From: Caulobacter sp. S45
GTDB lineage: Bacteria; Pseudomonadota; Alphaproteobacteria; Caulobacterales; Caulobacteraceae
NCBI RefSeq assembly: GCF_009765965.1
Contig: NZ_LMUL01000007.1
Location: 1 to 64,000, forward strand
Length of the DNA: 64,000 nt
Reading direction: 5' to 3'
Of the stretch, positions 1 to 64,000 are shown piece by piece. Position 1 is the stretch's first letter. Each line of letters starts with the position of its first letter. The position numbers were made by a program, and so were the translations under genes. The notes below the pieces were generated by a model. The model did no database searches and was not told the origin of the DNA. It worked only from the letters and a program-made list of their open reading frames with translations.

Positions 1-183
1 TCGGTCCACGCATCCTTCCACAATCACTTCAATCAGGAGCGCCATCTCGTCAGCCGCACAACCTACAAAGACCGACGCTCAGCCGCCCTGGCTGAGTGGC
101 GGCGGGTCGCTGGGTAGAGCTAGCTCGGGTTTGGGGGAGCTACATCCAGGCGGAGACAAGTTCGCGTTGGACTGACAGCACCC
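1..183 (+). mobile_element. IS6-type element, right-end remnant
   Basis: Bases 1-117 read as the last 38 codons of an IS6-family transposase plus stop, nearly identical to the C-terminus of the intact copy at 56489-57205 (same LVSRTTYKDRRSAALAEW ending). After the stop comes the conserved right flank of the element, ending in the inverted-repeat core CTGACAGCACCC at about 172-183. The rest of the element lies outside the window, so it cannot be said whether this copy is complete. Confidence 0.85.
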
Positions 184-346
184 TTTCCCCTTACCTGCCC
201 GCTAATTTGCGCGGACAGAGCCCCTGCGGTTGATAATGTCACACAACCGAAGTCATTGGCCCGCGGGCGCATTTTTGGACGCCAGGCGTGAAGGCGATGG
301 CGTGACGGGAGACATCCGGGCACAGCGAGTGAGGTGGGTGGCGACC

Positions 347-880
347 ATGGTCATGCCCCACGAACCCGCCGTGCGCCGCTGGCTGGCCCGCTCGCGCATC
401 CCCGAAGACCAGATCGACGACCTGATCCAGGACGCCTATTGCCGGTTCGCCGGCCTGGCCTCAGTCGACGCGATCGCAAAGCCGGGCGCCTATTTCTTTC
501 AGATCGTCCGCAACCAGATCGCCGAAAACATGCGCCGCGCACGCGTGGTCCGAATCGAAACCGTTACGGAACTCGACGCGCTGCCCGTCTTATCAGAGGA
601 GCCCGGCGCCGAACGCATTTTCGCAGCGCGGCGCGAGCTCGCCGAGGTGATCAGGCTGATCGACAGCCTGCCGGACCGATGTCGCGAGGTGATCAGGTTG
701 CGCAAGATCGAAGGCTTGTCGCAGAAGCAGATTGCAAGCCGTCTTGGCGTGACGGAATCGATCGTGGAGAACGATGTCGCCAAGGGCATGCGTTTGATTT
801 CGAATTCGCTCCGCGATGGCGCCGGCGAGAACGACGGGGGTTTAGTGCAGAGGATTCATGGGCGGGCGCGAAACGGCTGA
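347..880 (+). CDS. FecI-like ECF RNA polymerase sigma factor
   Basis: A 177-residue extracytoplasmic-function sigma factor that would direct RNA polymerase to a small regulon, probably the TonB receptor two genes downstream. Sigma region 2 spans about residues 10-70 (DDLIQDAYCRF, then PGAYFFQIVRNQIAENMRR) and region 4 about 95-155 (SLPDRCREVIRLRKIEGLSQ, then the helix-turn-helix KQIASRLGVTESIVEND). The frame is open upstream to a TTG at 230, but ATG 347 is preferred because GAGGTGGG lies 8 nt before it and the family begins near here; ATG 353 is also possible. The 3' end overlaps the FecR gene by 23 nt, indicating translational coupling. In FecI systems the sigma is released when the receptor's STN domain signals through FecR. 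Confidence 0.9.
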   Translation: MVMPHEPAVRRWLARSRIPEDQIDDLIQDAYCRFAGLASVDAIAKPGAYFFQIVRNQIAENMRRARVVRIETVTELDALPVLSEEPGAERIFAARRELAEVIRLIDSLPDRCREVIRLRKIEGLSQKQIASRLGVTESIVENDVAKGMRLISNSLRDGAGENDGGLVQRIHGRARNG

Positions 881-1817
881 GGAGATTGATTCGGCCGCGT
901 TTGGGTGGGTGGCCCGGCTGGACCGGGGCGACCTCGATCCCGAACAGAACGCCGCGCTTGCAACCTGGCTGGCTGGCGATCCGCGCCGCCAGGGCGCGCT
1001 GCTGCGCGCCGAAGCGCTGTGGTCGACGCTCGACGCGCCCCTGGCCGCCGGTCCTCCGTTCGTCAATCCCATCCTCACCCGTCGCAAGACCGCGAGGACA
1101 TGGTCGCGGCGAAGCGCCCTGGCGGGCGCCGGTGCGGCGCTCGCCGCCGGCGTGGCGGGCCTGCTGGTGTTCAACTCGGAGGAAGCGTCTCTCATCACCG
1201 AGGTCGGCGAAGTGCGGCATCTGCCGCTGACCGACGGGTCGACCATCGACATGAACACCCAGAGCCGGGTCCAGGTGGCCATGCAGCCCAGACTGCGGCG
1301 CATCCGACTGCGAGAGGGCGAGGCTTGGTTCAAGGTGGCCAAGAACCCCTCCCGCCCGTTCGTGGTCGAGGCGGGCGATGTGCGCGTGCGCGCTGTCGGC
1401 ACCGCCTTTTCCGTGCGCGTGTTCAATGGCGGCGCCGAGGTCATGGTCTCGGAAGGGGTGGTCGAGGCTTGGCTTGTCGGCGCTCAGGATCGCGCGATGC
1501 GCGTATCCGCCAATGAGAGCGCGGTGATCCGGGAGCGCGCCCCTGCGACCCTGGTGCCGGTTGAACCGCTCCAGGTCGAGCGCAAGCTGGCCTGGCGGGA
1601 GGGCCGGATCGACCTGGACGGCGAGACCGTGGCGCAGGCGGTGGCGGAGTTCAATCGCTACAGCGTCCGCAAGATCAGGATCAGGAACCCCAAGCTGGCG
1701 CAAGAGCGCATCTACGGGGTGTTCATGATCAATAATCAGATCGATTTCGTAAATTCCATCGAGACAGCGTTCAGCGTGAAGGGCGCGATAGATGCGGATT
1801 ATATTACATTATACTAG
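858..1817 (+). CDS. FecR-family anti-sigma factor
   Basis: A 319-residue inner-membrane regulator that holds the upstream sigma factor until the receptor signals. Order of parts: an N-terminal cytoplasmic DUF4880-type domain (residues about 8-60, with FGWVARLDRGDLDPEQ), one membrane span near 90-110 (alanine/glycine rich), a FecR domain about 115-215 (LPDGSTIDMNTQSR-like core, GEAWFKVAKNPSRPF, VRAVGTAF), and a C-terminal secretin-like DUF4974 region that ends IDADYITLY. It starts inside the sigma gene and is followed 112 nt later by a receptor with an STN domain, the standard arrangement for cell-surface signalling. The ligand cannot be deduced. Confidence 0.9.
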   Translation: MGGRETAEEIDSAAFGWVARLDRGDLDPEQNAALATWLAGDPRRQGALLRAEALWSTLDAPLAAGPPFVNPILTRRKTARTWSRRSALAGAGAALAAGVAGLLVFNSEEASLITEVGEVRHLPLTDGSTIDMNTQSRVQVAMQPRLRRIRLREGEAWFKVAKNPSRPFVVEAGDVRVRAVGTAFSVRVFNGGAEVMVSEGVVEAWLVGAQDRAMRVSANESAVIRERAPATLVPVEPLQVERKLAWREGRIDLDGETVAQAVAEFNRYSVRKIRIRNPKLAQERIYGVFMINNQIDFVNSIETAFSVKGAIDADYITLY

Positions 1818-1929
1818 CGAAATTGGCCGCCCCGTAATTTCATAAATCTTTAACAAGGAACGTCACGACCGACCCGTCTTAGCTTCCGACGGCTGCGCTA
1901 ACCGCGCCGCGCGAAATGGGGGCATCAAC

Positions 1930-4692
1930 GTGACCTATCAACACGACTTCCTGTGGAAGCGGACCTTGCTGGCGAGCTCCGCCTTTGTGGCGCTCGCCGT
2001 CGCCCGGCCGGCCTGGGCGCAGACCCATCAATTCAATATCGAGGCCCAGCCGGCCCAGAACGGCATCCCCGCCTTCGCGCGCCAGGCCGGTATTCAGATC
2101 CTCGTCTCGCAGGAGGTCGTGCAGGGCCTGTCCACCCGTCCGGTCAAAGGGCAGTTCGACACGCCGACGGCGCTCCACATGCTGCTGGAAAACACCGGCC
2201 TCGACGCCAAGCCGACGGGCGAAGGCGCCTATACCGTCATCCGCCACGAGGTTGCGCAATCGGCGGTCGCGTCGGTCGACACGGTGATCGTGACCGGGCG
2301 GGTGGGCGTCGACCGCCGCACCCGCGCCGACACCAGCTATTCGGTCAGCGCCATTCCCCAGGAACAGCTTCGCGAGGAAGCGGTCAGCAGCGTCGCCGAC
2401 GCGATCCGCAAGGTGCCGGGCTTCTGGGTCGAGAACTCGGGCGGCGAGGCCAGCGCCAACATCCGGGCGCGCGGCCTGCCGATCGACGGTTACGGCTCGG
2501 TGCAGCTCGAGGAAGACGGCCTGCCGGTGCAGCATGACCCGGCGCTAGGCTATCTGAACGCCGACCAGTCCTTTCGCCTCGACGAGACCATCGACCAGGT
2601 CCAGGTCGTGAGAGGTGGCCCTTCGTCGATCTTCAATTCCAACGCGCCGGGCGGCGTGATCAACTTCATCACCCGCCAGCCCGGTCCCACGCCGGAGGGC
2701 CTGTTCAAGCTGACCGCCGGTGACGACGGCCTCGCCCGCGCCGACTTCTGGTACGGGGCGCAGGTCGACGGCTGGAAGCTCGCCGTCGGCGGTTTCTATC
2801 GCTACGAGAATGGTACGCGCGACCCCGGTTTCCCCCTCAATAACGGCGGCCAGTTCCGGGTCGACGTGGGCCATGACCTGGGCAACGGCTCCATCGACAT
2901 CGATTACAAGCATATCGACGACAAGGTCGGTTTCTATGTGGGCGTGCCCGTCAGCATCAACGGGAGCACGGTCTCAAGCGTCCCCGGCTTCAACGCCAAT
3001 TCAGGCTCGATCCTCGGGGGTGAGAACGCCAAATTCCCCATCTACACGCCCAATGGCCCGTCGCAATACAATCTCGCCGACGGGACCAAGGTCCTCCTGG
3101 ACCAGCTGAGCATCCATGTGACCCAGAATGTCGATGGATGGCACATCGACGATCACTTTCGGGTCCGCAACACCGATCAAGACCGTAATTATCTGACGCC
3201 CTCGGCCGAAGTCTACACCACGAGCCAGTGCCTGAACTCGCAGATCAGCAATTGCCTCAACGGCCTGTCCAATGTCGCGACCAGCGCGTCGGCGCTGTTC
3301 CCCACCATGGCGTCGCTGCAACTCCGCTACGCCGATAACGGGGCCCTGGTGTCGCCGACCGCGAACGGCAACGGCCTGGTGATGCCGAACACGGCCAACG
3401 ACGAAGTCATCTCCGAACACGAGGTGCTCGACGATTTGCGCCTCAGCCGGAAGTTTGAGATCGCCGGCCAGGAACACGATGTCACAATCGGCGCATACTT
3501 CGCGATCGCCGGCGAGACCTTCCATAAGTACCAGGCGACCATCCTGACCGATGTCGAAGACCACGCCCGGCTGGTCAATGCGGTCGCCGTGAACAGCGCC
3601 GGCCAACAGGTGGGCTCCGTCACCGATGACGGCGTGATCCGCGACGGCGCGGGCTTTGGCGACGGCAACGGGCATCAATACACCGAAGCCCTCTATCTCG
3701 CCGACGAGTGGCATATCACGCCCGCCCTGCGTCTCGACGCCGGCGTCCGCGAGGAGCACATGAGCGGAAACGGCGCCTACGAGAATGTGACCTCGGCCAA
3801 CCTCACCTCTGCGACCGGCACTCTGGCCACATCGGCGGTCGCTGAGGGGAACGGGATTTGGACGCCTTACAAGCTCGATTTCTCGGCGGCGACCTGGACC
3901 GTCGGCTTGAACTACCAGTTCGACCCGCGCCAGGGGGTCTTCGTCCGGGCGACCGGCGCCGCCCGCCTGCCCGGAATCTCGAACTACATCACCAACACCA
4001 GCCCGCCGACGCCTGGGTCGGTCGAGACGGCCCACTCGCAGATGTACGAGCTGGGCTATAAGTACTCTCGTCCCTTCCTTGACGCCTACATCACGCTGTT
4101 CGACACCGACACGCAGGACTACGGGCTCGCTTCCCAGCCCGTGCTCAACCCCGCCAGCAACGTCCTCGTCACCGAAGAGGTCAACGGCAAGACCCGCGAC
4201 TACGGCGTCGAGATGGACGGCGACGTCCGGCCGATCGACTGGTTCGACGTGGCCTTCACCGCGACCGTGCAGGATCCGAAGTTCACGCAATTCAGCTACG
4301 CCCTGTCCGCCGGAGCGGCGCCGACGAGCTATGCCGGCAATCAGCTCCTGCGTGTCCCGTACACCAGCTTCGCGGTGAGCCCGTCGGTCCATCTTCTTCA
4401 AGACCGCTTCAAGGCGGGCCTGGATATTGAATACTACGGCTCCCGCTATGCCGACGCCGCGAATACGCAGTATCTGCCCGCCTATACGGTGGTAAGCGCC
4501 AACACCCACTACGATGTGACGCCCCAGCTCACGGTCTACGCCAGCGCCTACAACCTGACGAACACCATCGGGTTGACCGAAGGAAACGCTCGCGCCGGCG
4601 AGGTCGTGTCCACGCTCGGCTCCGGGACGAACTTCGTCGCCCGGCCGATCATCGGACGCACCTTCAAGGCGTCTGTGCTCTACAAGTTCTAG
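1930..4692 (+). CDS. TonB-dependent receptor with STN signalling domain
   Basis: A 920-residue outer-membrane receptor. The GTG start gives a clean signal peptide (hydrophobic core LLASSAFVALAVARPAWA, cleavage after AWA). Next comes an STN domain (residues about 35-105, starting HQFNIEAQPAQNGIPAFA) that contacts FecR in the periplasm, a TonB-box-like segment (DTVIVTGR), a plug domain (VADAIRKVPGFWVEN, then VQVVRGGPSSIFNSNAPGG), and a beta-barrel ending in an aromatic residue (SVLYKF). It is the output and the sensor of the sigma/FecR pair in front of it. The substrate is unknown; the FecI/FecR association is typical of siderophores but also occurs with glycans. A stem-loop follows the stop. 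Confidence 0.93.
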   Translation: MTYQHDFLWKRTLLASSAFVALAVARPAWAQTHQFNIEAQPAQNGIPAFARQAGIQILVSQEVVQGLSTRPVKGQFDTPTALHMLLENTGLDAKPTGEGAYTVIRHEVAQSAVASVDTVIVTGRVGVDRRTRADTSYSVSAIPQEQLREEAVSSVADAIRKVPGFWVENSGGEASANIRARGLPIDGYGSVQLEEDGLPVQHDPALGYLNADQSFRLDETIDQVQVVRGGPSSIFNSNAPGGVINFITRQPGPTPEGLFKLTAGDDGLARADFWYGAQVDGWKLAVGGFYRYENGTRDPGFPLNNGGQFRVDVGHDLGNGSIDIDYKHIDDKVGFYVGVPVSINGSTVSSVPGFNANSGSILGGENAKFPIYTPNGPSQYNLADGTKVLLDQLSIHVTQNVDGWHIDDHFRVRNTDQDRNYLTPSAEVYTTSQCLNSQISNCLNGLSNVATSASALFPTMASLQLRYADNGALVSPTANGNGLVMPNTANDEVISEHEVLDDLRLSRKFEIAGQEHDVTIGAYFAIAGETFHKYQATILTDVEDHARLVNAVAVNSAGQQVGSVTDDGVIRDGAGFGDGNGHQYTEALYLADEWHITPALRLDAGVREEHMSGNGAYENVTSANLTSATGTLATSAVAEGNGIWTPYKLDFSAATWTVGLNYQFDPRQGVFVRATGAARLPGISNYITNTSPPTPGSVETAHSQMYELGYKYSRPFLDAYITLFDTDTQDYGLASQPVLNPASNVLVTEEVNGKTRDYGVEMDGDVRPIDWFDVAFTATVQDPKFTQFSYALSAGAAPTSYAGNQLLRVPYTSFAVSPSVHLLQDRFKAGLDIEYYGSRYADAANTQYLPAYTVVSANTHYDVTPQLTVYASAYNLTNTIGLTEGNARAGEVVSTLGSGTNFVARPIIGRTFKASVLYKF

Positions 4693-4712
4693 TCGGAAGC
4701 AACCCGGCAGGA

Positions 4713-4744
4713 GGCGCTCATCCCCGTCCACGGGGATGAGCGCC
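4713..4744. terminator. Stem-loop between convergent genes
   Basis: GGCGCTCATCCCCG at 4713-4726 pairs perfectly with CGGGGATGAGCGCC at 4731-4744 around a 4-base loop. It lies 20 nt after the receptor stop and 50 nt before the stop of the oppositely oriented oxygenase gene, so it could serve both. There is no T-run on either side, so intrinsic termination may be weak. Confidence 0.65.
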
Positions 4745-4794
4745 GCAGGGCGGGCGATGATGGGCCGGTCCGCGCCGGCCTCGGCCCAGCGACG

Positions 4795-5394
4795 CTAGAG
4801 AGCGTTGAAGGAGATTGCTATTCTCGGGAGATCGTTCTGATGCGGCTCCACATAGTGTTCGAGCCAGTGCGGGAAGAGCGCGACCAGACCGGCTTCCGGC
4901 TGCAGTTGGACCTCGTTGTGGGCGTTCGCGCCGGCGCCCTTGAGCGAGGCGTTGATCGGACCTGATCGGGGGTCGCGGAAGACGAGCTTGCCCGATCCTG
5001 GCGGCGCCTGCAGATAGAAGACGCCGCTCAGCACCGCGCCGTCGTGCATGTGCAGGAAGTTGAACCCGCCGCGGTCGTGGATATTGATCCAGGACTCGAG
5101 CCCGAACCGCCGATCGCCCCGCCCCATCTGCTGGAGCGCATAGAGGCAGCAGGCGCGGATGGCGCCGTGTAGTTCGTCGAACTCGCGCCGGTTCAAGATC
5201 GCGGTGTCGGCGCTGTTCCAGCCAAGACGATTCGAGCGTCCGGCCGGTTCGGGGGACGCGTCCCTAAGAGCGTTCACCGCCGCCGCCCAGGCTGCAAAAT
5301 GCGGGGCCAAGCTGCTCAGGCGGGATTGCCAGATCCGGGTCGGGAAGAGGTCGATCTGTTCGACCGAAAGGGTCTTTGGCGGCGTCTTTTGCAT
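4795..5394 (-). CDS. Putative 2OG-Fe(II) oxygenase, TIGR02466 type
   Basis: About 199 residues. The protein follows the TIGR02466 pattern: an N-terminal DLFPTRIWQ segment, NLHMHDGA-like metal region (here FLHMHDGAVLSGVFYLQAP), a GKLVFRDPR strand, and a C-terminal LFPHWLEHYVEPH followed by RIAISFN, where the second histidine and the arginine would bind iron and 2-oxoglutarate. Such proteins are predicted, not proven, hydroxylases. The ATG at 5394 is chosen because homologous sequence begins there; in-frame ATGs at 5430 and 5499 exist and none has a clear ribosome site. It is convergent with the TonB receptor gene; a linked role is possible but only inferred. Confidence 0.75.
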   Translation of the reverse strand: MQKTPPKTLSVEQIDLFPTRIWQSRLSSLAPHFAAWAAAVNALRDASPEPAGRSNRLGWNSADTAILNRREFDELHGAIRACCLYALQQMGRGDRRFGLESWINIHDRGGFNFLHMHDGAVLSGVFYLQAPPGSGKLVFRDPRSGPINASLKGAGANAHNEVQLQPEAGLVALFPHWLEHYVEPHQNDLPRIAISFNAL

Positions 5395-5430
5395 ACTAAT
5401 ATTTTGGAGCGGAAGCTCAAATCCGGTCAT

Positions 5431-5914
5431 AGCGGTGATTGGCCTGGTCCATGTACAGCGGCGCACCGGGTTATTACCGAAGCCCGTGGCGCCTGTCATG
5501 CCTTATCCCTTGAAAAGTCTGGCGTGTGCGGGAGAAGAGCGCCGCTAACACATTCATCATTCGGGGTGCGGCCGTCATGACTTTCATTGATCCGGATAGT
5601 GGCGCGCCTCACGCCGTGGAGGTTCCGAACGTCACCACTTTCGCCGAGTCCGAGCTAGAGCGAGCTGCACCCCATCTAGAGATGGCGTCGCGAAACTACC
5701 TCAGACGAACGTCCATTCGCCGCAGCCACAGGTCGGGACCTACAATTAGGTGGACTCAGCTTACGGGGCGCTACCTAAAGATAGGCTTACAATCTCGCCC
5801 CTCAGCAAGAGTGTCGAATGTCTGGAAGCTGGAGCTGAGCTCATGTCGGCTCAGGGCGCGAATTAGACGTTGAGGTCTACCGCGAGGGGGGCGACGCGCG
5901 CCTCCTCTATCCAT
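5431..5914. other. Gap without a convincing gene
   Basis: No recognised gene. A plus-strand frame from ATG 5577 to 5873 begins in a protein-like way (MTFIDPDSGAPHAVEVPNV, then FAESELERAAPHLEMASRNY) but turns arginine-rich and loses coding character after about 45 codons, so it may be a decayed small gene. Confidence 0.35.
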
Positions 5915-6409
5915 TTAATGATTCGGGATTTGCCGGATTCCACGGTCAAGCCAGCGCGGAAAGCGATGCCTTGCTATCGCGTAATTGCCACCAAACAGCC
6001 ATGCCCAGGCAAAAGATGCAATTTGGAGGCACGAGGCCCACGGCTTATGATCATGAAATAGCATATAAGAGAATAGAAGGATCACCGCTGCACTTACGAA
6101 ACCCAACATCAACTGGACGCTTAGCTCATATTTGACAAAGGTGCCTGATTCATTCTCTTCAATCGTGATCGCGCCGTAATCTATCGGCACTAAAATATTC
6201 ATATTGGTCACAAATCGCAAAAATCCACCTTTAAACGTAACCCAGCCAGAAATGCGTCGGACGTCACGCGCAGCCACGCTGAGCAAGAGCATTTCAACTT
6301 GTTTGAGAACCGCAGATCGGGTTTCCGTGGTTCGCTCCATTGGGATGAAGATTTTGTCTTTGATCGAGAGCGGGAACACGAGTGCACTCCAGGACGGCGA
6401 TCCGTACAT
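5915..6409 (-). CDS. Hypothetical two-span membrane protein
   Basis: A 164-residue protein of unknown function. The first 110 residues are soluble and mixed; two hydrophobic spans follow near residues 98-118 (LMLGFVSAAVILLFSYMLF) and 126-146 (LQIASFAWAWLFGGNYAIA), with a short basic tail. Its base composition is clearly more AT-rich than the flanking core genes, which suggests acquisition from elsewhere. Start is uncertain: ATG 6409 gives the longest form and an internal ATG at 6340 (MERTTETRSAV) is equally plausible; neither has a strong ribosome site. No family recognised. Confidence 0.5.
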   Translation of the reverse strand: MYGSPSWSALVFPLSIKDKIFIPMERTTETRSAVLKQVEMLLLSVAARDVRRISGWVTFKGGFLRFVTNMNILVPIDYGAITIEENESGTFVKYELSVQLMLGFVSAAVILLFSYMLFHDHKPWASCLQIASFAWAWLFGGNYAIARHRFPRWLDRGIRQIPNH

Positions 6410-6514
6410 CTTAAATGTAAATGTTGAGCAGATCGTGGATAGGCGAGAAGGCGCTTCGGGTCACCACCGTCGCGAGTGTTGCGCCCGGAAGCTGCAGTTT
6501 CCGTGTCCGACGTT

Positions 6515-6695
6515 GGGGCTGGGTAATTCGGCCCGAACTACCTCCAAAATCTGCCACTGGGCCGCCGCGCAAGACCGATTCGCGGTGCTTTCGACGTCTG
6601 GCCTCGGGTAGAGCGCGGATGTCGTATATGGGCGCAGATCGCCCGCCGGCCTGGGATGGCCTCTTCGCCTGGAAGCGGACGCCGCGGAGGGCGAG
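6515..6695 (+). repeat. Dispersed repeat B, copy 1
   Basis: A degenerate member of a family recognised by GGGTAATTnCGnCCGnnCTACCT, then a CCGCCATTG-like block, a GGGCGC-ATCTCGCC block and a GGAAGCGG ending. Here the first block is GGGTAATTCGGCCCGAACTA (6531-6550) and the last is CTGGAAGCGGAC near 6670. Other copies lie at about 8105-8320, 9211-9400, 10196-10410 and 54529-54695, with a short piece near 45103-45165. Confidence 0.6.
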
Positions 6696-6746
6696 GAGGG
6701 GGGGGATTGTTGCCAAAGCGAGCGCCTATAGGCTTATCGCCATCGA

Positions 6747-7183
6747 ATGGCTGAGCAATCTTCAGATGGTCCGAGGGTGGGCTGCGGTGTCGCTATCGTT
6801 AGAGATCGAGAGCTGCTGCTGATCCAACGCGCCCGACCGCCCGAGGCGGGCGCATGGAGTCTGCCAGGGGAAAGGTCGACCTGTGGGAGGGGACGGAAGC
6901 CGCGGCTCGACGAGAGATTGCTGAAGAACTCGGTATCAAGCTTGGAACGCTTGAGCTTCTTTGCCTCGTTGATTTGTTTGTGCCTGAAGAACATGGGCAT
7001 TGGGTTTCGCCCGTGTTTTCAGCCAACAAATTTGAAGGCGAGCCAGTGTTGCTTGAACCCGAGAAACACACCGGCCTCGATTGGTTCCAGCTCGACACCT
7101 TACCCACTCCACTCGCTCAGTCTGCTCTTTGGGCTGTTAAAGCACTTCAAGCTCGCAGAGCTTGGCTGGGAGGTTCTGATTAG
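6747..7183 (+). pseudogene. Nudix hydrolase with a one-base frameshift
   Basis: The first frame from 6747 reads MAEQSSDGPRVGCGVAIVRD, then LLLIQRARPPEAGAWSLPG, a typical Nudix N-terminus. At about 6867-6871 one G appears to be missing and the protein continues in another frame with a perfect Nudix box (GKVDLWEGTEAAARREIAEE, followed by LGI; pattern Gx5Ex7REUxEExGU) and a normal C-terminal half ending at 7183. If the frame is restored the protein is about 145 residues. Nudix enzymes hydrolyse nucleoside diphosphate-linked compounds; the substrate is unknown. The gene may be inactive, or the missing base may be a sequencing error in a G-run. It is followed by repeat A1. Confidence 0.8.
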
Positions 7184-7254
7184 GAGAGCTTTGCGGATCC
7201 GCCTTCGACGCCGCAGACAGCCTTGGTGGAGGACTCGCGAGTAACTACCGCTCA

Positions 7255-7440
7255 GGGTCGCCAGCACGTATGAGCGTGGCTCCGGAACTCGCCCTTCACC
7301 ACGTCCGCTATGCGGCTGTGGTGGCGAGTCCGGTTGCCCCCCGGCTTCGGACATTAGGCCGGAGCCTGGGGCCTCTTTCAGGCCCGCTGGATGTCGTCTT
7401 TCTGGCAGAAGGCTGGCGGCGGCTTAGGGTGCATTACGAC
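7255..7440 (+). repeat. Repeat A, copy 1 (about 185 bp)
   Basis: A 185-bp unit beginning GGGTCGCCAGCACG and ending near GCAGAAGGC(T)GGCGGC. It recurs at 11329-11510 in the same orientation at roughly 90% identity by eye. Both follow the stop of a small plus-strand gene. Inside is a long hairpin: CCGGAACTCGCC (7282-7293) pairs with GGCGAGTCCGG (7323-7333), enclosing ACCAC/GTGGT and CCGC/GCGG pairs. Confidence 0.85.
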
Positions 7441-7441
7441 C

Positions 7442-7690
7442 TCACACCCCCGTTTGCGTGACGTGGATCAGAAGGTTTGTTGGTTCATCAATCAGAGTCG
7501 CGCACCAAGTCTGATTGGTGTCGCCAACCGTCTGAAGCCGGAGGCGAATAATATCGGCGCCACGTCTTGACGCGACATCTGGGAATGTCCCTTGCACAGC
7601 ATCCAGCAACCACCCTTGCGGGTTGCTTTTCCGAAGCTCCGTAGTTCTGTTCTCGTTCCCATGCGTTAGGGTGTAGCTGAACAAGGGCAT
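7442..7690 (-). CDS. Small hypothetical protein (82 aa)
   Basis: Unrecognised 82-residue soluble protein beginning MPLFSYTLTHGNENRTTELR and ending HVTQTGV. ATG 7690 is chosen over the in-frame ATG at 7744 because GGAG stands 6 nt upstream. Sequence looks globular, with no membrane span or signal peptide. It ends 2 nt from repeat A1 and is followed upstream by another small minus-strand gene about 100 nt away. Codon use is coding-like but less GC-rich than the core genes. Confidence 0.55.
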   Translation of the reverse strand: MPLFSYTLTHGNENRTTELRKSNPQGWLLDAVQGTFPDVASRRGADIIRLRLQTVGDTNQTWCATLIDEPTNLLIHVTQTGV

Positions 7691-7786
7691 ATTGATCTCC
7701 AGCGCGTGGGAATAACTATGATGGCAGAGACCAATGTCCGCCACGGTGCATCGCTTCTGCCTGAGCGCATATCCAAACGCCGACGG

Positions 7787-8009
7787 CTAGTTATCTGCGA
7801 ATAAGGCGTCGAGAAGCTTTTGAAGTTCTCGCGGCGGTGGGCCGCCCTCCATCATGAAATCATCTATCGAGACGGTACGCTGCTTCCGAGCGCCGTCCGA
7901 AAATTCAGCTTCTTGCTTGACGTGCAAAGTGCGTTCATCGTTTTGAACAAGCGTCCAACGTGAAGTCCGCTCAATAGTAATGGCTTCTGCAAAGATTTTT
8001 TTTCTTCAT
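7787..8009 (-). pseudogene. Small gene with an A8-tract frameshift
   Basis: Translating the minus strand from ATG 8009 gives MKKK and then a run of eight A (complement of T at 7996-8003). Read with seven A, the frame continues for about 73 residues (KIFAEAITIERTSRWTLVQ, then DERTLHVKQEAEFSDGARK and a proline-rich tail ending LLDALFADN) to TAG at 7787-7789. As written, the ATG frame stops after 12 codons. The body looks like a real small protein of unknown function. The extra base could be a mutation, a phase-variable tract, slippage decoding or a sequencing error. Confidence 0.5.
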
Positions 8010-8447
8010 CCGATTTGTGGGCGGGCGCGCCGCCATTCCGCCTTGCCTCTGCTCATATAAGTGGAAGCTTGGAACGTCTGCAATGGGTCGCGCACTGCCC
8101 CGAGCTGCCGTCCCCGGAACCCGCTATTGGCGACGTCTAGAATCGGGTCGATGTAATTTCGTCCGCATGACCCTCAACATCTGCCATCGGGATCGCGTGG
8201 TACGGTCGATTCATCCCCTTTGGAGCGTCTAGAATCTGTCAGAGAGTCTCCGGCGGCTCTGGGCGCGGTTCCGCCGGCGGGCCATCTCAGGGCTTGGCGG
8301 CCGGAGACGGCCGTGCCGAAGGGCAGCGGGGCGGACTCCAGCCGTGAGCACCGACCCAAATTCGCCGTTAGGGCGGCCCTTCTCCGCGTTGCCTCATGGC
8401 GGGCCTGGCGGGCTTCCGCAGAGGGGGAGTGGCCGCAGAGTTGAGGT
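8010..8447. repeat. Gap containing dispersed repeat B, copy 2
   Basis: No gene is supported. From about 8105 to 8320 the sequence matches repeat B: AATCGGGTCGATGTAATTTC then GTCCGCATGACCCT, a CATCTGCCAT block, and a GGCGGCCGGAGACGGCC ending. The copy at 10196-10410 carries the same preceding motif GCGTCTAGAnTCGGGT, so the unit seems to start there. Confidence 0.5.
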
Positions 8448-9062
8448 TCAGGTCAAGGGGGAGCCACCCAATGGCAAAGCGATTGTCGAAGTCGCCTCGA
8501 TGATCTGCTCGGGGCCTCCCTTGGGAGGCCAGATTCCAGCTCCGTAAGCCTTTCCTCTAAGTGCGGCACGCTCCTCTAAGCTGCCGAAGCCCCAGATGTG
8601 CGTAATGCGGGGGGCGCCATCGAGAGCATACATGTTCACCACCAGATGGTCGGTGTATTCACGCGCCGGTGCGATGGCCGCCTTCCATCCGCTCAGCGTC
8701 GGCGACAGGCCGCCGGGTTTGAGCCGATAGGTGCGGAACTCATACATCCCTCCCCAGTCACCGGTTCGGATCGGCGGCAAAAACGGAAAGGGCGCGTAGC
8801 TATCCATCTCCAGCGCTGTGACGACGCTGCCGGCGTTGAACGGATTGTCGCTCAGAAGTGCGCGGCGACGTTCCGCAATCATGTCCTGAGGCGCCTCGAA
8901 CCCGCGCAGCACAATCAGGCGGCCCAGCGTCCCCATCTCCGTCCGCCAGCATCCAAGAAGTTGGCCCCTAGCCCGGCCGTCATTGACCCATGCAGCGGCC
9001 CCTTCTGCGGCTTCCTCAAGCGCGAGCAGCGGGCACGAAAGGGTGGCGAGTTCGCAAAGCAT
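8448..9062 (-). CDS. NIPSNAP-family protein
   Basis: 204 residues with two ferredoxin-like NIPSNAP halves. The second half is the most typical: MYEFRTYRLKPG, a conserved tryptophan, then RITHIWGFGSLEERAALR and WPPKGGPEQIIEA. The N-terminal half is more degenerate (LIVLRGFEA, then RRALLSDNPFNAG). Family members are usually cytoplasmic dimeric alpha/beta-barrel proteins of uncertain function, often near catabolic genes. The start at 9062 gives a full-length family member. It stands alone between repeats with no obvious partner. Confidence 0.8.
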   Translation of the reverse strand: MLCELATLSCPLLALEEAAEGAAAWVNDGRARGQLLGCWRTEMGTLGRLIVLRGFEAPQDMIAERRRALLSDNPFNAGSVVTALEMDSYAPFPFLPPIRTGDWGGMYEFRTYRLKPGGLSPTLSGWKAAIAPAREYTDHLVVNMYALDGAPRITHIWGFGSLEERAALRGKAYGAGIWPPKGGPEQIIEATSTIALPLGGSPLT

Positions 9063-9204
9063 CTTGGCCTCCGTCTTTCACCGGCATCAAGCCAGGAGGA
9101 TGGTCACTGGTTGCAATCTGCCGGCTTGCCTAGCCCAAGCGCGGAAGTCTGGTTTGGGTCGCCCGCCGCCACTTGCGTCGTTCCAGAAACCAGCCCCTTG
9201 CAAC

Positions 9205-9400
9205 GATCAAAGCTGGGAGGGGGTAATTCCGTCCGAACTCCCTCTAATCCGTCCATTGAGGTCGCCCCCAGCAGCGGTCTTATGGCGATCGAGATGTCCG
9301 GAAGCGGGGAGAGCGCCTAGGGCTTTGGGCGCAAGGCCACCGCCGGGGTCCCGTTATTCTCGCGCTTGGAAACGGACGAGTTGGCCGTTGAAGTGGCTCG
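9205..9400 (+). repeat. Dispersed repeat B, copy 3
   Basis: Contains GGGGGTAATTCCGTCCGAAC then TCCCTCTAAT and CCGTCCATTGAGG-type blocks (9218-9262), GGGGAGAGCGCCTAGGGC (9306 region) and an ending GGAAACGGACGAG near 9368-9380. It lies between the NIPSNAP and glycine-rich genes and contains no supported ORF. Confidence 0.55.
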
Positions 9401-9449
9401 GTGGCGCGACGGCTGCCAATCCGACAGCCGCCACGTCGATTCCGTTTGC

Positions 9450-9950
9450 TCAGTAGCCCTGGGCGGAACCGCATCCGTCATTGACCCACTGGTATCTGCC
9501 GCTCGCCTGGTCCCATGCCCATTGGCCGCAGGAACCGCCGTAGGACGAGGCGTCGCCCTGGGGGGGAGGCGCGCCGTAGGCGTCGCCTTGATCATAGCCA
9601 TAAGCCGGGTCGCCGTAGGCGGCGTCGGGGTAATACGAGTTATCGTACCCATAGGCGCCTCCGCCGCCGTACCAACCGTCCGCCAGGGCGGCCCCAGCTA
9701 CTAGGCCCAAGGCTGCAGCACCGTAGCCGTAGCCGCCATTACCGCGGCCAAAACCGCCGCCGCCATGATAGCCGCCGCCGCCGTGGAAACTGCTTCCACC
9801 GCGAGAACCACCGCCGCCACCTCCATGGAAGCCGCCCCCGCCGTGAAAACCGACGCCACCACCGTGGCCGCCGCCGCTGGGAGCCGCCTGGACCGCAAGT
9901 GGGGCCGCAAGCAAAGCAACACTAGCGATCGCTGCAATAATCTTCTTCAA
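9450..9950 (-). CDS. Glycine-rich secreted protein
   Basis: About 166 residues. A Sec signal peptide (KKIIAAIASVALLAAPLAVQA) is followed by glycine/histidine repeats (GGGGFHGGGG units, residues about 25-75), a hydrophobic AALGLVAGAALADGWY stretch, a tyrosine/aspartate/proline region and a C-terminal pair of cysteines (SCGQWAWDQ, NDGCG). The TTG at 9950 is preferred as start because a perfect GGAGGT lies 5 nt upstream; that Shine-Dalgarno overlaps the ATG at 9962, which itself lacks one. Similar glycine-rich exported proteins are found in Caulobacterales and sphingomonads, with unknown roles in the envelope. An AT-rich promoter-like region (9990-10110) precedes it. Confidence 0.75.
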   Translation of the reverse strand: MKKIIAAIASVALLAAPLAVQAAPSGGGHGGGVGFHGGGGFHGGGGGGSRGGSSFHGGGGYHGGGGFGRGNGGYGYGAAALGLVAGAALADGWYGGGGAYGYDNSYYPDAAYGDPAYGYDQGDAYGAPPPQGDASSYGGSCGQWAWDQASGRYQWVNDGCGSAQGY

Positions 9951-10195
9951 TTTGACCTCCATTAGAGGCCGAAGGTCGCCTAAGGCTGGCCACCGGTCAT
10001 AAACTTAGCGTTTGAGAGGAAAGTAAACCTTCCCCATCACCGTCCATTTTAATATGTGGACCGTTCCGTACAATTTAAGGGGCCGACTTCCAGGCGTGCT
10101 GGTTTTTTTAATCTGCTCTTCGATGGAACCAAACGGCGTCTGAGACGAGGCGAGCGAGCGCTTGCCGGTAGAAAGGGTCGCCTATCCCCCTGAAT

Positions 10196-10410
10196 GGTCG
10201 TCCCGAAACCCGCCGTCGCCAGCGTCTAGATTCGGGTGAGGGTAATTTCGTCCGCGCTACCTGAAAGCGGCCATTGGACCGGCTTGATGGCCTTCCTACG
10301 GGCGACCGGCGCGTCCGAAGTCGGGGAGAACGCGCAAGGCGGCAATGGGCGCGATCTCGCCGCCGGCTCCGCCTGCTAGCTTGGTGGCCGGAAGCGGCCA
10401 TGGCGGTCGG
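10196..10410 (+). repeat. Dispersed repeat B, copy 4 (best preserved)
   Basis: Blocks in order: GCCAGCGTCTAGATTCGGGT, GAGGGTAATTTCGTCCGCGC followed by TACCTGAAAGCGGCCATTGG, GGGCGCGATCTCGCCGCCGG, and GGCCGGAAGCGGCCATGG. The last block is self-complementary (GGCCGCTTCCGGCC-like). No ORF here is supported. Confidence 0.6.
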
Positions 10411-10432
10411 CAGGGGAGGGTGGATTAAAACC

Positions 10433-10573
10433 TCACTGCCAGACGGCTATGGCGCCATCGGGCAGGTGAAGCACCATTGCTTCCGGGCTAGTCGAAGCCT
10501 CATCGCGTAAATCAACCGAGAGGAAGGTGCCGCTCTTGAAGTACAATTCGACGGTCTCCCCATGAACTTGCAC
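10433..10573 (-). CDS. Very small hypothetical protein (46 aa)
   Basis: A GTG at 10573 opens a 46-codon frame (MQVHGETVELYFKSGTFLSV, then SPEAMVLHLPDGAIAVWQ) ending at TGA 10433-10435. The sequence looks like two or three beta strands of a small globular protein. It begins 13 nt after the stop of the next upstream minus-strand gene, which supports a two-gene unit. No family recognised and the ribosome site is weak. Confidence 0.4.
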   Translation of the reverse strand: MQVHGETVELYFKSGTFLSVDLRDEASTSPEAMVLHLPDGAIAVWQ

Positions 10574-10586
10574 GGCAGAAATCGTT

Positions 10587-10787
10587 TCAGAGTGCGTCGA
10601 TTACCTGAGCGAGGTCAGTCAACTCCCCAATTGTGGGCGGCGGCTCGGACTTAGGGCCTAGGTGCTCATTGTGCCCGAACAGCCCCCACCGCCCCGCCGC
10701 GCACTCGCGAAGGGCCTTCAAGAGCAGGGGTCGGTACTCGGCTTCGAGTTCGTCGATCCGCCCCACGAGCTTATCGTCCTTGGACAC
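10587..10787 (-). CDS. Small hypothetical protein (66 aa)
   Basis: Sequence VSKDDKLVGRIDELEAEYRP is followed by LLLKALRECAAGRWGLFGHN and a short acidic C-terminus ending AQVIDAL. It is mostly helical with a conserved-looking AAGRWGLFG segment that I recall only from uncharacterised proteins. GTG 10787 is chosen because an AGGAGG run lies immediately upstream, although the spacing is short; an ATG at 10865 gives a 92-residue form with an unlikely N-terminus. Confidence 0.5.
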   Translation of the reverse strand: MSKDDKLVGRIDELEAEYRPLLLKALRECAAGRWGLFGHNEHLGPKSEPPPTIGELTDLAQVIDAL

Positions 10788-10903
10788 TCCTCCTCGATAC
10801 CATTTTGGCGGGCTGACCGATACCGGACCTTCCCGACATCCGCTTAGGGTGGAAAGCGGACTCATTGCTGGCTACACTCCAGAAGCAGCAGGAGGCTTAG
10901 GGA

Positions 10904-11317
10904 TTGGCGGCAATCAGCAGAACCGTTGACGCTCTAAGGCTCTTCGGCGACGACCTCATCCCCGCAGAGATCAGCTCTTTGCTGGGATCAGAACCAACTG
11001 CGTACTCAACGAAAGGCGGTGTTCGTTCACCGTCGCCGGGAAAAGATGTAGTCGCGAAGACGGGATCATGGAGATTGCGGGTCGAGGATCGGTCACCCGG
11101 CGACCTCGATGGCCAAATACGAGAGCTTCTATCTCAGCTCACCTCAGACCTGTTTGTCTGGCAGGATCTTTCTCGACGCTACCGATGCGATATCTTCTGC
11201 GGGCTCTTTATGGAAAAGGGCAACGAGGGGGATGAACTCCAGCCAGATACGATGGTGATGATTGGTACGCGAGAGTTGTGCCTTGGTTTCGACATCTACG
11301 ACTCCACACCCGACTAA
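10904..11317 (+). CDS. DUF4279 domain protein
   Basis: 137 residues. The family pattern is visible throughout: LRLFGDDLIPAEISSLLGSE, a KGG turn, GSWRLRVEDRSPGDLDGQI, LLSQLTSDLFVW, RCDIFCGLFME and the C-terminal LGFDIY. DUF4279 proteins are small, of unknown function and often encoded singly in accessory regions. The start is TTG with GGAGG 8 nt upstream (10891-10895). Repeat A2 begins 12 nt after the stop, mirroring the arrangement behind the Nudix gene. Confidence 0.8.
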   Translation: MAAISRTVDALRLFGDDLIPAEISSLLGSEPTAYSTKGGVRSPSPGKDVVAKTGSWRLRVEDRSPGDLDGQIRELLSQLTSDLFVWQDLSRRYRCDIFCGLFMEKGNEGDELQPDTMVMIGTRELCLGFDIYDSTPD

Positions 11318-11328
11318 TATTACGTTTT

Positions 11329-11510
11329 GGGTCGCCAGCACGCATGAGCGTGGCTCTGGAAACTCGCCCTCCGCCACGTCCGCTATGTGGATGTAGTGGC
11401 GAGTCCGGTTGCCCCCCGGCTTCGGACATTAGGCCGGAGCTTGGGGCCTCTCTTCAGGCCCGCTGGATGTCGCCTTTCTGGCAGAAGGCGCGCGGCCGCT
11501 AAGGGCGCTA
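11329..11510 (+). repeat. Repeat A, copy 2 (about 185 bp)
   Basis: Same unit and orientation as 7255-7440. Long identical stretches include CGAGTCCGGTTGCCCCCCGG and CTTCGGACATTAGGCCGGAG. The hairpin persists: AACTCGCC (11361-11368) faces GGCGAGT (11398-11404) and CCGC faces GTGG, the latter with a G-U wobble where copy 1 has GCGG. It ends at the stop codon of the serine hydrolase gene. Confidence 0.85.
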
Positions 11511-13496
11511 AGTAATCTCGGTGTAGACGTACTCGTGCTGGCCATCGCGGATGACCAGCGCCCGCTTGCCGGCCCGTGTGGCCGCCACGAACTCGAACCC
11601 GTCGTTGGTCGGGTCGATGGAGATGAAGGAGAGGGTTCCGTCGTCGTTCTTGCGCGACGCCATCCGGCTCCGCCACAGGCCGAAGTCGAACACGACCTCG
11701 CCACCTTCGCGATGCACGGTGATGTGGCCGAGCTCGGGGCTGGTATAGGCGGCGGCGAGTTCGTCGGCCGGGGCTGAGGCGGCTGGAACGGTCAGTCGTT
11801 CCCGCGTCTTGGCGATCTCGGCCTGGTTGCGGGCGGCGGCGGCGGCGACGTCGCCCGTCGCTTCGAGCTTGCCGTCGTATAGCACCTCCAGCAGGCGGCG
11901 CATGAACGGGCGCAGCAGCATCCGACCGTCGTCGGAGTTGGTCAGGATCACCGCGCCGACCCCAGCCTCGGGCAGGGCGATCCAATCGGTCTTGTAGCCC
12001 GCCATGCTGCCGCCGTGGTGGATCACCGGCACGCCCCAGGTGGTGTCCACCTCCAGCCCCATGCCGTAGTAGCCGTCCTCGCCAGTCGAGACCCCGGGCG
12101 CCCGGCGCGCCAGCAGGTTCTTGGCCGAGACCAGCTGTCGCCCGTCGGGCAGCTTGCCGAGGTCGAGTTCGTCCTGGACGTACTTGGCCATATCGTGGGC
12201 CGAGGACCAGGCACCGCCCGCGGGCCGGTAGGGGCCCACGGCGTAGTTGAAATCCATCCTGGCCAGGCTCGGCTTGCCGTCGACGTCGTCGCCATGAGGG
12301 CTGGCGTGGTCGGCGGCTAACGCGCGGGCCATGTTGAAAGTGGTCTCATGCATGCCGAGCGGGTCGAACACCATCTTTTGCATGGCGCCGTCGTAGGCGG
12401 CCCCGATCTCTTGGTCTGGGAAGACGAGATGGCCGCCGATGAAGCCGGCGGCCGAGGCCATCAGGTTGTTGTATTGGAACACCTCGCCGAAGCCGCTGGT
12501 CGGCTGGGTCGCCGCGAGCTGGGTGAAGGTGGTCGAGGCGGGCGTCGTGCGCCGCGTGCCGAAGATCCAGTCGAAGTCCTTTCGCGGTAGACCGGTGCAG
12601 GCGCACACCAAATTCTTCATCAGCACTTTTTGGGTGGTCTGGGCGTCGCCGAGGCGGAAGGCCGGATAGACCTGGCTGACCGGCTGGTCCCAGGCGAGCT
12701 TGCCCTGGTCCGCGAGTTCGGCCAGCAGCAGGGTGGACATCCCTTTGGTGTTGGACGCGACCATGAACAGGGTATGGGCGTCCACCGGCTCCGGCGAACC
12801 CAGGGTCCGCACGCCGACGCCGCCTTCATAGACCACCTTGTCATGGTCGATCAGGGCGATGGAGGCGCCAGGCACCCCGAGTTGCTGGATCGCAGTCTGG
12901 ACGAACGCGCGCATCGCCTCGACCCGTGCGGGATCGAGCGGGTGGGCGGTCTTTCCGGCGAAGGATTCGCGGTGATAACCCGCCGGCCGCAGGCTCTGGA
13001 GGATCAGCCCGATCCCGGCGCCGCGCTTCTCGGCGGTGGCGTCCGTGCCGTCGAGGATCAGGACAGTCCACTGCGTTCCGCTATGGAAGGCGATGGCCTG
13101 GACGGCGGCCTTCTCGTTCGGGGACGTCTCGTAGTCGATCACCGACCGATCGTCCCAGCCGTTGCGACCCGGCCTGGCGGTCATGAGCTTGAACTTGCGG
13201 TTGGCGTCCGGGCGATAGAGCGCCCAGGCTTTGGCGACGGCCTCCTTGGCGTCTGCCGCGCTTGCGACGCCGACGATGGCGATGTGGGTGTCGGGTTCTG
13301 GCGGCAGGGCTAGGACCAGCCCCGGCTTCGTCTCCAGCGTCCATGCCTTGGGCAGGGTGAAGGTCGCGCCCGAGAGGGCCTTCTCCGGGGTGTCGGCCGC
13401 CATAGCCGTCATCGCCGTGGTGGGAGCCTCCTGGGCTATGGCCGCCGTGGACAGAACGGCGCACGCAGTCGCCAACAGAACAGTCGCCAAGCGCAT
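11508..13496 (-). CDS. Serine hydrolase, class C beta-lactamase fold
   Basis: 662 residues, exported (signal peptide LATVLLATACAVLSTAAIAQ). An N-terminal domain of about 160 residues (TFTLPKAWTLETKPG, then an ALYRPDA segment) precedes a beta-lactamase/esterase domain. Catalytic motifs are present: SxxK in MVASNTKGMSTL, YxN in VFQYNNLMASAAG, and HGG in VIHHGGSMAGYKT. A C-terminal lipocalin-like beta domain (ELAAAYTSPELGHITVHREG) follows. Such proteins are D-aminopeptidases, esterases or peptidoglycan hydrolases; a true antibiotic lactamase is less likely given the architecture. It appears to be monocistronic; the start at 13496 gives the complete signal peptide. Confidence 0.88.
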   Translation of the reverse strand: MRLATVLLATACAVLSTAAIAQEAPTTAMTAMAADTPEKALSGATFTLPKAWTLETKPGLVLALPPEPDTHIAIVGVASAADAKEAVAKAWALYRPDANRKFKLMTARPGRNGWDDRSVIDYETSPNEKAAVQAIAFHSGTQWTVLILDGTDATAEKRGAGIGLILQSLRPAGYHRESFAGKTAHPLDPARVEAMRAFVQTAIQQLGVPGASIALIDHDKVVYEGGVGVRTLGSPEPVDAHTLFMVASNTKGMSTLLLAELADQGKLAWDQPVSQVYPAFRLGDAQTTQKVLMKNLVCACTGLPRKDFDWIFGTRRTTPASTTFTQLAATQPTSGFGEVFQYNNLMASAAGFIGGHLVFPDQEIGAAYDGAMQKMVFDPLGMHETTFNMARALAADHASPHGDDVDGKPSLARMDFNYAVGPYRPAGGAWSSAHDMAKYVQDELDLGKLPDGRQLVSAKNLLARRAPGVSTGEDGYYGMGLEVDTTWGVPVIHHGGSMAGYKTDWIALPEAGVGAVILTNSDDGRMLLRPFMRRLLEVLYDGKLEATGDVAAAAARNQAEIAKTRERLTVPAASAPADELAAAYTSPELGHITVHREGGEVVFDFGLWRSRMASRKNDDGTLSFISIDPTNDGFEFVAATRAGKRALVIRDGQHEYVYTEIT

Positions 13497-13684
13497 TCGG
13501 ATGGTCTCCTCGATGGCAAGGCTTAGCTTGGGCAGCCGAACGGTGTCGCGTTAATTTGCTGTAACTGCGCGGGAGGGACCGCCAAGTCTGGCTTCCACCT
13601 GCTCTCCGTCTCCAGCGACTCCGCTCAGGCGACGTATTCGAATGGTTTCGTCTCCCGCTAGACGCTTTAGATCTTTGATTTTGT

Positions 13685-13725
13685 GCGCTTTCCGACGAAC
13701 CTGTCGCCACTTTGTCGGAAAGCGC
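13685..13725. terminator. Stem-loop downstream of the MBL-fold gene
   Basis: GCGCTTTCCGAC (13685-13696) pairs perfectly with GTCGGAAAGCGC (13714-13725) across a 17-base loop. It lies 16 nt past the stop of the minus-strand metallo-hydrolase gene and before the next gene's promoter region. No strong T-run follows. Confidence 0.55.
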
Positions 13726-13740
13726 TCTGGCCGCCGAGGC

Positions 13741-14727
13741 TTAGTTTCCGGTCGGAATAGGCACCTGCTTGGCGCCGGCCAGTTCGGCGTCCATGTAGCC
13801 AACTTCGGTTGGCGCGCTCCGATCGAGATGTTCCCAATCGCCGAAGCGGCCCTTGAGCTTGGGAACGACGGTGTTCACCAGATCCTTGCCGGTCAGTCCG
13901 GCAGCGCGGCCGGCGGCGACATCGGTTGAAAGCTCCCTCAGATAGGCGTCGAAATCAGCAACGTCCTGGATATTGGCGACGTCGCCATGACCCGGCACGA
14001 AGGTCATGGCGCTGGCGTTCGGCAGATGCTGGAATTCCGTGACGGTGGCGATCCATTTGCCGACCGTGCCGTCGATGATGTTGGGCGGGTATTTGCGCCA
14101 GAGCAGGTCGCCGCAGAACAGCACCTTGGCGTCGGGTACGAAGATCGCCAGGTCGCCGCCGGTGTGACCCTCCACGGGGCGCACGTCCACCCGGCGCGAG
14201 CCCAGCCAGATGGTCAGCGGCTTGTCGGTGACCAGGTCCGGGTCGGCCAAGCTAGCTATCTGGGCGCGCAACTGCGGCGTGATGTGCGTGCCGAGCAGGT
14301 TGACGTTGTTCTCGTGTATCCAGCCACGCACATTGCGATGAGCGATGATGATAGCGCCCGCCTCGCGCAGCACGGCGTCACCGCCGACGTGATCGATATG
14401 GTAGTGGGTGTTGACCACATAGCGGATCGGCTTGGGCGTGATCTTATGGATGCTGGCCACCAGGGCCTTGGTCGCATCCGGATTGAAGAAGCTGTCGACC
14501 ACCAGGACCCCGTCGTCGCCGACGACGAAGCCGGCGTTGGAACCTGAGCTTCCTTGCGGACCATCGATCGCAGCGTAGACGCCCGGACCGATCTGCTTGA
14601 GCACGAAGGGGGCGGGGGGATTGGCCGGCGACGCGTCAGGCCGGGCCTGGACCTGAGCGTGGGCGGCGCTCGCGGCGAGGGCCAGAAGAAGGCTGGCGAT
14701 CCGCGTCAGGGCGCGCAGCGCGGACAT
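13741..14727 (-). CDS. Exported metallo-beta-lactamase-fold hydrolase
   Basis: About 328 residues. The ATG at 14727 gives a clear signal peptide (MSALRALTRIASLLLALAAS ending AAHA); an ATG at 14748 and a longer frame to 14874 also exist. The zinc site is complete: THYHIDHVGG (HxHxDH), EGHTGGD, CGDLLW and VPGHGDV. The closest groups are periplasmic MBL-fold proteins of the quinoprotein-relay/B-type hydrolase kind rather than clinical beta-lactamases. Substrate unknown. It is transcribed in the same direction as the serine hydrolase but separated by a 240-nt gap containing a hairpin, so they are probably separate units. Confidence 0.85.
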   Translation of the reverse strand: MSALRALTRIASLLLALAASAAHAQVQARPDASPANPPAPFVLKQIGPGVYAAIDGPQGSSGSNAGFVVGDDGVLVVDSFFNPDATKALVASIHKITPKPIRYVVNTHYHIDHVGGDAVLREAGAIIIAHRNVRGWIHENNVNLLGTHITPQLRAQIASLADPDLVTDKPLTIWLGSRRVDVRPVEGHTGGDLAIFVPDAKVLFCGDLLWRKYPPNIIDGTVGKWIATVTEFQHLPNASAMTFVPGHGDVANIQDVADFDAYLRELSTDVAAGRAAGLTGKDLVNTVVPKLKGRFGDWEHLDRSAPTEVGYMDAELAGAKQVPIPTGN

Positions 14728-14958
14728 CTCGGTCCGATTTGTGATCATGCATTTGCTCGCGTTGCCCAATGCCGCAACGCCGTCGTGGCGCTGCGGTCCT
14801 GATGACGTCAGAAGTTCAAACTGCCAAGGCGCATGGCGCTCCGGGATGCTAGAGGGCTGCCTTGGCCACGCCAAGCGCCTTTACCGTGTCAAGCATCATC
14901 TTGACGTGGAGGTCACGGTTTGACCTTACGCGCGAGCCTGATTCAGGAACGCCTCCCC

Positions 14959-15064
14959 GCCGGCCGCGCCTCTCCTTGTTCTGCAACGGAATGCGATGAC
15001 GGTTGCCTCCGAACAGGAAGCAAGCTGGGGCGGAGCTAGGCCCGGAACATTTGCGCTGACAATG
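14959..15064. repeat. Repeat C, copy 1 (about 106 bp)
   Basis: Nearly the same as 26308-26414 in the same orientation (about 88% by eye): CTTGTTCTGCAACGGAATGC, GCCTCCGAACAGGAAGCAAG and an end ATTTGCGCTGACAATG. The reverse complement of the end, TGTCAGCGCAAAT, is identical to the outer part of the IS6-type left end at 44206-44218, so this repeat is probably an insertion-sequence terminus. The IS6 right-end remnant starts directly after it. Confidence 0.65.
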
Positions 15065-15065
15065 T

Positions 15066-15210
15066 CACGCCACCTCGTCAGCCGCACAACCTACAAAGAC
15101 CGACGCTCAGCCGCCCTGGCTGAGTGGGGGCAGGTCGTGGGATAGAGCTCGCTCGGGTTTGGGAGAGCTACGCCCAAGTGGAGACACGTTCGCGTTGGAC
15201 TGACAGCACC
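15066..15210 (+). mobile_element. IS6-type right-end remnant
   Basis: The last 24 codons of an IS6 transposase (HLVSRTTYKDRRSAALAEWG) with stop at 15143-15145, then the conserved right flank ending in CTGACAGCACC at 15200-15210. The 5' nine-tenths of the element are missing. The remnant ends 75 nt before the sulfite dehydrogenase start, so outward transcription from the IS end could reach that operon; this is inference. Confidence 0.85.
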
Positions 15211-15285
15211 GCGATCGGAATTGGATAAGAGCCTGATTTCCCTGCCGCTCCGTTCGTGACAGATTCCTTCCGTGGAGGACCGAAG

Positions 15286-16479
15286 ATGGCTGATGTTCTA
15301 AGGCGGACTTTGATCGAGGCGGCCTTGACGTTCGGGATGAGCGGCATGGCGAAGGCGGCGACGGTCACCTTGCCGTTCGAGAACGGCGAACGTCCGCTGG
15401 TGGCTTATCCGCAAAAGCGGCCATTGATTCGCCTGACGGCCCGCCCGCCCCAACTCGAGACGCCCTTCGGCGTCTACGACGAGGGTGTGTTGACGCCGAA
15501 CGACGCCTTCTTCGTCCGCTACCATCTCGCCAATGCGCCGCCCCAGGAGCTGGACGCGGCCACCTTCACGCTTTCGATCAAGGGACGAGTGGACAGGCCC
15601 TTGGTTCTTTCCCTGGCCGACCTCAAGGCGATGCCGACAGTCGATCTGGTGGCGGTCAATCAATGCTCAGGCAATGGGCGCGGCTTCTCCGAGCCGAGAG
15701 TAGGGGGCGGCCAGGCGGCCAACGGGTTGATGGGGAATGCTCGCTGGCGCGGAGTGACGTTGAAGGCTGTGCTTGCCAGGGCCGGCGTCCAGAAGGACGC
15801 CGTGCAGATCAGATTCGACGGGATGGACGGTCCGGTCATGGCGGGCACGCCCGATTTCGCCAAGGCGCTCGACGTCGATCACGCCCTGGATGGCGAAGTG
15901 ATGTTGGCCTGGGGCATGAACGGCGCGGATCTTCCTATTTTGAACGGCTTTCCGCTGCGCCTGATCGTGCCGGGCTGGTATGGCACCTACTGGGTCAAGC
16001 ACGTCAACGAGATCACAGTGCTGGACAAGCCGTTGGATAATTTCTGGATGTCCACCGCCTACCGCGTACCGGACAACGCCTGTGCTTGCGTGCCCCCAGG
16101 AACCTCCGCCCAAACCACCCGTCCGATCGGGAAATACAATGTTCGCAGCTTCATCACCAACCTAGCTGACGGCGTCGTCGTCGAGGCCGGCCGCAATCTC
16201 AATGTGAGAGGGATCGCGTTCGATGGCGGTTCGGGCATAGCTGAGGTGCAGATATCCACCGATGGCGGCGTGAGTTGGAGCAATGCGGCGCTAGGGCATG
16301 ATCTCGGAAAGTATTCGTTCCGGCCTTGGAACGCCTCGGTGCGCCTTCCCAAGGGGCGCCGGGCGATCAAGGTCAGGGCTGTCGCTCGATCGGGGGAAGC
16401 CCAGCCCCTAGAGTCCCTCTGGAACCCGGCCGGTTATATGCGCAACGGGGTTGAAACGGTGACGGTGGAGGTCGCGTGA
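15286..16479 (+). CDS. sorA: Sulfite oxidase-family molybdopterin subunit (SorA-like)
   Basis: 397 residues. The enzyme would oxidise sulfite to sulfate in the periplasm and pass electrons to the cytochrome encoded next. ATG 15286 is chosen because GGAGG sits 9 nt upstream; GTG 15256 is in frame but lacks one. The N-terminus RRTLIEAALTFGMSG resembles a twin-arginine signal. The Moco domain carries the molybdenum-ligating cysteine in VNQCSGNGRGF (residue about 127) and the GWYGTYWVKHVNEI segment; the C-terminal Mo-co dimerisation domain runs from about residue 285 (NLNVRGIAFDGG, then STDGGVSWSNA). The stop overlaps the next start by one base. Confidence 0.88.
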   Translation: MADVLRRTLIEAALTFGMSGMAKAATVTLPFENGERPLVAYPQKRPLIRLTARPPQLETPFGVYDEGVLTPNDAFFVRYHLANAPPQELDAATFTLSIKGRVDRPLVLSLADLKAMPTVDLVAVNQCSGNGRGFSEPRVGGGQAANGLMGNARWRGVTLKAVLARAGVQKDAVQIRFDGMDGPVMAGTPDFAKALDVDHALDGEVMLAWGMNGADLPILNGFPLRLIVPGWYGTYWVKHVNEITVLDKPLDNFWMSTAYRVPDNACACVPPGTSAQTTRPIGKYNVRSFITNLADGVVVEAGRNLNVRGIAFDGGSGIAEVQISTDGGVSWSNAALGHDLGKYSFRPWNASVRLPKGRRAIKVRAVARSGEAQPLESLWNPAGYMRNGVETVTVEVA

Positions 16480-16787
16480 TGCGCGTTCAGCTTATCGTTC
16501 TTGCCGCCCTGGCGCTTCCAGGATCCAGCCTCGCCACACCCGTCGCCTATACGCCGCCGGCGGAGACCGCCAAGCTCGCGCCGGGGCCCGATATAGAGAT
16601 CGTGCGGGCGAATTGCTCAGCTTGCCATTCGGTGGATTACATTATTACGCAACCGCGCGTGTTTAAAGAACCTAGAGCTTTTTGGACAGCGGAGGTGGCG
16701 AAGATGAAGAAGGCCTACGGTGCACCGATCAAGGATGAAAACGTTCCTAAAATTATCGACTACCTCACCGCAACATATGGCAGGTAG
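16479..16787 (+). CDS. sorB: Sulfite dehydrogenase cytochrome c subunit (SorB-like)
   Basis: 102 residues: signal peptide (QLIVLAALALPGSSLA), then one haem-binding motif CSACH within IVRANCSACHSVDYI, and a C-terminal helix KIIDYLTATYGR. Short monohaem cytochromes of this form accept electrons from SorA. The ATG lies inside TGATG, sharing one base with the sorA stop; GTG 16476 is an alternative. The two genes form a complete two-component sulfite dehydrogenase. No terminator is evident downstream. Confidence 0.88.
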   Translation: MRVQLIVLAALALPGSSLATPVAYTPPAETAKLAPGPDIEIVRANCSACHSVDYIITQPRVFKEPRAFWTAEVAKMKKAYGAPIKDENVPKIIDYLTATYGR

Positions 16788-17429
16788 GGGCCGTCGGCAG
16801 GGCGCCGACAACTTAAATTCGCTTCGGCGCGAAGGCCGTCTGGCTGGCGGTGGAGCTCTGGTTTAGGCGGATTTCGTAGCTTCGGCCCAAGCCTGATGAG
16901 CTGCGGCTCTGAAGATCCGCAGCGTCGGTCTGGAAACGAGGTGGGGTTGGAGATTGAAGGTGTTGTGGCTCTGTCGGCTGAAATGTCCCCTGCGGTAAGG
17001 CGCGTCGGGGTGGGGGATGGGAGACGGTCTGAGCACGGTCGCCTAACCAGGACAACCCGAGGTGCTGTCGGAGCCATCGAGCTCGCTGGACTGAGAGGGA
17101 CCGGGCCAGTGGACCACCATCAGGGCCAGCGGGCATAAGCGCCGCGCCAACAGGCCGGACGGATGAGCGCAACCCGACAGATCGCAAATTAGCTCAACTT
17201 CACCCCTGCAGAGCAGGCCATCGACAGGTGACGGCCCCCCATGCGCTCCTCAAGGCGTGAGACGGCGGCCAAAACAGTGACGCCTGACAAGAGCCGTCCA
17301 TCGTACGCCATTTGCACTCCGCATCTTTTCGCAAAAATCACATGACTTAACAGCACTTAATGCAAGGAGCGGCGGCGCGCAAAGTACCGTTCAGGCACAA
17401 GCCAAATGGCGCTGCGTTTCGAGGAAACC
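16788..17429. other. Gap with a degraded IS6-type left end
   Basis: No gene is supported. At 16967-17030 the sequence GGCTCTGTCGGCTGAAATGT then CCCCTGCGGTAAGG matches the left end of the intact IS6-type element at 56433 (GGCTCTGTCAGCTTAAATGT), followed by a similar G-rich stretch. The remainder has only arginine-rich or proline-rich shadow frames on both strands. Confidence 0.6.
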
Positions 17430-18635
17430 ATGACCGCTTTCGACGGGCTTATTCGGCCGGAGAGGGCTGCGATTTCGCCGATCGGGACGGCGGCCCTGGC
17501 CACGGTCTGCGGCGTAGTCGCCGCAGGGAGCTACTTTGCTCAACCCCTCGAGTCCGAGATCGCACGAGACCTCGCCATGCCGGCCAGCATGGCAGGTCTG
17601 GTCGTGACGGTTGGTCAGATCGGCTACGTCTTCGGTTTACTGTTTGTCGGCCCACTTGGCGACTTGGTCCGGAGCCGGCGGCTCCTCCTTGCCGTTATGG
17701 CCGTGTCGGCGCTGTCGCTCGGGTGTGCCGCGGTGGCGCAAAGCGGCGTGGCCTTCCTTATGGCCTGCTTCGGCATCGGTGCTTCAGCCGTGGTGGTCCA
17801 ACTCCTGGTCGCCATGACCGCCGCCATGTCGCCGGAGAACCGCCGTGGGATGGGCGTCGGCACGGTGACGGGTGGTCTTCTCATCGGAATCCTGCTGGCG
17901 TGGCCGGTCGCCACCGTCGTGTCCGGGGCTATAGGCTGGCGTGCGCTCTATGCGCTCGACGCAGCTGTCGTCGGGTTGGCTGCAGCAGTTCTGGGCCTTG
18001 GATTGCCTGATCGCCGGCCTGTAGGCGCCCGATCCTACCGAGTCTTGGTCAGCTCGCTGTCGGGGCTCGTCGCCAATACGCCTGAGCTGCGGCGCCGGGC
18101 GTTCGTCCAAGCCCTGCTGTTCTGCGGGTTCAGCCTGTTCTGGACGGCGGTTCCGCTGGAGCTGGTCCAACACTACCATCTCAGTCCCCGCGACTTCGCG
18201 TTGTTCGGCCTGCTGGGAGGCTTGGGCGCGTTCATCGCCCCTCTCGCGGGCCGCCTCGCTGATCGCGGCTTCGGCCGCTGGGTCGGGCAGGCGGGCGTCG
18301 TCGCGATGGTCGCGGCGTTCTGCTTGGCCTTGGCGTTCCACTCGGTGTGGCTGCTGGCTTTCGCGGCCGCCCTGCTCGATGGCGGCGTCCAGGCGAACCT
18401 GGTGATCTCCCAACGTCAGCTCCTGTCGATGGACGACGCAACCGGCAACCGGCTCAACAGTCTGTTTGTGGCGATGTTCTTTCTGGGCGGCGCCCTTGGC
18501 TCCGCCCTGGCCGCTCCCCTATTCCAACTCGGCTGGTCAACGGTCGCCATCGCTGGCGTCGCGGCCGGCCTTCTCGCGCTGATCGCCAGCGTGATCCGCA
18601 CATCCCCCAGCCTGAAAGGCGAAAACAATGTCTGA
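17430..18635 (+). CDS. MFS transporter, 12 TM
   Basis: 401 residues with the major facilitator pattern: about twelve hydrophobic spans, the loop 2-3 motif GPLGDLVRSRRLL, RRGMGVGTVTGGLLIGILLA after TM4, and GRLADRGFGRWVG between TM8 and TM9. It resembles the YnfM/AraJ group of efflux permeases. ATG 17430 is preferred to 17406 because GAGGAA lies just upstream. It overlaps the following short-chain dehydrogenase by 8 nt, so the two are co-expressed; the exported compound is unknown. Confidence 0.88.
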   Translation: MTAFDGLIRPERAAISPIGTAALATVCGVVAAGSYFAQPLESEIARDLAMPASMAGLVVTVGQIGYVFGLLFVGPLGDLVRSRRLLLAVMAVSALSLGCAAVAQSGVAFLMACFGIGASAVVVQLLVAMTAAMSPENRRGMGVGTVTGGLLIGILLAWPVATVVSGAIGWRALYALDAAVVGLAAAVLGLGLPDRRPVGARSYRVLVSSLSGLVANTPELRRRAFVQALLFCGFSLFWTAVPLELVQHYHLSPRDFALFGLLGGLGAFIAPLAGRLADRGFGRWVGQAGVVAMVAAFCLALAFHSVWLLAFAAALLDGGVQANLVISQRQLLSMDDATGNRLNSLFVAMFFLGGALGSALAAPLFQLGWSTVAIAGVAAGLLALIASVIRTSPSLKGENNV

Positions 18636-19323
18636 CATTCGCAACGTCGCGCTCGTCCTTGGCGCATCCCGCGGCCTTGGGCTTGCCATGACAAAGGACC
18701 TATTGGCGCGAGGGTGGGCTGTGGTGGCCACGGTCCGCGCACCGCCGCCTCGGGCTCTGCAAGATCTCCCCGCCGATGTCGCGGAGCGATTGGACGTCGA
18801 ACATCTCGATATCACGAGCGCCCAGGACCTCCGGGCCCTGCGTCACCGGCTTGAGGGGCGCTGCTTCAACCTCATCGTCGCCAACGCCGGGGTTTGCACG
18901 GACATCGACGCCAACATGGACGCGATCCCTGACGACCGGTTCACCGCTATGATGGTGACCAACGCCCTAGGTCCCGTGCGGGCCTTGGAGATCTTGCAGG
19001 ATCTGGCGCCGCCGGACAGCGTCCTCGCCGCGATGTCCTCCATCCTCGGCAGCCAGACCGAGAACGTCGATGGCATCTGGGCGGCCTACGCCGCCAGCAA
19101 GGCCGCGCTGAACATGCTCCTGCACGATTTCGCATCGCGCCAGGCGACCCGCCGCGCGGTCGTCGCCATGGCCCCCGGCTGGGTGCGGACGGAAATGGGA
19201 GGGGCCAGCGCGAACCTGTCGATCGAGGAGAGCATACCGCGCGTGGTCGACGTTCTGACCGGCCAGGCCGGGAAACGCGGGCTCCACTACCTCAACTACG
19301 ACGGACGGACCGTCTCCTGGTGA
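18628..19323 (+). CDS. Short-chain dehydrogenase/reductase
   Basis: 231 residues, classical SDR fold. The NAD(P)-binding motif is VLGASRGLGLAM, the NAG motif is VANAGV, and the active site has S in AAMSSILGS and YxxxK in AAYAASKAALN. The C-terminus (GKRGLHYLNYDGRTVSW) is that of the CsgA/sniffer-like group. Its gene starts within the MFS gene. Substrate unknown; coupling to the transporter suggests modification or detoxification of a small molecule, which is inference. Confidence 0.88.
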   Translation: MSDIRNVALVLGASRGLGLAMTKDLLARGWAVVATVRAPPPRALQDLPADVAERLDVEHLDITSAQDLRALRHRLEGRCFNLIVANAGVCTDIDANMDAIPDDRFTAMMVTNALGPVRALEILQDLAPPDSVLAAMSSILGSQTENVDGIWAAYAASKAALNMLLHDFASRQATRRAVVAMAPGWVRTEMGGASANLSIEESIPRVVDVLTGQAGKRGLHYLNYDGRTVSW

Positions 19324-19472
19324 CGTCGTAGGGCGCGGAGGCGCGAGGAGGGCCGCAACGCTTAACCCCTTTTGCATCCCCTAGCTCGCGCCCGTGAGGC
19401 GCCGGTGAGAGCTTTTGACGGCGGTCGGTGGAGCACAGGCTCGAGGTTAGACCGAGTCGGAAAGGGTCGGAC

Positions 19473-19869
19473 ATGCATATCATCATCACCGGTGGCGACT
19501 CCGGTATCGGCCAAGCTCGGGCCGTAGCTCTGCAGGCCAAGGACAACAAGGTCACCATCACCGGCCGACGCCGGGCCGCCCTCGACGAAACCACCCAAGC
19601 AAACCTGCGCATGGAGACGATGGCGCCGGACGTGACCGATCCCGCCGCGATCCGGGCGTGCGCAAGCGAAGTCATCCGCCGGTGTCCGACGCTCAACGTG
19701 GTGATCAACAACGCCGGCATCGTGAAGCCGGAGAACGTCGTCAACAACATAGCGGACCTCATCGTCGCCCAAGAGGTCTGTGTGCAGCAGGTCGGCTTCC
19801 TGCGCTACGCCGAGTCCAAGAGCGCCTTCTACACCACCTTCGCCATGCTCAGCGGAATCCTCCACTGTA
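19473..19869 (+). pseudogene. DltE-like SDR with an internal deletion
   Basis: From ATG 19473 the protein begins normally (MHIIITGGDSGIGQARAVAL, then NVVINNAGIVKPE up to about residue 95) and then jumps directly to a DltE-type C-terminus (EVCVQQVGFLRYAESKSAFY, FAMLSGIL). The intervening 90 or so residues, including the catalytic serine and YxxxK, are absent. The frame also runs past the normal end. This is an in-frame deletion derivative and unlikely to be an active enzyme. Confidence 0.8.
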
Positions 19870-19920
19870 AACGGGCCAACAAGCCTACAATCGATCCAGG
19901 TTACTTGGAAGGTGACGGCG

Positions 19921-20499
19921 ATGATCAACGAAGACCATCTGGGCCTCAACCGGCGGGAAGTCGTGGCCGCCGGGACCGCCGCTGCGGTGTTGCCGGCGAA
20001 CACGGCGGCCGCGCCCCCCGCCGAAGGCGGCGTGGTCCTCCAGATCAATGGCGTGGGCCATGATCTCGGAGACTTGGATCCGCGGAGCACGCTTCTGGAT
20101 GTTCTGCGCGAACGGATCGGCTTGTCCGGAGCCAAGAAGGGCTGCGACCACGGCCAGTGCGGGGCGTGCACGGTGCATATCGATGGCCGGCGGGTGGTTT
20201 CATGCCTGACTCTGGCTCGCCAGGCCGAAGGGCGCGCGGTCACCACAATTGAGGGGATCGCGAGCGCCGACGGTCGGCTGCATCCCATGCAGCAGGCCTT
20301 CCTCGACCATGACGCCCTGCAATGCGGCTACTGCACCCCGGGCCAGATCATGTCCGCGATCGCCTGCGTCAAAGAGGGCCATGCCTACAAGGTCGACGAC
20401 ATCCGCGAGTACATGAGCGGCAACCTGTGCCGCTGCGGCGCCTACGTCGGTATTGTCGCGGCGATCGAGCAGGTCGTGGCGCAGGGGAGGGCGGTATGA
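19921..20499 (+). CDS. paoA: Aldehyde oxidoreductase [2Fe-2S] subunit (PaoA type)
   Basis: 192 residues. A twin-arginine signal (LNRREVVAAGTAAAVLP) marks periplasmic export of the complex. The plant-type cluster is [15 protein letters not shown] plus a following cysteine (RRVVSCLTLA), and the second, all-helical cluster domain has CGYCTPGQIMS and LCRCGAY. Length and motifs match the small subunit of periplasmic aldehyde oxidoreductases of the xanthine dehydrogenase family. The stop overlaps the FAD-subunit start (ATGA). It is preceded by the deleted SDR gene. Confidence 0.9.
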   Translation: MINEDHLGLNRREVVAAGTAAAVLPANTAAAPPAEGGVVLQINGVGHDLGDLDPRSTLLDVLRERIGLSGAKKGCDHGQCGACTVHIDGRRVVSCLTLARQAEGRAVTTIEGIASADGRLHPMQQAFLDHDALQCGYCTPGQIMSAIACVKEGHAYKVDDIREYMSGNLCRCGAYVGIVAAIEQVVAQGRAV

Positions 20500-21488
20500 A
20501 CCCCTTCGACTACACTGTCGCCCACTCGGTCGACGCGGCGGTCAGCGCCCTGGGCGGCTCGGGCCGTCCATCAAAGATCCTGGCGGGGGGCACAACCCTG
20601 GTGGATCTCATGCGGCTGAACGTTGAGCAGCCTGCGGCCGTCGTCGACATCACCCGTATTCCCGGCCTCAACCACATCGACACCGAGGGCCGGGAGGCCC
20701 TGGTGTTCGGCGCGCTAGCCCGGATGAGCGACGTGGCCGACGATCCCGTGGTGCGCCGGGACTATCCGGTCCTGTCCGAGTCCCTGTGGCGCGCCGCCTC
20801 CCAGCAGTTGCGCAACATGGCGAGTCTGGGCGGCAATCTGCTCCAGCGCACCCGGTGCGCTTATTTTCGCGACCGCCAGTACCCCTGCAACAAGCGCGAG
20901 CCTGGGACCGGGTGCTCCGCGCTCGAGGGTCTGAACCGCGGTCACGCCGTTCTCGGGGTCAGCGACCAGTGCATTGCCGTCTATCCTGGGGACCTCGCCA
21001 TAGCCCTCGTGGCGCTGAACGCCTCGATCGACGTGCAGAGCACGGCCGGGGCGCGGACGCTCAGGGTCGCGGATCTGCACCGCGAGCCCGGTCAGACCCC
21101 CAACCTGGAGACGGCGCTGCGGCCGGACGAGCTGATCCTGCGCATCCGGGTCCCTAAGAGTCGGCTCGGCAAGGCCTCGACCTATCTCAAGATCCGCGAC
21201 CGGGAATCCTACGCTTTCGCCGTCGCGTCGGCGGCGGTTGCGCTCGATATGGACGGCGACGTGATCCGTGACGTCCGCATCGCCGTGGGGGGGCTAGCGA
21301 CCCGGCCGTGGCGAGCGCACGCGGCCGAGCAGAGCCTGGTCGGCAAGACCTTTACCGAGGCCGCCGCCGCCCAGGCGGGTCGGCTTTCACTCCAAGGCGC
21401 AGCGACACGTCCACAGAATGCTTTTCGGGTCGAACTCGGCGCCAACACGGTGGCCGAAGCCCTTAAGATCGCGCGAGAGAGGGCCTGA
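20496..21488 (+). CDS. paoB: Aldehyde oxidoreductase FAD subunit (PaoB type)
   Basis: 330 residues, FAD-binding domain of molybdopterin dehydrogenases followed by the CO-dehydrogenase flavoprotein C-terminal domain. Visible motifs: ILAGGTTLVDLM (FAD pyrophosphate contact) and MASLGGNLLQRTRC. The extra loop with CAYFRDRQYPCNKREPGTGC supplies four cysteines, as in E. coli PaoB, which binds an additional [4Fe-4S] cluster. The start ATG 20496 overlaps the paoA stop; the gene ends 2 nt before the large subunit. Confidence 0.9.
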   Translation: MNPFDYTVAHSVDAAVSALGGSGRPSKILAGGTTLVDLMRLNVEQPAAVVDITRIPGLNHIDTEGREALVFGALARMSDVADDPVVRRDYPVLSESLWRAASQQLRNMASLGGNLLQRTRCAYFRDRQYPCNKREPGTGCSALEGLNRGHAVLGVSDQCIAVYPGDLAIALVALNASIDVQSTAGARTLRVADLHREPGQTPNLETALRPDELILRIRVPKSRLGKASTYLKIRDRESYAFAVASAAVALDMDGDVIRDVRIAVGGLATRPWRAHAAEQSLVGKTFTEAAAAQAGRLSLQGAATRPQNAFRVELGANTVAEALKIARERA

Positions 21489-21490
21489 CG

Positions 21491-23758
21491 ATGAGCAAGA
21501 CCAAGTTGGGCGCGAATGCCGAGCGGGTCGATGGCCGGGACAAGGTCATGGGCAAGGCGATCTACGGCGCCGATCGCATTCTGCCGCACATGGTGCATGC
21601 GCTTCCAATCACCGCGACGGTCGGCAAGGGCAGGATCACCAGCATCGATCTGGGCGCCGCCGAAGCGGTCAAGGGCGTGCTGGTGGTGCTGGACTACCGC
21701 ACCCTGGGCCGCCTCAAACCCGTCGTCTTCTCCTTCGCCGGCGGCCATGCCATCCAGAGCCTGCAGCCGCTGCAGTCGGCCGACGTCGCTTATCGTGGAC
21801 AGGCGGTGGCCCTGGTGATCGCCGAGACTTTGGAAGCGGCCTATGAGGCCGCGCCCCTGGTGAAGATTAGCTACGCGGCCGAACCGTTCGAAGTGGAGAT
21901 GAGCGCGGCGGGGCAGGAAGAGGTCAAGCAGGCCGTCGCCGCGCCCTATTTTCCCGACTTCGTGCATGGAGACCCCGAGGCCGCCGTCGCTGGTGCGCCG
22001 GTCATCTTGGACGAGGTCTATCGGACTTCGCCCCAGCACCAGAACCCGATGGAGCTGTTGTCCGTCGTCGCGGAATGGGATGGCGACCACCTGACTATCC
22101 ATGAAGGATCCCAGGCGTCCCAGGCGATGCAGTGCGGGCTGGCGGTTCAGCTCGGCATTCCCGCCGACAACATACGGGTGATCTCCCCTTACGTCGGCGG
22201 CGGTTTCGGCCAGCGTGGATCCTTGTCGCCCCACACCATTCTGGCGGCGGTCGCCGCCCGCAAGGTCGGTCGGCCCGTCAAGCTGACCGTTCCCCGCTCC
22301 CAAGTGTTCCACGCCACCAGCTTTCGAGGGGCCAACGAGCATCACGTCCGCATCGGAGCCACTCGCGACGGCCAGGTGACCGGGGGCGTGCACCTCGTCC
22401 GCGCACAGACCTCCCGGTTCGATCTCATGCCCTATACGGGGGAGGAGACCACCTCGCGCATGTACGCTTGGCCCGCCTTCAGGGGCGCGACCACCCTGGT
22501 GAAGCTGGACACCCAGACGCCGGGCTTCATGCGAGCGCCGATGGAGATGGGCTCCTTCTTCGCCCTGGAAAGCGCCATGGACGAGTTGGCGATCAAGCTC
22601 GACTTGGATCCCGTCGCCTTGCGGCTGAAGAATGACGCTGTCGCCGATCCGATCACCGGAAAGCCATTCTCGTCTCGGCGGCTGAAGGAGTGTCTGGAGC
22701 GCGGCGCCGCCCGCTTCGGCTGGGACCGGCGTTCGGCGACGCCCGGATCGATGCAAGATCCGGACGGCGTCTTGATCGGCTGGGGCGTCGCCGCAGGCGC
22801 TTACCCGGGCTACATCGGGCCGGCGCTGGCCAAGGTGCGACTGCAGCGGGGCGGCAAGGTCATCTTGTCGGTCGGCGGTCACGAGATGGGGCAGGGCATC
22901 CGCACCGCCATCGCGGTCGTGGCCGCGTCCGAGCTTGGGGTCGATCCAGAGACTATCGAGATCCGGATCGGCGACACCGCCTATCCACCCCAGCACACAA
23001 CCGCCGGCGCGTGGGGCGCGGCGACCGCGACTATGCCCGTTCGCGACGCTTCCCGGGCCATCCGCCAGCAGTTGGCGGGATTGGCCACCAAGCAGAAGGG
23101 CGGTCCGTTGCACGGGCAGGACCCGACCTCGCTCACGCTGCAGGATGGCTGGCTCAGCGGGTACGGCGGCCGCCAGCGTGTCGACGATATCCTGCGAACC
23201 GCGAGACTTCCGGGTCTCGACGGTGAAGGGCGCGGCGATGTGCCAGGCCTCAAGCCGGACGCTCTAAAGCAGGCGGCGATCGGTAAGATCTCCACGGCTG
23301 GGCCGGAATTCCCTGACCACGTGTCGTTCTCCTTTGTCGCGCACTTCGCCGAAGTCCGTATCGATCCTCGTCTACCGCGCCCCCGGGTGACCCGGTTCGT
23401 GACCGTGGTCGATTGCGGTCGCGTGATCAGCCGCCGGACAGCTGAGAGCCAAGCCTACGGGGGGATCGTTTGGGGTATCGGCTCGGCGCTGTCGGAAGGC
23501 AGTGAGGTGGATCCACGGTTTGGCGGATTCCTCAACAACAACATTGCTGAATACCAAGTCGCAGTGAACGCGGACGTGCGGCGCTGCGAGGTCGAGTTCA
23601 TCGACCGGGAGGATACGAACTTTAACGGGCTTGGCGCCAAGGGGCTGGGCGAGGTGGTGTGCGTCGGCGCGGCCGCGGCGGTCGCCAACGCCGTCCACCA
23701 CGCTACCGGACGGCGGGTGCGAAGCCTTCCCATCCGAATGGAAGAACTCCTGGCCTAA
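21491..23758 (+). CDS. paoC: Aldehyde oxidoreductase molybdenum subunit (PaoC type)
   Basis: 755 residues, the catalytic subunit that binds molybdopterin (probably the cytosine dinucleotide form) and hydroxylates aldehydes. N-terminal a/b hammerhead domain (residues about 20-130, KVMGKAIYGADRI), then Moco-binding domains with YVGGGFGQRG, HEMGQGIRTAIAVVAASELG and the C-terminal catalytic glutamate in GAKGLGEVVCVG. It completes a paoABC-like operon; no paoD-type maturation gene was found nearby. Tat export would occur as a folded complex through the PaoA signal. Confidence 0.9.
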   Translation: MSKTKLGANAERVDGRDKVMGKAIYGADRILPHMVHALPITATVGKGRITSIDLGAAEAVKGVLVVLDYRTLGRLKPVVFSFAGGHAIQSLQPLQSADVAYRGQAVALVIAETLEAAYEAAPLVKISYAAEPFEVEMSAAGQEEVKQAVAAPYFPDFVHGDPEAAVAGAPVILDEVYRTSPQHQNPMELLSVVAEWDGDHLTIHEGSQASQAMQCGLAVQLGIPADNIRVISPYVGGGFGQRGSLSPHTILAAVAARKVGRPVKLTVPRSQVFHATSFRGANEHHVRIGATRDGQVTGGVHLVRAQTSRFDLMPYTGEETTSRMYAWPAFRGATTLVKLDTQTPGFMRAPMEMGSFFALESAMDELAIKLDLDPVALRLKNDAVADPITGKPFSSRRLKECLERGAARFGWDRRSATPGSMQDPDGVLIGWGVAAGAYPGYIGPALAKVRLQRGGKVILSVGGHEMGQGIRTAIAVVAASELGVDPETIEIRIGDTAYPPQHTTAGAWGAATATMPVRDASRAIRQQLAGLATKQKGGPLHGQDPTSLTLQDGWLSGYGGRQRVDDILRTARLPGLDGEGRGDVPGLKPDALKQAAIGKISTAGPEFPDHVSFSFVAHFAEVRIDPRLPRPRVTRFVTVVDCGRVISRRTAESQAYGGIVWGIGSALSEGSEVDPRFGGFLNNNIAEYQVAVNADVRRCEVEFIDREDTNFNGLGAKGLGEVVCVGAAAAVANAVHHATGRRVRSLPIRMEELLA

Positions 23759-24158
23759 GGCCGGCAGCGGGGCCTCATAAAAACTGCAAGTCCAAAGCGA
23801 TCGTCACGGCAGTGTCACACCAAATTTACGCATGCTCACTGCGTGGTGCGTGCCTTTTCCCCGCTTGGAACAAGCAGGGCCAGGAGGCGGCAGGCAGATC
23901 GGAAACACGATGATCTTCCTTAATCCAATCTCGGCTGTCACCATCATGATGCTTGCCGGCGGATGGTCCGCGTCGGTCGTGGCGCCGCCCGGCCCCGCAC
24001 CCGCCGCAGCCCAGACTGGTCCGACGGCGCCCAACTTCGCAAGGGCAACGTCGACGTTGCGGAGCACCGGAATGATCAACGCTTGATTTTAACGTCCCGT
24101 AGAACATCTTGGCGTAGAGTGCGGCATTCGTAAAGAATTTCTCGTTGGTCAGGGCTCC
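23759..24158. other. Gap with a terminal repeat of element D
   Basis: At 23808-23838 the sequence GGCAGTGTCACACCAAATTT followed by ACGCATGCTCA matches the ends at 44312-44342 and 63278-63308. A plus-strand frame 23910-24086 (hydrophobic start MIFLNPISAVTIMMLAGG, then proline/alanine) and a minus-strand piece reading LTNEKFFTNAALYAKMFYG (near 24090-24150) look like scraps of insertion-sequence or host genes. No intact gene. Confidence 0.5.
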
Positions 24159-25715
24159 ATGAGCGTCAAAGCGATGATCATCCGCCACCGATTCACTTTG
24201 AGCGACGCGGCGTTGATCAGCAGTGTCGTGGCGGCAGGTCTGCTGGCAGCTTGGCAGTTCGATATATTTCCGAATGAAACGGCTAACGTCCGCGAGGGCG
24301 TACTCGAGTTTGATGAGGTCTTCGCCGTTTGCGCCCTGGGCTTCGCCCTGTTCTCCTGGACGCGGATGCGCGCGCAGATGCGGGAGGTGCGCCGCCGCCG
24401 CGCCGCCGAGGCGGAGGCCCGCGCGCTGGCCTTCGAAGATCCGCTAACCGGCCTTCCGAACCGTCGGCAGTTCGACGCGGCGCTGAAGCACGCCTTGGCG
24501 GCCCCGCCGGGCGCCGACGCGGTCCATGCCGTCTTCATGCTCGACTTGAACGGGTTCAAGCGGATCAATGATCTTCACGGTCATCCCGTTGGAGACGAGG
24601 CGTTGATCCAAACAGCGCACCGCCTGCGTCGGGCGGTTCGGGAGGACGACATGGTGGCGCGGCTGGGCGGCGACGAGTTCGCCGTGCTCGCCCGCCATCT
24701 CTCGGGCGCCGAAGCCGCGACGGGCCTCGCCCGGCGGATCATCGATATGCTGGGGCCGCCGGTGACCGCGGGGGGCGGCGAGCATCAGATGGGCGCGGGG
24801 ATCGGGATCGCGCTTGCGCCGTTGGATGGGACCGACGCCGAGGCGCTTTTACGCAAGGCGGATGTGGCCCTCTATCGGGCCAAGGCCGAAGGCGTCAGCG
24901 CGCTGCGCTTCTTCGAGCCGGAGATGGACCAGAACATCAAGGCGCGGGACCGGCTGGAGCGCGACCTGCGCGCCGCGATCGGCTCGGCGGCGCTCGAGGT
25001 GCTCTATCAGCCCAGCATCGGCCTCGGCTCGGGACGCCTCGCCGGGTTCGAAGCGGTGATCCTCTGGCGCCATCCAGAGCTTGGAGCGCTCGACGCCGGG
25101 CGGATCATCCCGATTGCTGAGGCGGCGGGATTGATCCCAAGCCTCACCGACGACCTGCTTTCCCGGGCCTGCCGGGAAGCGGTCCGCTGGGACCGCGACG
25201 TGATTTTATCGTTCAGCATCTCGCCGGTTCAGCTTCGCGACCGCACCTTCGGTCTGCGGGTCATGAGGATCCTCGCCGATGCGGGTTTGCCGCCTCCGCG
25301 CCTGGAACTGCAGATCACCGAAAGCGCGGTGGTGGCCGACCTTGACGGCGCGCAGCAAGTCTTGGGGCCAATCCGGGCGAGCGGCGTGAAGATCGCCCTG
25401 AATGACTTCGGAACGGGCTACTCCAGCCTCTACCATCTTCGCAATTTTAAACTGGACCGCATCAAGATCGACCGCAGCTTAGTACAGGCGATGGGGAGCA
25501 ATCCGCAATCGGCCGCCATCGTGCGGGCGCTTGTCGGTTTGGGCGCCGGCTTAGGTCTGACGGTCGCGGCGGAGGGTGTTCAGGATTTGCAACAGCAGAC
25601 CATGCTCGCCCGGGACGGGTGCCAAGAGGTTCAAGGCGACGCCGGACCCCTCTCGGCGGACGCTGCGCTCGACTTGATGTATTTGGATGCGTCGAAAACT
25701 CTAAACGCCGGCTGA
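24159..25715 (+). CDS. GGDEF-EAL cyclic-di-GMP protein
   Basis: 518 residues: two N-terminal membrane spans (about 18-35 and 54-68), a short linker, a GGDEF domain (about 85-250) and an EAL domain (about 265-505). The cyclase site RLGGDEFAVL is intact, with an inhibitory RxxD (REDD) five residues before it. The EAL domain keeps the first glutamate (GFEAVILWRHPELG), LQITES, KIDRS and AAEGV, but the metal-binding asparagine region reads FSISPVQL and the usual DDFGTGYSSL reads NDFGTGYSSL. These two changes make phosphodiesterase activity doubtful, so it may act mainly as a cyclase or as a c-di-GMP receptor. ATG 24159 is the likely start. Confidence 0.88.
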   Translation: MSVKAMIIRHRFTLSDAALISSVVAAGLLAAWQFDIFPNETANVREGVLEFDEVFAVCALGFALFSWTRMRAQMREVRRRRAAEAEARALAFEDPLTGLPNRRQFDAALKHALAAPPGADAVHAVFMLDLNGFKRINDLHGHPVGDEALIQTAHRLRRAVREDDMVARLGGDEFAVLARHLSGAEAATGLARRIIDMLGPPVTAGGGEHQMGAGIGIALAPLDGTDAEALLRKADVALYRAKAEGVSALRFFEPEMDQNIKARDRLERDLRAAIGSAALEVLYQPSIGLGSGRLAGFEAVILWRHPELGALDAGRIIPIAEAAGLIPSLTDDLLSRACREAVRWDRDVILSFSISPVQLRDRTFGLRVMRILADAGLPPPRLELQITESAVVADLDGAQQVLGPIRASGVKIALNDFGTGYSSLYHLRNFKLDRIKIDRSLVQAMGSNPQSAAIVRALVGLGAGLGLTVAAEGVQDLQQQTMLARDGCQEVQGDAGPLSADAALDLMYLDASKTLNAG

Positions 25716-25787
25716 TCGCGGACCAGATTTGCACGGATAACGGGAATATCTTGGATTCGCCTGACTTTACTGTTCGGGGGAAACGCT

Positions 25788-26003
25788 ATGGGACATTGCC
25801 TAACTACAGAATCCCTCTTCAACACGGACCGCGCGTCGCGCTTTCGGCAGACCGTCCTCGCGGGCAGCGAGATTCTCACATACGCCGAGTTGCGGGCGCT
25901 CGCCGACGATCTGCACAAGCGAGCCCGGTTGCGGCGTCCGCGCCCTTTCGCGGCCTACCCTGAGCAACGTTCGTTCAAACCTCGCACGTCGGTCAGCGTC
26001 TGA
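25788..26003 (+). CDS. Small hypothetical protein (71 aa), possibly broken
   Basis: ATG 25788 opens MGHCLTTESLFNTDRASRFR followed by QTVLAGSEILTYAELRALAD and a basic tail. The first 50 residues look like a genuine small protein; the last 20 are arginine/proline rich as if read out of frame. A second open frame (25964-26281, no start codon of its own) continues in the plus strand with coding-like sequence (RLNLEDDGAVSIFQSRLFAQ, then IAHVLDIHFLMTPLARVNAG). The two may be halves of one frameshifted gene. No family recognised. Confidence 0.4.
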   Translation: MGHCLTTESLFNTDRASRFRQTVLAGSEILTYAELRALADDLHKRARLRRPRPFAAYPEQRSFKPRTSVSV

Positions 26004-26307
26004 AGCAGGGCCGCCACGCGGAGGGCTGCCGAAGTGATCGGCTGAATCTTGAAGACGACGGCGCGGTCTCGATTTTTCAATCTCGGCTGTTCGCGCAGAT
26101 CGCCCACGTCTTGGACATCCATTTCCTGATGACCCCGCTAGCTAGGGTGAACGCCGGCCACGATTTTGGCGGGCTCATTAAGCATGTGATGGGGTGTTCT
26201 GATCTGGACGGCCACGCCGCGATGGATGGCGAGGGCGCTGTCAACCAAACGCACCTGGAGCCGTTGTTCACGCCTTTTTAGGGCAGATGGATCAAAACTG
26301 CAGGGCC

Positions 26308-26414
26308 CGCCGGTTGCGTCCCTTCTTGTTCTGCAATGGAATGCGATGACGGCCGCCTCCGAACAGGAAGCAAGCCGGGGCGGAGCCACGCCCGGAATAT
26401 TTGCGCTGACAATG
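26308..26414. repeat. Repeat C, copy 2 (about 107 bp)
   Basis: Second copy of the unit at 14959-15064, with CTTGTTCTGCAATGGAATGC, CTCCGAACAGGAAGCAAGCC and the end ATTTGCGCTGACAATG. It lies 28 nt upstream of the propeller-protein start, so any outward promoter it carries would drive that gene. Confidence 0.65.
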
Positions 26415-26442
26415 CCGCTTAGGCGTCAAAAGGGGGAAGCCC

Positions 26443-29400
26443 GTGTCCAGATCCTTGACTTGGGTGGCGTCCCTGGCGGGTGTGCTGGCGCTGACGGCAG
26501 GGGAGGCGCGGGCGACTGTCGACCCGGCCCTGTTCCAGCAGTTGCACTGGCGCTCCATCGGCCCGTTCCGGGGCGGGCGCGTGCTGGCGGTGGCCGGGGC
26601 GCCGGACGATCCCAAGCGGTTCTACTTTGGGGCGGTGAACGGCGGAGTCTGGCGTACCGACGACGTCGGACGCACCTGGCAGCCGATCTTTGACGATGCG
26701 CCGGTGGGTTCGATCGGCGCCATCGCCGTCGCCCCGTCCGCCCCGAACGTGCTGTACGTGGGGACCGGCGAAGCGGACATGCGCTCCGACATCGCCCAGG
26801 GGGTGGGCATGTTCCGCTCCGCCGACGGCGGCAAGACTTGGAGTCCCATCGGGCTGGAAGACACTCAGCAGATCGGCAAGATCCTGGTCGATCCTCGCGA
26901 TCCGAATATCTTGCTGGTGGCGGCGCTCGGCCACCCCTACGGTCCGAACGCCCAGCGCGGCGTATTCCGCTCCACCGACGGCGGGAGGACTTGGACCAAG
27001 ACCCTGTTCAAGGACGCCGACACCGGCGCCATCGACATGGTGTTCCAGCCCGGAAACCCCGACGTGGTCTACGCCGCCCTGTGGCAGACCCGCCGGCCGC
27101 CGTGGAACGTGTATCCGCCCTCCAACGGGCCGGGCACAGGGCTCTACAAGTCCGCCGACGGCGGTCGCACCTGGAAGCCGCTGACCTCTGGCCTACCCAA
27201 GGCGCCTGGCCGCATAGGACTCTCCATCAGCGACGCCGCGCCGAACCGCGTCTACGCCTTGATCGATGCGGACGATGGCGGGCTGTACCGTTCTGACGAC
27301 GCGGGCGCGACCTGGGTGAAGGTCACCGGCGACACCCGCATCTGGCAGCGTGGCTGGTATTTTGGCGGGATCACGTCCAACCCCAGGAACGCCGACGAGG
27401 TTTGGGTCTGCGACACCATCATCCTGAAGTCGGAGGATGGCGGTAAGCACTTCCTGCCGGTCAAGGGCGATCCCACCGGAGACGACTTCCACACCCTCTG
27501 GATCGACCCGGTCAATCCCGACCGTCGCATCCTGGGGGTGGACCAGGGGACGCTGGTGACCCTGAATGCTGGCCGGACCTGGAGCAGCTGGTTCAACCAG
27601 CCGACCGGCCAGTTCTACCACGTGGCCACCGACAACCGTTTCCCCTACCGCGTCTACGGCGCCCAGCAGGACTCCGGGGCCGCCGGCGTGCCGAGCCGCA
27701 CCGACGCGGGCGAGGACGGGATCAACATGACCCAGTTCCACGAGATCACCGCCGGCGGGGAGAGCGACAACATCGCCCCCGACCCGGACGATCCCGACAC
27801 CATCTACGGCGGCCGGGTGGACAAGCTGGACCTGAAGTCTGGCCAGACGCACGATGTGGACCCCACCCTGGCCTTTCCCGCCGCCTATCGCGGGACCTGG
27901 ACCTTACCGCTGGTGTTCGGCAAGCGCGACCACGCGCTGTATTTCGGCAACCAGCGCATCTTCCGCACCAAGGACGGCGGGGCGCACTGGACGCCGATCA
28001 GCCCGGACCTGACCCGGCCCACGCCCGAGGTCCCCGCCACCCTCGACGCAGCCACCATCGCCGACGCGCCGCTGTCAGGTCCGAGGCGAGGCGTGGTCTA
28101 CGCCATCGGCCCTTCGCCTTCGACGCCGGGCCTGATCTGGGCCGGCACCGACGATGGCAAGGTCTGGCGAACCCTCGACGACGGCGCCAAGTGGCAGGAC
28201 GTCACGCCGAAGGGGCTCGCCGCCTGGTCCAAGATCGGCGTGGTGGAGCCTTCCCACTTCGATGCTCAGGTCGCCTACATCGCCGTGGATCGCCACCGGC
28301 TGGACGACCCCAGGCCCTACCTCTACCGCACCCGCGATGGCGGGAAGAACTGGACGCCGATCACGCAGGGCTTGGCTGTTGGCGTGCTCAACGCGGTCAA
28401 TGTGGTGCGCGAAGATCCGGTGCGACCGGGGCTCTTGTACGCGGGGACCGAGTATGGCGCCTTCGTCTCGTTCGACGACGGGGAGGCGTGGCGGCCGCTG
28501 CAGAACGATCTGCCGCGAACCTCCGTGCGCGACATCGAGGTCCATGGCGACGACCTGGTGATCGCCACCCATGGGCGCGGCTTCTATGTGCTGGACGATA
28601 TCGCCGCCCTGCGCGACCTAGCCGTCGACGCGCGGCCGGGCCTGCGCCTGTTCGCGCCCGCCGTGGCGATCCGCCAGCGGGTGTCGGCCTTCACCGGTAC
28701 GCCCATGCCCAAGGACGAGCCGCTGGCGGTCAACCCGCCCATGGGCGCGAATATCGACTACCTGTTGCCAAATGCCCCGCGCGAGCCGGTAGAGATCACC
28801 ATCCTCGACGCCCAGGGGCGCGAAGTGCGTCGTTTCAGCAGCGTCGACGTCCCACCGTCGCCAGACCTGGCCAAGCTCGACATCGCCCCAGAATGGCGCA
28901 CGGTCGAGACGCCGCCGGCCGCCACGCCGGGGGCGCATCGCTTCGTGTGGGACCTGCATTACGCTGCTCCCGCAGGTTTAACGCCCGGCAAGAAGCGCGG
29001 CGGGGCTGGGGTATGGGCGCCGCCGGGACGCTACACAGTGGCGCTGACGGTGGACGGCCGTACGCTGCGCCAGCCGCTGGAGCTGCATCCCGATCCCCGT
29101 CTCAAGGTGACGCCTGACGATTTCGCCAGGGAATTCGCGCTGGCGCGCCGACTGGAAGCCGCGCGCGCCCGAGCCACGATGGCGCTCGACGACGCCAAGG
29201 ACATGCACCAGCGCCTCGTCTCGACCGCCGCCGACCGGCCTGAGCGCCGGGCGGAGCTGACGGCGCTGGACGCACGGCTGCAGGTGCTGGCCGCCGTGCC
29301 GGTGGAGGGGCCACGTGCTGGACCGCCGGTCCCGCCCCAGACCGCCGAAGCCCTCGCCGACATCGCGGTGCGCCTGGACGCCCTGGCGCAGGCGGTGGAC

Positions 29401-29598
29401 GGCGCCGATGGGGCGCCCACGCCGGATGCGGAGAGCGGTTACGCCCAGGCCAGCCGGGCGCTCGATGCGACGCTAGCGAAGTGGACGGTGCTGCGCGTCG
29501 AGGCGGATGGGATGTTAGGTCCATCTCAAACGCCGGCGAGGGCGAGAATTTCGCGTTCGGTCAGCTCTTTGAAACGACGCATTGCATTGGCGCCTTAA
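26443..29598 (+). CDS. Large exported Asp-box (BNR) propeller protein
   Basis: 1051 residues. A signal peptide (SLTWVASLAGVLALTAGEAR ending ATV) is followed by repeated Asp-box motifs of the form S/T-x-D-x-G-x-x-W. At least ten are visible, for example TDDVGRTW, SADGGKTW, STDGGRTW, SADGGRTW, SDDAGATW, TKDGGAHW, TRDGGKNW and SFDDGEAW, forming two sortilin/VPS10-like beta-propellers over residues about 30-720. A C-terminal beta domain (about 770-880) and a helical tail complete it. Annotated relatives are called glycosyl hydrolases or sialidase-like, but the catalytic residues of sialidases are not evident, so enzymatic activity is unproven. GTG start preceded by GGGGGAAG. Confidence 0.85.
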   Translation: MSRSLTWVASLAGVLALTAGEARATVDPALFQQLHWRSIGPFRGGRVLAVAGAPDDPKRFYFGAVNGGVWRTDDVGRTWQPIFDDAPVGSIGAIAVAPSAPNVLYVGTGEADMRSDIAQGVGMFRSADGGKTWSPIGLEDTQQIGKILVDPRDPNILLVAALGHPYGPNAQRGVFRSTDGGRTWTKTLFKDADTGAIDMVFQPGNPDVVYAALWQTRRPPWNVYPPSNGPGTGLYKSADGGRTWKPLTSGLPKAPGRIGLSISDAAPNRVYALIDADDGGLYRSDDAGATWVKVTGDTRIWQRGWYFGGITSNPRNADEVWVCDTIILKSEDGGKHFLPVKGDPTGDDFHTLWIDPVNPDRRILGVDQGTLVTLNAGRTWSSWFNQPTGQFYHVATDNRFPYRVYGAQQDSGAAGVPSRTDAGEDGINMTQFHEITAGGESDNIAPDPDDPDTIYGGRVDKLDLKSGQTHDVDPTLAFPAAYRGTWTLPLVFGKRDHALYFGNQRIFRTKDGGAHWTPISPDLTRPTPEVPATLDAATIADAPLSGPRRGVVYAIGPSPSTPGLIWAGTDDGKVWRTLDDGAKWQDVTPKGLAAWSKIGVVEPSHFDAQVAYIAVDRHRLDDPRPYLYRTRDGGKNWTPITQGLAVGVLNAVNVVREDPVRPGLLYAGTEYGAFVSFDDGEAWRPLQNDLPRTSVRDIEVHGDDLVIATHGRGFYVLDDIAALRDLAVDARPGLRLFAPAVAIRQRVSAFTGTPMPKDEPLAVNPPMGANIDYLLPNAPREPVEITILDAQGREVRRFSSVDVPPSPDLAKLDIAPEWRTVETPPAATPGAHRFVWDLHYAAPAGLTPGKKRGGAGVWAPPGRYTVALTVDGRTLRQPLELHPDPRLKVTPDDFAREFALARRLEAARARATMALDDAKDMHQRLVSTAADRPERRAELTALDARLQVLAAVPVEGPRAGPPVPPQTAEALADIAVRLDALAQAVDGADGAPTPDAESGYAQASRALDATLAKWTVLRVEADGMLGPSQTPARARISRSVSSLKRRIALAP

Positions 29599-30388
29599 AG
29601 CCGTCCGCGTTGGCGTCGAGAACCATGGACGCCGCCGAAGGGGGAGGGCCCCACTCGCAGTTGGCCACGAGTAATTAATTTCGTGTGGAATGCTGTGGCG
29701 ACGCCCCGCCGGTGGCGTCCGACAGGTATGAAGTGGCGAATCCTGAGAGCGTCCGTTACGGCTCCTAGCCTTTGGGGGCGTCTGCGGCCGGGGAGGGGCG
29801 AGCCGGCGCGATGGATGTTGTTCGCCCTCATCGAAGGTATGGCTGAACTTCTGCGACGCCACCTCCAGCACGCCCCCGACAGTCCGCTTCCGAGTGGCGC
29901 CGGCGCCATAATGGCTTGCGCGTGCTGGACTTATGTCGCGCACGGACGCTTTGCTTTTCGTGGTGTGCTCTCGGCATTCAGGCCCAGGCTCTACAGTATT
30001 GCGCCCTTTCTCGCTGTGAGCTGGGGGGCTGCAGATTTTCAGTCACTTATCGGTGTCTTGGGGATAGGCGGTGTTGGCGGCGGCGCCCTGGGATGGGCGC
30101 TCGGCGGGATCATCAAATACACGTTCGTCCGTGCGGTTATTTGGCCGCATAGCAGTGTGACCGAACGCACCTTGATATGACGACGGCCGTCGATGCGCGC
30201 CTTCTCGCCCGTGCGACCGGGTGTAGCTGCGCTGGGGTGTGGTTGCCGCAACCGCCTGTCGTTATCGTGGGCGGCGCCGTTTGTGGAATATATCCTCTCC
30301 CAAGTGCAGAGTGACATCGTGGAGGACCGTTGAGCATAGTAGTTGGCTATGCTGCGGGCTCTCAATCCATGCGGTTTACGATTTGAGT
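29599..30388. other. Gap without a convincing gene
   Basis: About 790 bases. The only long frame is plus-strand 29815-30180 (begins MLFALIEGMAELLRRHLQ, with a glycine-rich hydrophobic stretch GVLGIGGVGGGALGWALGG near the end); it lacks a ribosome site and its first half has no coding character, so it is not called. No repeat family member was recognised here. Confidence 0.4.
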
Positions 30389-30907
30389 GTGCATAAGGCG
30401 CAGCCGGCGCCGCTGATCGAGAGCTACCTGGCGGCGCGACCGGATCTGGTGCGCTTTTTCACCGCGCGCCTGCACTCCAGGGAAGCGGCTGAGGACTTAG
30501 TACAGGAAATGTACGAGCGTGCGTTGCGCGTTCCTTCCGATGAAATTATCGCCAATCCAATGGCCTACCTCTATCGCCTGGGGTCGAACCTGTTGCTGGA
30601 CCGGGCCCGCTATAACGGCCGGCGCGCGGCGCGCGAGACGGCCTGGTCTGGGCTGAGCGGCGTCAGGCTTGGCGGCGTGGATATCGTCGACGCGCCCGCC
30701 GCCGATGATGCGCTGGACGCCAGACAACGCCTGCACCGTTTGCTCGCCGCCGCTGAGCAATTGCCCCCGCAGACCCGGCGCGCGTTCCAGCTTCACAAGC
30801 TGGAGGGGCGCAGTCATGCCGAGACCGCCGTCGTGATGGGCGTGTCGCGTAGCGCCGTGGAAAAGCACATCAGCGCTGCGCTCAAATTCTTGCTGGCGAA
30901 GCTGTGA
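30389..30907 (+). CDS. FecI-like ECF sigma factor, second module
   Basis: 172 residues. Region 2: PDLVRFFTARLHSREAAEDL, VQEMYERAL, then NPMAYLYRLGSNLLLDRAR. Region 4: QLPPQTRRAFQLHKLEGRSH and the helix-turn-helix AETAVVMGVSRSAVEKHISA. The start is set at GTG 30389 (MHKAQPAPLIESYL); TTG 30383 is an alternative and the frame is open further upstream without family similarity. It heads a module with FecR 73 nt downstream and an STN-containing receptor after that, the same order as at 347-4692. Confidence 0.88.
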   Translation: MHKAQPAPLIESYLAARPDLVRFFTARLHSREAAEDLVQEMYERALRVPSDEIIANPMAYLYRLGSNLLLDRARYNGRRAARETAWSGLSGVRLGGVDIVDAPAADDALDARQRLHRLLAAAEQLPPQTRRAFQLHKLEGRSHAETAVVMGVSRSAVEKHISAALKFLLAKL

Positions 30908-30980
30908 TGCGGCGCAGATTTGAGGTGTTCATTGCTCGGCGGCGTCTTTCATTTGGGCTGAAGAGGGAGATCGGGCGCAG

Positions 30981-31964
30981 ATGATGGGGCAGGCGGATCA
31001 CGGCTCGCCCGCATTGCGCGACCAGGCGGCCGAATGGGTGACGCGTTTATCCGGCGACTCCGTCGTCGAAGCTGATTGGCTGGCTTTCCAGGCCTGGCTC
31101 GATGCAGGGGGCGAAGGCGATGCGCGGCGCGCGGCGTTCGATCAGGCGCAGGCCATCTGGCTGGAACTGGATGCGGCGGTTCAACCCATTTCAGCTGCAG
31201 GTCGTCCCTTCGCCCGCGCCGCGAGGCGAAGCATCGGAGACGCCAAGTGGTGGGGCGTCGGTCTGGCGGCGGCATGCGTTTGTGCATTTGTGGCGCAGTC
31301 GCTGAGGACGGTTTCCGTCCCCGCGGCTCCTGTGTCCACGACCTATGCAACCGGGATCGGGGAGCGTCGGATCGTGCGGCTGCCGGATGGCACGCGCATC
31401 GATCTCAATGCGGGCTCGCGCCTGACCGTCGCCTATGTCCCCGGTGAGCGTCGCGTGCACATGGAAGAGGCGGAGGCGGCGTTCGACGTGGTGCACGACG
31501 CCAGCCGGCCGTTCGTGATCACCGTCGGTGACGGACAGGTCCGCGTTCTAGGGACGGCGTTCGATATCCGACACTATGGGGGCGACACCCAGCTCAGCGT
31601 GTCGCGTGGCGTGGTGCAATTAACTACCCAAGGACAGGCGATCCGTTTGGCCCAGGGGAGCGCGGCTTCTCACCATGAAGGCGGTTCGATCCAGACGCTC
31701 CATCAAGATCCCGGGGCGGCGCTGGCTTGGAGAGAGGGCCGACTGCTCTACATCGACCAGCCCCTGGCCCGCGTGGTGGCGGACCTGAACCGGCAGTTTC
31801 CGCGTCCAATACGTGTGGCGGACGCGCGGGCGGCTAAGCTCCAGTTCACCGGTGTGATCGTACTCGGCACGCAAGCGCAGACGCTCCGGCGTCTGACGGC
31901 CTTGCTGCCGCTTCAGTCGCGGGTTGTCGGGGACGAGGTCGTGCTAAGCTCACGCCGACCCTGA
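30981..31964 (+). CDS. FecR-family anti-sigma factor, second module
   Basis: 327 residues: N-terminal DUF4880 domain (AAEWVTRLSGDSVVEADWLA, WLDAGGEGDARRAAFDQAQ), one membrane span near residues 92-108, FecR domain with RIVRLPDGTRIDLNAGSRL, FDVVHDASRPFVITVGDGQV and VLGTAFDIRHYGG, and a C-terminal secretin-like domain (AWREGRLLYIDQPLARVVAD). It would transmit the receptor's signal to the upstream sigma factor. ATG 30981 and ATG 30984 are both possible starts. The receptor begins 21 nt after its stop. Confidence 0.88.
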   Translation: MMGQADHGSPALRDQAAEWVTRLSGDSVVEADWLAFQAWLDAGGEGDARRAAFDQAQAIWLELDAAVQPISAAGRPFARAARRSIGDAKWWGVGLAAACVCAFVAQSLRTVSVPAAPVSTTYATGIGERRIVRLPDGTRIDLNAGSRLTVAYVPGERRVHMEEAEAAFDVVHDASRPFVITVGDGQVRVLGTAFDIRHYGGDTQLSVSRGVVQLTTQGQAIRLAQGSAASHHEGGSIQTLHQDPGAALAWREGRLLYIDQPLARVVADLNRQFPRPIRVADARAAKLQFTGVIVLGTQAQTLRRLTALLPLQSRVVGDEVVLSSRRP

Positions 31965-31985
31965 CTTCCGCCTCCCTGGCTGCAA

Positions 31986-34391
31986 TTGAAGCGACGTAAC
32001 CGCAGGGCCGCCATGGTGGCCACATTCATTGGCGCGGTCCCGTTCGCGGCCCGAGCGGCGGAGCCAGGCATCCGCTTCGACGTGCCGGCGCAACCGGTTG
32101 CAGACGCTGCGCTCGCCGTCGCTTTGCAGGGCGGCCTCTCGCTGAGACTTGAAGCGACCTGTCACGGCCGCAGCCCCTTGCTGGCGGATCGACTTACCGC
32201 GAAGCAGGCGATGACGCGCGTCCTGGCCGAGAGCGACTGCGCACCGGTCTGGATCGACGCTCATACGCTTCGTATCGGAAGGCGGCCTACATCAACGCCG
32301 CCGCTAGCGCGCGGGCCTGTGACGTCCCCGGCCAAGTCCACTAGCCCGAGCGAGGTGGTCGTGACCGCAGCCAAACGCGATGTCGCAGCTTTCGACCTGC
32401 CTGGTTCGGTGACGCAGGTCGACGCGGACCGGCTCTCCGCGACCGACAGCCTGGATATCCGCGACCTGCGTCTACTGGCTTCTGGCATGACGGTGACGAA
32501 CCTGGGCCCGGGCCGCGACAAGGTGTTGCTGCGCGGCCTTTCGGACGGGGCCTTCACGGGCCACACCCAGTCCACCGTCGGCATCTATTGGGAGGAAACG
32601 CCCACCACCTACAATGCTCCCGATCCAGACCTGAGATTGGTCGACGTTCAGTCGGTCGAGGTGCTGCGGGGGCCGCAGGGCACCCTCTACGGGGCCGGCG
32701 CGATCGGCGGGGTCGTCAGCATCGTGCCGAACAAGCCCGCGTTCGACCGCGCATCCGGTTCGCTGTCGGCCACCGGCGCCGCCACCGCTTCGGGCGCGCC
32801 CAGCGCTGCGGGCGAGGGCGTGTTCAACACCCCATTGCTGGACGGCAAGGCCGCCGTACGCCTGGTCGCCTATGGCGAAGAGGATGGCGGCTACATCGCC
32901 GAGCCCCTGCTGGGCGTGACACACTCCAATGGGGTCCAGCGGGTCGGGGTGCGGGGGGCGTTCAGCTTCAAACCGACCCCCGATTGGATCGTCACGCTCG
33001 GCAACACCTATCAGGACATCTATAGCGCAGACACGCAGTACACGACCGGCGGCGCCGACAGCTTGGCGCGGGATACGCAGGTGCGCGAGCCGCACGACAA
33101 CGATTTCGAACAGGCCTATCTCGACATCTCGGGACGTGGCGGCTGGGGCGACGTCCGCGCGGTGACTTCGTTCATCCACCACGAGTTCGACAGCCGCTAC
33201 GACGCCACCGACGCGCTGGCCGATTTCGGCGGGCCAGCAGGCGCGCCGGCAGCTTACGACGACGACACCTTGATCCGTCTGACCTCCCAGGAGCTCGACT
33301 ACCACCCACCGGCCTGGGGGCGGTTGAAACTGCTCATGGGAGCCTACGGGGCTTATGGCGACGAACACGAACAGACCCGGCTGGGCCTGACGACCGGCGC
33401 GCCGGCCCTTTATACCGAGGACCGCACCGACCGGCTGGTCGATTTGGCCCTGTTCGGTGAAGCCGATTACGCCCTGAGCTCGCGGTTCGACCTCACCCTG
33501 GGACTGCGGGCCTTCTATGCGCAACGGCGAACCGTGTCGTCGGTGGTCGAGGGGGGAGACCGCGATCCGTTTTCGGGCAGCACCTCAATGCACGATGTGG
33601 CGCCCAAGCTGTCGCTCCAATATCGCATCGCCCCTTCGGCCATGGCCTATATCCTGGCTTCGGAGGGCTATCGGGCCAGCGGGTTCAACACCGCCGGGAC
33701 CATTGGGCAGGCCTTCAGTCCCCAGGGCGGCCAGCAACCCAACCGCACCTATCAACCCGACACCCTCTGGAACTACGAGATCGGCGCCAAGGTGCAGGCC
33801 TTTGACGGCCGGCTCGATGCGCGCACCGCCGTCTATTACGACATCTGGCGCAAGCTGCAGGCGGACCAGTTCCTTCCGTCCGGCCTGGCCTATGTCGCCA
33901 ACGTGGGCGACGCCCAGGTCTACGGCTGGGAATGGGAAGTCAGCGTTAAGCCGATCAAGCGGTTGACGCTGCAGCTGGGCGCGCTGTTCACCGCTCCGGA
34001 CCTCCATGAGGTCGATCCGACCTTCGCAGCAGGGCGGTCCGACTTCACCCTGCCAGGCGTACCGCGTCGCTCGATCAACGGGCAGGTCGGTTATGACCTT
34101 CCCCTGGGGAACGAGCACACCCTCTCGTTCGACGCGACGGCGGTCTATGTCGGACACTCCTACCTCTTCTTTGGTCCGCAACGTTCCGCGACCATGGGCG
34201 ACTATCTGGACGCGAGAATTTCCGCGGCTTTCAAGTGGCCTCGCTGGGCTTTGACCCTGTTTGTCGAGAACCCGGCGAACAATCGCGCCGACACCTTCGC
34301 CTTCGGCAACCCATTCAGCCTAGCGGCCGCCCCTCAGACTACGCCGCTCCGCCCACGGACAATCGGCCTGACGGTGAAGCGCGACTTCTGA
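31986..34391 (+). CDS. TonB-dependent receptor with STN domain, second module
   Basis: 801 residues from a TTG start. Signal peptide (NRRAAMVATFIGAVPFAARA), STN domain (IRFDVPAQPVADAALAVALQ to about residue 100), TonB box region SEVVVTAAKRD, plug (VTQVDADRLSATDSLDIRDL; VEVLRGPQGTLYGAGAIGGV) and a barrel ending TIGLTVKRDF. Plug and barrel resemble the generic IroN/CirA-like receptors of Caulobacterales. It is the terminal gene of a sigma/FecR/receptor operon; substrate unknown. A weak hairpin follows. Confidence 0.92.
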   Translation: MKRRNRRAAMVATFIGAVPFAARAAEPGIRFDVPAQPVADAALAVALQGGLSLRLEATCHGRSPLLADRLTAKQAMTRVLAESDCAPVWIDAHTLRIGRRPTSTPPLARGPVTSPAKSTSPSEVVVTAAKRDVAAFDLPGSVTQVDADRLSATDSLDIRDLRLLASGMTVTNLGPGRDKVLLRGLSDGAFTGHTQSTVGIYWEETPTTYNAPDPDLRLVDVQSVEVLRGPQGTLYGAGAIGGVVSIVPNKPAFDRASGSLSATGAATASGAPSAAGEGVFNTPLLDGKAAVRLVAYGEEDGGYIAEPLLGVTHSNGVQRVGVRGAFSFKPTPDWIVTLGNTYQDIYSADTQYTTGGADSLARDTQVREPHDNDFEQAYLDISGRGGWGDVRAVTSFIHHEFDSRYDATDALADFGGPAGAPAAYDDDTLIRLTSQELDYHPPAWGRLKLLMGAYGAYGDEHEQTRLGLTTGAPALYTEDRTDRLVDLALFGEADYALSSRFDLTLGLRAFYAQRRTVSSVVEGGDRDPFSGSTSMHDVAPKLSLQYRIAPSAMAYILASEGYRASGFNTAGTIGQAFSPQGGQQPNRTYQPDTLWNYEIGAKVQAFDGRLDARTAVYYDIWRKLQADQFLPSGLAYVANVGDAQVYGWEWEVSVKPIKRLTLQLGALFTAPDLHEVDPTFAAGRSDFTLPGVPRRSINGQVGYDLPLGNEHTLSFDATAVYVGHSYLFFGPQRSATMGDYLDARISAAFKWPRWALTLFVENPANNRADTFAFGNPFSLAAAPQTTPLRPRTIGLTVKRDF

Positions 34392-34413
34392 GGCGAAGAG
34401 AATCTCTTCCGCC
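34392..34413. terminator. Weak hairpin after the second receptor
   Basis: GGCGAAGAGA (34393-34402) faces TCTCTTCCGCC (34404-34414 region) with one bulged base and almost no loop; it immediately follows the receptor stop. No T-run. Confidence 0.3.
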
Positions 34414-34632
34414 GATGCCCCGCTCGGCGGCCTTGGATCACTGCGGGGACAGCTTGGTGAAAGCTTGGAGGGCTAGTTTCGATTGAGGTGTGTTCCGGTT
34501 GGCGGCGTCAAGCAAAAGGCGCGGCGCCAATCGCTTCGGCAAACGCTCTGGGCGCCTTGAATGTCGTGGGTATCTTTGGGGGTAGGATTGAGACGTTTGG
34601 GGGCAAAGAGGGCCGCGGATGAAACGACAGCG

Positions 34633-35439
34633 TTGCGACCGCGCCACGTCGTTCGCAAGCGCCAACGTTTATGCGGAGCCGCCATGGCGGCGTTCGGCCT
34701 GCTCTTAGCTGGCGGTGCGCACGCGGCGCCCGAAGAAATCCAAGTGTATATGGACGAGATGAGCGACCCAGGTCAATTTGGGCTCGACGTTCATAACAAC
34801 TATGTCGCCACTGGCGATCTCGTCCACGATTATCCAGGTCAGCAGCAGTCGCTTGAGCAGTATCGGGTCACCCCCGAATTTGCCTATGGCATAACTAAGA
34901 ACCTTGAATTCGGACTGTACATGCCCTTGGCCACGCTGGACCGGACCGGCCGTTTCGGGATCGACGGAGCCAAGCTGCGCCTCAAGTTCATCGCGCCAAA
35001 AAACGATGGCCAGGACTGGTTCTGGGGCGCGAACTTCGAGATCGGGGCGGTGGATAAGAAGCTCGACATCAATCCCTACAATGCCGAACTTAAGGGCATC
35101 ATCGGCAGGCGCATGGGGCCTTGGACGGTTGCCTTCAACGCTAACGTGGATTTCAAGGTGTCGGGGCCGCAGAGCGCGCCGGCCGAGTTGGATTTCGATA
35201 CCAAAATCAGCTACGCCCTAACCAAGACCTTCGCCGTGGGGGTCGAGACATATAACGGGGCTGGAAGCTTTAACCGCTTCGGAAATTTCGGCGAAAGCGA
35301 TGAATCGACCTTCTTAACGATCGATAAATCGATTGGTCATTGGGATATCAATTTTGGCGTCGGCTCCGGTTACGGGAGCAATCCCGACCATCTGATCATC
35401 AAGGCTATAATAGGCGTCCCGATCGACGATCCTGCTTGA
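34633..35439 (+). CDS. Exported beta-barrel-like hypothetical protein
   Basis: About 268 residues. A signal peptide is evident (basic VVRKRQR, core CGAAMAAFGLLLAGGAHA). The mature part alternates short amphipathic strands (LDVHNNYVATGDLVHDYPGQ, EFAYGITKNLEFGLYMPLAT, LRLKFIAPKNDGQDWFWGAN, WDINFGVGSGYG), like outer-membrane proteins of the MetA-pathway/porin-like group, and ends KAIIGVPIDDPA. The start is uncertain: TTG 34633 gives the best signal peptide, ATG 34684 has a GGAG 5 nt upstream but a very short signal, and ATG 34561 is the longest. Function unknown. Confidence 0.65.
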   Translation: MRPRHVVRKRQRLCGAAMAAFGLLLAGGAHAAPEEIQVYMDEMSDPGQFGLDVHNNYVATGDLVHDYPGQQQSLEQYRVTPEFAYGITKNLEFGLYMPLATLDRTGRFGIDGAKLRLKFIAPKNDGQDWFWGANFEIGAVDKKLDINPYNAELKGIIGRRMGPWTVAFNANVDFKVSGPQSAPAELDFDTKISYALTKTFAVGVETYNGAGSFNRFGNFGESDESTFLTIDKSIGHWDINFGVGSGYGSNPDHLIIKAIIGVPIDDPA

Positions 35440-35491
35440 GCAAGGGGGCAACGTTGGCGGGTGTGCGCACGACTAGCTTGTCCGGCGCGAT

Positions 35492-35506
35492 CTGGCGTCT
35501 CGCCAG
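35492..35506. terminator. Short hairpin between convergent genes
   Basis: CTGGCG (35492-35497) pairs with CGCCAG (35501-35506) across a 3-base loop, between the stops of the barrel-like gene (plus) and the GlcG-like gene (minus). Confidence 0.3.
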
Positions 35507-35564
35507 CGCCGAGGCGGGCAGAAGGCGAGACCTCGCTTCGCCCATCTGGACCTTCTCGCCGGGG

Positions 35565-36059
35565 TCACGGCGCTACTCCCATCTCCTTGGCGGCGACCGT
35601 AGCTGCGGTCGCTGCGTCGTCTTCCTTCCGGATACCCGCGATCCCCACGGCGCCGATGACCGTTCCGCCGGCCCTCAATGGCGCTCCGCCGCGAAGCGCG
35701 GTCAGGCCGACGGTCGCCAAGCCGAAGCGGCCGCTAGCCACATTGGCCTCCAGCTCCTCGGTGGGACGTTGTAGCAGGGCGGCGGCGCGGGCCTTGCCGA
35801 TGGCGAGCTCTATGCTGCCCGGGCGCACGTCGTCCATGCGTTCGAAGGCGAGCAATAGGCCGTCGGCGTCCACCACGGCTATGGCGGCCGGATCTTTTGA
35901 CTGGCGGGCCAGCCGTTCGGCCCTCCGCAGCGCCGCCTGGGCGCCGGCCTGGGTGAGGATCGGCGCCATGCGCACTAGAGGCGCCGGTTGGGCGAAAGCA
36001 GGGGTGGACGCGAGGGCGGTAGCGGCCGCGAAGTTCAAGATACAGGTGCGAAGGGTCAT
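35565..36059 (-). CDS. GlcG/HbpS-family exported protein
   Basis: 164 residues: signal peptide (LNFAAATALASTPAFAQ), then a single GlcG/HbpS domain with AIAVVDADGLLLAFERMDD, the conserved AIGKARAAALLQRPTEE, GGAPLRAGGTVIGAVGIAG and a C-terminal AATVAAKEMG helix. Family members bind haem or corrinoid-like compounds, or sense oxidative stress; ligand binding here cannot be shown from sequence. It stands alone, convergent with the barrel-like gene and divergent from the cytochrome at 36390. Confidence 0.85.
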   Translation of the reverse strand: MTLRTCILNFAAATALASTPAFAQPAPLVRMAPILTQAGAQAALRRAERLARQSKDPAAIAVVDADGLLLAFERMDDVRPGSIELAIGKARAAALLQRPTEELEANVASGRFGLATVGLTALRGGAPLRAGGTVIGAVGIAGIRKEDDAATAATVAAKEMGVAP

Positions 36060-36389
36060 GGTCGGGTCTTTCTCGAAGTGGATCAGACGGTGCGTGGATG
36101 GTCTGGACCTAGATGTCGTGAAGGTCCGTATTTAGGCGATCGGCTCAGGGGGCAAAAAACCCGTTCCGGCTGCTCCGAAAGTCCGCTGTCCGGCAGAAAG
36201 GTTAGGCGATGCCCCGCGGGCCTTGCCGCCAGGCCACCGGCCGCGGGCGAATCTCCTGATCAATAAGTCCCGCATGCATCGCCAGCTGGTGCAGGGAGGG
36301 CGATTCTCGGTAGTCCAAAGCACAGTAGCATTGCGATTCCGGCGGCGAGAGTTAAATGTCGGCCATCGGAATGTGCAATGGGAGTAAAA
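36060..36389. other. Intergenic region between divergent genes
   Basis: About 330 bases separating the GlcG-like gene (minus) from the small cytochrome c gene (plus). No coding frame is convincing. The 36330-36380 part is relatively AT-rich and probably holds the cytochrome promoter; a run CAAAAAACCCG occurs near 36152. Confidence 0.4.
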
Positions 36390-36743
36390 GTGCAAATCAA
36401 TCGCAGATGGGTTGGATTTGTTTTATTGACGGGTATTGTGCTGGGTGGGACCGCGGCCATCGCCGATCCGCTTGACATCAGCGGAGCGAAGATCGTCCGC
36501 GAAGGTAACGGCCATGGCGCTCCGGCTTGTACTTCCTGCCACGGGGTGGACCTGGACGGTTCACTTGAGACCGGTGCGCCGGCCATCTCAGGGAAATCGC
36601 CCAAATACCTAATCATGCGGCTTGAACATTACGCAGGCCCACAAGGCCACAACGCCGCGATGCGGCGGGTCGCCACCTCGCTTAGTCCGCGGGAGCGCAT
36701 TGAGGTGGCCAACTATATTGCAGGGCTACCTGCTCGCAAATAG
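36390..36743 (+). CDS. Small monohaem cytochrome c
   Basis: About 117 residues. Signal peptide WVGFVLLTGIVLGGTAAIAD, one haem motif CTSCH in GHGAPACTSCHGVDLDGS, and a C-terminal class I segment (SPRERIEVANYIAGLPARK) with methionines available as sixth ligand. GTG 36390 is preferred because GGAG lies 5 nt upstream; the in-frame ATG at 36378 adds four residues. It is similar in build to accessory cytochromes (c553-like) that shuttle electrons in the periplasm. No direct partner adjoins it. Confidence 0.82.
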   Translation: MQINRRWVGFVLLTGIVLGGTAAIADPLDISGAKIVREGNGHGAPACTSCHGVDLDGSLETGAPAISGKSPKYLIMRLEHYAGPQGHNAAMRRVATSLSPRERIEVANYIAGLPARK

Positions 36744-36986
36744 GGATGAGGAGGCTTACTCTCCACGGTAGGTTAAAGCAGCCGCAACTGGTTCGGCATG
36801 CTACCGCCTGTGCGCGAGCACGCCATTCCGATGCCGCACGCGATGGAACGGCGGCTATCTGGCCTCCACCCTTGACCCCTCGGGCGCATGCACGCGCGCC
36901 CACAGGGCGACGAAGCCCAGACGCGAAGCCCTTGATACGGCTGAGGTCAAGTTGCGTGAGCTGTTGCGCGAAGTCGTGGAGATTCC

Positions 36987-38201
36987 ATGAGTGAGGCGAC
37001 CGGGGCCGAGAGCAAGCCCACCACTGGTGGTCCGCTGGAGGTGCTGGCCGTCTTCCTGAGGCTTGGCCTCACCGCGTTCGGTGGCCCGATCGCCCACCTC
37101 GGCTATTTTCGCGAGGAGTTCGTGGCCCGGCGCCGTTGGCTGAACGAGGCCGCCTACGCGGACCTAGTCGCCCTTTGCCAGTTTCTGCCGGGGCCGTCCT
37201 CCAGCCAGGTCGGCTTCGGCATCGGTCTCCTGCGCGCGGGGCCGCTTGGGGCTCTAGCGGCCTGGGCCGGTTTTACCCTGCCGTCGGCGATCCTGATGAC
37301 GGCCTTCGCCTTTGGCGCCGCGGCCATGGGCGGGCCAATCGCCCACGGCGCCATCCATGGGCTGAAGCTGGTCGCCGTCGCTGTGGTCGCGCACGCAGTC
37401 TTCGGCATGGCCAAGACGCTGACGCCGGACGCCCGCCGCGCCGGGATCGCCGTGGGCCCGGTCGCGATCGTCACCTTGGCGCCGGCAATGATGGGTCAGA
37501 TCGCGGCGATCGGGTTTGGCGCGCTGGCAGGATTTATCCTCTGTCGAGGGACGAGCGACAGCGAGCCGGCGGGCCCCTTGTGGCGGATATCTCCGAAGGT
37601 TGGGATCGTCGCCTTGGCGGCCTACCTGCTCTTGATCGTGGGCGCACCGGTGCTGGCCGCTTCGACCGGCGACCCAACCATCGCCCGCTTCAGCGCCTTT
37701 TATCGTTCCGGCGCCCTCGTCTTCGGCGGCGGCCACGTCGTGCTGCCGCTCTTGGAACGGGCCGTAGTCGATCCCGGGTGGGTCAGCCCGGGCGCCTTCT
37801 TGGCTGGCTATGGCGCCGCCCAGGCCATGCCCGGGCCGCTCTTCACCTTCGCCGCCTATCTCGGCGCCGCGGCGTATGGGCCTCCGAACCGAGTCGCCGG
37901 GGCGGCGCTCGGCCTCTTCGCCGTCTTCCTGCCAGGCCTATTGGTCCTCCTCGCCGCCCTGCCGTTCTGGTCGCAACTTCGCAGCCGTCCCGCTGCACAG
38001 GCCACGATGCGAGGCGCCAACGCGGCCGTGGTTGGCCTGCTCGCGGTGGCGCTTTACAATCCAGTGTGGATCAGCGCGGTGCTGGACCCGATCGACTTCG
38101 CCTGTGTCCTGAGCGGCTTCGCGCTGCTCACGGCCTTTAAAGCCCAGCCGGTCGTCCTGGTGATCCTGGGGCTTGCCGCCGGCGTGGCTCGGGCGGTTTG
38201 A
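36987..38201 (+). CDS. chrA: Chromate transporter ChrA
   Basis: 404 residues, a long-chain CHR protein with two homologous halves in the inner membrane. First half: LTAFGGPIAHLGYFREEFVA, LVALCQFLPGPSSSQVGFGI. Second half: ALVFGGGHVVLPLLE, GYGAAQAMPGPLFTFAAYLG. About ten to twelve hydrophobic segments. It would export chromate with proton antiport. The 240 bases before it hold no clear gene; the start has only a weak GGAG-like site. It is convergent with the superoxide dismutase gene, with a hairpin between. Confidence 0.9.
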   Translation: MSEATGAESKPTTGGPLEVLAVFLRLGLTAFGGPIAHLGYFREEFVARRRWLNEAAYADLVALCQFLPGPSSSQVGFGIGLLRAGPLGALAAWAGFTLPSAILMTAFAFGAAAMGGPIAHGAIHGLKLVAVAVVAHAVFGMAKTLTPDARRAGIAVGPVAIVTLAPAMMGQIAAIGFGALAGFILCRGTSDSEPAGPLWRISPKVGIVALAAYLLLIVGAPVLAASTGDPTIARFSAFYRSGALVFGGGHVVLPLLERAVVDPGWVSPGAFLAGYGAAQAMPGPLFTFAAYLGAAAYGPPNRVAGAALGLFAVFLPGLLVLLAALPFWSQLRSRPAAQATMRGANAAVVGLLAVALYNPVWISAVLDPIDFACVLSGFALLTAFKAQPVVLVILGLAAGVARAV

Positions 38202-38224
38202 TCGCACTCCATCACTAGTTCGGT

Positions 38225-38273
38225 GGGGCTCGTAGGGCGGTGGGGCGAGCCCCTGAATTGTCGCAAACGCGAC
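38225..38273. terminator. Hairpins between convergent chrA and sod genes
   Basis: GGGGCTCG (38225-38232) pairs with CGAGCCCC (38246-38253) across 13 bases, and GTCGC (38260-38264) pairs with GCGAC (38269-38273) across AAAC. Both lie between the two stop codons and could terminate either transcript. Confidence 0.5.
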
Positions 38274-38286
38274 ATCGAGGTTTCCA

Positions 38287-39003
38287 CTAGACCATCACGA
38301 AAACAGCGGAAGCATTGCTCCAGTTGATGGCCTTCATGAAGGCGTCCACATACGCTCCGGCGTTGGCGCCGTAGTCGATCGCGTAGGCGTGCTCGTACAT
38401 GTCCAGCGCCAGAAGTGGCGTAGAACCGGCCAGGGTCATGGTGTGGTCGGCGGCCCACTGGTTAAGCAGTCGGCGATCGCGATTGCTCCAGGTCAGGAGC
38501 ACCCAGCCCGAACCGCCGCCTAACGCTTTGCCCATAGCGGCGAATTCCGACGCCCACCGGTCATAGCCGCCGAAATCCTTGGCGATCTGCTGCTCCAACA
38601 GCGGCGCGCGCGCGGACGGCAGGCCCAGGCCGGCGAAGTATAGCTCGTGCAGGATCATCGAGTTCCAGGCGATCAACTCCTCGCGCTTCAGCCCATTGAG
38701 CATGAAGCCCGGAGCCTTGGCGGGGTCGAGCGCTGCGGTCTGGCTGGTGATGGCGCCCAACCGCTTCACCGCGCCAACGTAGTTGTTGTCGTGGTGGCTG
38801 ACGAGCAACCGTTCGGACAGGCCGTGGATCGACTTGGGGTCGAACGGGAGCGGCTTGGCCTGCGGTGAGTAGGTCTCGCCGACGGCCGCGCGCGGGGTTT
38901 GCGCCTGGACGAAGCCGCTCGACGAAGCGACGGCGCCGAGCGTGACGGCGGCAGCCATGAGGCCGCGACGATCCAGCGTGCTGGGGGAGTCGAATGAGGG
39001 CAT
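38287..39003 (-). CDS. sodB: Exported Fe/Mn superoxide dismutase
   Basis: About 238 residues. A twin-arginine signal (LDRRGLMAAAVTLGAVASSS) makes it periplasmic, unlike the usual cytosolic SodB. Metal ligands of the Fe/Mn family are present in order: His in LLVSHHDNNYVGAV, His in MILHELYFAGLG, and Asp/His in LALDMYEHAYAIDYG. The conserved WVLLTWSNRD segment also fits. ATG 39003 (MPSFDSPSTLDRRG) is preferred over 39054. It would remove superoxide in the periplasm, in keeping with the neighbouring metal-resistance genes. Confidence 0.88.
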   Translation of the reverse strand: MPSFDSPSTLDRRGLMAAAVTLGAVASSSGFVQAQTPRAAVGETYSPQAKPLPFDPKSIHGLSERLLVSHHDNNYVGAVKRLGAITSQTAALDPAKAPGFMLNGLKREELIAWNSMILHELYFAGLGLPSARAPLLEQQIAKDFGGYDRWASEFAAMGKALGGGSGWVLLTWSNRDRRLLNQWAADHTMTLAGSTPLLALDMYEHAYAIDYGANAGAYVDAFMKAINWSNASAVFVMV

Positions 39004-39185
39004 GGCGGCGTTCCTGGAACGGTGGCGACGCACCTGGGGCGGTGCGTAATCCACTCCCGGTCGCAGGCCTCGTTTAAGGCAGTATTAGGGGCCCCGACTT
39101 CGCCTGGAGTTCGCCCAATTCAACGGCCAGCATGGCCCAATGCGAGCAGCTTGTTATAGGGTCCCTACCTATCCTATGCTGCGGT

Positions 39186-39464
39186 ATGAGCCATACGATC
39201 GAACACAAGGACAAGCTCCTGGCGCGCGCACGCCGCCTCAGGGGACAGGTCGAGGCGATCGAAAGAGCGCTCGCCAGCGAGGCGGGCTGCGAGAAGGTCA
39301 TGCACCTGCTGGCCAGCGCCCGCGCCGCCATGGCTGGGTTGATGGCCGAAGTGGTCGAGGACCATGTGCAGACGCACCTGGTCGATCGGGAGAAGCACCC
39401 CGACGCCTTCAACACCGAGGCGGCTGATCACCTGCTGTCGGTCATTCGAACCTATCTGAAGTAG
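39186..39464 (+). CDS. dmeR: Ni/Co-sensing repressor, RcnR/DmeR type
   Basis: 92 residues of the CsoR/RcnR all-helical family. The nickel/cobalt ligand set of RcnR is complete: His3 (MSHTIEHK), Cys35 (EAGCEKV), His60 and His64 (EDHVQTHLV). The DNA-contacting basic residues of helix 1 (ARARRLRGQVEAIERAL) are kept. It begins at ATG 39186 and ends 10 nt before dmeF, so it most likely represses its own operon until nickel or cobalt binds. A DNA site would be expected at 39130-39185; ATAGGGTCCCTACCTATCCT in that stretch is G-tract-containing, as in RcnR operators. Confidence 0.9.
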   Translation: MSHTIEHKDKLLARARRLRGQVEAIERALASEAGCEKVMHLLASARAAMAGLMAEVVEDHVQTHLVDREKHPDAFNTEAADHLLSVIRTYLK

Positions 39465-39474
39465 GAGGCGATCC

Positions 39475-40731
39475 GTGACCAACGCTCACACCAGCAGCCC
39501 GCATGCCGCTCATGGGCACGTCTTTCTCGCGCCGAGCCATCAGGCCAACGAGCGACGCGCCTGGGCCGTCATTGTCATCTGCGGCGTGATGATGGTCGGC
39601 GAGATCGTCGGCGGCCTCATTTTCGGGTCGATCGCGTTGGTCGCGGACGGCCTGCACATGTCGACCCACGCCGGCGCTTTGCTGCTGGCCGCGCTCGCCT
39701 ACACCTATTCGCGCCGACATGCCGACGATCCAAGTTTCACCTTCGGCACTGGCAAGTTCGGCGATCTGGCCGGCTTCACCAGCGCCATCGTCCTGGCCAT
39801 GATCGCGCTCCTGATCGGCTACGAAGCCGTAACGCGGTTCCTCCACCCGGTGCCGATCCGCTTCGGCGAAGCGATCCCGATCGCCGGCCTGGGCCTCGCT
39901 GTGAATATCGCCAGCGCCTGGCTGCTGAGCGCTGGGGGCCATCATCACCATCATGGGCATGGCCACGAACACGGGCATGGACACGACCATGAGGACGAGG
40001 CCTTCGAGGTCGCGACACCGACCGGAGCCGTTCTTGTGACCGTGTTCGAGGACGGGGTCCCACCGCGTTTCCGCGTGCGGCGCGAGGACGGCGCGTCGCT
40101 CGATCCGACCAAGGTCACGATCGAGACGATCCGCTCGGACGGGGCTCGGCAGACCTTCCGGTTCTCGGAGCTGGGCGATCTCGTCGAGTCCGTCGAGGAA
40201 ATCCCTGAACCGCACGCCTTTACTGCTCGCCTGACCATCGACGGTGAAGAGCACGCCCTGGTGTTCGCCGAGCACGGGCACGGAGCGCACGACCGCGACA
40301 ACAACATGCGAAGCGCCATCGTCCATGTCATGGCGGACGCCATGGTCTCGGTCCTGGTGATCGTCGGTCTCATCCTGGCCCAGCGGCTCGGCTGGCTCTG
40401 GATGGACCCGCTCGCAGGCGTCATCGGAGCCCTGGTGATCGCAAGCTGGTCCTATGGGCTCATCCGGGACACCGGCGCGATCCTGCTGGACATGAATCCC
40501 GATCGTCGGCTGACCGCTCAAATCCGCCAGATCGTCGAGGCGTCCGGCGACGCCGTGGCGGACCTGCACCTGTGGCGGCTGGGGCCGGGGCATCTCGGCG
40601 CGATCCTCAGCGTTTCCAGCGAGGCGGGGCGAAACGAGGCCTATTATCGCGCCAAGCTCGCGCGCTTTTCGACGTTGTCGCACCTCACCGTCGAGATCGT
40701 AGCCGCGCGGAAGTGGGCGAGGGCCGCCTAG
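39475..40731 (+). CDS. dmeF: Co/Ni efflux protein DmeF (CDF family)
   Basis: 418 residues of the cation diffusion facilitator family with six membrane spans. Metal-site motifs: ALVADGLHMSTHAGAL in TM2 and AIVHVMADAMVSVLVIVGL in TM5, giving HD/HD-type sites. A histidine-rich loop (HHHHHGHGHEHGHGHDHEDE) lies between TM4 and TM5, followed by an inserted domain of about 90 residues typical of DmeF, then a short C-terminal cytoplasmic domain (VADLHLWRLGPGHLGA). It exports cobalt and nickel in exchange for protons. It is co-transcribed with dmeR. Confidence 0.92.
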   Translation: MTNAHTSSPHAAHGHVFLAPSHQANERRAWAVIVICGVMMVGEIVGGLIFGSIALVADGLHMSTHAGALLLAALAYTYSRRHADDPSFTFGTGKFGDLAGFTSAIVLAMIALLIGYEAVTRFLHPVPIRFGEAIPIAGLGLAVNIASAWLLSAGGHHHHHGHGHEHGHGHDHEDEAFEVATPTGAVLVTVFEDGVPPRFRVRREDGASLDPTKVTIETIRSDGARQTFRFSELGDLVESVEEIPEPHAFTARLTIDGEEHALVFAEHGHGAHDRDNNMRSAIVHVMADAMVSVLVIVGLILAQRLGWLWMDPLAGVIGALVIASWSYGLIRDTGAILLDMNPDRRLTAQIRQIVEASGDAVADLHLWRLGPGHLGAILSVSSEAGRNEAYYRAKLARFSTLSHLTVEIVAARKWARAA

Positions 40732-40802
40732 GCAGGCCATGCTCTTAAAACTGCCCTAAACTGGCGCAGGCAAAATGCGCCGTTGGCAACCGGACGGGCG
40801 GG

Positions 40803-41474
40803 ATGCGTCTGCTGATCATCGAGGACGAGCAGCGGATTTCCGATCTGGTCGGCGAAGCTCTGCGCCAGGCTGGTTTCGTGGTCGATGCGGTGTTCACGGC
40901 GGCCGATGGCGAAGCGGCCGTCCGGGCGAACGTGTATGACGCTGTGGTTCTGGACCTTGGCCTCCCGGACGGTGATGGCCTGCGCCTGTTGGCGGACCTG
41001 GATCGCAGACCGGACAAGCCGCCAGTGCTGGTATTGACCGCGCGGGACTCGGTGGAAGACCGAGTGGCCGGCCTGGATGCGGGGGCGGACGACTATCTGG
41101 TCAAGCCCTTCGCCATGATCGAGTTGGTGGCGCGGGTGAAGGCGCTGCTCCGTCGACCCGGCGGCGCGCTCGGCCTGAGGTTGGAGGCCGGCAACGTCGC
41201 CTTCGACACGGTAGGGCGCGATGTACAGGTGGCGGGCTTGCCTCTGCCCCTCGCGCGACAGGAACTGGCCATCCTGGAGCACCTGATGCGCCGGCTCGGT
41301 CGCGTGGCGCCCAAGGCGGTGCTTGAGGACAAGCTTTACGGCATGGGCGAGGAGTTGGAGTCGAACGCCATCCCCGTCCACGTCCACCACCTGCGCCGCA
41401 AGCTGCTGGAGGCTGGCGCCGACTGCGCCATCCATACCGTGCGGGGCGTCGGCTACTTCCTCGAGGCTGGCTGA
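40803..41474 (+). CDS. OmpR-type response regulator
   Basis: 223 residues. Receiver domain with acidic pocket IIEDEQR, phospho-acceptor aspartate in VVLDLGLPDGDG, switch threonine in VLTARDS and lysine in YLVKPF; winged-helix output domain from about residue 125 (LPLARQELAILEHLMRRLGR, then NAIPVHVHHLRRKL and TVRGVGYFL). It resembles QseB/TctD-type regulators. The stop shares a base with the kinase ATG (TGATG). It follows dmeF by 71 nt, so it may start its own transcript. The operon continues to the nine-haem cytochrome, which is its likely target. Confidence 0.9.
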   Translation: MRLLIIEDEQRISDLVGEALRQAGFVVDAVFTAADGEAAVRANVYDAVVLDLGLPDGDGLRLLADLDRRPDKPPVLVLTARDSVEDRVAGLDAGADDYLVKPFAMIELVARVKALLRRPGGALGLRLEAGNVAFDTVGRDVQVAGLPLPLARQELAILEHLMRRLGRVAPKAVLEDKLYGMGEELESNAIPVHVHHLRRKLLEAGADCAIHTVRGVGYFLEAG

Positions 41475-42538
41475 TGCGCCTGCTGCGTCCCAGATCGCTG
41501 GAAGGCAGGCTAACCATTCGACTGGGCGCGCTGCTAGTGACGGCCATGGCGGTCGGCGTCATCGCGGTCGCGCTCTCCAGCTACCACGCCGCCAAGGAGA
41601 TGGGGAACGAGGCCCTGGCGGACGCCTTCGTGCGCGAGTTCCTGCGCGACGCCGCCTGGGCCTTCCCGATTCTGGCTGTGATCCTCTTGGCCGTCAGTAT
41701 CTGGACCATCCGCGGCAGCCTCAGGCCGGTCCGAACGGCGTCGGAAAAGGCTGCGGCGGTCACACCGGGGAGCGTCGGCGTGCGACTGCCGGAGACGGGA
41801 CTGCCGACCGAACTCCTGCCCCTGGTCGCAGCCATGAACGGCGCCCTGGGCCGGCTGGAGAAGGGCTTTGAGATTCAGCGGCAGTTCACCGCCAACGCCG
41901 CGCACGAGCTGCGCACGCCTCTGGCGATCCTGACCGCAGGATTGGAGGCCCTGCCGACGTCCCCCGAGGTGGAACGCCTTCAGCAGGACACGGAGCGGAT
42001 GAACCGCTTGGTGAACCAGCTCCTGCGCGTCGCTCGGCTCGACGCCCAGCCTGTGGAGACCGGCCAGACCGTCGACCTCGGCCGAATCGCCGGTGACGTG
42101 GTGGGGCGCCTTGCGCCCTGGGCGGCGAAGAGCGGCCGGAGCCTGGCGTTCGAGCCGCCCGAGGCGCCCACCCTGGTGCGCGGCGACCAGGACGCGCTTG
42201 GGGATGCGATCCGCAACTTGGTCGAGAACGCCATCGCCCACAGTCCCGAGGGCGAAGAGGTCACCGTGCGCGTCGACGACGGAGGCTTGGTGTCTGTGGT
42301 CGATAACGGACCCGGTGTGCCTGCCGAGGCAAGAGACCGGATTTTCGATCGCTTCTGGCGCAGCCGCGAGCGCCGCAGCTCCGGGGTTGGCGCGGGCCTG
42401 GGCCTTTCCATCGTCGCCGAGATTGTGCGCGCCCACGGCGGCCGGATCACCTACGCGGACGCGCCCGGCGGCGGAGCCTGTTTCATCCTCGCCATTCCAT
42501 TGCAGCCCGCTGTTCGCCAGGGAGAGACGGGCCGATGA
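41474..42538 (+). CDS. Membrane histidine kinase
   Basis: 354 residues: two membrane spans (about 14-36 and 61-80) with only about 25 residues between them, a HAMP-like linker, HisKA dimerisation domain with phospho-acceptor His in ANAAHELRTPLAIL, and an ATPase domain with N box NLVENAIAHS, G1 SVVDNGPGVP and G2 VGAGLGLSIV. The short periplasmic loop suggests it senses within or near the membrane or through a partner protein. It overlaps the regulator by 1 nt and the cytochrome by 4 nt. Confidence 0.9.
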   Translation: MRLLRPRSLEGRLTIRLGALLVTAMAVGVIAVALSSYHAAKEMGNEALADAFVREFLRDAAWAFPILAVILLAVSIWTIRGSLRPVRTASEKAAAVTPGSVGVRLPETGLPTELLPLVAAMNGALGRLEKGFEIQRQFTANAAHELRTPLAILTAGLEALPTSPEVERLQQDTERMNRLVNQLLRVARLDAQPVETGQTVDLGRIAGDVVGRLAPWAAKSGRSLAFEPPEAPTLVRGDQDALGDAIRNLVENAIAHSPEGEEVTVRVDDGGLVSVVDNGPGVPAEARDRIFDRFWRSRERRSSGVGAGLGLSIVAEIVRAHGGRITYADAPGGGACFILAIPLQPAVRQGETGR

Positions 42539-44190
42539 AGTTGAGATGGATCGCGGCCGTCGCCCTACTCGTCGGCCTGCTGACCGGAGCGCTGGGCTAC
42601 GCCTACACCGTGGTGCTGCCGGGCCTTTCCGTCGCTCGCCAGGAGCCGCCCGCCCTGGAAACCAATGTCGCGACCTGGCTGCTGCATCACAGCGTCCCTG
42701 CGTCGGCGAAAGCTAAGCGGAATCCGCTGGGTCGCGACGTGACGGATATCGAGGCGGGGCACATGCTGTTCCAGCAGAAGTGCGAGGTGTGCCACGCCTA
42801 CGATGGCGGCGGGAAGACCGAGATCGGGGCTGGGGCCTATCCGCGCCCGCCGGTCCTGCGGGACCTGATCCCGAAGCTGTCGGACGGCGAAGTCTTCTAC
42901 CATATCCGCAACGGCATCCGGAACACGGCCATGCCGGCCTGGAGCATGCCGGACCGCCAGCTCTGGCAACTCGTCGCCTACACGCGCCACCTTCCCCTGA
43001 TCGCGTCGATGGAACCGCCCGCGACGCTCCAGAAGGTCAGCAGCAGCGCCCGCTACGTCGGTTCGCAGGCCTGCCAGTCCTGTCACCAGGACGTCTATGC
43101 ACGCTGGTCCACGACCAAGATGGCCAATGTGGTGCGCGATCCCAGGCTTCACCCGGAAGCGGTCGTGGCGGACTTCTCCAAGCCCAACCCACTGGTCACG
43201 TTCAGCATTAAAGACGTCGATTTCGTCTATGGATCGGGCTGGAAGCAGCGCTTCTTCCACAAGGTCGGGAACACCTACATCCCCTATCCAGCCCAGTGGG
43301 ACATCACCAACAAGACCTGGTCCAAGTACCATGTGCCCGACAAAGGCGGGGACTGGTGGGCGAACCACTACCCCGACCCGAAGGGCGACAACTCGGGCCG
43401 CCCGACCGGTCCACTCTGCGACGGCTGCCACTCGGTCCACTTCGACATCGCCACCAGCAAGCCGGCGGAGTGGAACGTCGGCTGTGAGATGTGCCATGGC
43501 GCGGGCTCCGAGCACGCCGCCCGCCCGACCCGCAACAACATCCTGAACCCGGCGCGCATGGATTATGTGCAGGCCAACGACACCTGCATCCAGTGCCACT
43601 CCCAGGGCCAACCGCTAAGGAACCCGATCCAGGGCAAATACTACGACTGGCCGGTGGGCTATCATGTGGGGTTGAAGCTGGCCGACTTCTGGAAGCTTGA
43701 GCCGCACAGGCTGGGCGAGCTGAGCTTCACCCACTTCCCCGACGGGACCGCTCACAAGAACCGGATGCAGGGCAACGACTTCACCCAGAGCCTGATGTAT
43801 GCGCGTGGTGTGACCTGCTTCTCATGCCACGACCCGCACGGCTCGCCGAACCAGGCCATCCTACGCAAACCCATCGGCGAACTCTGCATGACCTGCCACG
43901 GCCCCAACACCCAGAACGGGCCGCATGCGATCTCGATCGAAGCCCACACCCACCACAAGCCGGGTAGTCCAGGCAGTCAGTGCGTGGCCTGCCACATGCC
44001 CCAGATCGAGCAGACCATCGCCAACGTGAACGTGGCCTCCCACACCTTCCACTTCACCACGCCGAGCATGACGGACAGCCTGAAGATCCCAAACGTCTGC
44101 AACACCTGCCACCGGGACAAGTCCACGGCGTGGGCGGCGGATGCGCTGGCGCACTGGAACGATCGCTCGCCCTGGCGGATGGCGAATTAG
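42535..44190 (+). CDS. Nine-haem cytochrome c with fused class I domain
   Basis: 551 residues with an N-terminal signal/anchor (WIAAVALLVGLLTGALGYAY). Nine CxxCH motifs occur: CEVCH, CQSCH, CDGCH, CEMCH, CIQCH, CFSCH, CMTCH, CVACH and CNTCH. The first lies in a monohaem class I-like domain (residues about 72-140: GHMLFQQKCEVCHAYDGGGK, then PDRQLWQLVAYTRHL). The other eight form an octahaem-type domain from about residue 165, with extra histidines that could be distal ligands. Such proteins move electrons across the periplasm, sometimes with oxidoreductase activity. It overlaps the kinase gene by 4 nt (ATGA), so its production is likely controlled by that system. The reductase or acceptor is not in the window. 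Confidence 0.88.
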   Translation: MKLRWIAAVALLVGLLTGALGYAYTVVLPGLSVARQEPPALETNVATWLLHHSVPASAKAKRNPLGRDVTDIEAGHMLFQQKCEVCHAYDGGGKTEIGAGAYPRPPVLRDLIPKLSDGEVFYHIRNGIRNTAMPAWSMPDRQLWQLVAYTRHLPLIASMEPPATLQKVSSSARYVGSQACQSCHQDVYARWSTTKMANVVRDPRLHPEAVVADFSKPNPLVTFSIKDVDFVYGSGWKQRFFHKVGNTYIPYPAQWDITNKTWSKYHVPDKGGDWWANHYPDPKGDNSGRPTGPLCDGCHSVHFDIATSKPAEWNVGCEMCHGAGSEHAARPTRNNILNPARMDYVQANDTCIQCHSQGQPLRNPIQGKYYDWPVGYHVGLKLADFWKLEPHRLGELSFTHFPDGTAHKNRMQGNDFTQSLMYARGVTCFSCHDPHGSPNQAILRKPIGELCMTCHGPNTQNGPHAISIEAHTHHKPGSPGSQCVACHMPQIEQTIANVNVASHTFHFTTPSMTDSLKIPNVCNTCHRDKSTAWAADALAHWNDRSPWRMAN

Positions 44191-44200
44191 GGCGCGATCT

Positions 44201-44308
44201 GGCTCTGTCAGCGCAAATTGACGGCCGATAGGCGAGGGGGACTAAGGCAAAGCCCTATGGTCAAGCCTAAGCCCCCGCCCAATCCGTTTCGTTGGTTCGA
44301 TAGTTCGC
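44201..44308 (+). mobile_element. IS6-type left-end remnant
   Basis: Starts with the inverted repeat GGCTCTGTCAG (44201-44211), 10 nt after the nine-haem cytochrome stop, and continues to the first 19 codons of the transposase (ATG 44257, MVKPKPPPNPFRWFDSSPG). The reading frame is then interrupted by the terminal repeat of another element at 44312. Confidence 0.85.
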
Positions 44309-44311
44309 CGG

Positions 44312-45065
44312 GGCGCTGTCAGACCAAATTCACGCACGCTGAGTATGAAGGGTTCGCGCAGCCGCCGGTCCTCGCCAACGCCTTAATGGCGTCGATCCTT
44401 GCTGCCCAATCCAGGAAGAAGTCCTCCGAGGAGGAAGCTATGACACAGCGTGATATGTTCCGTTCCACCCCGCGGCCCTGGAACCGCGGACGCATCATTG
44501 AGCCGAAGCCGCCATTCAAAGCGAAGCATGTCTGGGCTATCGCCAGCAGTTGAAGGCCGGCGGACGGGTGCGAGATCTCGCCCTATTCGACTGCGGCATC
44601 GACGCCAAGCTACGTGGATGCGATCTCGTCAAGCTTCGGGTCAGCGATGTCGCTCCGGGCGGAGCGCTCCGACAAAGGGCGACGGTGATCCAGCAGAAGA
44701 CGGCCCGGCCCGTGCCGTTCGAAATCACCGACTCCACGCGCGAGGCGCTCTCGGCGTGACTGAAGCTTCGCGGCCCTCGAGAAGACGACTGGCTGTTCCC
44801 GAGCCGCGCCCGCTTAGGCGAGCACACGAGCACCCGCCATTGCGCCCGACTCGTGCAGAAATGGGTCGCCTTGATCGACCTCGAACCGAAGGCCTATGGC
44901 GCCCACAGCCTCCGTCGGACCAAGGTCGCCATGTTGTACAAGAAGACCGGCAACCTGCGCGCCTGCCAGCTGCTACTCGGACACCGCAAGCTAGAAAGCA
45001 CCGTGCGCTATCTCGGCATTGAGGTGGGTGGCGCGCTCGCGATGTCAGAGCAGGTAGATCTCTGA
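44312..45065 (+). mobile_element. Element D with tyrosine recombinase (decayed)
   Basis: A terminal-repeat-like sequence at 44312-44342 (GGCGCTGTCAGACCAAATTC, then ACGCACGCTGA) followed by CGCCGGTCCTCGCCAACGCC at about 44364-44383 and then a recombinase gene. The same terminal sequence and the CCTCGCCAACGCCTTA tail recur at 63278-63352, and the terminal part alone at 23808-23838. The right boundary is not visible; the stop of the recombinase at 45065 is used as a minimum. Confidence 0.55.
44440..45065 (+). pseudogene. Tyrosine recombinase/integrase, frameshift and nonsense
   Basis: Reads MTQRDMFRSTPRPWNRGRII from ATG 44440 until a missing base near 44535 (ATCGCC where ATCCGCC is expected). 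The protein continues one frame over (QQLKAGGRVRDLALFDCGID, then AKLRGCDLVKLRVSDV), meets an in-frame TGA at 44757-44759 where tryptophan is expected, and continues to 45065. Catalytic residues can be placed: Arg in KLRGCDL, HSLRR, LLGHRKLESTVRYLG with the final tyrosine. Restored length is about 208 residues, the size of the small integrases common in Rhizobiales and sphingomonads. Inactive as written. Confidence 0.85.
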
Positions 45066-45373
45066 CGCTTTCGCCCGCGGCCTCCAGGCTCGCGGGCCCT
45101 TGCCTCCACAAGCGGACGCCACGAACCGCCGTTGAGGGCGCAATCTCGCCGGCTGGACGGCGCAGCGGTTGACCGAACTGTTCGCTGCATGGGCGCGCGA
45201 CCGCGCAACCTGCGCGCGACCAGGTTGCCCGCAGCCGAACTCGGCCTGCTCGACCAGGACGTCAGTGACGCCAGGATGGTCGAGGCGATGGTCGTCCATC
45301 CGATCTTGAGAACCGGCCCATCGGGAGCACGCCCAAGGGCGTCCAGCGCCACGCCCTCCGCCGATGGACAAGC
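45066..45373. other. Gap with a fragment of repeat B
   Basis: No gene is supported. At about 45103-45165 the sequence CAAGCGGACGCCACG, GCCGTTGAGGGCGCAATCTC and GCCGGCTGGACGG matches the middle of the dispersed repeat B family. The rest shows nothing recognisable. Confidence 0.45.
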
Positions 45374-46717
45374 TCAGCCCGCCGTGCGCGCCTTGGCCAC
45401 CGCTTCGGGCGTCACTCGTCCCGGCTTGCCGCCGAAGTGGGAGACCACGTAGTTGGCGACCGCCGCCAGCTCGCCGTCGCTGTAGCCTCGGCCGAAGACC
45501 GGCATGAACACGGTCTGGCCGCGCACGCGCATGTGCGCCCCGTGCAGCATGACCTGGACCACGTTCAGGCCCGTCGGGTCGTTCACGGCCTGGCTGCCGA
45601 GGAGCGCGGCGTAAGGCGTTTGCTGGCCCTGGCCGTTCCACTGGTGGCAGCTGGCGCAGGCGCCCTCGAAGATGTGCTTGCCGAGCGCCCCGCCCGTATC
45701 GCCCGCTCCCGGCGCCCAGGCGCTGGAGGCCAGGACCGGGGCGGGTTGGAGGTCGACCTCGGTTCCTGCTTCGCCGGGCTGCGCGGGAATCTTGCGCAGG
45801 TAGGCGACCAGGGCGGCGGTGTCCTGCGGAGTGAGATATTGCAGGCTGTTCTCCACCGCCTCGCCCATCGGCCCGGCGGCCGAGCCGCGCCCGTTGGCAT
45901 GGCCCGCGGCCAGATAGTCGGCGAGTTGCGCGTCGGACCAGCCGCCCACGCCGAAACGCTTGTCGGGGGTGATGTTCCAGGCCCGCCAGCCCTGCAGCTC
46001 CGCGCCGGCGAACTGGCGGTTGGCCTTCATGGCGAAGGCCAGGTTTCGGGGCGTATGGCACTCGCCGCAATGGCCAAGCGCGGTGGCCAGGTAAGCGCCG
46101 CGGTTCTCCTCGGCGCTCAGGGCCGGATCGGGCTGGAAGCGCCGGTCCTTCAGGAACACCAGGTTCCAGAACCACATGCTCCAGCGCTGGTTGAACGGGA
46201 AGGCCAGGTGGTTGGCGCGGTTGGGCTGGCGCACCGCGGGCAGGCTGAACAGGTAGGCCTTGATCGCCAGTGCATCGTCGCGGCTCATGGCGGTGTAGGA
46301 GGTGTAGGGCATCGACGGGTATAGATGCTTGCCCCCCTTGCCGACGCCCTTCCGCACGGCGTTGACGAAGTCGTCGTCGCTCCAGCTTCCGATCCCGGTC
46401 TCGCGGTCGGCGGTGATGTTGGTGGCGTACATCGTCCCGAACGGCAGCTTGAACGGCAGACCGCCGGCATAGGCCTTGCCGCCCGGTGCGGTGTGGCAGG
46501 CGACGCAGTCCGCCGCGCGCGCCAGGTATTCGCCGCGCTGCACCAACGGAGACGCCTGGGCGGCGGAGGCCGGCTGCACGCTCTGGGACGGCGCGGGCGC
46601 GGCGTCCTGGGCGTGGGCGGAGGCGCGCAGGATCGACGTCTCGTGCAGCGCGAGCGTGGATACGCCAAGCGTGACGGCGCCTAGCAGGGCGATGCGGAGG
46701 GTGGGCCGGGTCTTCAC
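45374..46717 (-). CDS. Triheme cytochrome c for a molybdenum hydroxylase
   Basis: 447 residues: signal peptide (LRIALLGAVTLGVSTLALHE), then three class I cytochrome domains with CVACH (near residue 71), CGECH (near 214) and CASCH (near 358). The pattern matches membrane-associated cytochromes that accept electrons from alcohol dehydrogenases and from periplasmic xanthine-dehydrogenase-like enzymes. Its ATG overlaps the stop of the molybdenum subunit by 4 nt, so it is part of a three-gene operon and would take electrons from that enzyme to the respiratory chain. The start at 46717 has the full signal peptide. Confidence 0.9.
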   Translation of the reverse strand: MKTRPTLRIALLGAVTLGVSTLALHETSILRASAHAQDAAPAPSQSVQPASAAQASPLVQRGEYLARAADCVACHTAPGGKAYAGGLPFKLPFGTMYATNITADRETGIGSWSDDDFVNAVRKGVGKGGKHLYPSMPYTSYTAMSRDDALAIKAYLFSLPAVRQPNRANHLAFPFNQRWSMWFWNLVFLKDRRFQPDPALSAEENRGAYLATALGHCGECHTPRNLAFAMKANRQFAGAELQGWRAWNITPDKRFGVGGWSDAQLADYLAAGHANGRGSAAGPMGEAVENSLQYLTPQDTAALVAYLRKIPAQPGEAGTEVDLQPAPVLASSAWAPGAGDTGGALGKHIFEGACASCHQWNGQGQQTPYAALLGSQAVNDPTGLNVVQVMLHGAHMRVRGQTVFMPVFGRGYSDGELAAVANYVVSHFGGKPGRVTPEAVAKARTAG

Positions 46718-49011
46718 GCCTCTTCTCCCGCGTCGGATCGGCCGGAACCGGCGACCGCCGCCCCGGCGAGGACCAGGGCTCCGAGCGGCAGGGCGGTCAG
46801 CACCGCCTTCTGCGCACCCTTGTCCTGGACCAGCAGGCCGCGGTCGATGGGCAGGGTCCGGATGCGCATGCCCGTCGCCGCGAAGATGGCGTTACCGAGG
46901 GCCGGCGCGGCGATGGCGGTGCCGACCTCGCCGATGCCGCCGGGCGCCTCGCTGCTATGCACGATGTGGACTTCCAGCGGCGGGGTCTCGTTCATCCGCA
47001 TCATGCGGTAATCGTTGAAGTTGCTCTGCTGGACCGCCCCGCCTTCATAGGTGATCTGACTGTAGAGCGCGCCGGTCCAGCCGAACACCAGGCCGCCCTG
47101 GATCTGGGCCTCGACCGTGTTGGGATTGACCACCATCCCGCAGTCCACGGCGCTGACCGACCGGAGCAGACGGATCTCGCCCTGGGCCGAGACCTCGATC
47201 TCGACCATGGTGCAGACATGGCTGCCGAAGGGCGAGGCGACCGCCACTCCGCGCCCGATACGCCCGCCGGAGCGTGGCGAGTCCCAGCCCATCTTCTCCG
47301 CGGCCAGGTTCAGCACGCCCAGCACGCGGGGGTTCTTCTGCAGCAAGGCCCGGCGGTAGGCGACCGGGTCCTTGCCGGCCGCATGGGCGCACTCGTCGAT
47401 GAAGCTCTCGACCTTGAATAGGTTGTGGGTCGGTCCCACCCCACGCCACCAGCCGACCGCCATGCCGTTGGGCATGTCGTGGCGCACCCATTCCACCCGC
47501 AGGTTGGGGAAGTCGTAGGGCGGCTCGGCGGAGCCCTCCACCGTGTCGCTGTCCAGGCCGTCCTTGCGCAGCCCTGCCGGCACCCAGCGGCGCATGACCG
47601 ACTCGCTGGTCACCCGGTCGGTCCAGGCCACCGGCAGGCCGTCGCCGCCGAGCACGGCGCCGATGCGGTCGTGATAGGCCGGGCGCGGCACGTCGTGCTG
47701 GATGTCCTGCTCGCGGGTCCAGATCACCTTCACCGGATAGCCGAGCGGCTTGGCGATCCGCACCGCCAGGCGCACCGAATCCTCCTCCAGCCGCCGGCCG
47801 AAACCGCCGCCGAGATAGTGGTTGTGCAAGATGATCTTGTCGGCCGGCAGGCCCGTGACCGCCGCGGCGGCGTCGACGCAACGCACCGGCACCTGGGTTC
47901 CGACCCAGATTTCGCAGGCGTCCGGGCGCACGTGCACCAGCGCGTTCAACGGCTCCATCGGCGCATGGGCCAGCATCGGCACTTGGTAGACCGCATCGAG
48001 CCTGTGGCCGCCGCCGCGGCCGACGTCGCCGACCTCGCGCGCCACCAGCGCCTTGCCATTCAGGGAGCTGTCGTCCAGGCCTTTGAACAGGGCCGCCGTG
48101 GAGAAGTCGGCGTGCTCGCCCCCGTCCCACTCGATCTTGAGGGCGTCGGCCCCAGTCTTGGCGGCCCAGAAGTGATCGCCGCTGACGGCGACCGCGTCGT
48201 CCAGATGGATCACGTCGCGCACGCCCGGAACGGCGCGGGCGGCGCTGTCGTCCACAGACTTCACGCGACCGCCATAGATCGGGCATTGCACCACGACGGC
48301 GATCTTCATTCCCGGCGTGCTTGCATCCATGCCGTAGATGGCGGAACCGTCCACCTTCGCCGCCGTGTCGAGCCGGCGGAACGATTTGCCGATGAGGGCG
48401 AAGTCCTTGGGGTCCTTCAGCGTCACCTTGGGCGGCACAGGCTGGCGGGCGGCGGCCTCGGCCAGTTCGCCGTAAGTTGCGGTGCGGCCGCTGGCGGCGT
48501 GATGAACCACCCCGCGCTCCACCGTGCAGGCTGCCGGATCGACGCTCCAATTCTTGGCCGCCGCGCCAACCAGCATGACGCGCGCCACCGCGCCCGCCTC
48601 GCGCAACACCTGCCAGGCCGCCCGCGTCGAAGTAGAGCCGCCGGTCGCCTGCATCTTCAAAGCGGGCATGGCGTACAACGCTTCGTTGGGCGGCGCGTGC
48701 TCGAGCACGACCTGATCCAAGCCGATGTCGAGTTCCTCCGCCATCAGCGTGGCCTCACCGGTATAGACGCCCTGTCCCATCTCCACGTTCGGCATCACCA
48801 GGCGGACGGGGCCCGCCCGATCGATGCGGATGAAGGCGTTGGGGGCGAAGGCCGGGGCGCCGTCTGCAGCTGCAGCGGCGGGATCGCCGGCCTGGGGCCT
48901 CGCGTCGGCCATGGCCTGCGCTCGCCCGCCGCGCAGGATGGTGAAGGCCAGGGTGAACCCGCCGCCGGCCAGCATCAGGTCGCGGCGGTTGAGAGCCAGC
49001 GGCGCGTTCAT
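46714..49011 (-). CDS. Molybdenum hydroxylase large subunit, IorB-like
   Basis: 765 residues. Tat signal at the N-terminus ([20 protein letters not shown]). Isoquinoline 1-oxidoreductase beta-type layout with [20 protein letters not shown] early, a hammerhead-like segment ([19 protein letters not shown]), [36 protein letters not shown] and the catalytic glutamate in [20 protein letters not shown]. It hydroxylates an aldehyde or N-heterocycle in the periplasm; which one is unknown. ATG 49011 overlaps the small-subunit stop by 4 nt. It lacks a separate FAD subunit, unlike the paoABC set; electrons would go to the triheme cytochrome. Confidence 0.9.
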
Positions 49012-49520
49012 GACTGCGCTCCGGGGCCCGCAGGCGCGGCGATGGGAACGGTCGGCATGGCCGTGGTTCGTCCGGTGGCGGCGAGCTTGATCGCCTCGCG
49101 GATGCGGGCGTAGGTCCCGCAGCGGCAGATGTTGCCCGACATGGCCGCATCGATGTCGGCGTCGGTCGGATCGGGCGTATGCGTCAGCAGGGCCGCTGCG
49201 CTCATCACCTGGCCGGATTGACAGTAGCCGCACTGGACCACCTCGATCTCGAGCCAGGCCTGCTGTACCTTTTGTCCCGCCGGGGTCTGGCCCACGGCCT
49301 CCACCGTCGTCACCGGACGCGAGCCCAGCGCGGAAACCGGCAGTACGCAGGACCGCATCGCCTGGCCCGCCACATGCACGGTGCAGGCGCCGCACTGGGC
49401 GACGCCGCAGCCGAACTTGGTGCCCGTCAGGCCGACCACGTCGCGCAGCACCCACAGCAGGGGCATGTCCGGCGGGACGTCCACGTCATGGCTCTGTCCG
49501 TTGACGTTGAGGGTGAACAT
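49008..49520 (-). CDS. [2Fe-2S] small subunit, IorA-like
   Basis: 170 residues. First cluster: [16 protein letters not shown] with an upstream FGC cysteine and a later MRSCVLP cysteine; second cluster: [16 protein letters not shown] and [15 protein letters not shown]. There is no signal peptide of its own, so it should be co-exported with the Tat-tagged large subunit. The C-terminal 25 residues are alanine/proline rich. ATG 49520 ([18 protein letters not shown]) is the family start. First gene of the operon; promoter expected in 49521-49640. Confidence 0.9.
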
Positions 49521-50031
49521 CGTCCCAGCCTCCCGAACGCGATACGCCGGCCGTACAATCGGCCACCGTGCCTTAGCCATCCCGCAAAATCAGCATGAGG
49601 TCGCCGCCCAAGTCCAGCTTATTGCGTTACGAATTCCGACTGCATAGTGCAGCAAAATTGGCTGTCGAAATGTGAGCAACCAGGATTTGAAGGAGATGAA
49701 CTCATTTTAAGCGCCCGAATTAAATATCTACCCAGCGATTTAGGACGCGCTATGCCTGGGATCGGATTTCATCGCCGGCCGCGAAGAGACGCATTGGGCG
49801 AAGGTGACGATATAAAGACTCGCGCTGGTACCTGCGAGACCAAGCGGAAACCAGCTTTCAAAAGCCGTTTCTTGCGCACCGTCCAGGCGACCGATGCATA
49901 AGCTCCCCATTGTCCGGAACCGGAAAGGGGTCACATGTCCGAAATGGGCGCATTTTTGCCGTCGCTGGGTTGATCACTAATTTCGTGAGACGCGTGTTAA
50001 GTCGACAGTACTGATGTCGCCGACGATGAGA
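49521..50031. other. Intergenic region with no supported gene
   Basis: 510 bases between the molybdenum hydroxylase operon and the AraC gene. It is AT-richer around 49600-49740 and probably contains the operon promoter. A plus-strand frame 49647-49901 and a minus-strand frame 49740-49934 overlap each other and neither shows family similarity or a ribosome site. Confidence 0.4.
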
Positions 50032-50952
50032 TCAGCCCGTCGGCTTGGCCGCACGTCGTGCATACGCGCCGGGAGGCATGCCGCGGATTCGCCGGAAGGC
50101 CGCCCCGAACGACTTCTCCGAGTCGTAGCCGACCGAGTGCGCGACGGCCGATACCGTCAGGCCTGTCGACGCTAGGCGCTCCGCAGCGAGGCTCATGCGC
50201 CATCTGATGACGTAGTCCATTGGCGGAAGACCGACGGCTTGCCGAAAGCGCGTTGCAAACACCGTCCTCGACATGGCGGCCTCCGAAGCGAGCTCGCCCA
50301 GCGTCCAGCGCTTGGCCGGTTCGCGATGGACGGCCCCGATCGCCGCACGCAGCCCGCGGTCGCCAAGCGCGACCAGCCAGTTCGCGGCCCCTGCGGGCGC
50401 GGCGTCCAGATGGGAGCGGATGAGCTGGACCAGCAGCATGGTCGCGATCTGCTGGGCGACGAGGTCGCCTCCCGGCCTATCGGTTTTCATCTCCTCGCGT
50501 AGCCGGTCGATGCACCATCTCACGACCGCATGGTTGGCTTTGTCCGTTGCGCGGACAACAGGCGGCAGCGCGTCCAGGAGGACAGCGGCGTGGTCGTCGG
50601 CGAGCTGGAAATAGCCTCCGAGGCTCAGAAAGTCCCCGCCGCCGTTCAGGATCGCGATACGGCCGTCCCGCGCAGGCGATACGAGGGTGCGTCCGTCGAT
50701 GGGCGGCAAGGACAGGTCGTTGGCGAAGTGGAACGGGCGTCCCCGGGTCAGCAGGACGCAGTCGCCCGCGCGTAGAAGAATCGGATCGCCTGCGTCCTCC
50801 ACCACGAGCCAGCACTGGCCGGATACGATGGCTTGGAACTTGACGCCGTCCGTCGCGCCGAAGCCAACGGCCCAGGATCCGCCAGCGTCAAGACCGCCTG
50901 AGACGTAGGCCTTGAGCCGAACCAATGACAGGACGGAAGACAGCGGATCCAT
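50032..50952 (-). CDS. AraC-family transcriptional regulator
   Basis: 306 residues. N-terminal cupin-type ligand domain of the AraC_binding_2/cupin_6 kind (VSGQCWLVVEDAGDPILLRA, GDCVLLTRGRPFHFAND), and C-terminal AraC DNA-binding domain with two helix-turn-helix units (WTLGELASEAAMSRTVFATR and TVSAVAHSVGYDSEKSFGAA, then FRRIRGMPPGAYARR). ATG 50952 (MDPLSSVLSL) is preferred to 51021. It is divergent from the epimerase/CocE pair, with 125 nt between starts, so it probably controls that pair. Confidence 0.88.
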   Translation of the reverse strand: MDPLSSVLSLVRLKAYVSGGLDAGGSWAVGFGATDGVKFQAIVSGQCWLVVEDAGDPILLRAGDCVLLTRGRPFHFANDLSLPPIDGRTLVSPARDGRIAILNGGGDFLSLGGYFQLADDHAAVLLDALPPVVRATDKANHAVVRWCIDRLREEMKTDRPGGDLVAQQIATMLLVQLIRSHLDAAPAGAANWLVALGDRGLRAAIGAVHREPAKRWTLGELASEAAMSRTVFATRFRQAVGLPPMDYVIRWRMSLAAERLASTGLTVSAVAHSVGYDSEKSFGAAFRRIRGMPPGAYARRAAKPTG

Positions 50953-51077
50953 TGAAGCTCCGTACGATCGAATACCAAAACCGGATGCCAGGGTGTCGAC
51001 CGTATCGCGCTTCTCGCACAATTTCCAGGTGCTGGCGGGGACCCTAGGTCCGACCGGCGAAGGCGGCAGGGAACGGA

Positions 51078-52040
51078 ATGAAGGTGTTTGTCACCGGCGC
51101 GACCGGGTTTATCGGCTCAGCGGTCACCAGCGAACTCCTGCGCGCCGGGCACGAGGTTGCGGGTCTGGTGCGGTCCAGCGAGTCCGCCGAACGGCTGAAG
51201 GGCATGGGCGCCACGCCCGTCAGCGGGTCGGTCGAAGATCTCGACGTACTCAAACGCGCCGCCGCCGACGCCGACGGCGTGATCCACACCGCCTTCTTCC
51301 ATGGCTTCTCCCAGCCGAGCCTCGGCACGCGGCTGGGAATCATCTTCGGCGGCAGCCCGGCCGGAATCGTGGGCCGCTTCATGACCGCCGCTGTTGAAGC
51401 GGACCGGCGGGCGATCGAGACGTTCGGATCGGCGTTGCGAGGGCGCGACAGCGCCTTGGTCATCGCCTTCCCGACGATGGCGATGCGCCAGGGCGGGTTC
51501 GCCGACGAGGATGACCTTGCAGACCCGCGCGCGGCCGGCGGCGTCAGGGCCCGCTCTGAGCAGACGACGCTGGCCCTAGCTTCCGCTGGGCTGCGGGCCT
51601 GCGTGGTGCGTCTGCCACCGTCGGTTCACGACGAGACGAAGCTCGGGCTCGTCACGCAGCTCGTGACGATCGCTCGCAAGAAAGGCGTTTCCGCCTTCGT
51701 CGGAGACGGCGCCAATCGGTGGGGCGCAGGGCATCGACTCGACGCGGCGCACCTGTTCCGGCTTGCGATCGAGGGAGGCGAAGCCGGTGGCCGCTATCAC
51801 GCCGCCGCTGAGAACATGCCGTTCCGCGCCATCGCCGAGACGGTCGGCCGCGACGTAGGCGTTCCGGTTCGGAGCATGTCGCCCGAGGAGGCGAAGCGCC
51901 ACTTCGGTTGGCTCACCCCCTTCGTCGCCGCCGACAATCCCGTGTCGAGCCAGAAGACACAGGCGCGGCTGTCTTGGCGGCCGCAAAACCCGTCTCTGCT
52001 TCCCGACCTCGCCGCGCACCTCCGCCGTCCCGTCCGCTGA
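51078..52040 (+). CDS. NAD(P)-dependent SDR, epimerase type
   Basis: 320 residues, atypical/extended SDR. N-terminal VFVTGATGFIGSAVTSELLR binds NAD(P); VIHTAFFHG follows, and a later ALRACVVRLPPSVHD segment and GRYHAAAENMPFRAIAETVG are those of the YwnB/NmrA-like 3-beta-hydroxysteroid-dehydrogenase-related group. The classical YxxxK is not clear, so activity on a specific substrate cannot be stated. It is the first gene after the divergent AraC regulator and is followed 62 nt later by the CocE-type hydrolase. Confidence 0.85.
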   Translation: MKVFVTGATGFIGSAVTSELLRAGHEVAGLVRSSESAERLKGMGATPVSGSVEDLDVLKRAAADADGVIHTAFFHGFSQPSLGTRLGIIFGGSPAGIVGRFMTAAVEADRRAIETFGSALRGRDSALVIAFPTMAMRQGGFADEDDLADPRAAGGVRARSEQTTLALASAGLRACVVRLPPSVHDETKLGLVTQLVTIARKKGVSAFVGDGANRWGAGHRLDAAHLFRLAIEGGEAGGRYHAAAENMPFRAIAETVGRDVGVPVRSMSPEEAKRHFGWLTPFVAADNPVSSQKTQARLSWRPQNPSLLPDLAAHLRRPVR

Positions 52041-52102
52041 CACTGCACCGATCAAGCGGCTGGTGAACCACGCCCGCCCAGCCGCAATCGAGGAGAGAAC
52101 CC

Positions 52103-53896
52103 ATGAAGATCAAGTCCACCGCGCCGATCGCGCTCGCCCTGGCCCTTGCGGCCGTCAATCCCGCCATGAGCAAGGTCGTGAAGACCGGCGTGCCGGGCAT
52201 GCTGCTGGACCACGATGTGGCGGTGACCATGTCCGACGGCGTCCGGCTCAGCGTCAACGTGTACCGACCGGACAAGCCGGGCCGGTATCCGGTGCTGATG
52301 CTGATGGGGCCTTACGGCAAGGACACGCCCATGGCGGACGCGCCCGCGTACAAGACATCGTGGGCCAAGCTTGTCGCAAAGTATCCCGACCTGTGCGGCA
52401 AGTCGTCGTGTCGCTTCATTCGCTTCGAGGCGCCCGATCCCGAACGGTGGGTGCCGAATGGCTACATCGTCGTCCACGCCGACGTGCGGGGCGCGGGCAA
52501 ATCGCTGGGCATGCTCGATCCCCTTTCGCCGCGCGAGACGGAGGACTTCGCGACCTTGATCACCTGGGCGGCGCACCAGTCGTGGAGCAACGGCAAGGTC
52601 GGTCTGCTCGGCACCTCCTACCAGGCGATCAACCAGTATCAGGTCGCAGCGCGCCAGCCGCAGGGCCTTGCCGCCATCCTCCCGTGGGAGGGTGCGTTCG
52701 ATGAATATCGCGAGATCGCCTACGCCGGCGGCATGTTGAACGTCGCCTGGAAGTTCTGGTTCGACAACCAGGTGGCGACAAACCAGAACGGCCAAGCCGC
52801 CTCGCCGCTGGTCGACATGAACACGGGCGAGAAGAGCACTGGGTCGCCATTGCCCGAGCCTCTCCTGAAGCAGAACCGGACGGCGCCCATCGAGGCCATC
52901 GCCAGCCATCCGTTCGACGGCGCCTACTATGCCGAGCGCCATGCTGATCCTAGCCGCATCACCGTTCCCATGCTGGTGGTCGCCAACTGGGCGGGCTGGA
53001 GCACGGCGGGCTACCTGGCGGCGCCTGGTCCGAACAAATGGCTGCGCATCGAGAGTGGGGATCACCTGTCGCCCTTCTATTCGGACGAGTCGATCGCGGT
53101 TCAGAAGCGGTTCTTCGACCATTTCCTCAAGGACGCCGACAACGGTTGGGACAAGGAGCCGAAGGTCGAAATCCAGGTCCGGCGCCCGGATGGCGCGACC
53201 TGGCGAGCGGAGACCGCGTGGCCGATTCCATCGACCCGTTGGCAGCGCTTCAACCTCGACGCCTCGGCCGGCTCAATGAGCCCCGAGGCGGTCGGGGCGG
53301 CCTCCAGCAAGAGCTATCCCGGTCTTGCCGGCGGTCTGACGTTCACCACTACGCCCTTCGAGCGGGAGACTGAGTTCACCGGGCCGGTCGGTGTTCACGT
53401 CTGGGTCGCCTCCTCTTTGAACGACATGGATGTCTTCGCTGCGGTCAGGCTGATCGACCCACAGGGGCGCGACGTAGCGTTCATGGGCAATAGTGATGCC
53501 AATGTTCCGCTCGCCATAGGGTTCCTGCGCGTCTCGCACAGGGCCGTCGATCCGGCGAGGTCAACCGAATGGATGCAATACCATCCGCACACGGGCGCAG
53601 ACCCTATGCAGCCCGGCGAGTTCTACCCCGTCGATCTCGAGTTCGCCAACCCGATGAGCATCGTCGTGCCCAAGGGCTATCGCCTCGCGCTGACGATCGG
53701 CGGTAAGGATTTCGGCTACCCGCCGGGCTCGAACACCGTGCATGCGAACGACTATCCCATGCCGAACACGGAAAATTCCGGTCTGTATTTCGCGGCGCAT
53801 CCCAACCGCGACCCGAAACTGTATGGAGGGACGAACATGATCGCTACAGGAGGGGATCGCCCCTCCTACCTGCTGCTGCCGAGAATCGGCGATTGA
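52103..53896 (+). CDS. CocE/NonD-family hydrolase
   Basis: 597 residues. Signal-peptide-like start (STAPIALALALAAVNPAMS), X-Pro dipeptidyl-peptidase-type alpha/beta-hydrolase domain with VTMSDGVRLSVNVYRPDKPG, oxyanion region NGYIVVHADVRGAGKS, nucleophile serine in GLLGTSYQAINQYQ, acid region VVANWAGWSTAGY and histidine in ESGDHLSPFYSD; then the C-terminal jelly-roll domain (TGPVGVHVWVASSLNDMDVF). Enzymes of this class hydrolyse esters or acylated amino compounds. The GTSYQA elbow has Ala where most have Gly. Likely co-regulated with the SDR by the AraC protein. Confidence 0.88.
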   Translation: MKIKSTAPIALALALAAVNPAMSKVVKTGVPGMLLDHDVAVTMSDGVRLSVNVYRPDKPGRYPVLMLMGPYGKDTPMADAPAYKTSWAKLVAKYPDLCGKSSCRFIRFEAPDPERWVPNGYIVVHADVRGAGKSLGMLDPLSPRETEDFATLITWAAHQSWSNGKVGLLGTSYQAINQYQVAARQPQGLAAILPWEGAFDEYREIAYAGGMLNVAWKFWFDNQVATNQNGQAASPLVDMNTGEKSTGSPLPEPLLKQNRTAPIEAIASHPFDGAYYAERHADPSRITVPMLVVANWAGWSTAGYLAAPGPNKWLRIESGDHLSPFYSDESIAVQKRFFDHFLKDADNGWDKEPKVEIQVRRPDGATWRAETAWPIPSTRWQRFNLDASAGSMSPEAVGAASSKSYPGLAGGLTFTTTPFERETEFTGPVGVHVWVASSLNDMDVFAAVRLIDPQGRDVAFMGNSDANVPLAIGFLRVSHRAVDPARSTEWMQYHPHTGADPMQPGEFYPVDLEFANPMSIVVPKGYRLALTIGGKDFGYPPGSNTVHANDYPMPNTENSGLYFAAHPNRDPKLYGGTNMIATGGDRPSYLLLPRIGD

Positions 53897-54085
53897 TTTT
53901 AGCGACCGATCGCCCAGCCTCGTGAGCGTGAGCTTTGAATCAACTACCATTCAAGTCCGGTGTTGGGATTGGTTATTGTGGCTGAATAGTCCAAGCAACC
54001 GCCATTAGAGTCGGCCTGAGCGAGAAGTTCAAGGGCGCTCGAATGTCGGAATTCTGGAGGACAGCGGATGTCGGATATCGGCGCT

Positions 54086-54451
54086 TTAGTGGCCGCCAGC
54101 GACCCAGGAGATACCGGCGCGGCCTAGTTCTTCCGCCAACGCGCCTTCTAGCTCTAGTGCCTCCCAACGCCGCAACGGGTTGAGGTGGTCCACCAAGTCG
54201 GGCAGTAGGCGCACGCCGAAGCGATTGACCTCGCGGCTGGCCTTGTAGCCCGTCTTATGTTGATCAAAACGTTGGTCAGGGTCACGTGAGGTCTCCCCAA
54301 CGTACAGGCCCCATCTGCAAGCGCGTCGGGGGTCTTCTAGCAGCGCAATGTAGACGTGGTGGTTTGCGCCCCGACTGTTTGCGGTTGTTGCATGCAACCG
54401 TAGCGTGGCTCGGCGGGCTGTAGCCATCCAATCTGGCGGAGGACGGGACAT
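54086..54451 (-). CDS. GIY-YIG-type nuclease domain protein
   Basis: 121 residues. The motif pair appears as HHVYIALLED and RWGLYVGETSRDPDQRFDQH, with the conserved Arg-x-x-x-His pattern, and a glutamate-bearing helix near the C-terminus (LRRWEALELEGALAEELG). ATG 54451 is chosen because AGAAGG lies 5 nt upstream; the frame is open to 54649 but that part is arginine-rich and overlaps repeat B. Single-domain GIY-YIG proteins are of unknown function, sometimes in restriction or repair. It stands alone beside a repeat. Confidence 0.7.
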   Translation of the reverse strand: MSRPPPDWMATARRATLRLHATTANSRGANHHVYIALLEDPRRACRWGLYVGETSRDPDQRFDQHKTGYKASREVNRFGVRLLPDLVDHLNPLRRWEALELEGALAEELGRAGISWVAGGH

Positions 54452-54528
54452 GCATACCTTCTGGAGGAGCGCCGGGTCGCGGGCGCCCTCTGCTCTTAGC
54501 AGTCGCGCCGAATCCCGCCGCCGGCAAT

Positions 54529-54695
54529 GTCCGGATTCGAGAAGCCGTAATCTCGTCTGAACGCCCCCAAAGCCGCCAGTGAGGCCGCCCCAACCGTCGG
54601 GCTCATAGCGATCTGGACGGCCGGAGTCTGGCAGAAATGGCCGGTCCATTGTGGGCGCTATCTCGCCGGCAGGCCATCTTCCAAGCTCGTACGGT
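54529..54695 (+). repeat. Dispersed repeat B, copy 5
   Basis: Blocks AGAAGCCGTAATCTCGTCTG, AAAGCCGCCAGTGAGGCCGC, AGAAATGGCCGGTCCATTGT and GGGCGCTATCTCGCCGGCAG match the family in the accessory strip at 6.5-10.4 kb. It lies between the GIY-YIG and LLM genes. Confidence 0.55.
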
Positions 54696-54701
54696 TAGTT
54701 G

Positions 54702-55718
54702 TCAACGCCAGCCGAGCGCCGGGGCGACGTGGGTTAGAATGGCCTCGATGACGTGGCTGTTATAGGCCACGCCGAGCTGGTTGGGCACGGTGAGGAGAAG
54801 CGTGTCCGCTTCCGCGATGGCCTCGTCGGCGTGAAGCTGCTCGACTAGGACGTCCGGCTCGGCGGCGTAGGAGCGTCCGAACACGGCGCGCATGTTGTCG
54901 ATGACGCCAATCTGATCGTTGCTGTCGCCGCGTCCGAAATAGGCGCGGTCGCGATCGTTCATAAGGGCGAAGATCGATCGCGAGACCGACACGCGCGGTT
55001 CGCGAGCATGACCGGCTTCCTTCCACGCCTGGCGGTAGATCCGGATCTGTTTGGCCTGCTGAACGTGGAAAGGTTCGCCGCTTTCGTCCGCCTTCAGGGT
55101 CGAGCTCTGAAGGTTTACGCCTCTCTGGGCAGCCCAGACGGCGGTGCTGTTCGATCCTGAGCCCCACCAGATACGCTCGCGCAGCCCCGGCGAATGCGGC
55201 TCCAGGCGCAAGAGTCCCGGCGGGTTGGGGAACATGGGGCGCGGATTGGGCTGGGCGAAGCCCTGGCCCTTGAGCAGCTCCAGGAAGACCTCGGCGTGGC
55301 GGCGGCCCATGTCGGCGTCGTTCTCGCCCTCGGCCGGGGCGTAGCCGAAGTGGCGCCATCCCTCGATCACCTGCTCGGGCGAGCCGCGGCTGATGCCGAG
55401 CTGCAGCCGCCCGCCGCCGATCAGATCGGCGGCGCCGGCGTCCTCGGCCATGTAGAAGGGGTTCTCGTAGCGCATGTCGATGACGCCGGTGCCGATCTCA
55501 ATGCGACGGGTCTTGGCGCCCACCGCGGCCAGCAGGGGGAAGGGCGAGCCGAGCTGCTGGGCGAAATGATGGACGCGGAAGTACGCTCCATCAGCCCCGA
55601 GCTCCTCGGCCGCCATGGCTAGGTCGATCGATTGCAGGAGCACGTCGCCGGCCGAGCGTGTCGCCGACTGCGGGGAGTTCGACCAGTGGCCGAAGGATAG
55701 GAAGCCGATCTTCTTCAT
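54702..55718 (-). CDS. LLM-class flavin-dependent oxidoreductase
   Basis: 338 residues, luciferase-like TIM barrel. Recognisable parts: MKKIGFLSFGHWSNSPQSAT, ELGADGAYFRVHHFAQQLGS, KTRRIEIGTGVIDMRYENPF, GGGRLQLGISRGSPEQVIEG and QLHADEAIAEADTLLLTVPN. These enzymes use FMNH2 to oxidise small organic compounds. The ATG at 55718 is the family start; 55769 is in frame but adds a non-homologous piece. It is divergent from the MaoC-type gene (158 nt between starts). Confidence 0.88.
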   Translation of the reverse strand: MKKIGFLSFGHWSNSPQSATRSAGDVLLQSIDLAMAAEELGADGAYFRVHHFAQQLGSPFPLLAAVGAKTRRIEIGTGVIDMRYENPFYMAEDAGAADLIGGGRLQLGISRGSPEQVIEGWRHFGYAPAEGENDADMGRRHAEVFLELLKGQGFAQPNPRPMFPNPPGLLRLEPHSPGLRERIWWGSGSNSTAVWAAQRGVNLQSSTLKADESGEPFHVQQAKQIRIYRQAWKEAGHAREPRVSVSRSIFALMNDRDRAYFGRGDSNDQIGVIDNMRAVFGRSYAAEPDVLVEQLHADEAIAEADTLLLTVPNQLGVAYNSHVIEAILTHVAPALGWR

Positions 55719-55875
55719 GGACGGCACATATGGGGCAACTTGGCGCGGGCGATAGAGCGCGTCGGGCAATGGTGCGTTTCCAGCATGAGCACACGGCCCT
55801 TGGTTGCATGAGGCGCCCTGCTGAGGCGCCTCGCTTTTTACTGGCCAACACGGTCTTCCGTTGGTACCGCCCCTT

Positions 55876-56322
55876 ATGATCGAACCTCACCCATCCGGCG
55901 GCTATATCTTGGAAGAGTTGGCCATCGGGATGGCCGCGGAAAAGCGCCTTACGGTGACTGAAGATCGGATCGAGCAATTCGCCGAGGCGTCCGACGACTT
56001 CAATCCCGTGCACATGGACGAAGCCTTTGCGTCCAAGACCGCGTATCGCGGCCGGATAGCGCATGGCTTGCTGTCAGCCTCGTTCGGATCTGCCGTCGTT
56101 GGCACGATTTTACCTGGGGCGGGTGCGATTTATCTCAGCCAAACCCTGGCCTTTCATAGGCCAGTGCGCGTCGGCGACATTGTCGTAACTCGCATGACCA
56201 TCACCGCGATTGACGAGTTGAGCGCGCGGGTCGTTCTACGCGGCGAAGCCTTTGTCGGTGACGAACTGGTCATGGATGGCGACGCCACGGTTCGAGTCCC
56301 GCGTCGACGACGCAAGATCTGA
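55876..56322 (+). CDS. MaoC-type (R)-specific enoyl-CoA hydratase
   Basis: 148 residues, single hot-dog fold. The hydratase 2 motif is intact: ASDDFNPVHMDEAFA with catalytic Asp and His, and GRIAHGLLSASFGS. It would hydrate trans-2-enoyl-CoA to (R)-3-hydroxyacyl-CoA, as PhaJ does for polyhydroxyalkanoate supply, or act in side pathways. ATG 55876 is preferred over 55861. The C-terminus ends in a basic run (RVPRRRRKI). The IS6-type element starts 110 nt downstream. Confidence 0.88.
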   Translation: MIEPHPSGGYILEELAIGMAAEKRLTVTEDRIEQFAEASDDFNPVHMDEAFASKTAYRGRIAHGLLSASFGSAVVGTILPGAGAIYLSQTLAFHRPVRVGDIVVTRMTITAIDELSARVVLRGEAFVGDELVMDGDATVRVPRRRRKI

Positions 56323-56432
56323 CGGACAACGCGGGGAGCCAGAAGGGCGCTGCAACCGATTCGCGCCACCTTTGCCGACGTTTAGGGACGGCTGCTACGG
56401 AGCTGTGTTCGTGGGTCTGCATGACTCCGAGA

Positions 56433-57270
56433 GGCTCTGTCAGCTTAAATGTACCTTGCGGTGACCGCGGTCGGGGGTAGGGAAGGGTATGCCCCGCCGG
56501 AAGCCTCCGCCCAACCCGTTTCGCTGGTTCGACTCATCGCCTGAGGTGATCCGGCTGGTGGTGATGCTTTACGTCAAATACCCGTTGTCGCTGAGGAACG
56601 TGGAAGACCTGCTACACGAGCGGGGTATCGATATCTGCCACGAGACGGTGAGGCTGTGGTGGACCCGTTTCGGTCCGATGTTCGCCAACGAGATCCGCAA
56701 AAAGCGGGTCGAGGCGATGCGCCAGCATACCCACTGGCGGTGGCATTTGGACGAGGTCTACGTCCGCATCAACGGCGAGATGCGCTATCTCTGGCGAGCG
56801 GTGGACCACGAGGGCGAGGTGCTGGAATCCTTTGTCACTAAGGAACGGGACAAGGCCGCTGCCCTGAAGTTCATCAAGAAGGCCATGAAGCGTCATGGCC
56901 GACCCAAGGCCATCGTCACCGACGGCCTACGCTCCTACGGCGCCGCCCTGAAGGAGATCGGCGGGACCGAGCGCCAGGAGGTTGGCCGTTGGGCCAACAA
57001 CCGGGCTGAGAACTCACACCAGCCGTTCCGACGACGAGAGCGAGCCATGCTGAGGTTTCGGAGGATGAAAACACTTCAGACCTTCGCCTCGGTGCACGGG
57101 ACCGTGCACAATCATTTTAGCCAGGAGCGCCACCTCGTCAGCCGCACAACCTACAAAGACCGACGCTCAGCCGCCCTGGCCGAGTGGCGGCAGGTTGTTG
57201 GGTAGAGCTCGCTCGGGTTTGGGGGAGCTACGTCCAAGCGGAGACGAGTTCGCCTTGGACTGACAGCACC
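56433..57270 (+). mobile_element. Intact IS6-type insertion sequence (838 bp)
   Basis: Bounded by GGCTCTGTCAG (56433-56443) and the complement of GGTGCTGTCAG (57260-57270), imperfect 11-bp inverted repeats. It holds one full-length transposase. The 8 bases on each side (CTCCGAGA and CGCTTTTG) are not alike, so no target duplication is visible, which fits either recombination between copies or age. It is the parent form of the remnants at 1, 15066, 16967, 44201 and 63139-63281. Confidence 0.85.
56489..57205 (+). CDS. IS6-family transposase
   Basis: 238 residues. N-terminal zinc-ribbon-free start RKPPPNPFRWFDSSPEVIRL, a helix-turn-helix region (LSLRNVEDLLHERGIDICHE), then a DDE catalytic domain: Asp88 in WHLDEVYVRING, Asp145 in AIVTDGLRSYGAA and Glu174 in NNRAENSHQPFRRRE. 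The C-terminus is LVSRTTYKDRRSAALAEW, shared with the truncated copies. Replicative transposition would create cointegrates. No frameshift, so it is probably active. Confidence 0.92.
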   Translation: MPRRKPPPNPFRWFDSSPEVIRLVVMLYVKYPLSLRNVEDLLHERGIDICHETVRLWWTRFGPMFANEIRKKRVEAMRQHTHWRWHLDEVYVRINGEMRYLWRAVDHEGEVLESFVTKERDKAAALKFIKKAMKRHGRPKAIVTDGLRSYGAALKEIGGTERQEVGRWANNRAENSHQPFRRRERAMLRFRRMKTLQTFASVHGTVHNHFSQERHLVSRTTYKDRRSAALAEWRQVVG

Positions 57271-57468
57271 CGCTTTTGAGATCGAGCGTATTAACGTCTC
57301 GCGCCGACCGAGCCCCGCACGGCCCTAAAGCCGGCGACACAGCGGGCGGCGCGAAAACAAAAGCTACCACGCTTTCGGCGGAAATCCCAGCATTTACAAC
57401 CATAGACGAAGAAAAACTGAAATCATCGTGGGTCGTTGTAAATATCTATAGGCAATACCGAACATATT

Positions 57469-59706
57469 TTATTGGTAATGCAATGACGCGCGTACACCAA
57501 AGGTGCGCGGAGGGGATAGTATCGCAGTGTTGATGGCGCCATGGACCGTGTATTGTTGGATCGTGGAGTTGGCTACGTTGTTGACAAACAAGCCAATTTT
57601 CCATTTTCCTTGAGGCTCATTATAGGTAAGCGATAAATCTCCGGTGAAATAACTGGGCTGCAGATCGCTGGCCGGCACCAATTGGACTGCCGTAAACGAG
57701 GCTGTTTGATAGTGGCCTGTTCCGTTGAATTCGACTGAACCGCCGTTTCCGAGATTGAATGTCTGAATGAGAGTGGGGCTCACAACCCAGGTTGGCGAAT
57801 TCGGTGGCGTCAATCCCGCACAATTGATTTGATGACCGCCCGGAACAGTCGCGGTCTGACAAAGTGTGCCTGGGGTGGGAGCGCCGGCTTGGACGTATTC
57901 AAATTGCTGGAATCTCGCATGAAGGTACTGAACGTCCACGCCCAATTGCGTGGTCGGAGTAAGGCGGTATTTAGTGTCCAGTTCTGCGCCGTGCTCTTTG
58001 GTCGACCCCGCGTTCACAGTGGCAAAGATTTGATTATTTTTGCTATCGAACGTCGAATACGACAGCTGTTGATTTGAATAATCCCACCCGAACACCTCAA
58101 AATTGAGCTGGAGCTTATTATCGAAAAATCTGTTCTTCGTGCCTAGAGTGTAAGCAATCACGTCTTCCGGCTGGAAGGCGCCGTTGTCGGCCGTAAAATA
58201 GAACCCGCCGGACCGGAAACTGGTCGCGACCGTGCCGTACACCATGGAGCTCGGCGTGATATCGTATTGACCGCCGACGCGCCAAGTCAACTTATCAGCC
58301 GTGGCGCTATCATTATCTCTGATGATGGGCGGGCTGGCGATAAACGGGTTATACAAGGTACCGTTCAGAGTTTTGGTCTCATCCGTATACCGTATTCCGC
58401 CCAGTATCGTGAACTGACTCGTGGGATGCAAATTGATGTCGGTAAAGACGGCTTTGGAATCGGTTCCGCTAGAATAATTTTGCTGATTACCCAATCCATT
58501 GCGATTGTCGATTTGCTCATTCGCATCGGCAATATCATGTAAATAGTAAACACCGACGATGTATCGCAGAAATCCGGTGTCTTTCGAGGCAAAGCGGGCT
58601 TCGACGCTCTCCTGATTGTTGGTTTCGTCGTCCTTTTCGGAGGAGCCGTAGGGGGTGTTGAAAAAGATGTGATCGTTTCGATAAGCCGGCAGAACGGTGA
58701 AGGTCCCGTAGTCTGTCGTCCAATTGATCTCAGCTTTCAAGCCGCCGTACCTGTTATCCTGGAAGGCATAGCCAGTCGGAAAGGGTTCAAGACCCTTGCT
58801 CGTCAGAAGGGCTGCGGCGCGGGGATCCTCGAGGGAGATTCTTTGACTTGGCGAATAGCCGGTTCCATTGACCAAGGCGAACCCTGAGCCCTGACCGCCC
58901 TGTTTGACCATGTCCCCGCTGAGCAAAATGGAAAGCGTGCTGGTAGGGCGGTACAGAGCTTCGATGCGACCCGACTGAGTATCGTCGTCCCCCAAGCCTT
59001 CGGTCTCGTAACCTGAATGGGATGTCGTCTGAAATGCGGCCCGTACGGCCAAGTCGTCATTGATCGGCAAGTTTACGGCGGCGTTGGCCGTCACAGCGTT
59101 GTAATTGCCGTATGACACGCCGGCGTCGGCGGAAAATACCTGATTTGGTTTTTGCGGAATGAAGTTGATCGCGCCGGCCGTTGCATTTCGACCGTACAGG
59201 GTGCCTTGCGGACCTTCCAGAACTTCCACGCGCGCCAGGTCGAAGAACTGACCGTTGACGCCATATTGGCGGGCTATCGGGACACCGTCGATCGAAAGCG
59301 ACACGGCGCTGTCGCTCAAAGAGTTGGTTGCGAAAGAACCGGCGCCGCGGACGAAGAATACGGGATATGGCCCCGCCGCTTGGCCGATCTGAACAGAAGG
59401 CACCACCTGCGTGAGCCCCGTGACATCGGTCACGTTGTGCGCCGCAAGGGCACTACCGGTGACTGTGTCGATGGCGATCGGCGCTTTCTGTACGTTCTCG
59501 GAGCGGCGTTGGGCCGTTACGACGATTTCTTGCAGGCCGACGGACGGCCCGGCGGCGGCCGGAACATTGGCGCTAGGCGCATTTGCGCTGGCTCCCGATG
59601 CAGGCGCGCCAAATCTAGCCGGGGTATCTTGAGTTGTTTGAGCGCAAGCTATGGATGCCCATGCGGTCAGGAGCAACGCAGAGGTGCCAAATAGATAGTT
59701 TTTCAT
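57469..59706 (-). CDS. TonB-dependent receptor without STN domain
   Basis: 745 residues. Signal peptide (NYLFGTSALLLTAWASIACA), a low-complexity alanine/serine/proline linker (residues 25-55), TonB box VGLQEIVVTAQRR, plug (PIAIDTVTGSALAAHNVTDV; VEVLEGPQGTLYGRNATAGA) and a barrel with many Asn/Tyr/Thr codons ending VRASLHYQ. It belongs to the large sphingomonad/Caulobacterales group of receptors for plant or aromatic compounds. The gene is less GC-rich than its neighbours and its stop lies about 200 nt from the intact IS6 element, suggesting recent arrival. No sigma/FecR pair adjoins it. Substrate unknown. Confidence 0.92.
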   Translation of the reverse strand: MKNYLFGTSALLLTAWASIACAQTTQDTPARFGAPASGASANAPSANVPAAAGPSVGLQEIVVTAQRRSENVQKAPIAIDTVTGSALAAHNVTDVTGLTQVVPSVQIGQAAGPYPVFFVRGAGSFATNSLSDSAVSLSIDGVPIARQYGVNGQFFDLARVEVLEGPQGTLYGRNATAGAINFIPQKPNQVFSADAGVSYGNYNAVTANAAVNLPINDDLAVRAAFQTTSHSGYETEGLGDDDTQSGRIEALYRPTSTLSILLSGDMVKQGGQGSGFALVNGTGYSPSQRISLEDPRAAALLTSKGLEPFPTGYAFQDNRYGGLKAEINWTTDYGTFTVLPAYRNDHIFFNTPYGSSEKDDETNNQESVEARFASKDTGFLRYIVGVYYLHDIADANEQIDNRNGLGNQQNYSSGTDSKAVFTDINLHPTSQFTILGGIRYTDETKTLNGTLYNPFIASPPIIRDNDSATADKLTWRVGGQYDITPSSMVYGTVATSFRSGGFYFTADNGAFQPEDVIAYTLGTKNRFFDNKLQLNFEVFGWDYSNQQLSYSTFDSKNNQIFATVNAGSTKEHGAELDTKYRLTPTTQLGVDVQYLHARFQQFEYVQAGAPTPGTLCQTATVPGGHQINCAGLTPPNSPTWVVSPTLIQTFNLGNGGSVEFNGTGHYQTASFTAVQLVPASDLQPSYFTGDLSLTYNEPQGKWKIGLFVNNVANSTIQQYTVHGAINTAILSPPRTFGVRASLHYQ

Positions 59707-60409
59707 GGATTTCGAAAATTCCCCCTATTGAGGCTAATACCTCGGACGCGTGCTTTCGCACGTCTACGTCAATGAATGGGAGACGAGGGGGCTGATAGTC
59801 AAACGACTAAGGGGCCGGCTTGGATGAGCCTTTGTCATGCAGGGCGCGATGCGCGCCGTGTCTGCGAGGCCGCAAATAGCTGCGCAAAAGTTTGAGCGTC
59901 GCTTGACGTGGTGGTGTGGAGAAGCCGGCGTGGGTGGTGAGGAAGCATTGGGCTGAGAACCGGGCCCTTGAATTCAGGATCGCTCTGCCGGCGTACGCCC
60001 GGAGACGTTTGAGCTTTGGTCACTCAAGCCTCGCGTCAAAATCGATTGACCGCTTGACCGCTCGCCTTGATCTTCTTCTCAATAACGAAAACACTGCCGG
60101 CGCCGACATATAGCGGGACGCTCAGCACGTTGCCTTAGGGGGATGAGCTTGCAACTAAAGCTTCTGCGGTGAGCCGCGTCTTGTCCGGGCGCCAGCGCCG
60201 CGGTGGTATCCGCCTTCGCCCAGATAGCGGCGCCTTCGGCTGCATCATCTGCGGCCGCCCAGCCTGGAGCTCCGGCTTCGGGTCCGGCGGCGCGGACCTC
60301 AGCCAAGATTTCGCTGCGATGACCTATAGGGAGGGGGCTCAATACAATATTATGCCCACGGCGCGCGAGTGAAGGCCTACTTCCGAAATCTCTGCTGAAG
60401 GAACCACGC
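59707..60409. other. Gap without a supported gene
   Basis: 700 bases. Around 60176-60335 the plus strand reads as an alanine/serine/proline-rich peptide (AAVVSAFAQIAAPSAASSAA) without a start, resembling the signal-peptide/linker part of a TonB receptor and possibly a remnant. The 59707-59760 part is the likely promoter of the receptor gene. Nothing else recognised. Confidence 0.4.
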
Positions 60410-61078
60410 GTGAGGATAAGAGCTGGATGTTTGGCGGTTTTGGCGCTCATGCTGGCGCACGGCTCGGCCGGCGCTCATCCTCACGCAAATGGCTCGACCG
60501 TCTTCGTCTTCCAGCCGCCGGGCAAGAAGCGCGCCGCATGTCCGCGGGCTCTGAGCCAGGAGGCTCTGGAGCTTCACCAGGAGATCAGCCCACACCCCGA
60601 GCTGCCGAGCGAACTTGAGATCTGTGTCTTCCGGCAGGCTGCGCCCGAGGTATCGGCTCCGAGCGCCGTGGTCGCCGCCTACCAGGAGATTGGGCCAAAG
60701 GTGACGGCTAACGGAGCGACGTCGGAAGGCGGCGCCACGGAATACGTGCTGGTGGTCCTGTCAGATCCTGTCGCCGGCCACGACGCTGAGTACAACGCGT
60801 GGTATGATCACCAGCACGTGCACGACGTTTTGTCCGAGCCCGGTTTCCAATCCGCCCAGCGCTACCGGCTGACGGCGCAACCCTCCGGACCGTCTCCGCG
60901 TCTCCCGCACTATGCCGTCGTATTTCGCCTGAAGACTTCGAACTTCGACCAGACGTTGGCGGAGGTGAAGCGGAGACTGGTGAACAAAATCACGCGTCCT
61001 AGTCCCTACTTCGACATGAAGGGCAGCATCACCCGTTATTATCGCGGCGAGCCGATCGCGGCGCCGGACAGCCGGTGA
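60410..61078 (+). CDS. Exported protein with EthD/DUF4286-like domain
   Basis: 222 residues: signal peptide (RAGCLAVLALMLAHGSAGAH), an N-terminal region of unknown fold (STVFVFQPPGKKRAACPRAL), and a C-terminal dimeric alpha/beta-barrel domain with YVLVVLSDPVAGHDAEYNAW, YDHQHVHDVLSEPGFQSAQR and YAVVFRLKTSNFDQTLAEV. The WYDxxHVxDxLxxPGF signature is that of small EthD/DUF4286 proteins found next to aromatic-degradation genes; its export is unusual. GTG start with AAGGA upstream. It is followed by an MFS pseudogene and an FAD oxidoreductase in the same direction. Confidence 0.75.
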   Translation: MRIRAGCLAVLALMLAHGSAGAHPHANGSTVFVFQPPGKKRAACPRALSQEALELHQEISPHPELPSELEICVFRQAAPEVSAPSAVVAAYQEIGPKVTANGATSEGGATEYVLVVLSDPVAGHDAEYNAWYDHQHVHDVLSEPGFQSAQRYRLTAQPSGPSPRLPHYAVVFRLKTSNFDQTLAEVKRRLVNKITRPSPYFDMKGSITRYYRGEPIAAPDSR

Positions 61079-61133
61079 AATCCACCGGCGACTGCATAAC
61101 CCCTCGCGCGCAGGTTCTTCGGGTCGCGGCTCG

Positions 61134-61569
61134 GTGTTGCTGATGCAGATGCTGAACGCCACGGTTATCGCCAACGGCTTGCCGACGATCGCCCGGTCGT
61201 TTGGCCGGAGCCCGCTTACTCTCAATCTTGCGATCGCCGTTTATCTTCTGGCGGGGGCGGTGTTCCTGCCTATCAGCGGTTGGATCGCAGATCGTTACGG
61301 TGCGCGCAGGCCCAGCGGATGTGAGCCAGGCCAGCACGATCAGCGGCATGGTGCTGTCTCCAGCCCAAAGCCTGGGCGTCGCGTCGTTCGCCGCCCTTGT
61401 GCACGCCCTGTCGACAGGCCGAGGCATCTCGCTGGACGCGCTGCATATAACGTTTCTCGTAATGGGGGCTGGATCGCTGCTGGCGGTCCCCTTTTTCGTT
61501 CTGTCGCCCGCCGACGCGGGCGCAGAGATGAGCGGACGCGCGGGGCTCCACGCCGGCGTCCCAGGATGA
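61134..61569 (+). pseudogene. MFS transporter remnant, internally deleted
   Basis: The first frame gives the N-terminus of a DHA2/EmrB-like MFS protein (LNATVIANGLPTIARSFGRS, then AVFLPISGWIADRYGAR up to about 61303). It then jumps to the C-terminal part in another frame (SQASTISGMVLSPAQSLGVA, LVMGAGSLLAVPFFVLSPAD) ending at 61569. About three hundred codons are missing and the join is out of frame. Not functional. Confidence 0.8.
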
Positions 61570-61579
61570 CGGAGGTTGC

Positions 61580-62683
61580 ATGGATTCGATCGAGTGTGTG
61601 GTGATCGGCGCCGGAGTGGTGGGACTGGCGATCGCGCGGGCCTTGGCGATGCAGGGCCGTGAGGTGCTGCTGGCCGAGCGTGAAGACGCCATTGGCATGC
61701 ACACCAGCTCTCGCAACAGCGAGGTCATCCACGCCGGCCTCTACTACCCCCGGGGCTCGCTGAAGGCGCGGCTCTGCGTGGCCGGCCGCGACCAACTCTA
61801 CGCCTTCTGCGAGAGTCACCATGTCGATCATCAGCGCTGTGGCAAGCTGATCGTGGCCACCGCCGAGGCCCAGCTCTCCGAGCTCGACGCGATCCAGGCC
61901 AGTTCTGAAGCCAATGGCGTGACCGACCTGCGCCGGTTGTCCACGGCGGAGGCGCTGGCGATGGAGCCGAACTTGAATTGCGTCGGGGCTCTGCTTTCGC
62001 CGTCCACGGGAATTGTCGACTCCCACGGCTACATGTTGGCGCTGCAAGGCGACGCAGAGGCCTGCGGCGCCATGATCGCATTCGGTTCGAAGGTGACGAA
62101 GATCGCGCCCCGAGACAACGGCTTGGCGCTGAGCTTCGCAGGCGACACCCAACCCCAACTTTTCGCCCGCTACGTGATTAATGCCGGCGGGTTGTTTGCG
62201 AGCGAGGTGGCCGACGCCGTGGAGGGGCTCACACTCCAGTTCCGCCCACGCACGCGCTATGCCAAGGGCTCCTACTTTGTACTGAGCGGCAAGAGCCCGT
62301 TCAGCCGATTGGTTTACCCGGTGCCCGAGCCTGGCGGCCTCGGTGTGCATCTCACGCTCGACTTGGGAGGGCAGGCACGCTTCGGCCCCGACGTCGCCTG
62401 GGTCGATGAGTTGGACTACGAGGTGGACCCGGCTCGCGCCGAGCGTTTCTACGCGGCGGTAAGAGCCTACTGGCCGCCACTGAAAGATGCGGCGCTCACC
62501 CCTGGCTACGCCGGCATTCGCCCCAAGCTATCCGGTCCCGGCGAACCGGCTAAGGACTTCCGCATCGATGGTCCGGATGTGCACGGCGTCCCTGGCCTGA
62601 TTAATTTGTTCGGCATCGAGTCTCCTGGTCTGACCTCTTCTCTTGCGTTGGGCCACGCTGTCTCGAAAATGGTAATCATGTAG
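61580..62683 (+). CDS. FAD-dependent oxidoreductase (LhgO/DAO family)
   Basis: 367 residues. Dinucleotide-binding start [20 protein letters not shown] with acidic residue in [30 protein letters not shown] is the FAD-contact motif of L-2-hydroxyglutarate oxidase-like proteins; later [20 protein letters not shown] and [20 protein letters not shown] close the FAD domain. It would oxidise a 2-hydroxy or amino acid at the membrane or in the cytosol. ATG 61580 begins 10 nt after the MFS remnant. Downstream is an AT-rich gap. Confidence 0.88.
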
Positions 62684-62836
62684 GTTTCTGAGCGGTTTTA
62701 TCAGAGTAATTTACGTGAGGCGAAATATTATTTAATGAATTTTTGTGGACAAAAATCCATTTTCAGATGTCAGTAAACTGACGTTATTCTAAATTGCGAT
62801 GATGATGTTCGTAATCATCGGTTGTAGTTGCGCAAT
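62684..62836. other. AT-rich intergenic stretch with two hairpins
   Basis: Markedly AT-rich compared with the rest of the window. GTCAGT/ACTGAC (62769-62782) and GATGAT/ATCATC (62801-62819) are two short inverted repeats 18 nt apart, which could be protein-binding sites or weak terminators. Confidence 0.4.
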
Positions 62837-63070
62837 ATGGGGGAATTTTGGCGAAATAAGGAGTCGACGTCTTCCGCAGGGCAGCGCATACTTGACGAAT
62901 TCGTAGCAGAAGATTTCGTTGATATGTTGGACGGATCTAATGTTGAAAACGCATTGGGCCGCTTGATTTCATTGAGTCTGCAGCCACCGCGCGATATTTC
63001 CAATGCTATTGTCTTGGCTTTGGCCGTGCAAAGAATGCCGTGGCCACCCAATCGCGGTTCAGCGGCCTGA
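62837..63070 (+). CDS. Small hypothetical protein (77 aa)
   Basis: ATG 62837 gives MGEFWRNKESTSSAGQRILD followed by acidic helical sequence (EFVAEDFVDMLDGSNVENAL) and LISLSLQPPRDISNAIVLAL, ending in a basic proline tail that may be foreign. Codon use is AT-rich, like the preceding gap. No family recognised. It may be the 5' part of a truncated gene, since IS ends start about 70 nt downstream. Confidence 0.4.
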   Translation: MGEFWRNKESTSSAGQRILDEFVAEDFVDMLDGSNVENALGRLISLSLQPPRDISNAIVLALAVQRMPWPPNRGSAA

Positions 63071-63138
63071 AAAAATACGCACCATTTGGCACAATCGCTG
63101 TCGGCGTGTTCGCGACCTCCGTGCTGAAGCCAGTGGAG

Positions 63139-63406
63139 GGCTTTGTCAGACTAACCGCTTGGTAGGGAGGGCGGTTGGACGGCGGGGCTCTGTCAGGCGA
63201 AATGTACCTTGCGGTAAGGAGGGGTAGGTTAGGGAGAGACATGACTCGCAAGAAGAGCCCGCCCAACCCGTTTCGCTGGCAGTGTCGGGGCAAATTCACA
63301 CATGGTGATTTAGAGGGCTCGCCTCGCCGTCCACCCTCGCCAACGCCTTACGCCTCTTCAGCTTGGTTGGACAATGCCACTGCCAGCACCCGTCTGACAG
63401 CACCCT
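63139..63406 (+). mobile_element. Nested IS6-type and element D ends
   Basis: Two left inverted repeats lie in tandem: GGCTTTGTCAG (63139-63149) and GGCTCTGTCAG (63186-63196). The second is followed by the first 13 codons of the transposase (ATG 63241, MTRKKSPPNPFRW), cut at 63278 by GGCAGTGTCGGGGCAAATTC then ACACATGGTGA, the element D terminus. The tail CCTCGCCAACGCCTTA (near 63337-63352) is shared with the copy at 44312. A right-end core CTGACAGCACC at 63395-63405 closes the patch just before the FecR stop. Confidence 0.75.
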
Positions 63407-63410
63407 CCTG

Positions 63411-64000
63411 CTAGTTCGTCCCCGTATCTTCGAGGTGGAGCGTCGCGCCCTTTCGCACCATCTTGAGCTTCAGCAAGGCTGAGATCATCGTCAGCGTCGC
63501 ATCGGTGTTGCGAAGGTTGAAGCGCCCCGTGAGCGCGACGTTCGCCTTAGATGCGTCGTCCAGGAAAATCTTCTCGGCGCCGTAGCGGTTGAGCCTGGCG
63601 ATGGCGTAGCTGAGCGGCATGTTCTCCGCCTGCAGCCAGTCGGTGCGCCAGTTCTGATAGGCGACCGGATCGAAGCGCCCTTGAACCGCACCCCGGTGTG
63701 GATCGAAGACCAGCCAGGCCCCTTTCTGCAGCGTGCGAGGGGGGGCGCCAGAGGAGGCCACGCTCACAGATCCCTGGAATACGCGGATCTCCGTGGCGTC
63801 GACCACCCGCTCCACATCGAAAACGGTGCCCAGGTCGGTGACCGTGACCGCGCCGGCGGCGACATTGAAAGGGGCCGCGGAATTGTGGGCCACTTCGAAC
63901 ATCGCCTCTCCGCGATCCAGCCGAACCTCGCGTCTCCGCTTGGAGAAGACGACGGTCAGGCGAGTGTCGGCGTTGAGATGAACGACCGAGCGATCGCTGA
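63411..64000 (-). CDS. FecR-family anti-sigma factor, 5' part outside window
   Basis: The visible 196 residues are the FecR domain and C-terminal domain: SVVHLNADTRLTVVFSKRRR, GEAMFEVAHNSAAPFNVAAG, VTDLGTVFDVERV, and the secretin-like end NMPLSYAIARLNRYGAEKIF ending HLEDTGTN. The frame is open to the window edge, so the N-terminal domain and the partner sigma gene should lie just beyond 64000. It is a fourth FecR-type signalling locus counted with the two complete modules and the unpaired receptor at 57469. Its stop abuts an IS right-end core. Confidence 0.85.
   Translation of the reverse strand, partial: SDRSVVHLNADTRLTVVFSKRRREVRLDRGEAMFEVAHNSAAPFNVAAGAVTVTDLGTVFDVERVVDATEIRVFQGSVSVASSGAPPRTLQKGAWLVFDPHRGAVQGRFDPVAYQNWRTDWLQAENMPLSYAIARLNRYGAEKIFLDDASKANVALTGRFNLRNTDATLTMISALLKLKMVRKGATLHLEDTGTN

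Follow-up and report, generated by a model that had tools for sequence, protein, structure and literature searches.

Cassette arrays and short mobile repeats

In integrons, and in attC arrays that have lost the integrase IntI (CALINs), the cassette genes mostly lie in one direction, with an attC site at the 3' end. Modules of the pdif type are mobilised by XerCD, through 28-bp XerC/XerD dif-like sites of alternating orientation. The repeats described here come from a window of 64,000 nucleotides of Caulobacter sp. S45 (the whole stretch of DNA that was analysed), and they share some properties with each of these systems. As in integron arrays and CALINs, oriented sites about one gene apart are found among accessory genes, with junctions at their ends and IS110-type elements inserted at the site. 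The resemblance is one of logic and outcome and not of family, since every attC or IntI feature that was tested fails. With pdif modules they share the arrangement of gene modules between sites of a (candidate) Xer-like tyrosine recombinase, whose gene is enclosed by inverted cores (R and B). The sites, however, are about 180 bp long with repeated GTCCGC motifs instead of 28 bp and dif-like, and the recombinase is not the host XerC/D.

Similarities also exist to MITEs and REPIN/RAYT-type repeats, which are likewise short and non-coding with an autonomous relative elsewhere, but here nearly all copies have one orientation and the gene encodes a tyrosine recombinase instead of a DDE or Y1 transposase. 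Terminal inverted repeats and a target duplication are the norm for DDE-type MITEs. The ends of the present sites are asymmetric in alignment, and no empty target was found. Finally, the recombinase resembles the small tyrosine invertases FimB and FimE in its size of about 200 residues with little beyond the catalytic domain, whereas its flanking DNA and distribution suggest mobility rather than the phase switching of a single promoter.

A run of same-strand sites in the window

A sequence-only reading of this DNA had pointed to two 185-bp repeats in the same orientation, at 7255-7440 and 11329-11510. Both are real, lying on the same strand with 91% identity over 178/180 nt, albeit with limits that we correct to 7255-7432 and 11329-11508, and each is indeed preceded by a small plus-strand gene (NUDIX and DUF4279, respectively). 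The block between them, described as holding only small unrelated genes, does contain such genes, but also three diverged copies that had been overlooked (at 8075, 9147 and 10171), as had a partial copy at 5815 and a full-length one at 6451, ahead of the first unit. The two units first noticed are the closest relatives in a run of same-strand sites that occupies 5.8-11.5 kb of the window with a spacing of about 0.7-1.1 kb. The sites and passenger genes are as follows.

5815-5859, plus strand: partial site, right-end 45 nt only (right-end HMM, E=4e-4)
6451-6635, plus strand: diverged full-length site (model R2, E=8.7e-22)
6657-6715, plus strand: right-end module B, adjoining the preceding site, with inverted core AAGCGGAC (B HMM, E=3e-6)
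6854-7183, plus strand: passenger gene, NUDIX domain (Pfam PF00293, E=5e-11)
7255-7432, plus strand: first noted unit, full site from GGGTCGCC to GGGTGC (BLASTN, sequence-only model)
8075-8266, plus strand: diverged full-length site (R2, E=5.6e-26)
8448-9062, minus (opposite) strand: passenger gene, NIPSNAP (Pfam PF07978, E=2.6e-19)
9147-9332, plus strand: diverged full-length site (R2, E=1.5e-24)
10171-10352, plus strand: diverged full-length site (R2, E=4.4e-24)
10373-10425, plus strand: right-end module B (B HMM, E=4e-6)
10904-11317, plus strand: passenger gene, DUF4279 (Pfam PF14106, E=4e-18)
11329-11508, plus strand: second noted unit (BLASTN, sequence-only model)
53905-54084, plus strand: site (R2, E=1.1e-13)
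54471-54658, plus strand: site (R2, E=1.5e-22)

Other features of the window include a weak right-end match at 36155-36206, which overlaps with a match to B on the minus strand (E=2.7e-6) and is possibly an inverted remnant. An IS of about 838 bp (56432-57271, ends GGCTCTGTCAG/CTGACAGCACC), which we judge to be IS6-like, recurs throughout the array contigs in numerous copies and fragments, with remnants in the window near 1-183, 15029-15211 and 63186. A second family of short repeats (GGCACTGTCA ... GCTGACAATGCC), which looks like a MITE, occurs at 14956-15064 and 26234-26416 and also in contigs C14, C15, C19 and C8. Two gene trios at 230-4692 and 30389-34391 resemble sigma factor/anti-sigma/TonB-receptor genes, a naming based on sequence appearance only.

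A dispersed and oriented repeat family

The two noted repeats are members of a dispersed family of about 90 elements located between accessory genes. BLASTN with the first unit identified 15 places in the genome, and 112 matches at E<=1 were found with a sequence-only model of 46 copies, both far beyond chance. A covariance model built from 12 copies gave 64 matches at the same threshold. Copies confined to one duplicated segment would have spoken against the sequence-only reading, and this is not what is seen. No match to the unit was found by BLASTN among plasmids and phages, and a literature search by the motif letters gave nothing related by title among the matches listed. The exact core pattern is present in 73/199 family genomes, although a reversed-pattern control also matches in many.

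The 46 full copies can be aligned end to end. They start with GGGTCGCC and end with (A)TGTCSGCWWTGGGCGC, the terminal GGGCGC being near-invariant, and GTCCG-type motifs recur inside. The most conserved part is the right end (last 45 nt), for which matches at E<1e-3 number 70 on the family strand and 1 on the other. In 19 of 89 cases the right end is followed after 11-40 nt, with no gene between, by module B (60 nt), characterized by inverted cores GCGGACAT and terminus GGGTAGGGT.

Within a given contig the copies are, with few exceptions, on a single strand. This includes the 2.76-Mb contig C9, where the copies are far apart and are all placed in one replichore by GC skew. According to the strand-corrected GC skew, the repeats follow the G-rich (leading) strand in eight contigs (seven, plus C6). 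Such a bias, which extends to copies dispersed along 1 Mb of C9, could be taken to indicate a KOPS-type chromosome-organisation signal kept on the leading strand. We consider this very unlikely, as the copies are 180 bp long, strongly variable and clustered in accessory regions, and the rule is broken by two of them (C2:72705 and C5:191054). A link between orientation and replication is only suggested, because contigs that belong to one replichore do not count as independent cases. In Vibrio, the orientation of the superintegron relative to replication matters for its stability (PMC11023631). The copy at C2:72705-72868 (minus strand) is itself a clear site (E=1.6e-11), reversed relative to the rest of its contig.

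Neighbouring sites are most often separated by a single gene, at a median spacing of 1.6 kb, with gene calls made by a simple codon model and not by a standard annotator. The gene upstream of a site is on the same strand in 40 cases and on the opposite strand in 37, and the downstream gene in 35 and 41 cases, respectively. Since flanking genes occur in both directions, there is no consistent 3' placement, and the idea that the sites always follow a small gene has to be abandoned.

Folding of the repeats

Each repeat had been described as able to fold into a long imperfect hairpin, in which one inner pair changes from GCGG to GTGG and still pairs by G-U wobble. The long hairpin is confined to a close subfamily; 0 compensatory changes were counted in 12 copies, a lower number than in shuffled sequences, and no consensus fold was obtained from the 46 diverged copies, so that neither conservation nor covariation of the hairpin is upheld. 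The accompanying suggestion of a structured RNA element (a small RNA or 3' UTR element) carried along with the small genes is not supported either. Single copies are more stable than shuffles (z -3.1 and -1.6), but the minus strand is about equally unusual (z -2.8), and an Rfam search gave no match at the gathering score. Together with the lack of compensatory changes and of a consensus structure, this makes an RNA element extremely improbable.

Junctions at the site ends

Array contigs were aligned to each other, matches consisting only of IS or repeats were removed, and a breakpoint was defined as an abrupt stop of >=90% identical non-IS DNA. Of roughly 37 such breakpoints that are independent, about 9-10 are no more than 15 bp away from a site end, compared to 0.6% for a random position. 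Junctions between near-identical and unrelated DNA thus cluster at the site ends, which supports recombination at the sites. A 963-bp gene copy (95.5%), for example, stops at CCGCTATGGG and is then followed by different elements. In contig C14 a 120-bp stretch common with C9 meets a 630-bp stretch common with C6 at the core (CGTCTGCAAT/GGGCGC), the two stretches being unrelated and each having a near-identical copy elsewhere.

The main rival explanation is that the repeats are inert MITE-like insertions and that the shuffled junctions result from ordinary homologous recombination between copies, and not from site-specific exchange. It is consistent with two junctions that fall on a GTCC motif in the interior of elements, as expected from homologous recombination between repeats, with the abundance of IS copies and small IS-like repeats in these regions, and with the fact that the resident recombinase gene is broken (see below). 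Most site-associated junctions, however, are found at the outermost few bases instead of being scattered along the 180 bp, and the adjacent 40 bp outside are less than 68% alike. We regard this explanation as unlikely, though it is the most serious of the rivals. Neither an empty site nor a circle was seen; no syntenic empty site for C9:1251241 was found in the genus genomes, palindromic empty target sites are absent in this genome, and no complementarity was found between the flanking arms of the element or of the gene module (p=0.54 and 0.995).

The right core is interrupted by IS110-type elements in three copies (product MGQVVTIGLDLAKSVFQ; C15:234.2 kb, C19:31.2 kb and C19:about 103.3 kb), at an identical spot, in the way that IS1111-attC elements insert in attC (PMC11187229). 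These insertions, the one-gene spacing and the uniform orientation would also suit true integron cassettes, i.e. a CALIN. The attC identity of the sites is contradicted by the missing cores, as GTTRRRY near the 3' end and the RYYYAAC...GTTRRRY pair were each found in 0/46 copies. Moreover, the fold is not conserved and the primary sequence is, the genes flank in both directions, the candidate recombinase has a catalytic domain only, and no IntI with its specific insert scored above the cut-off (TIGR02249) in three genus genomes, so that a CALIN is hardly credible.

A small tyrosine recombinase adjoining the sites

The only copy found in this genome of a gene for a small tyrosine recombinase is located in the window and is broken.

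44178-44195, plus strand: short right-end core GATGGCGAATTAGGGCGC, which precedes the recombinase remnant (direct reading; too short for HMM)
44440-45065, plus strand: broken gene for a tyrosine recombinase of about 208 residues, with a frame change and an in-frame stop (intact homolog in G002)
45085-45145, plus strand: B-like right end after the remnant, CACAAGCGGACGCCACG...GAGGGCGC (direct reading; no HMM hit listed)

An intact-looking homolog, 90% identical to the remnant in its C-terminal part, is encoded in another genome of the genus (G002), preceded at about 90 bp by a full 180-bp site and followed at 29 bp by B. An intact recombinase is also present in Caulobacter sp. 602-1 (locus L199). 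The residues R, K, HxxR, H and Y are conserved (alignments A5 and A6; PF00589, E=4e-16), and the predicted structure is that of a catalytic domain of the Xer/Cre/IntI type without a core-binding domain. Matches to NCBIfam models (XerA, XerC, small invertase) fall well short of the cut-off, including that to NF007370 (E=1e-5).

Scanning of public genomes yielded at least 80 named loci, and the family is represented in 442 plasmid records and at no fewer than 576 confirmed loci. In Caulobacter, Brevundimonas, Phenylobacterium and Hyphomonadaceae, a right-end site or B is often found within about 150 bp of the gene and on its strand. Among 79 recombinase loci, eight site hits (E<1) are near the gene, all on the same strand, in 78 kb, compared to eight in 733 kb. 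B hits (E<5) were found just downstream in nine cases and never upstream. Not every locus has both ends by HMM. The gene thus adjoins att-like sites, as is characteristic of mobile elements with a tyrosine recombinase. Flanking inverted repeats reach a rank p<=0.05 at 11/75 loci, several of the strongest being built of the GTCCGC motif. Inverted repeats that contain such a motif, or a related one, enclose the gene in Sphingomonas, a Hyphomicrobiales MAG, Polynucleobacter and Pseudomonas. Direct repeats were found around 0/75 recombinases, and the site motif was not highlighted by k-mer enrichment around them. At three Pseudomonas loci (L242, L250 and L254) the inverted repeats end in GGCCGGTTAGCGAC, a different but related motif.

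Three integrases of G001 and G002 (L063, L064 and L066), which we take to be of IS91 type, were dropped as candidates, since the only IntI-profile hits in the genome studied here are two other loci, which we judge to be XerC/XerD-like.

Proposed origin of the arrays

On balance we lean towards the explanation that the 180-bp repeats are the left end and recombination site of a minimal mobile element, gene-less relatives of which seeded cassette-like arrays. It builds on the observed repeat family, its orientation, the clustering of junctions and the recombinase genes adjoining sites or B in related genomes. Against it stand the failure to find an empty site, a circle, a palindromic empty target or the expected arm complementarity, the broken state of the single resident gene, the recombinase loci at which the HMMs do not recover both ends, and the junctions inside elements. 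An intact element would consist of the 180-bp left end, about 90 bp, the gene for the recombinase of about 208 residues (catalytic domain only), about 30 bp and the right end B of about 60 bp with its inverted cores. In this genome, whose own recombinase gene is broken, the sites would be about 90 relatives of the element that lack the gene or one of the ends, scattered through accessory regions with an almost uniform orientation. Exchange of strands at the ends, at GTCSGCWWT beside GGGCGC or GGGTCGCC, would have joined unrelated genes between sites, with cassette-like arrays as the outcome. We infer that the recombinase cuts these sites; the bases exchanged are presumably those named, and the genes may move as circles or cassettes. 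The earlier proposal of an attC-like recombination site lacking attC cores is thereby largely retained, given copies about one gene apart in one orientation, junctions at their ends and a tyrosine recombinase.

More tentatively, these arrays could represent an undescribed cassette system, in which a tyrosine recombinase with only a catalytic domain acts on long double-stranded sites with multiple motifs, and not on folded attC, with integron-like arrays in Caulobacterales and related loci in many Proteobacteria.

Reports of true integrons in Alphaproteobacteria are very occasional, and the reasons for this were called unclear (PMC9024848). If the explanation proposed here is correct, a different, small recombinase that has oriented sites and arrays of its own would be a functional counterpart of the integron in this class. 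It would also account for a family of intergenic repeats, and would provide a testable role for a recombinase family with 442 plasmid records and at least 576 confirmed loci.
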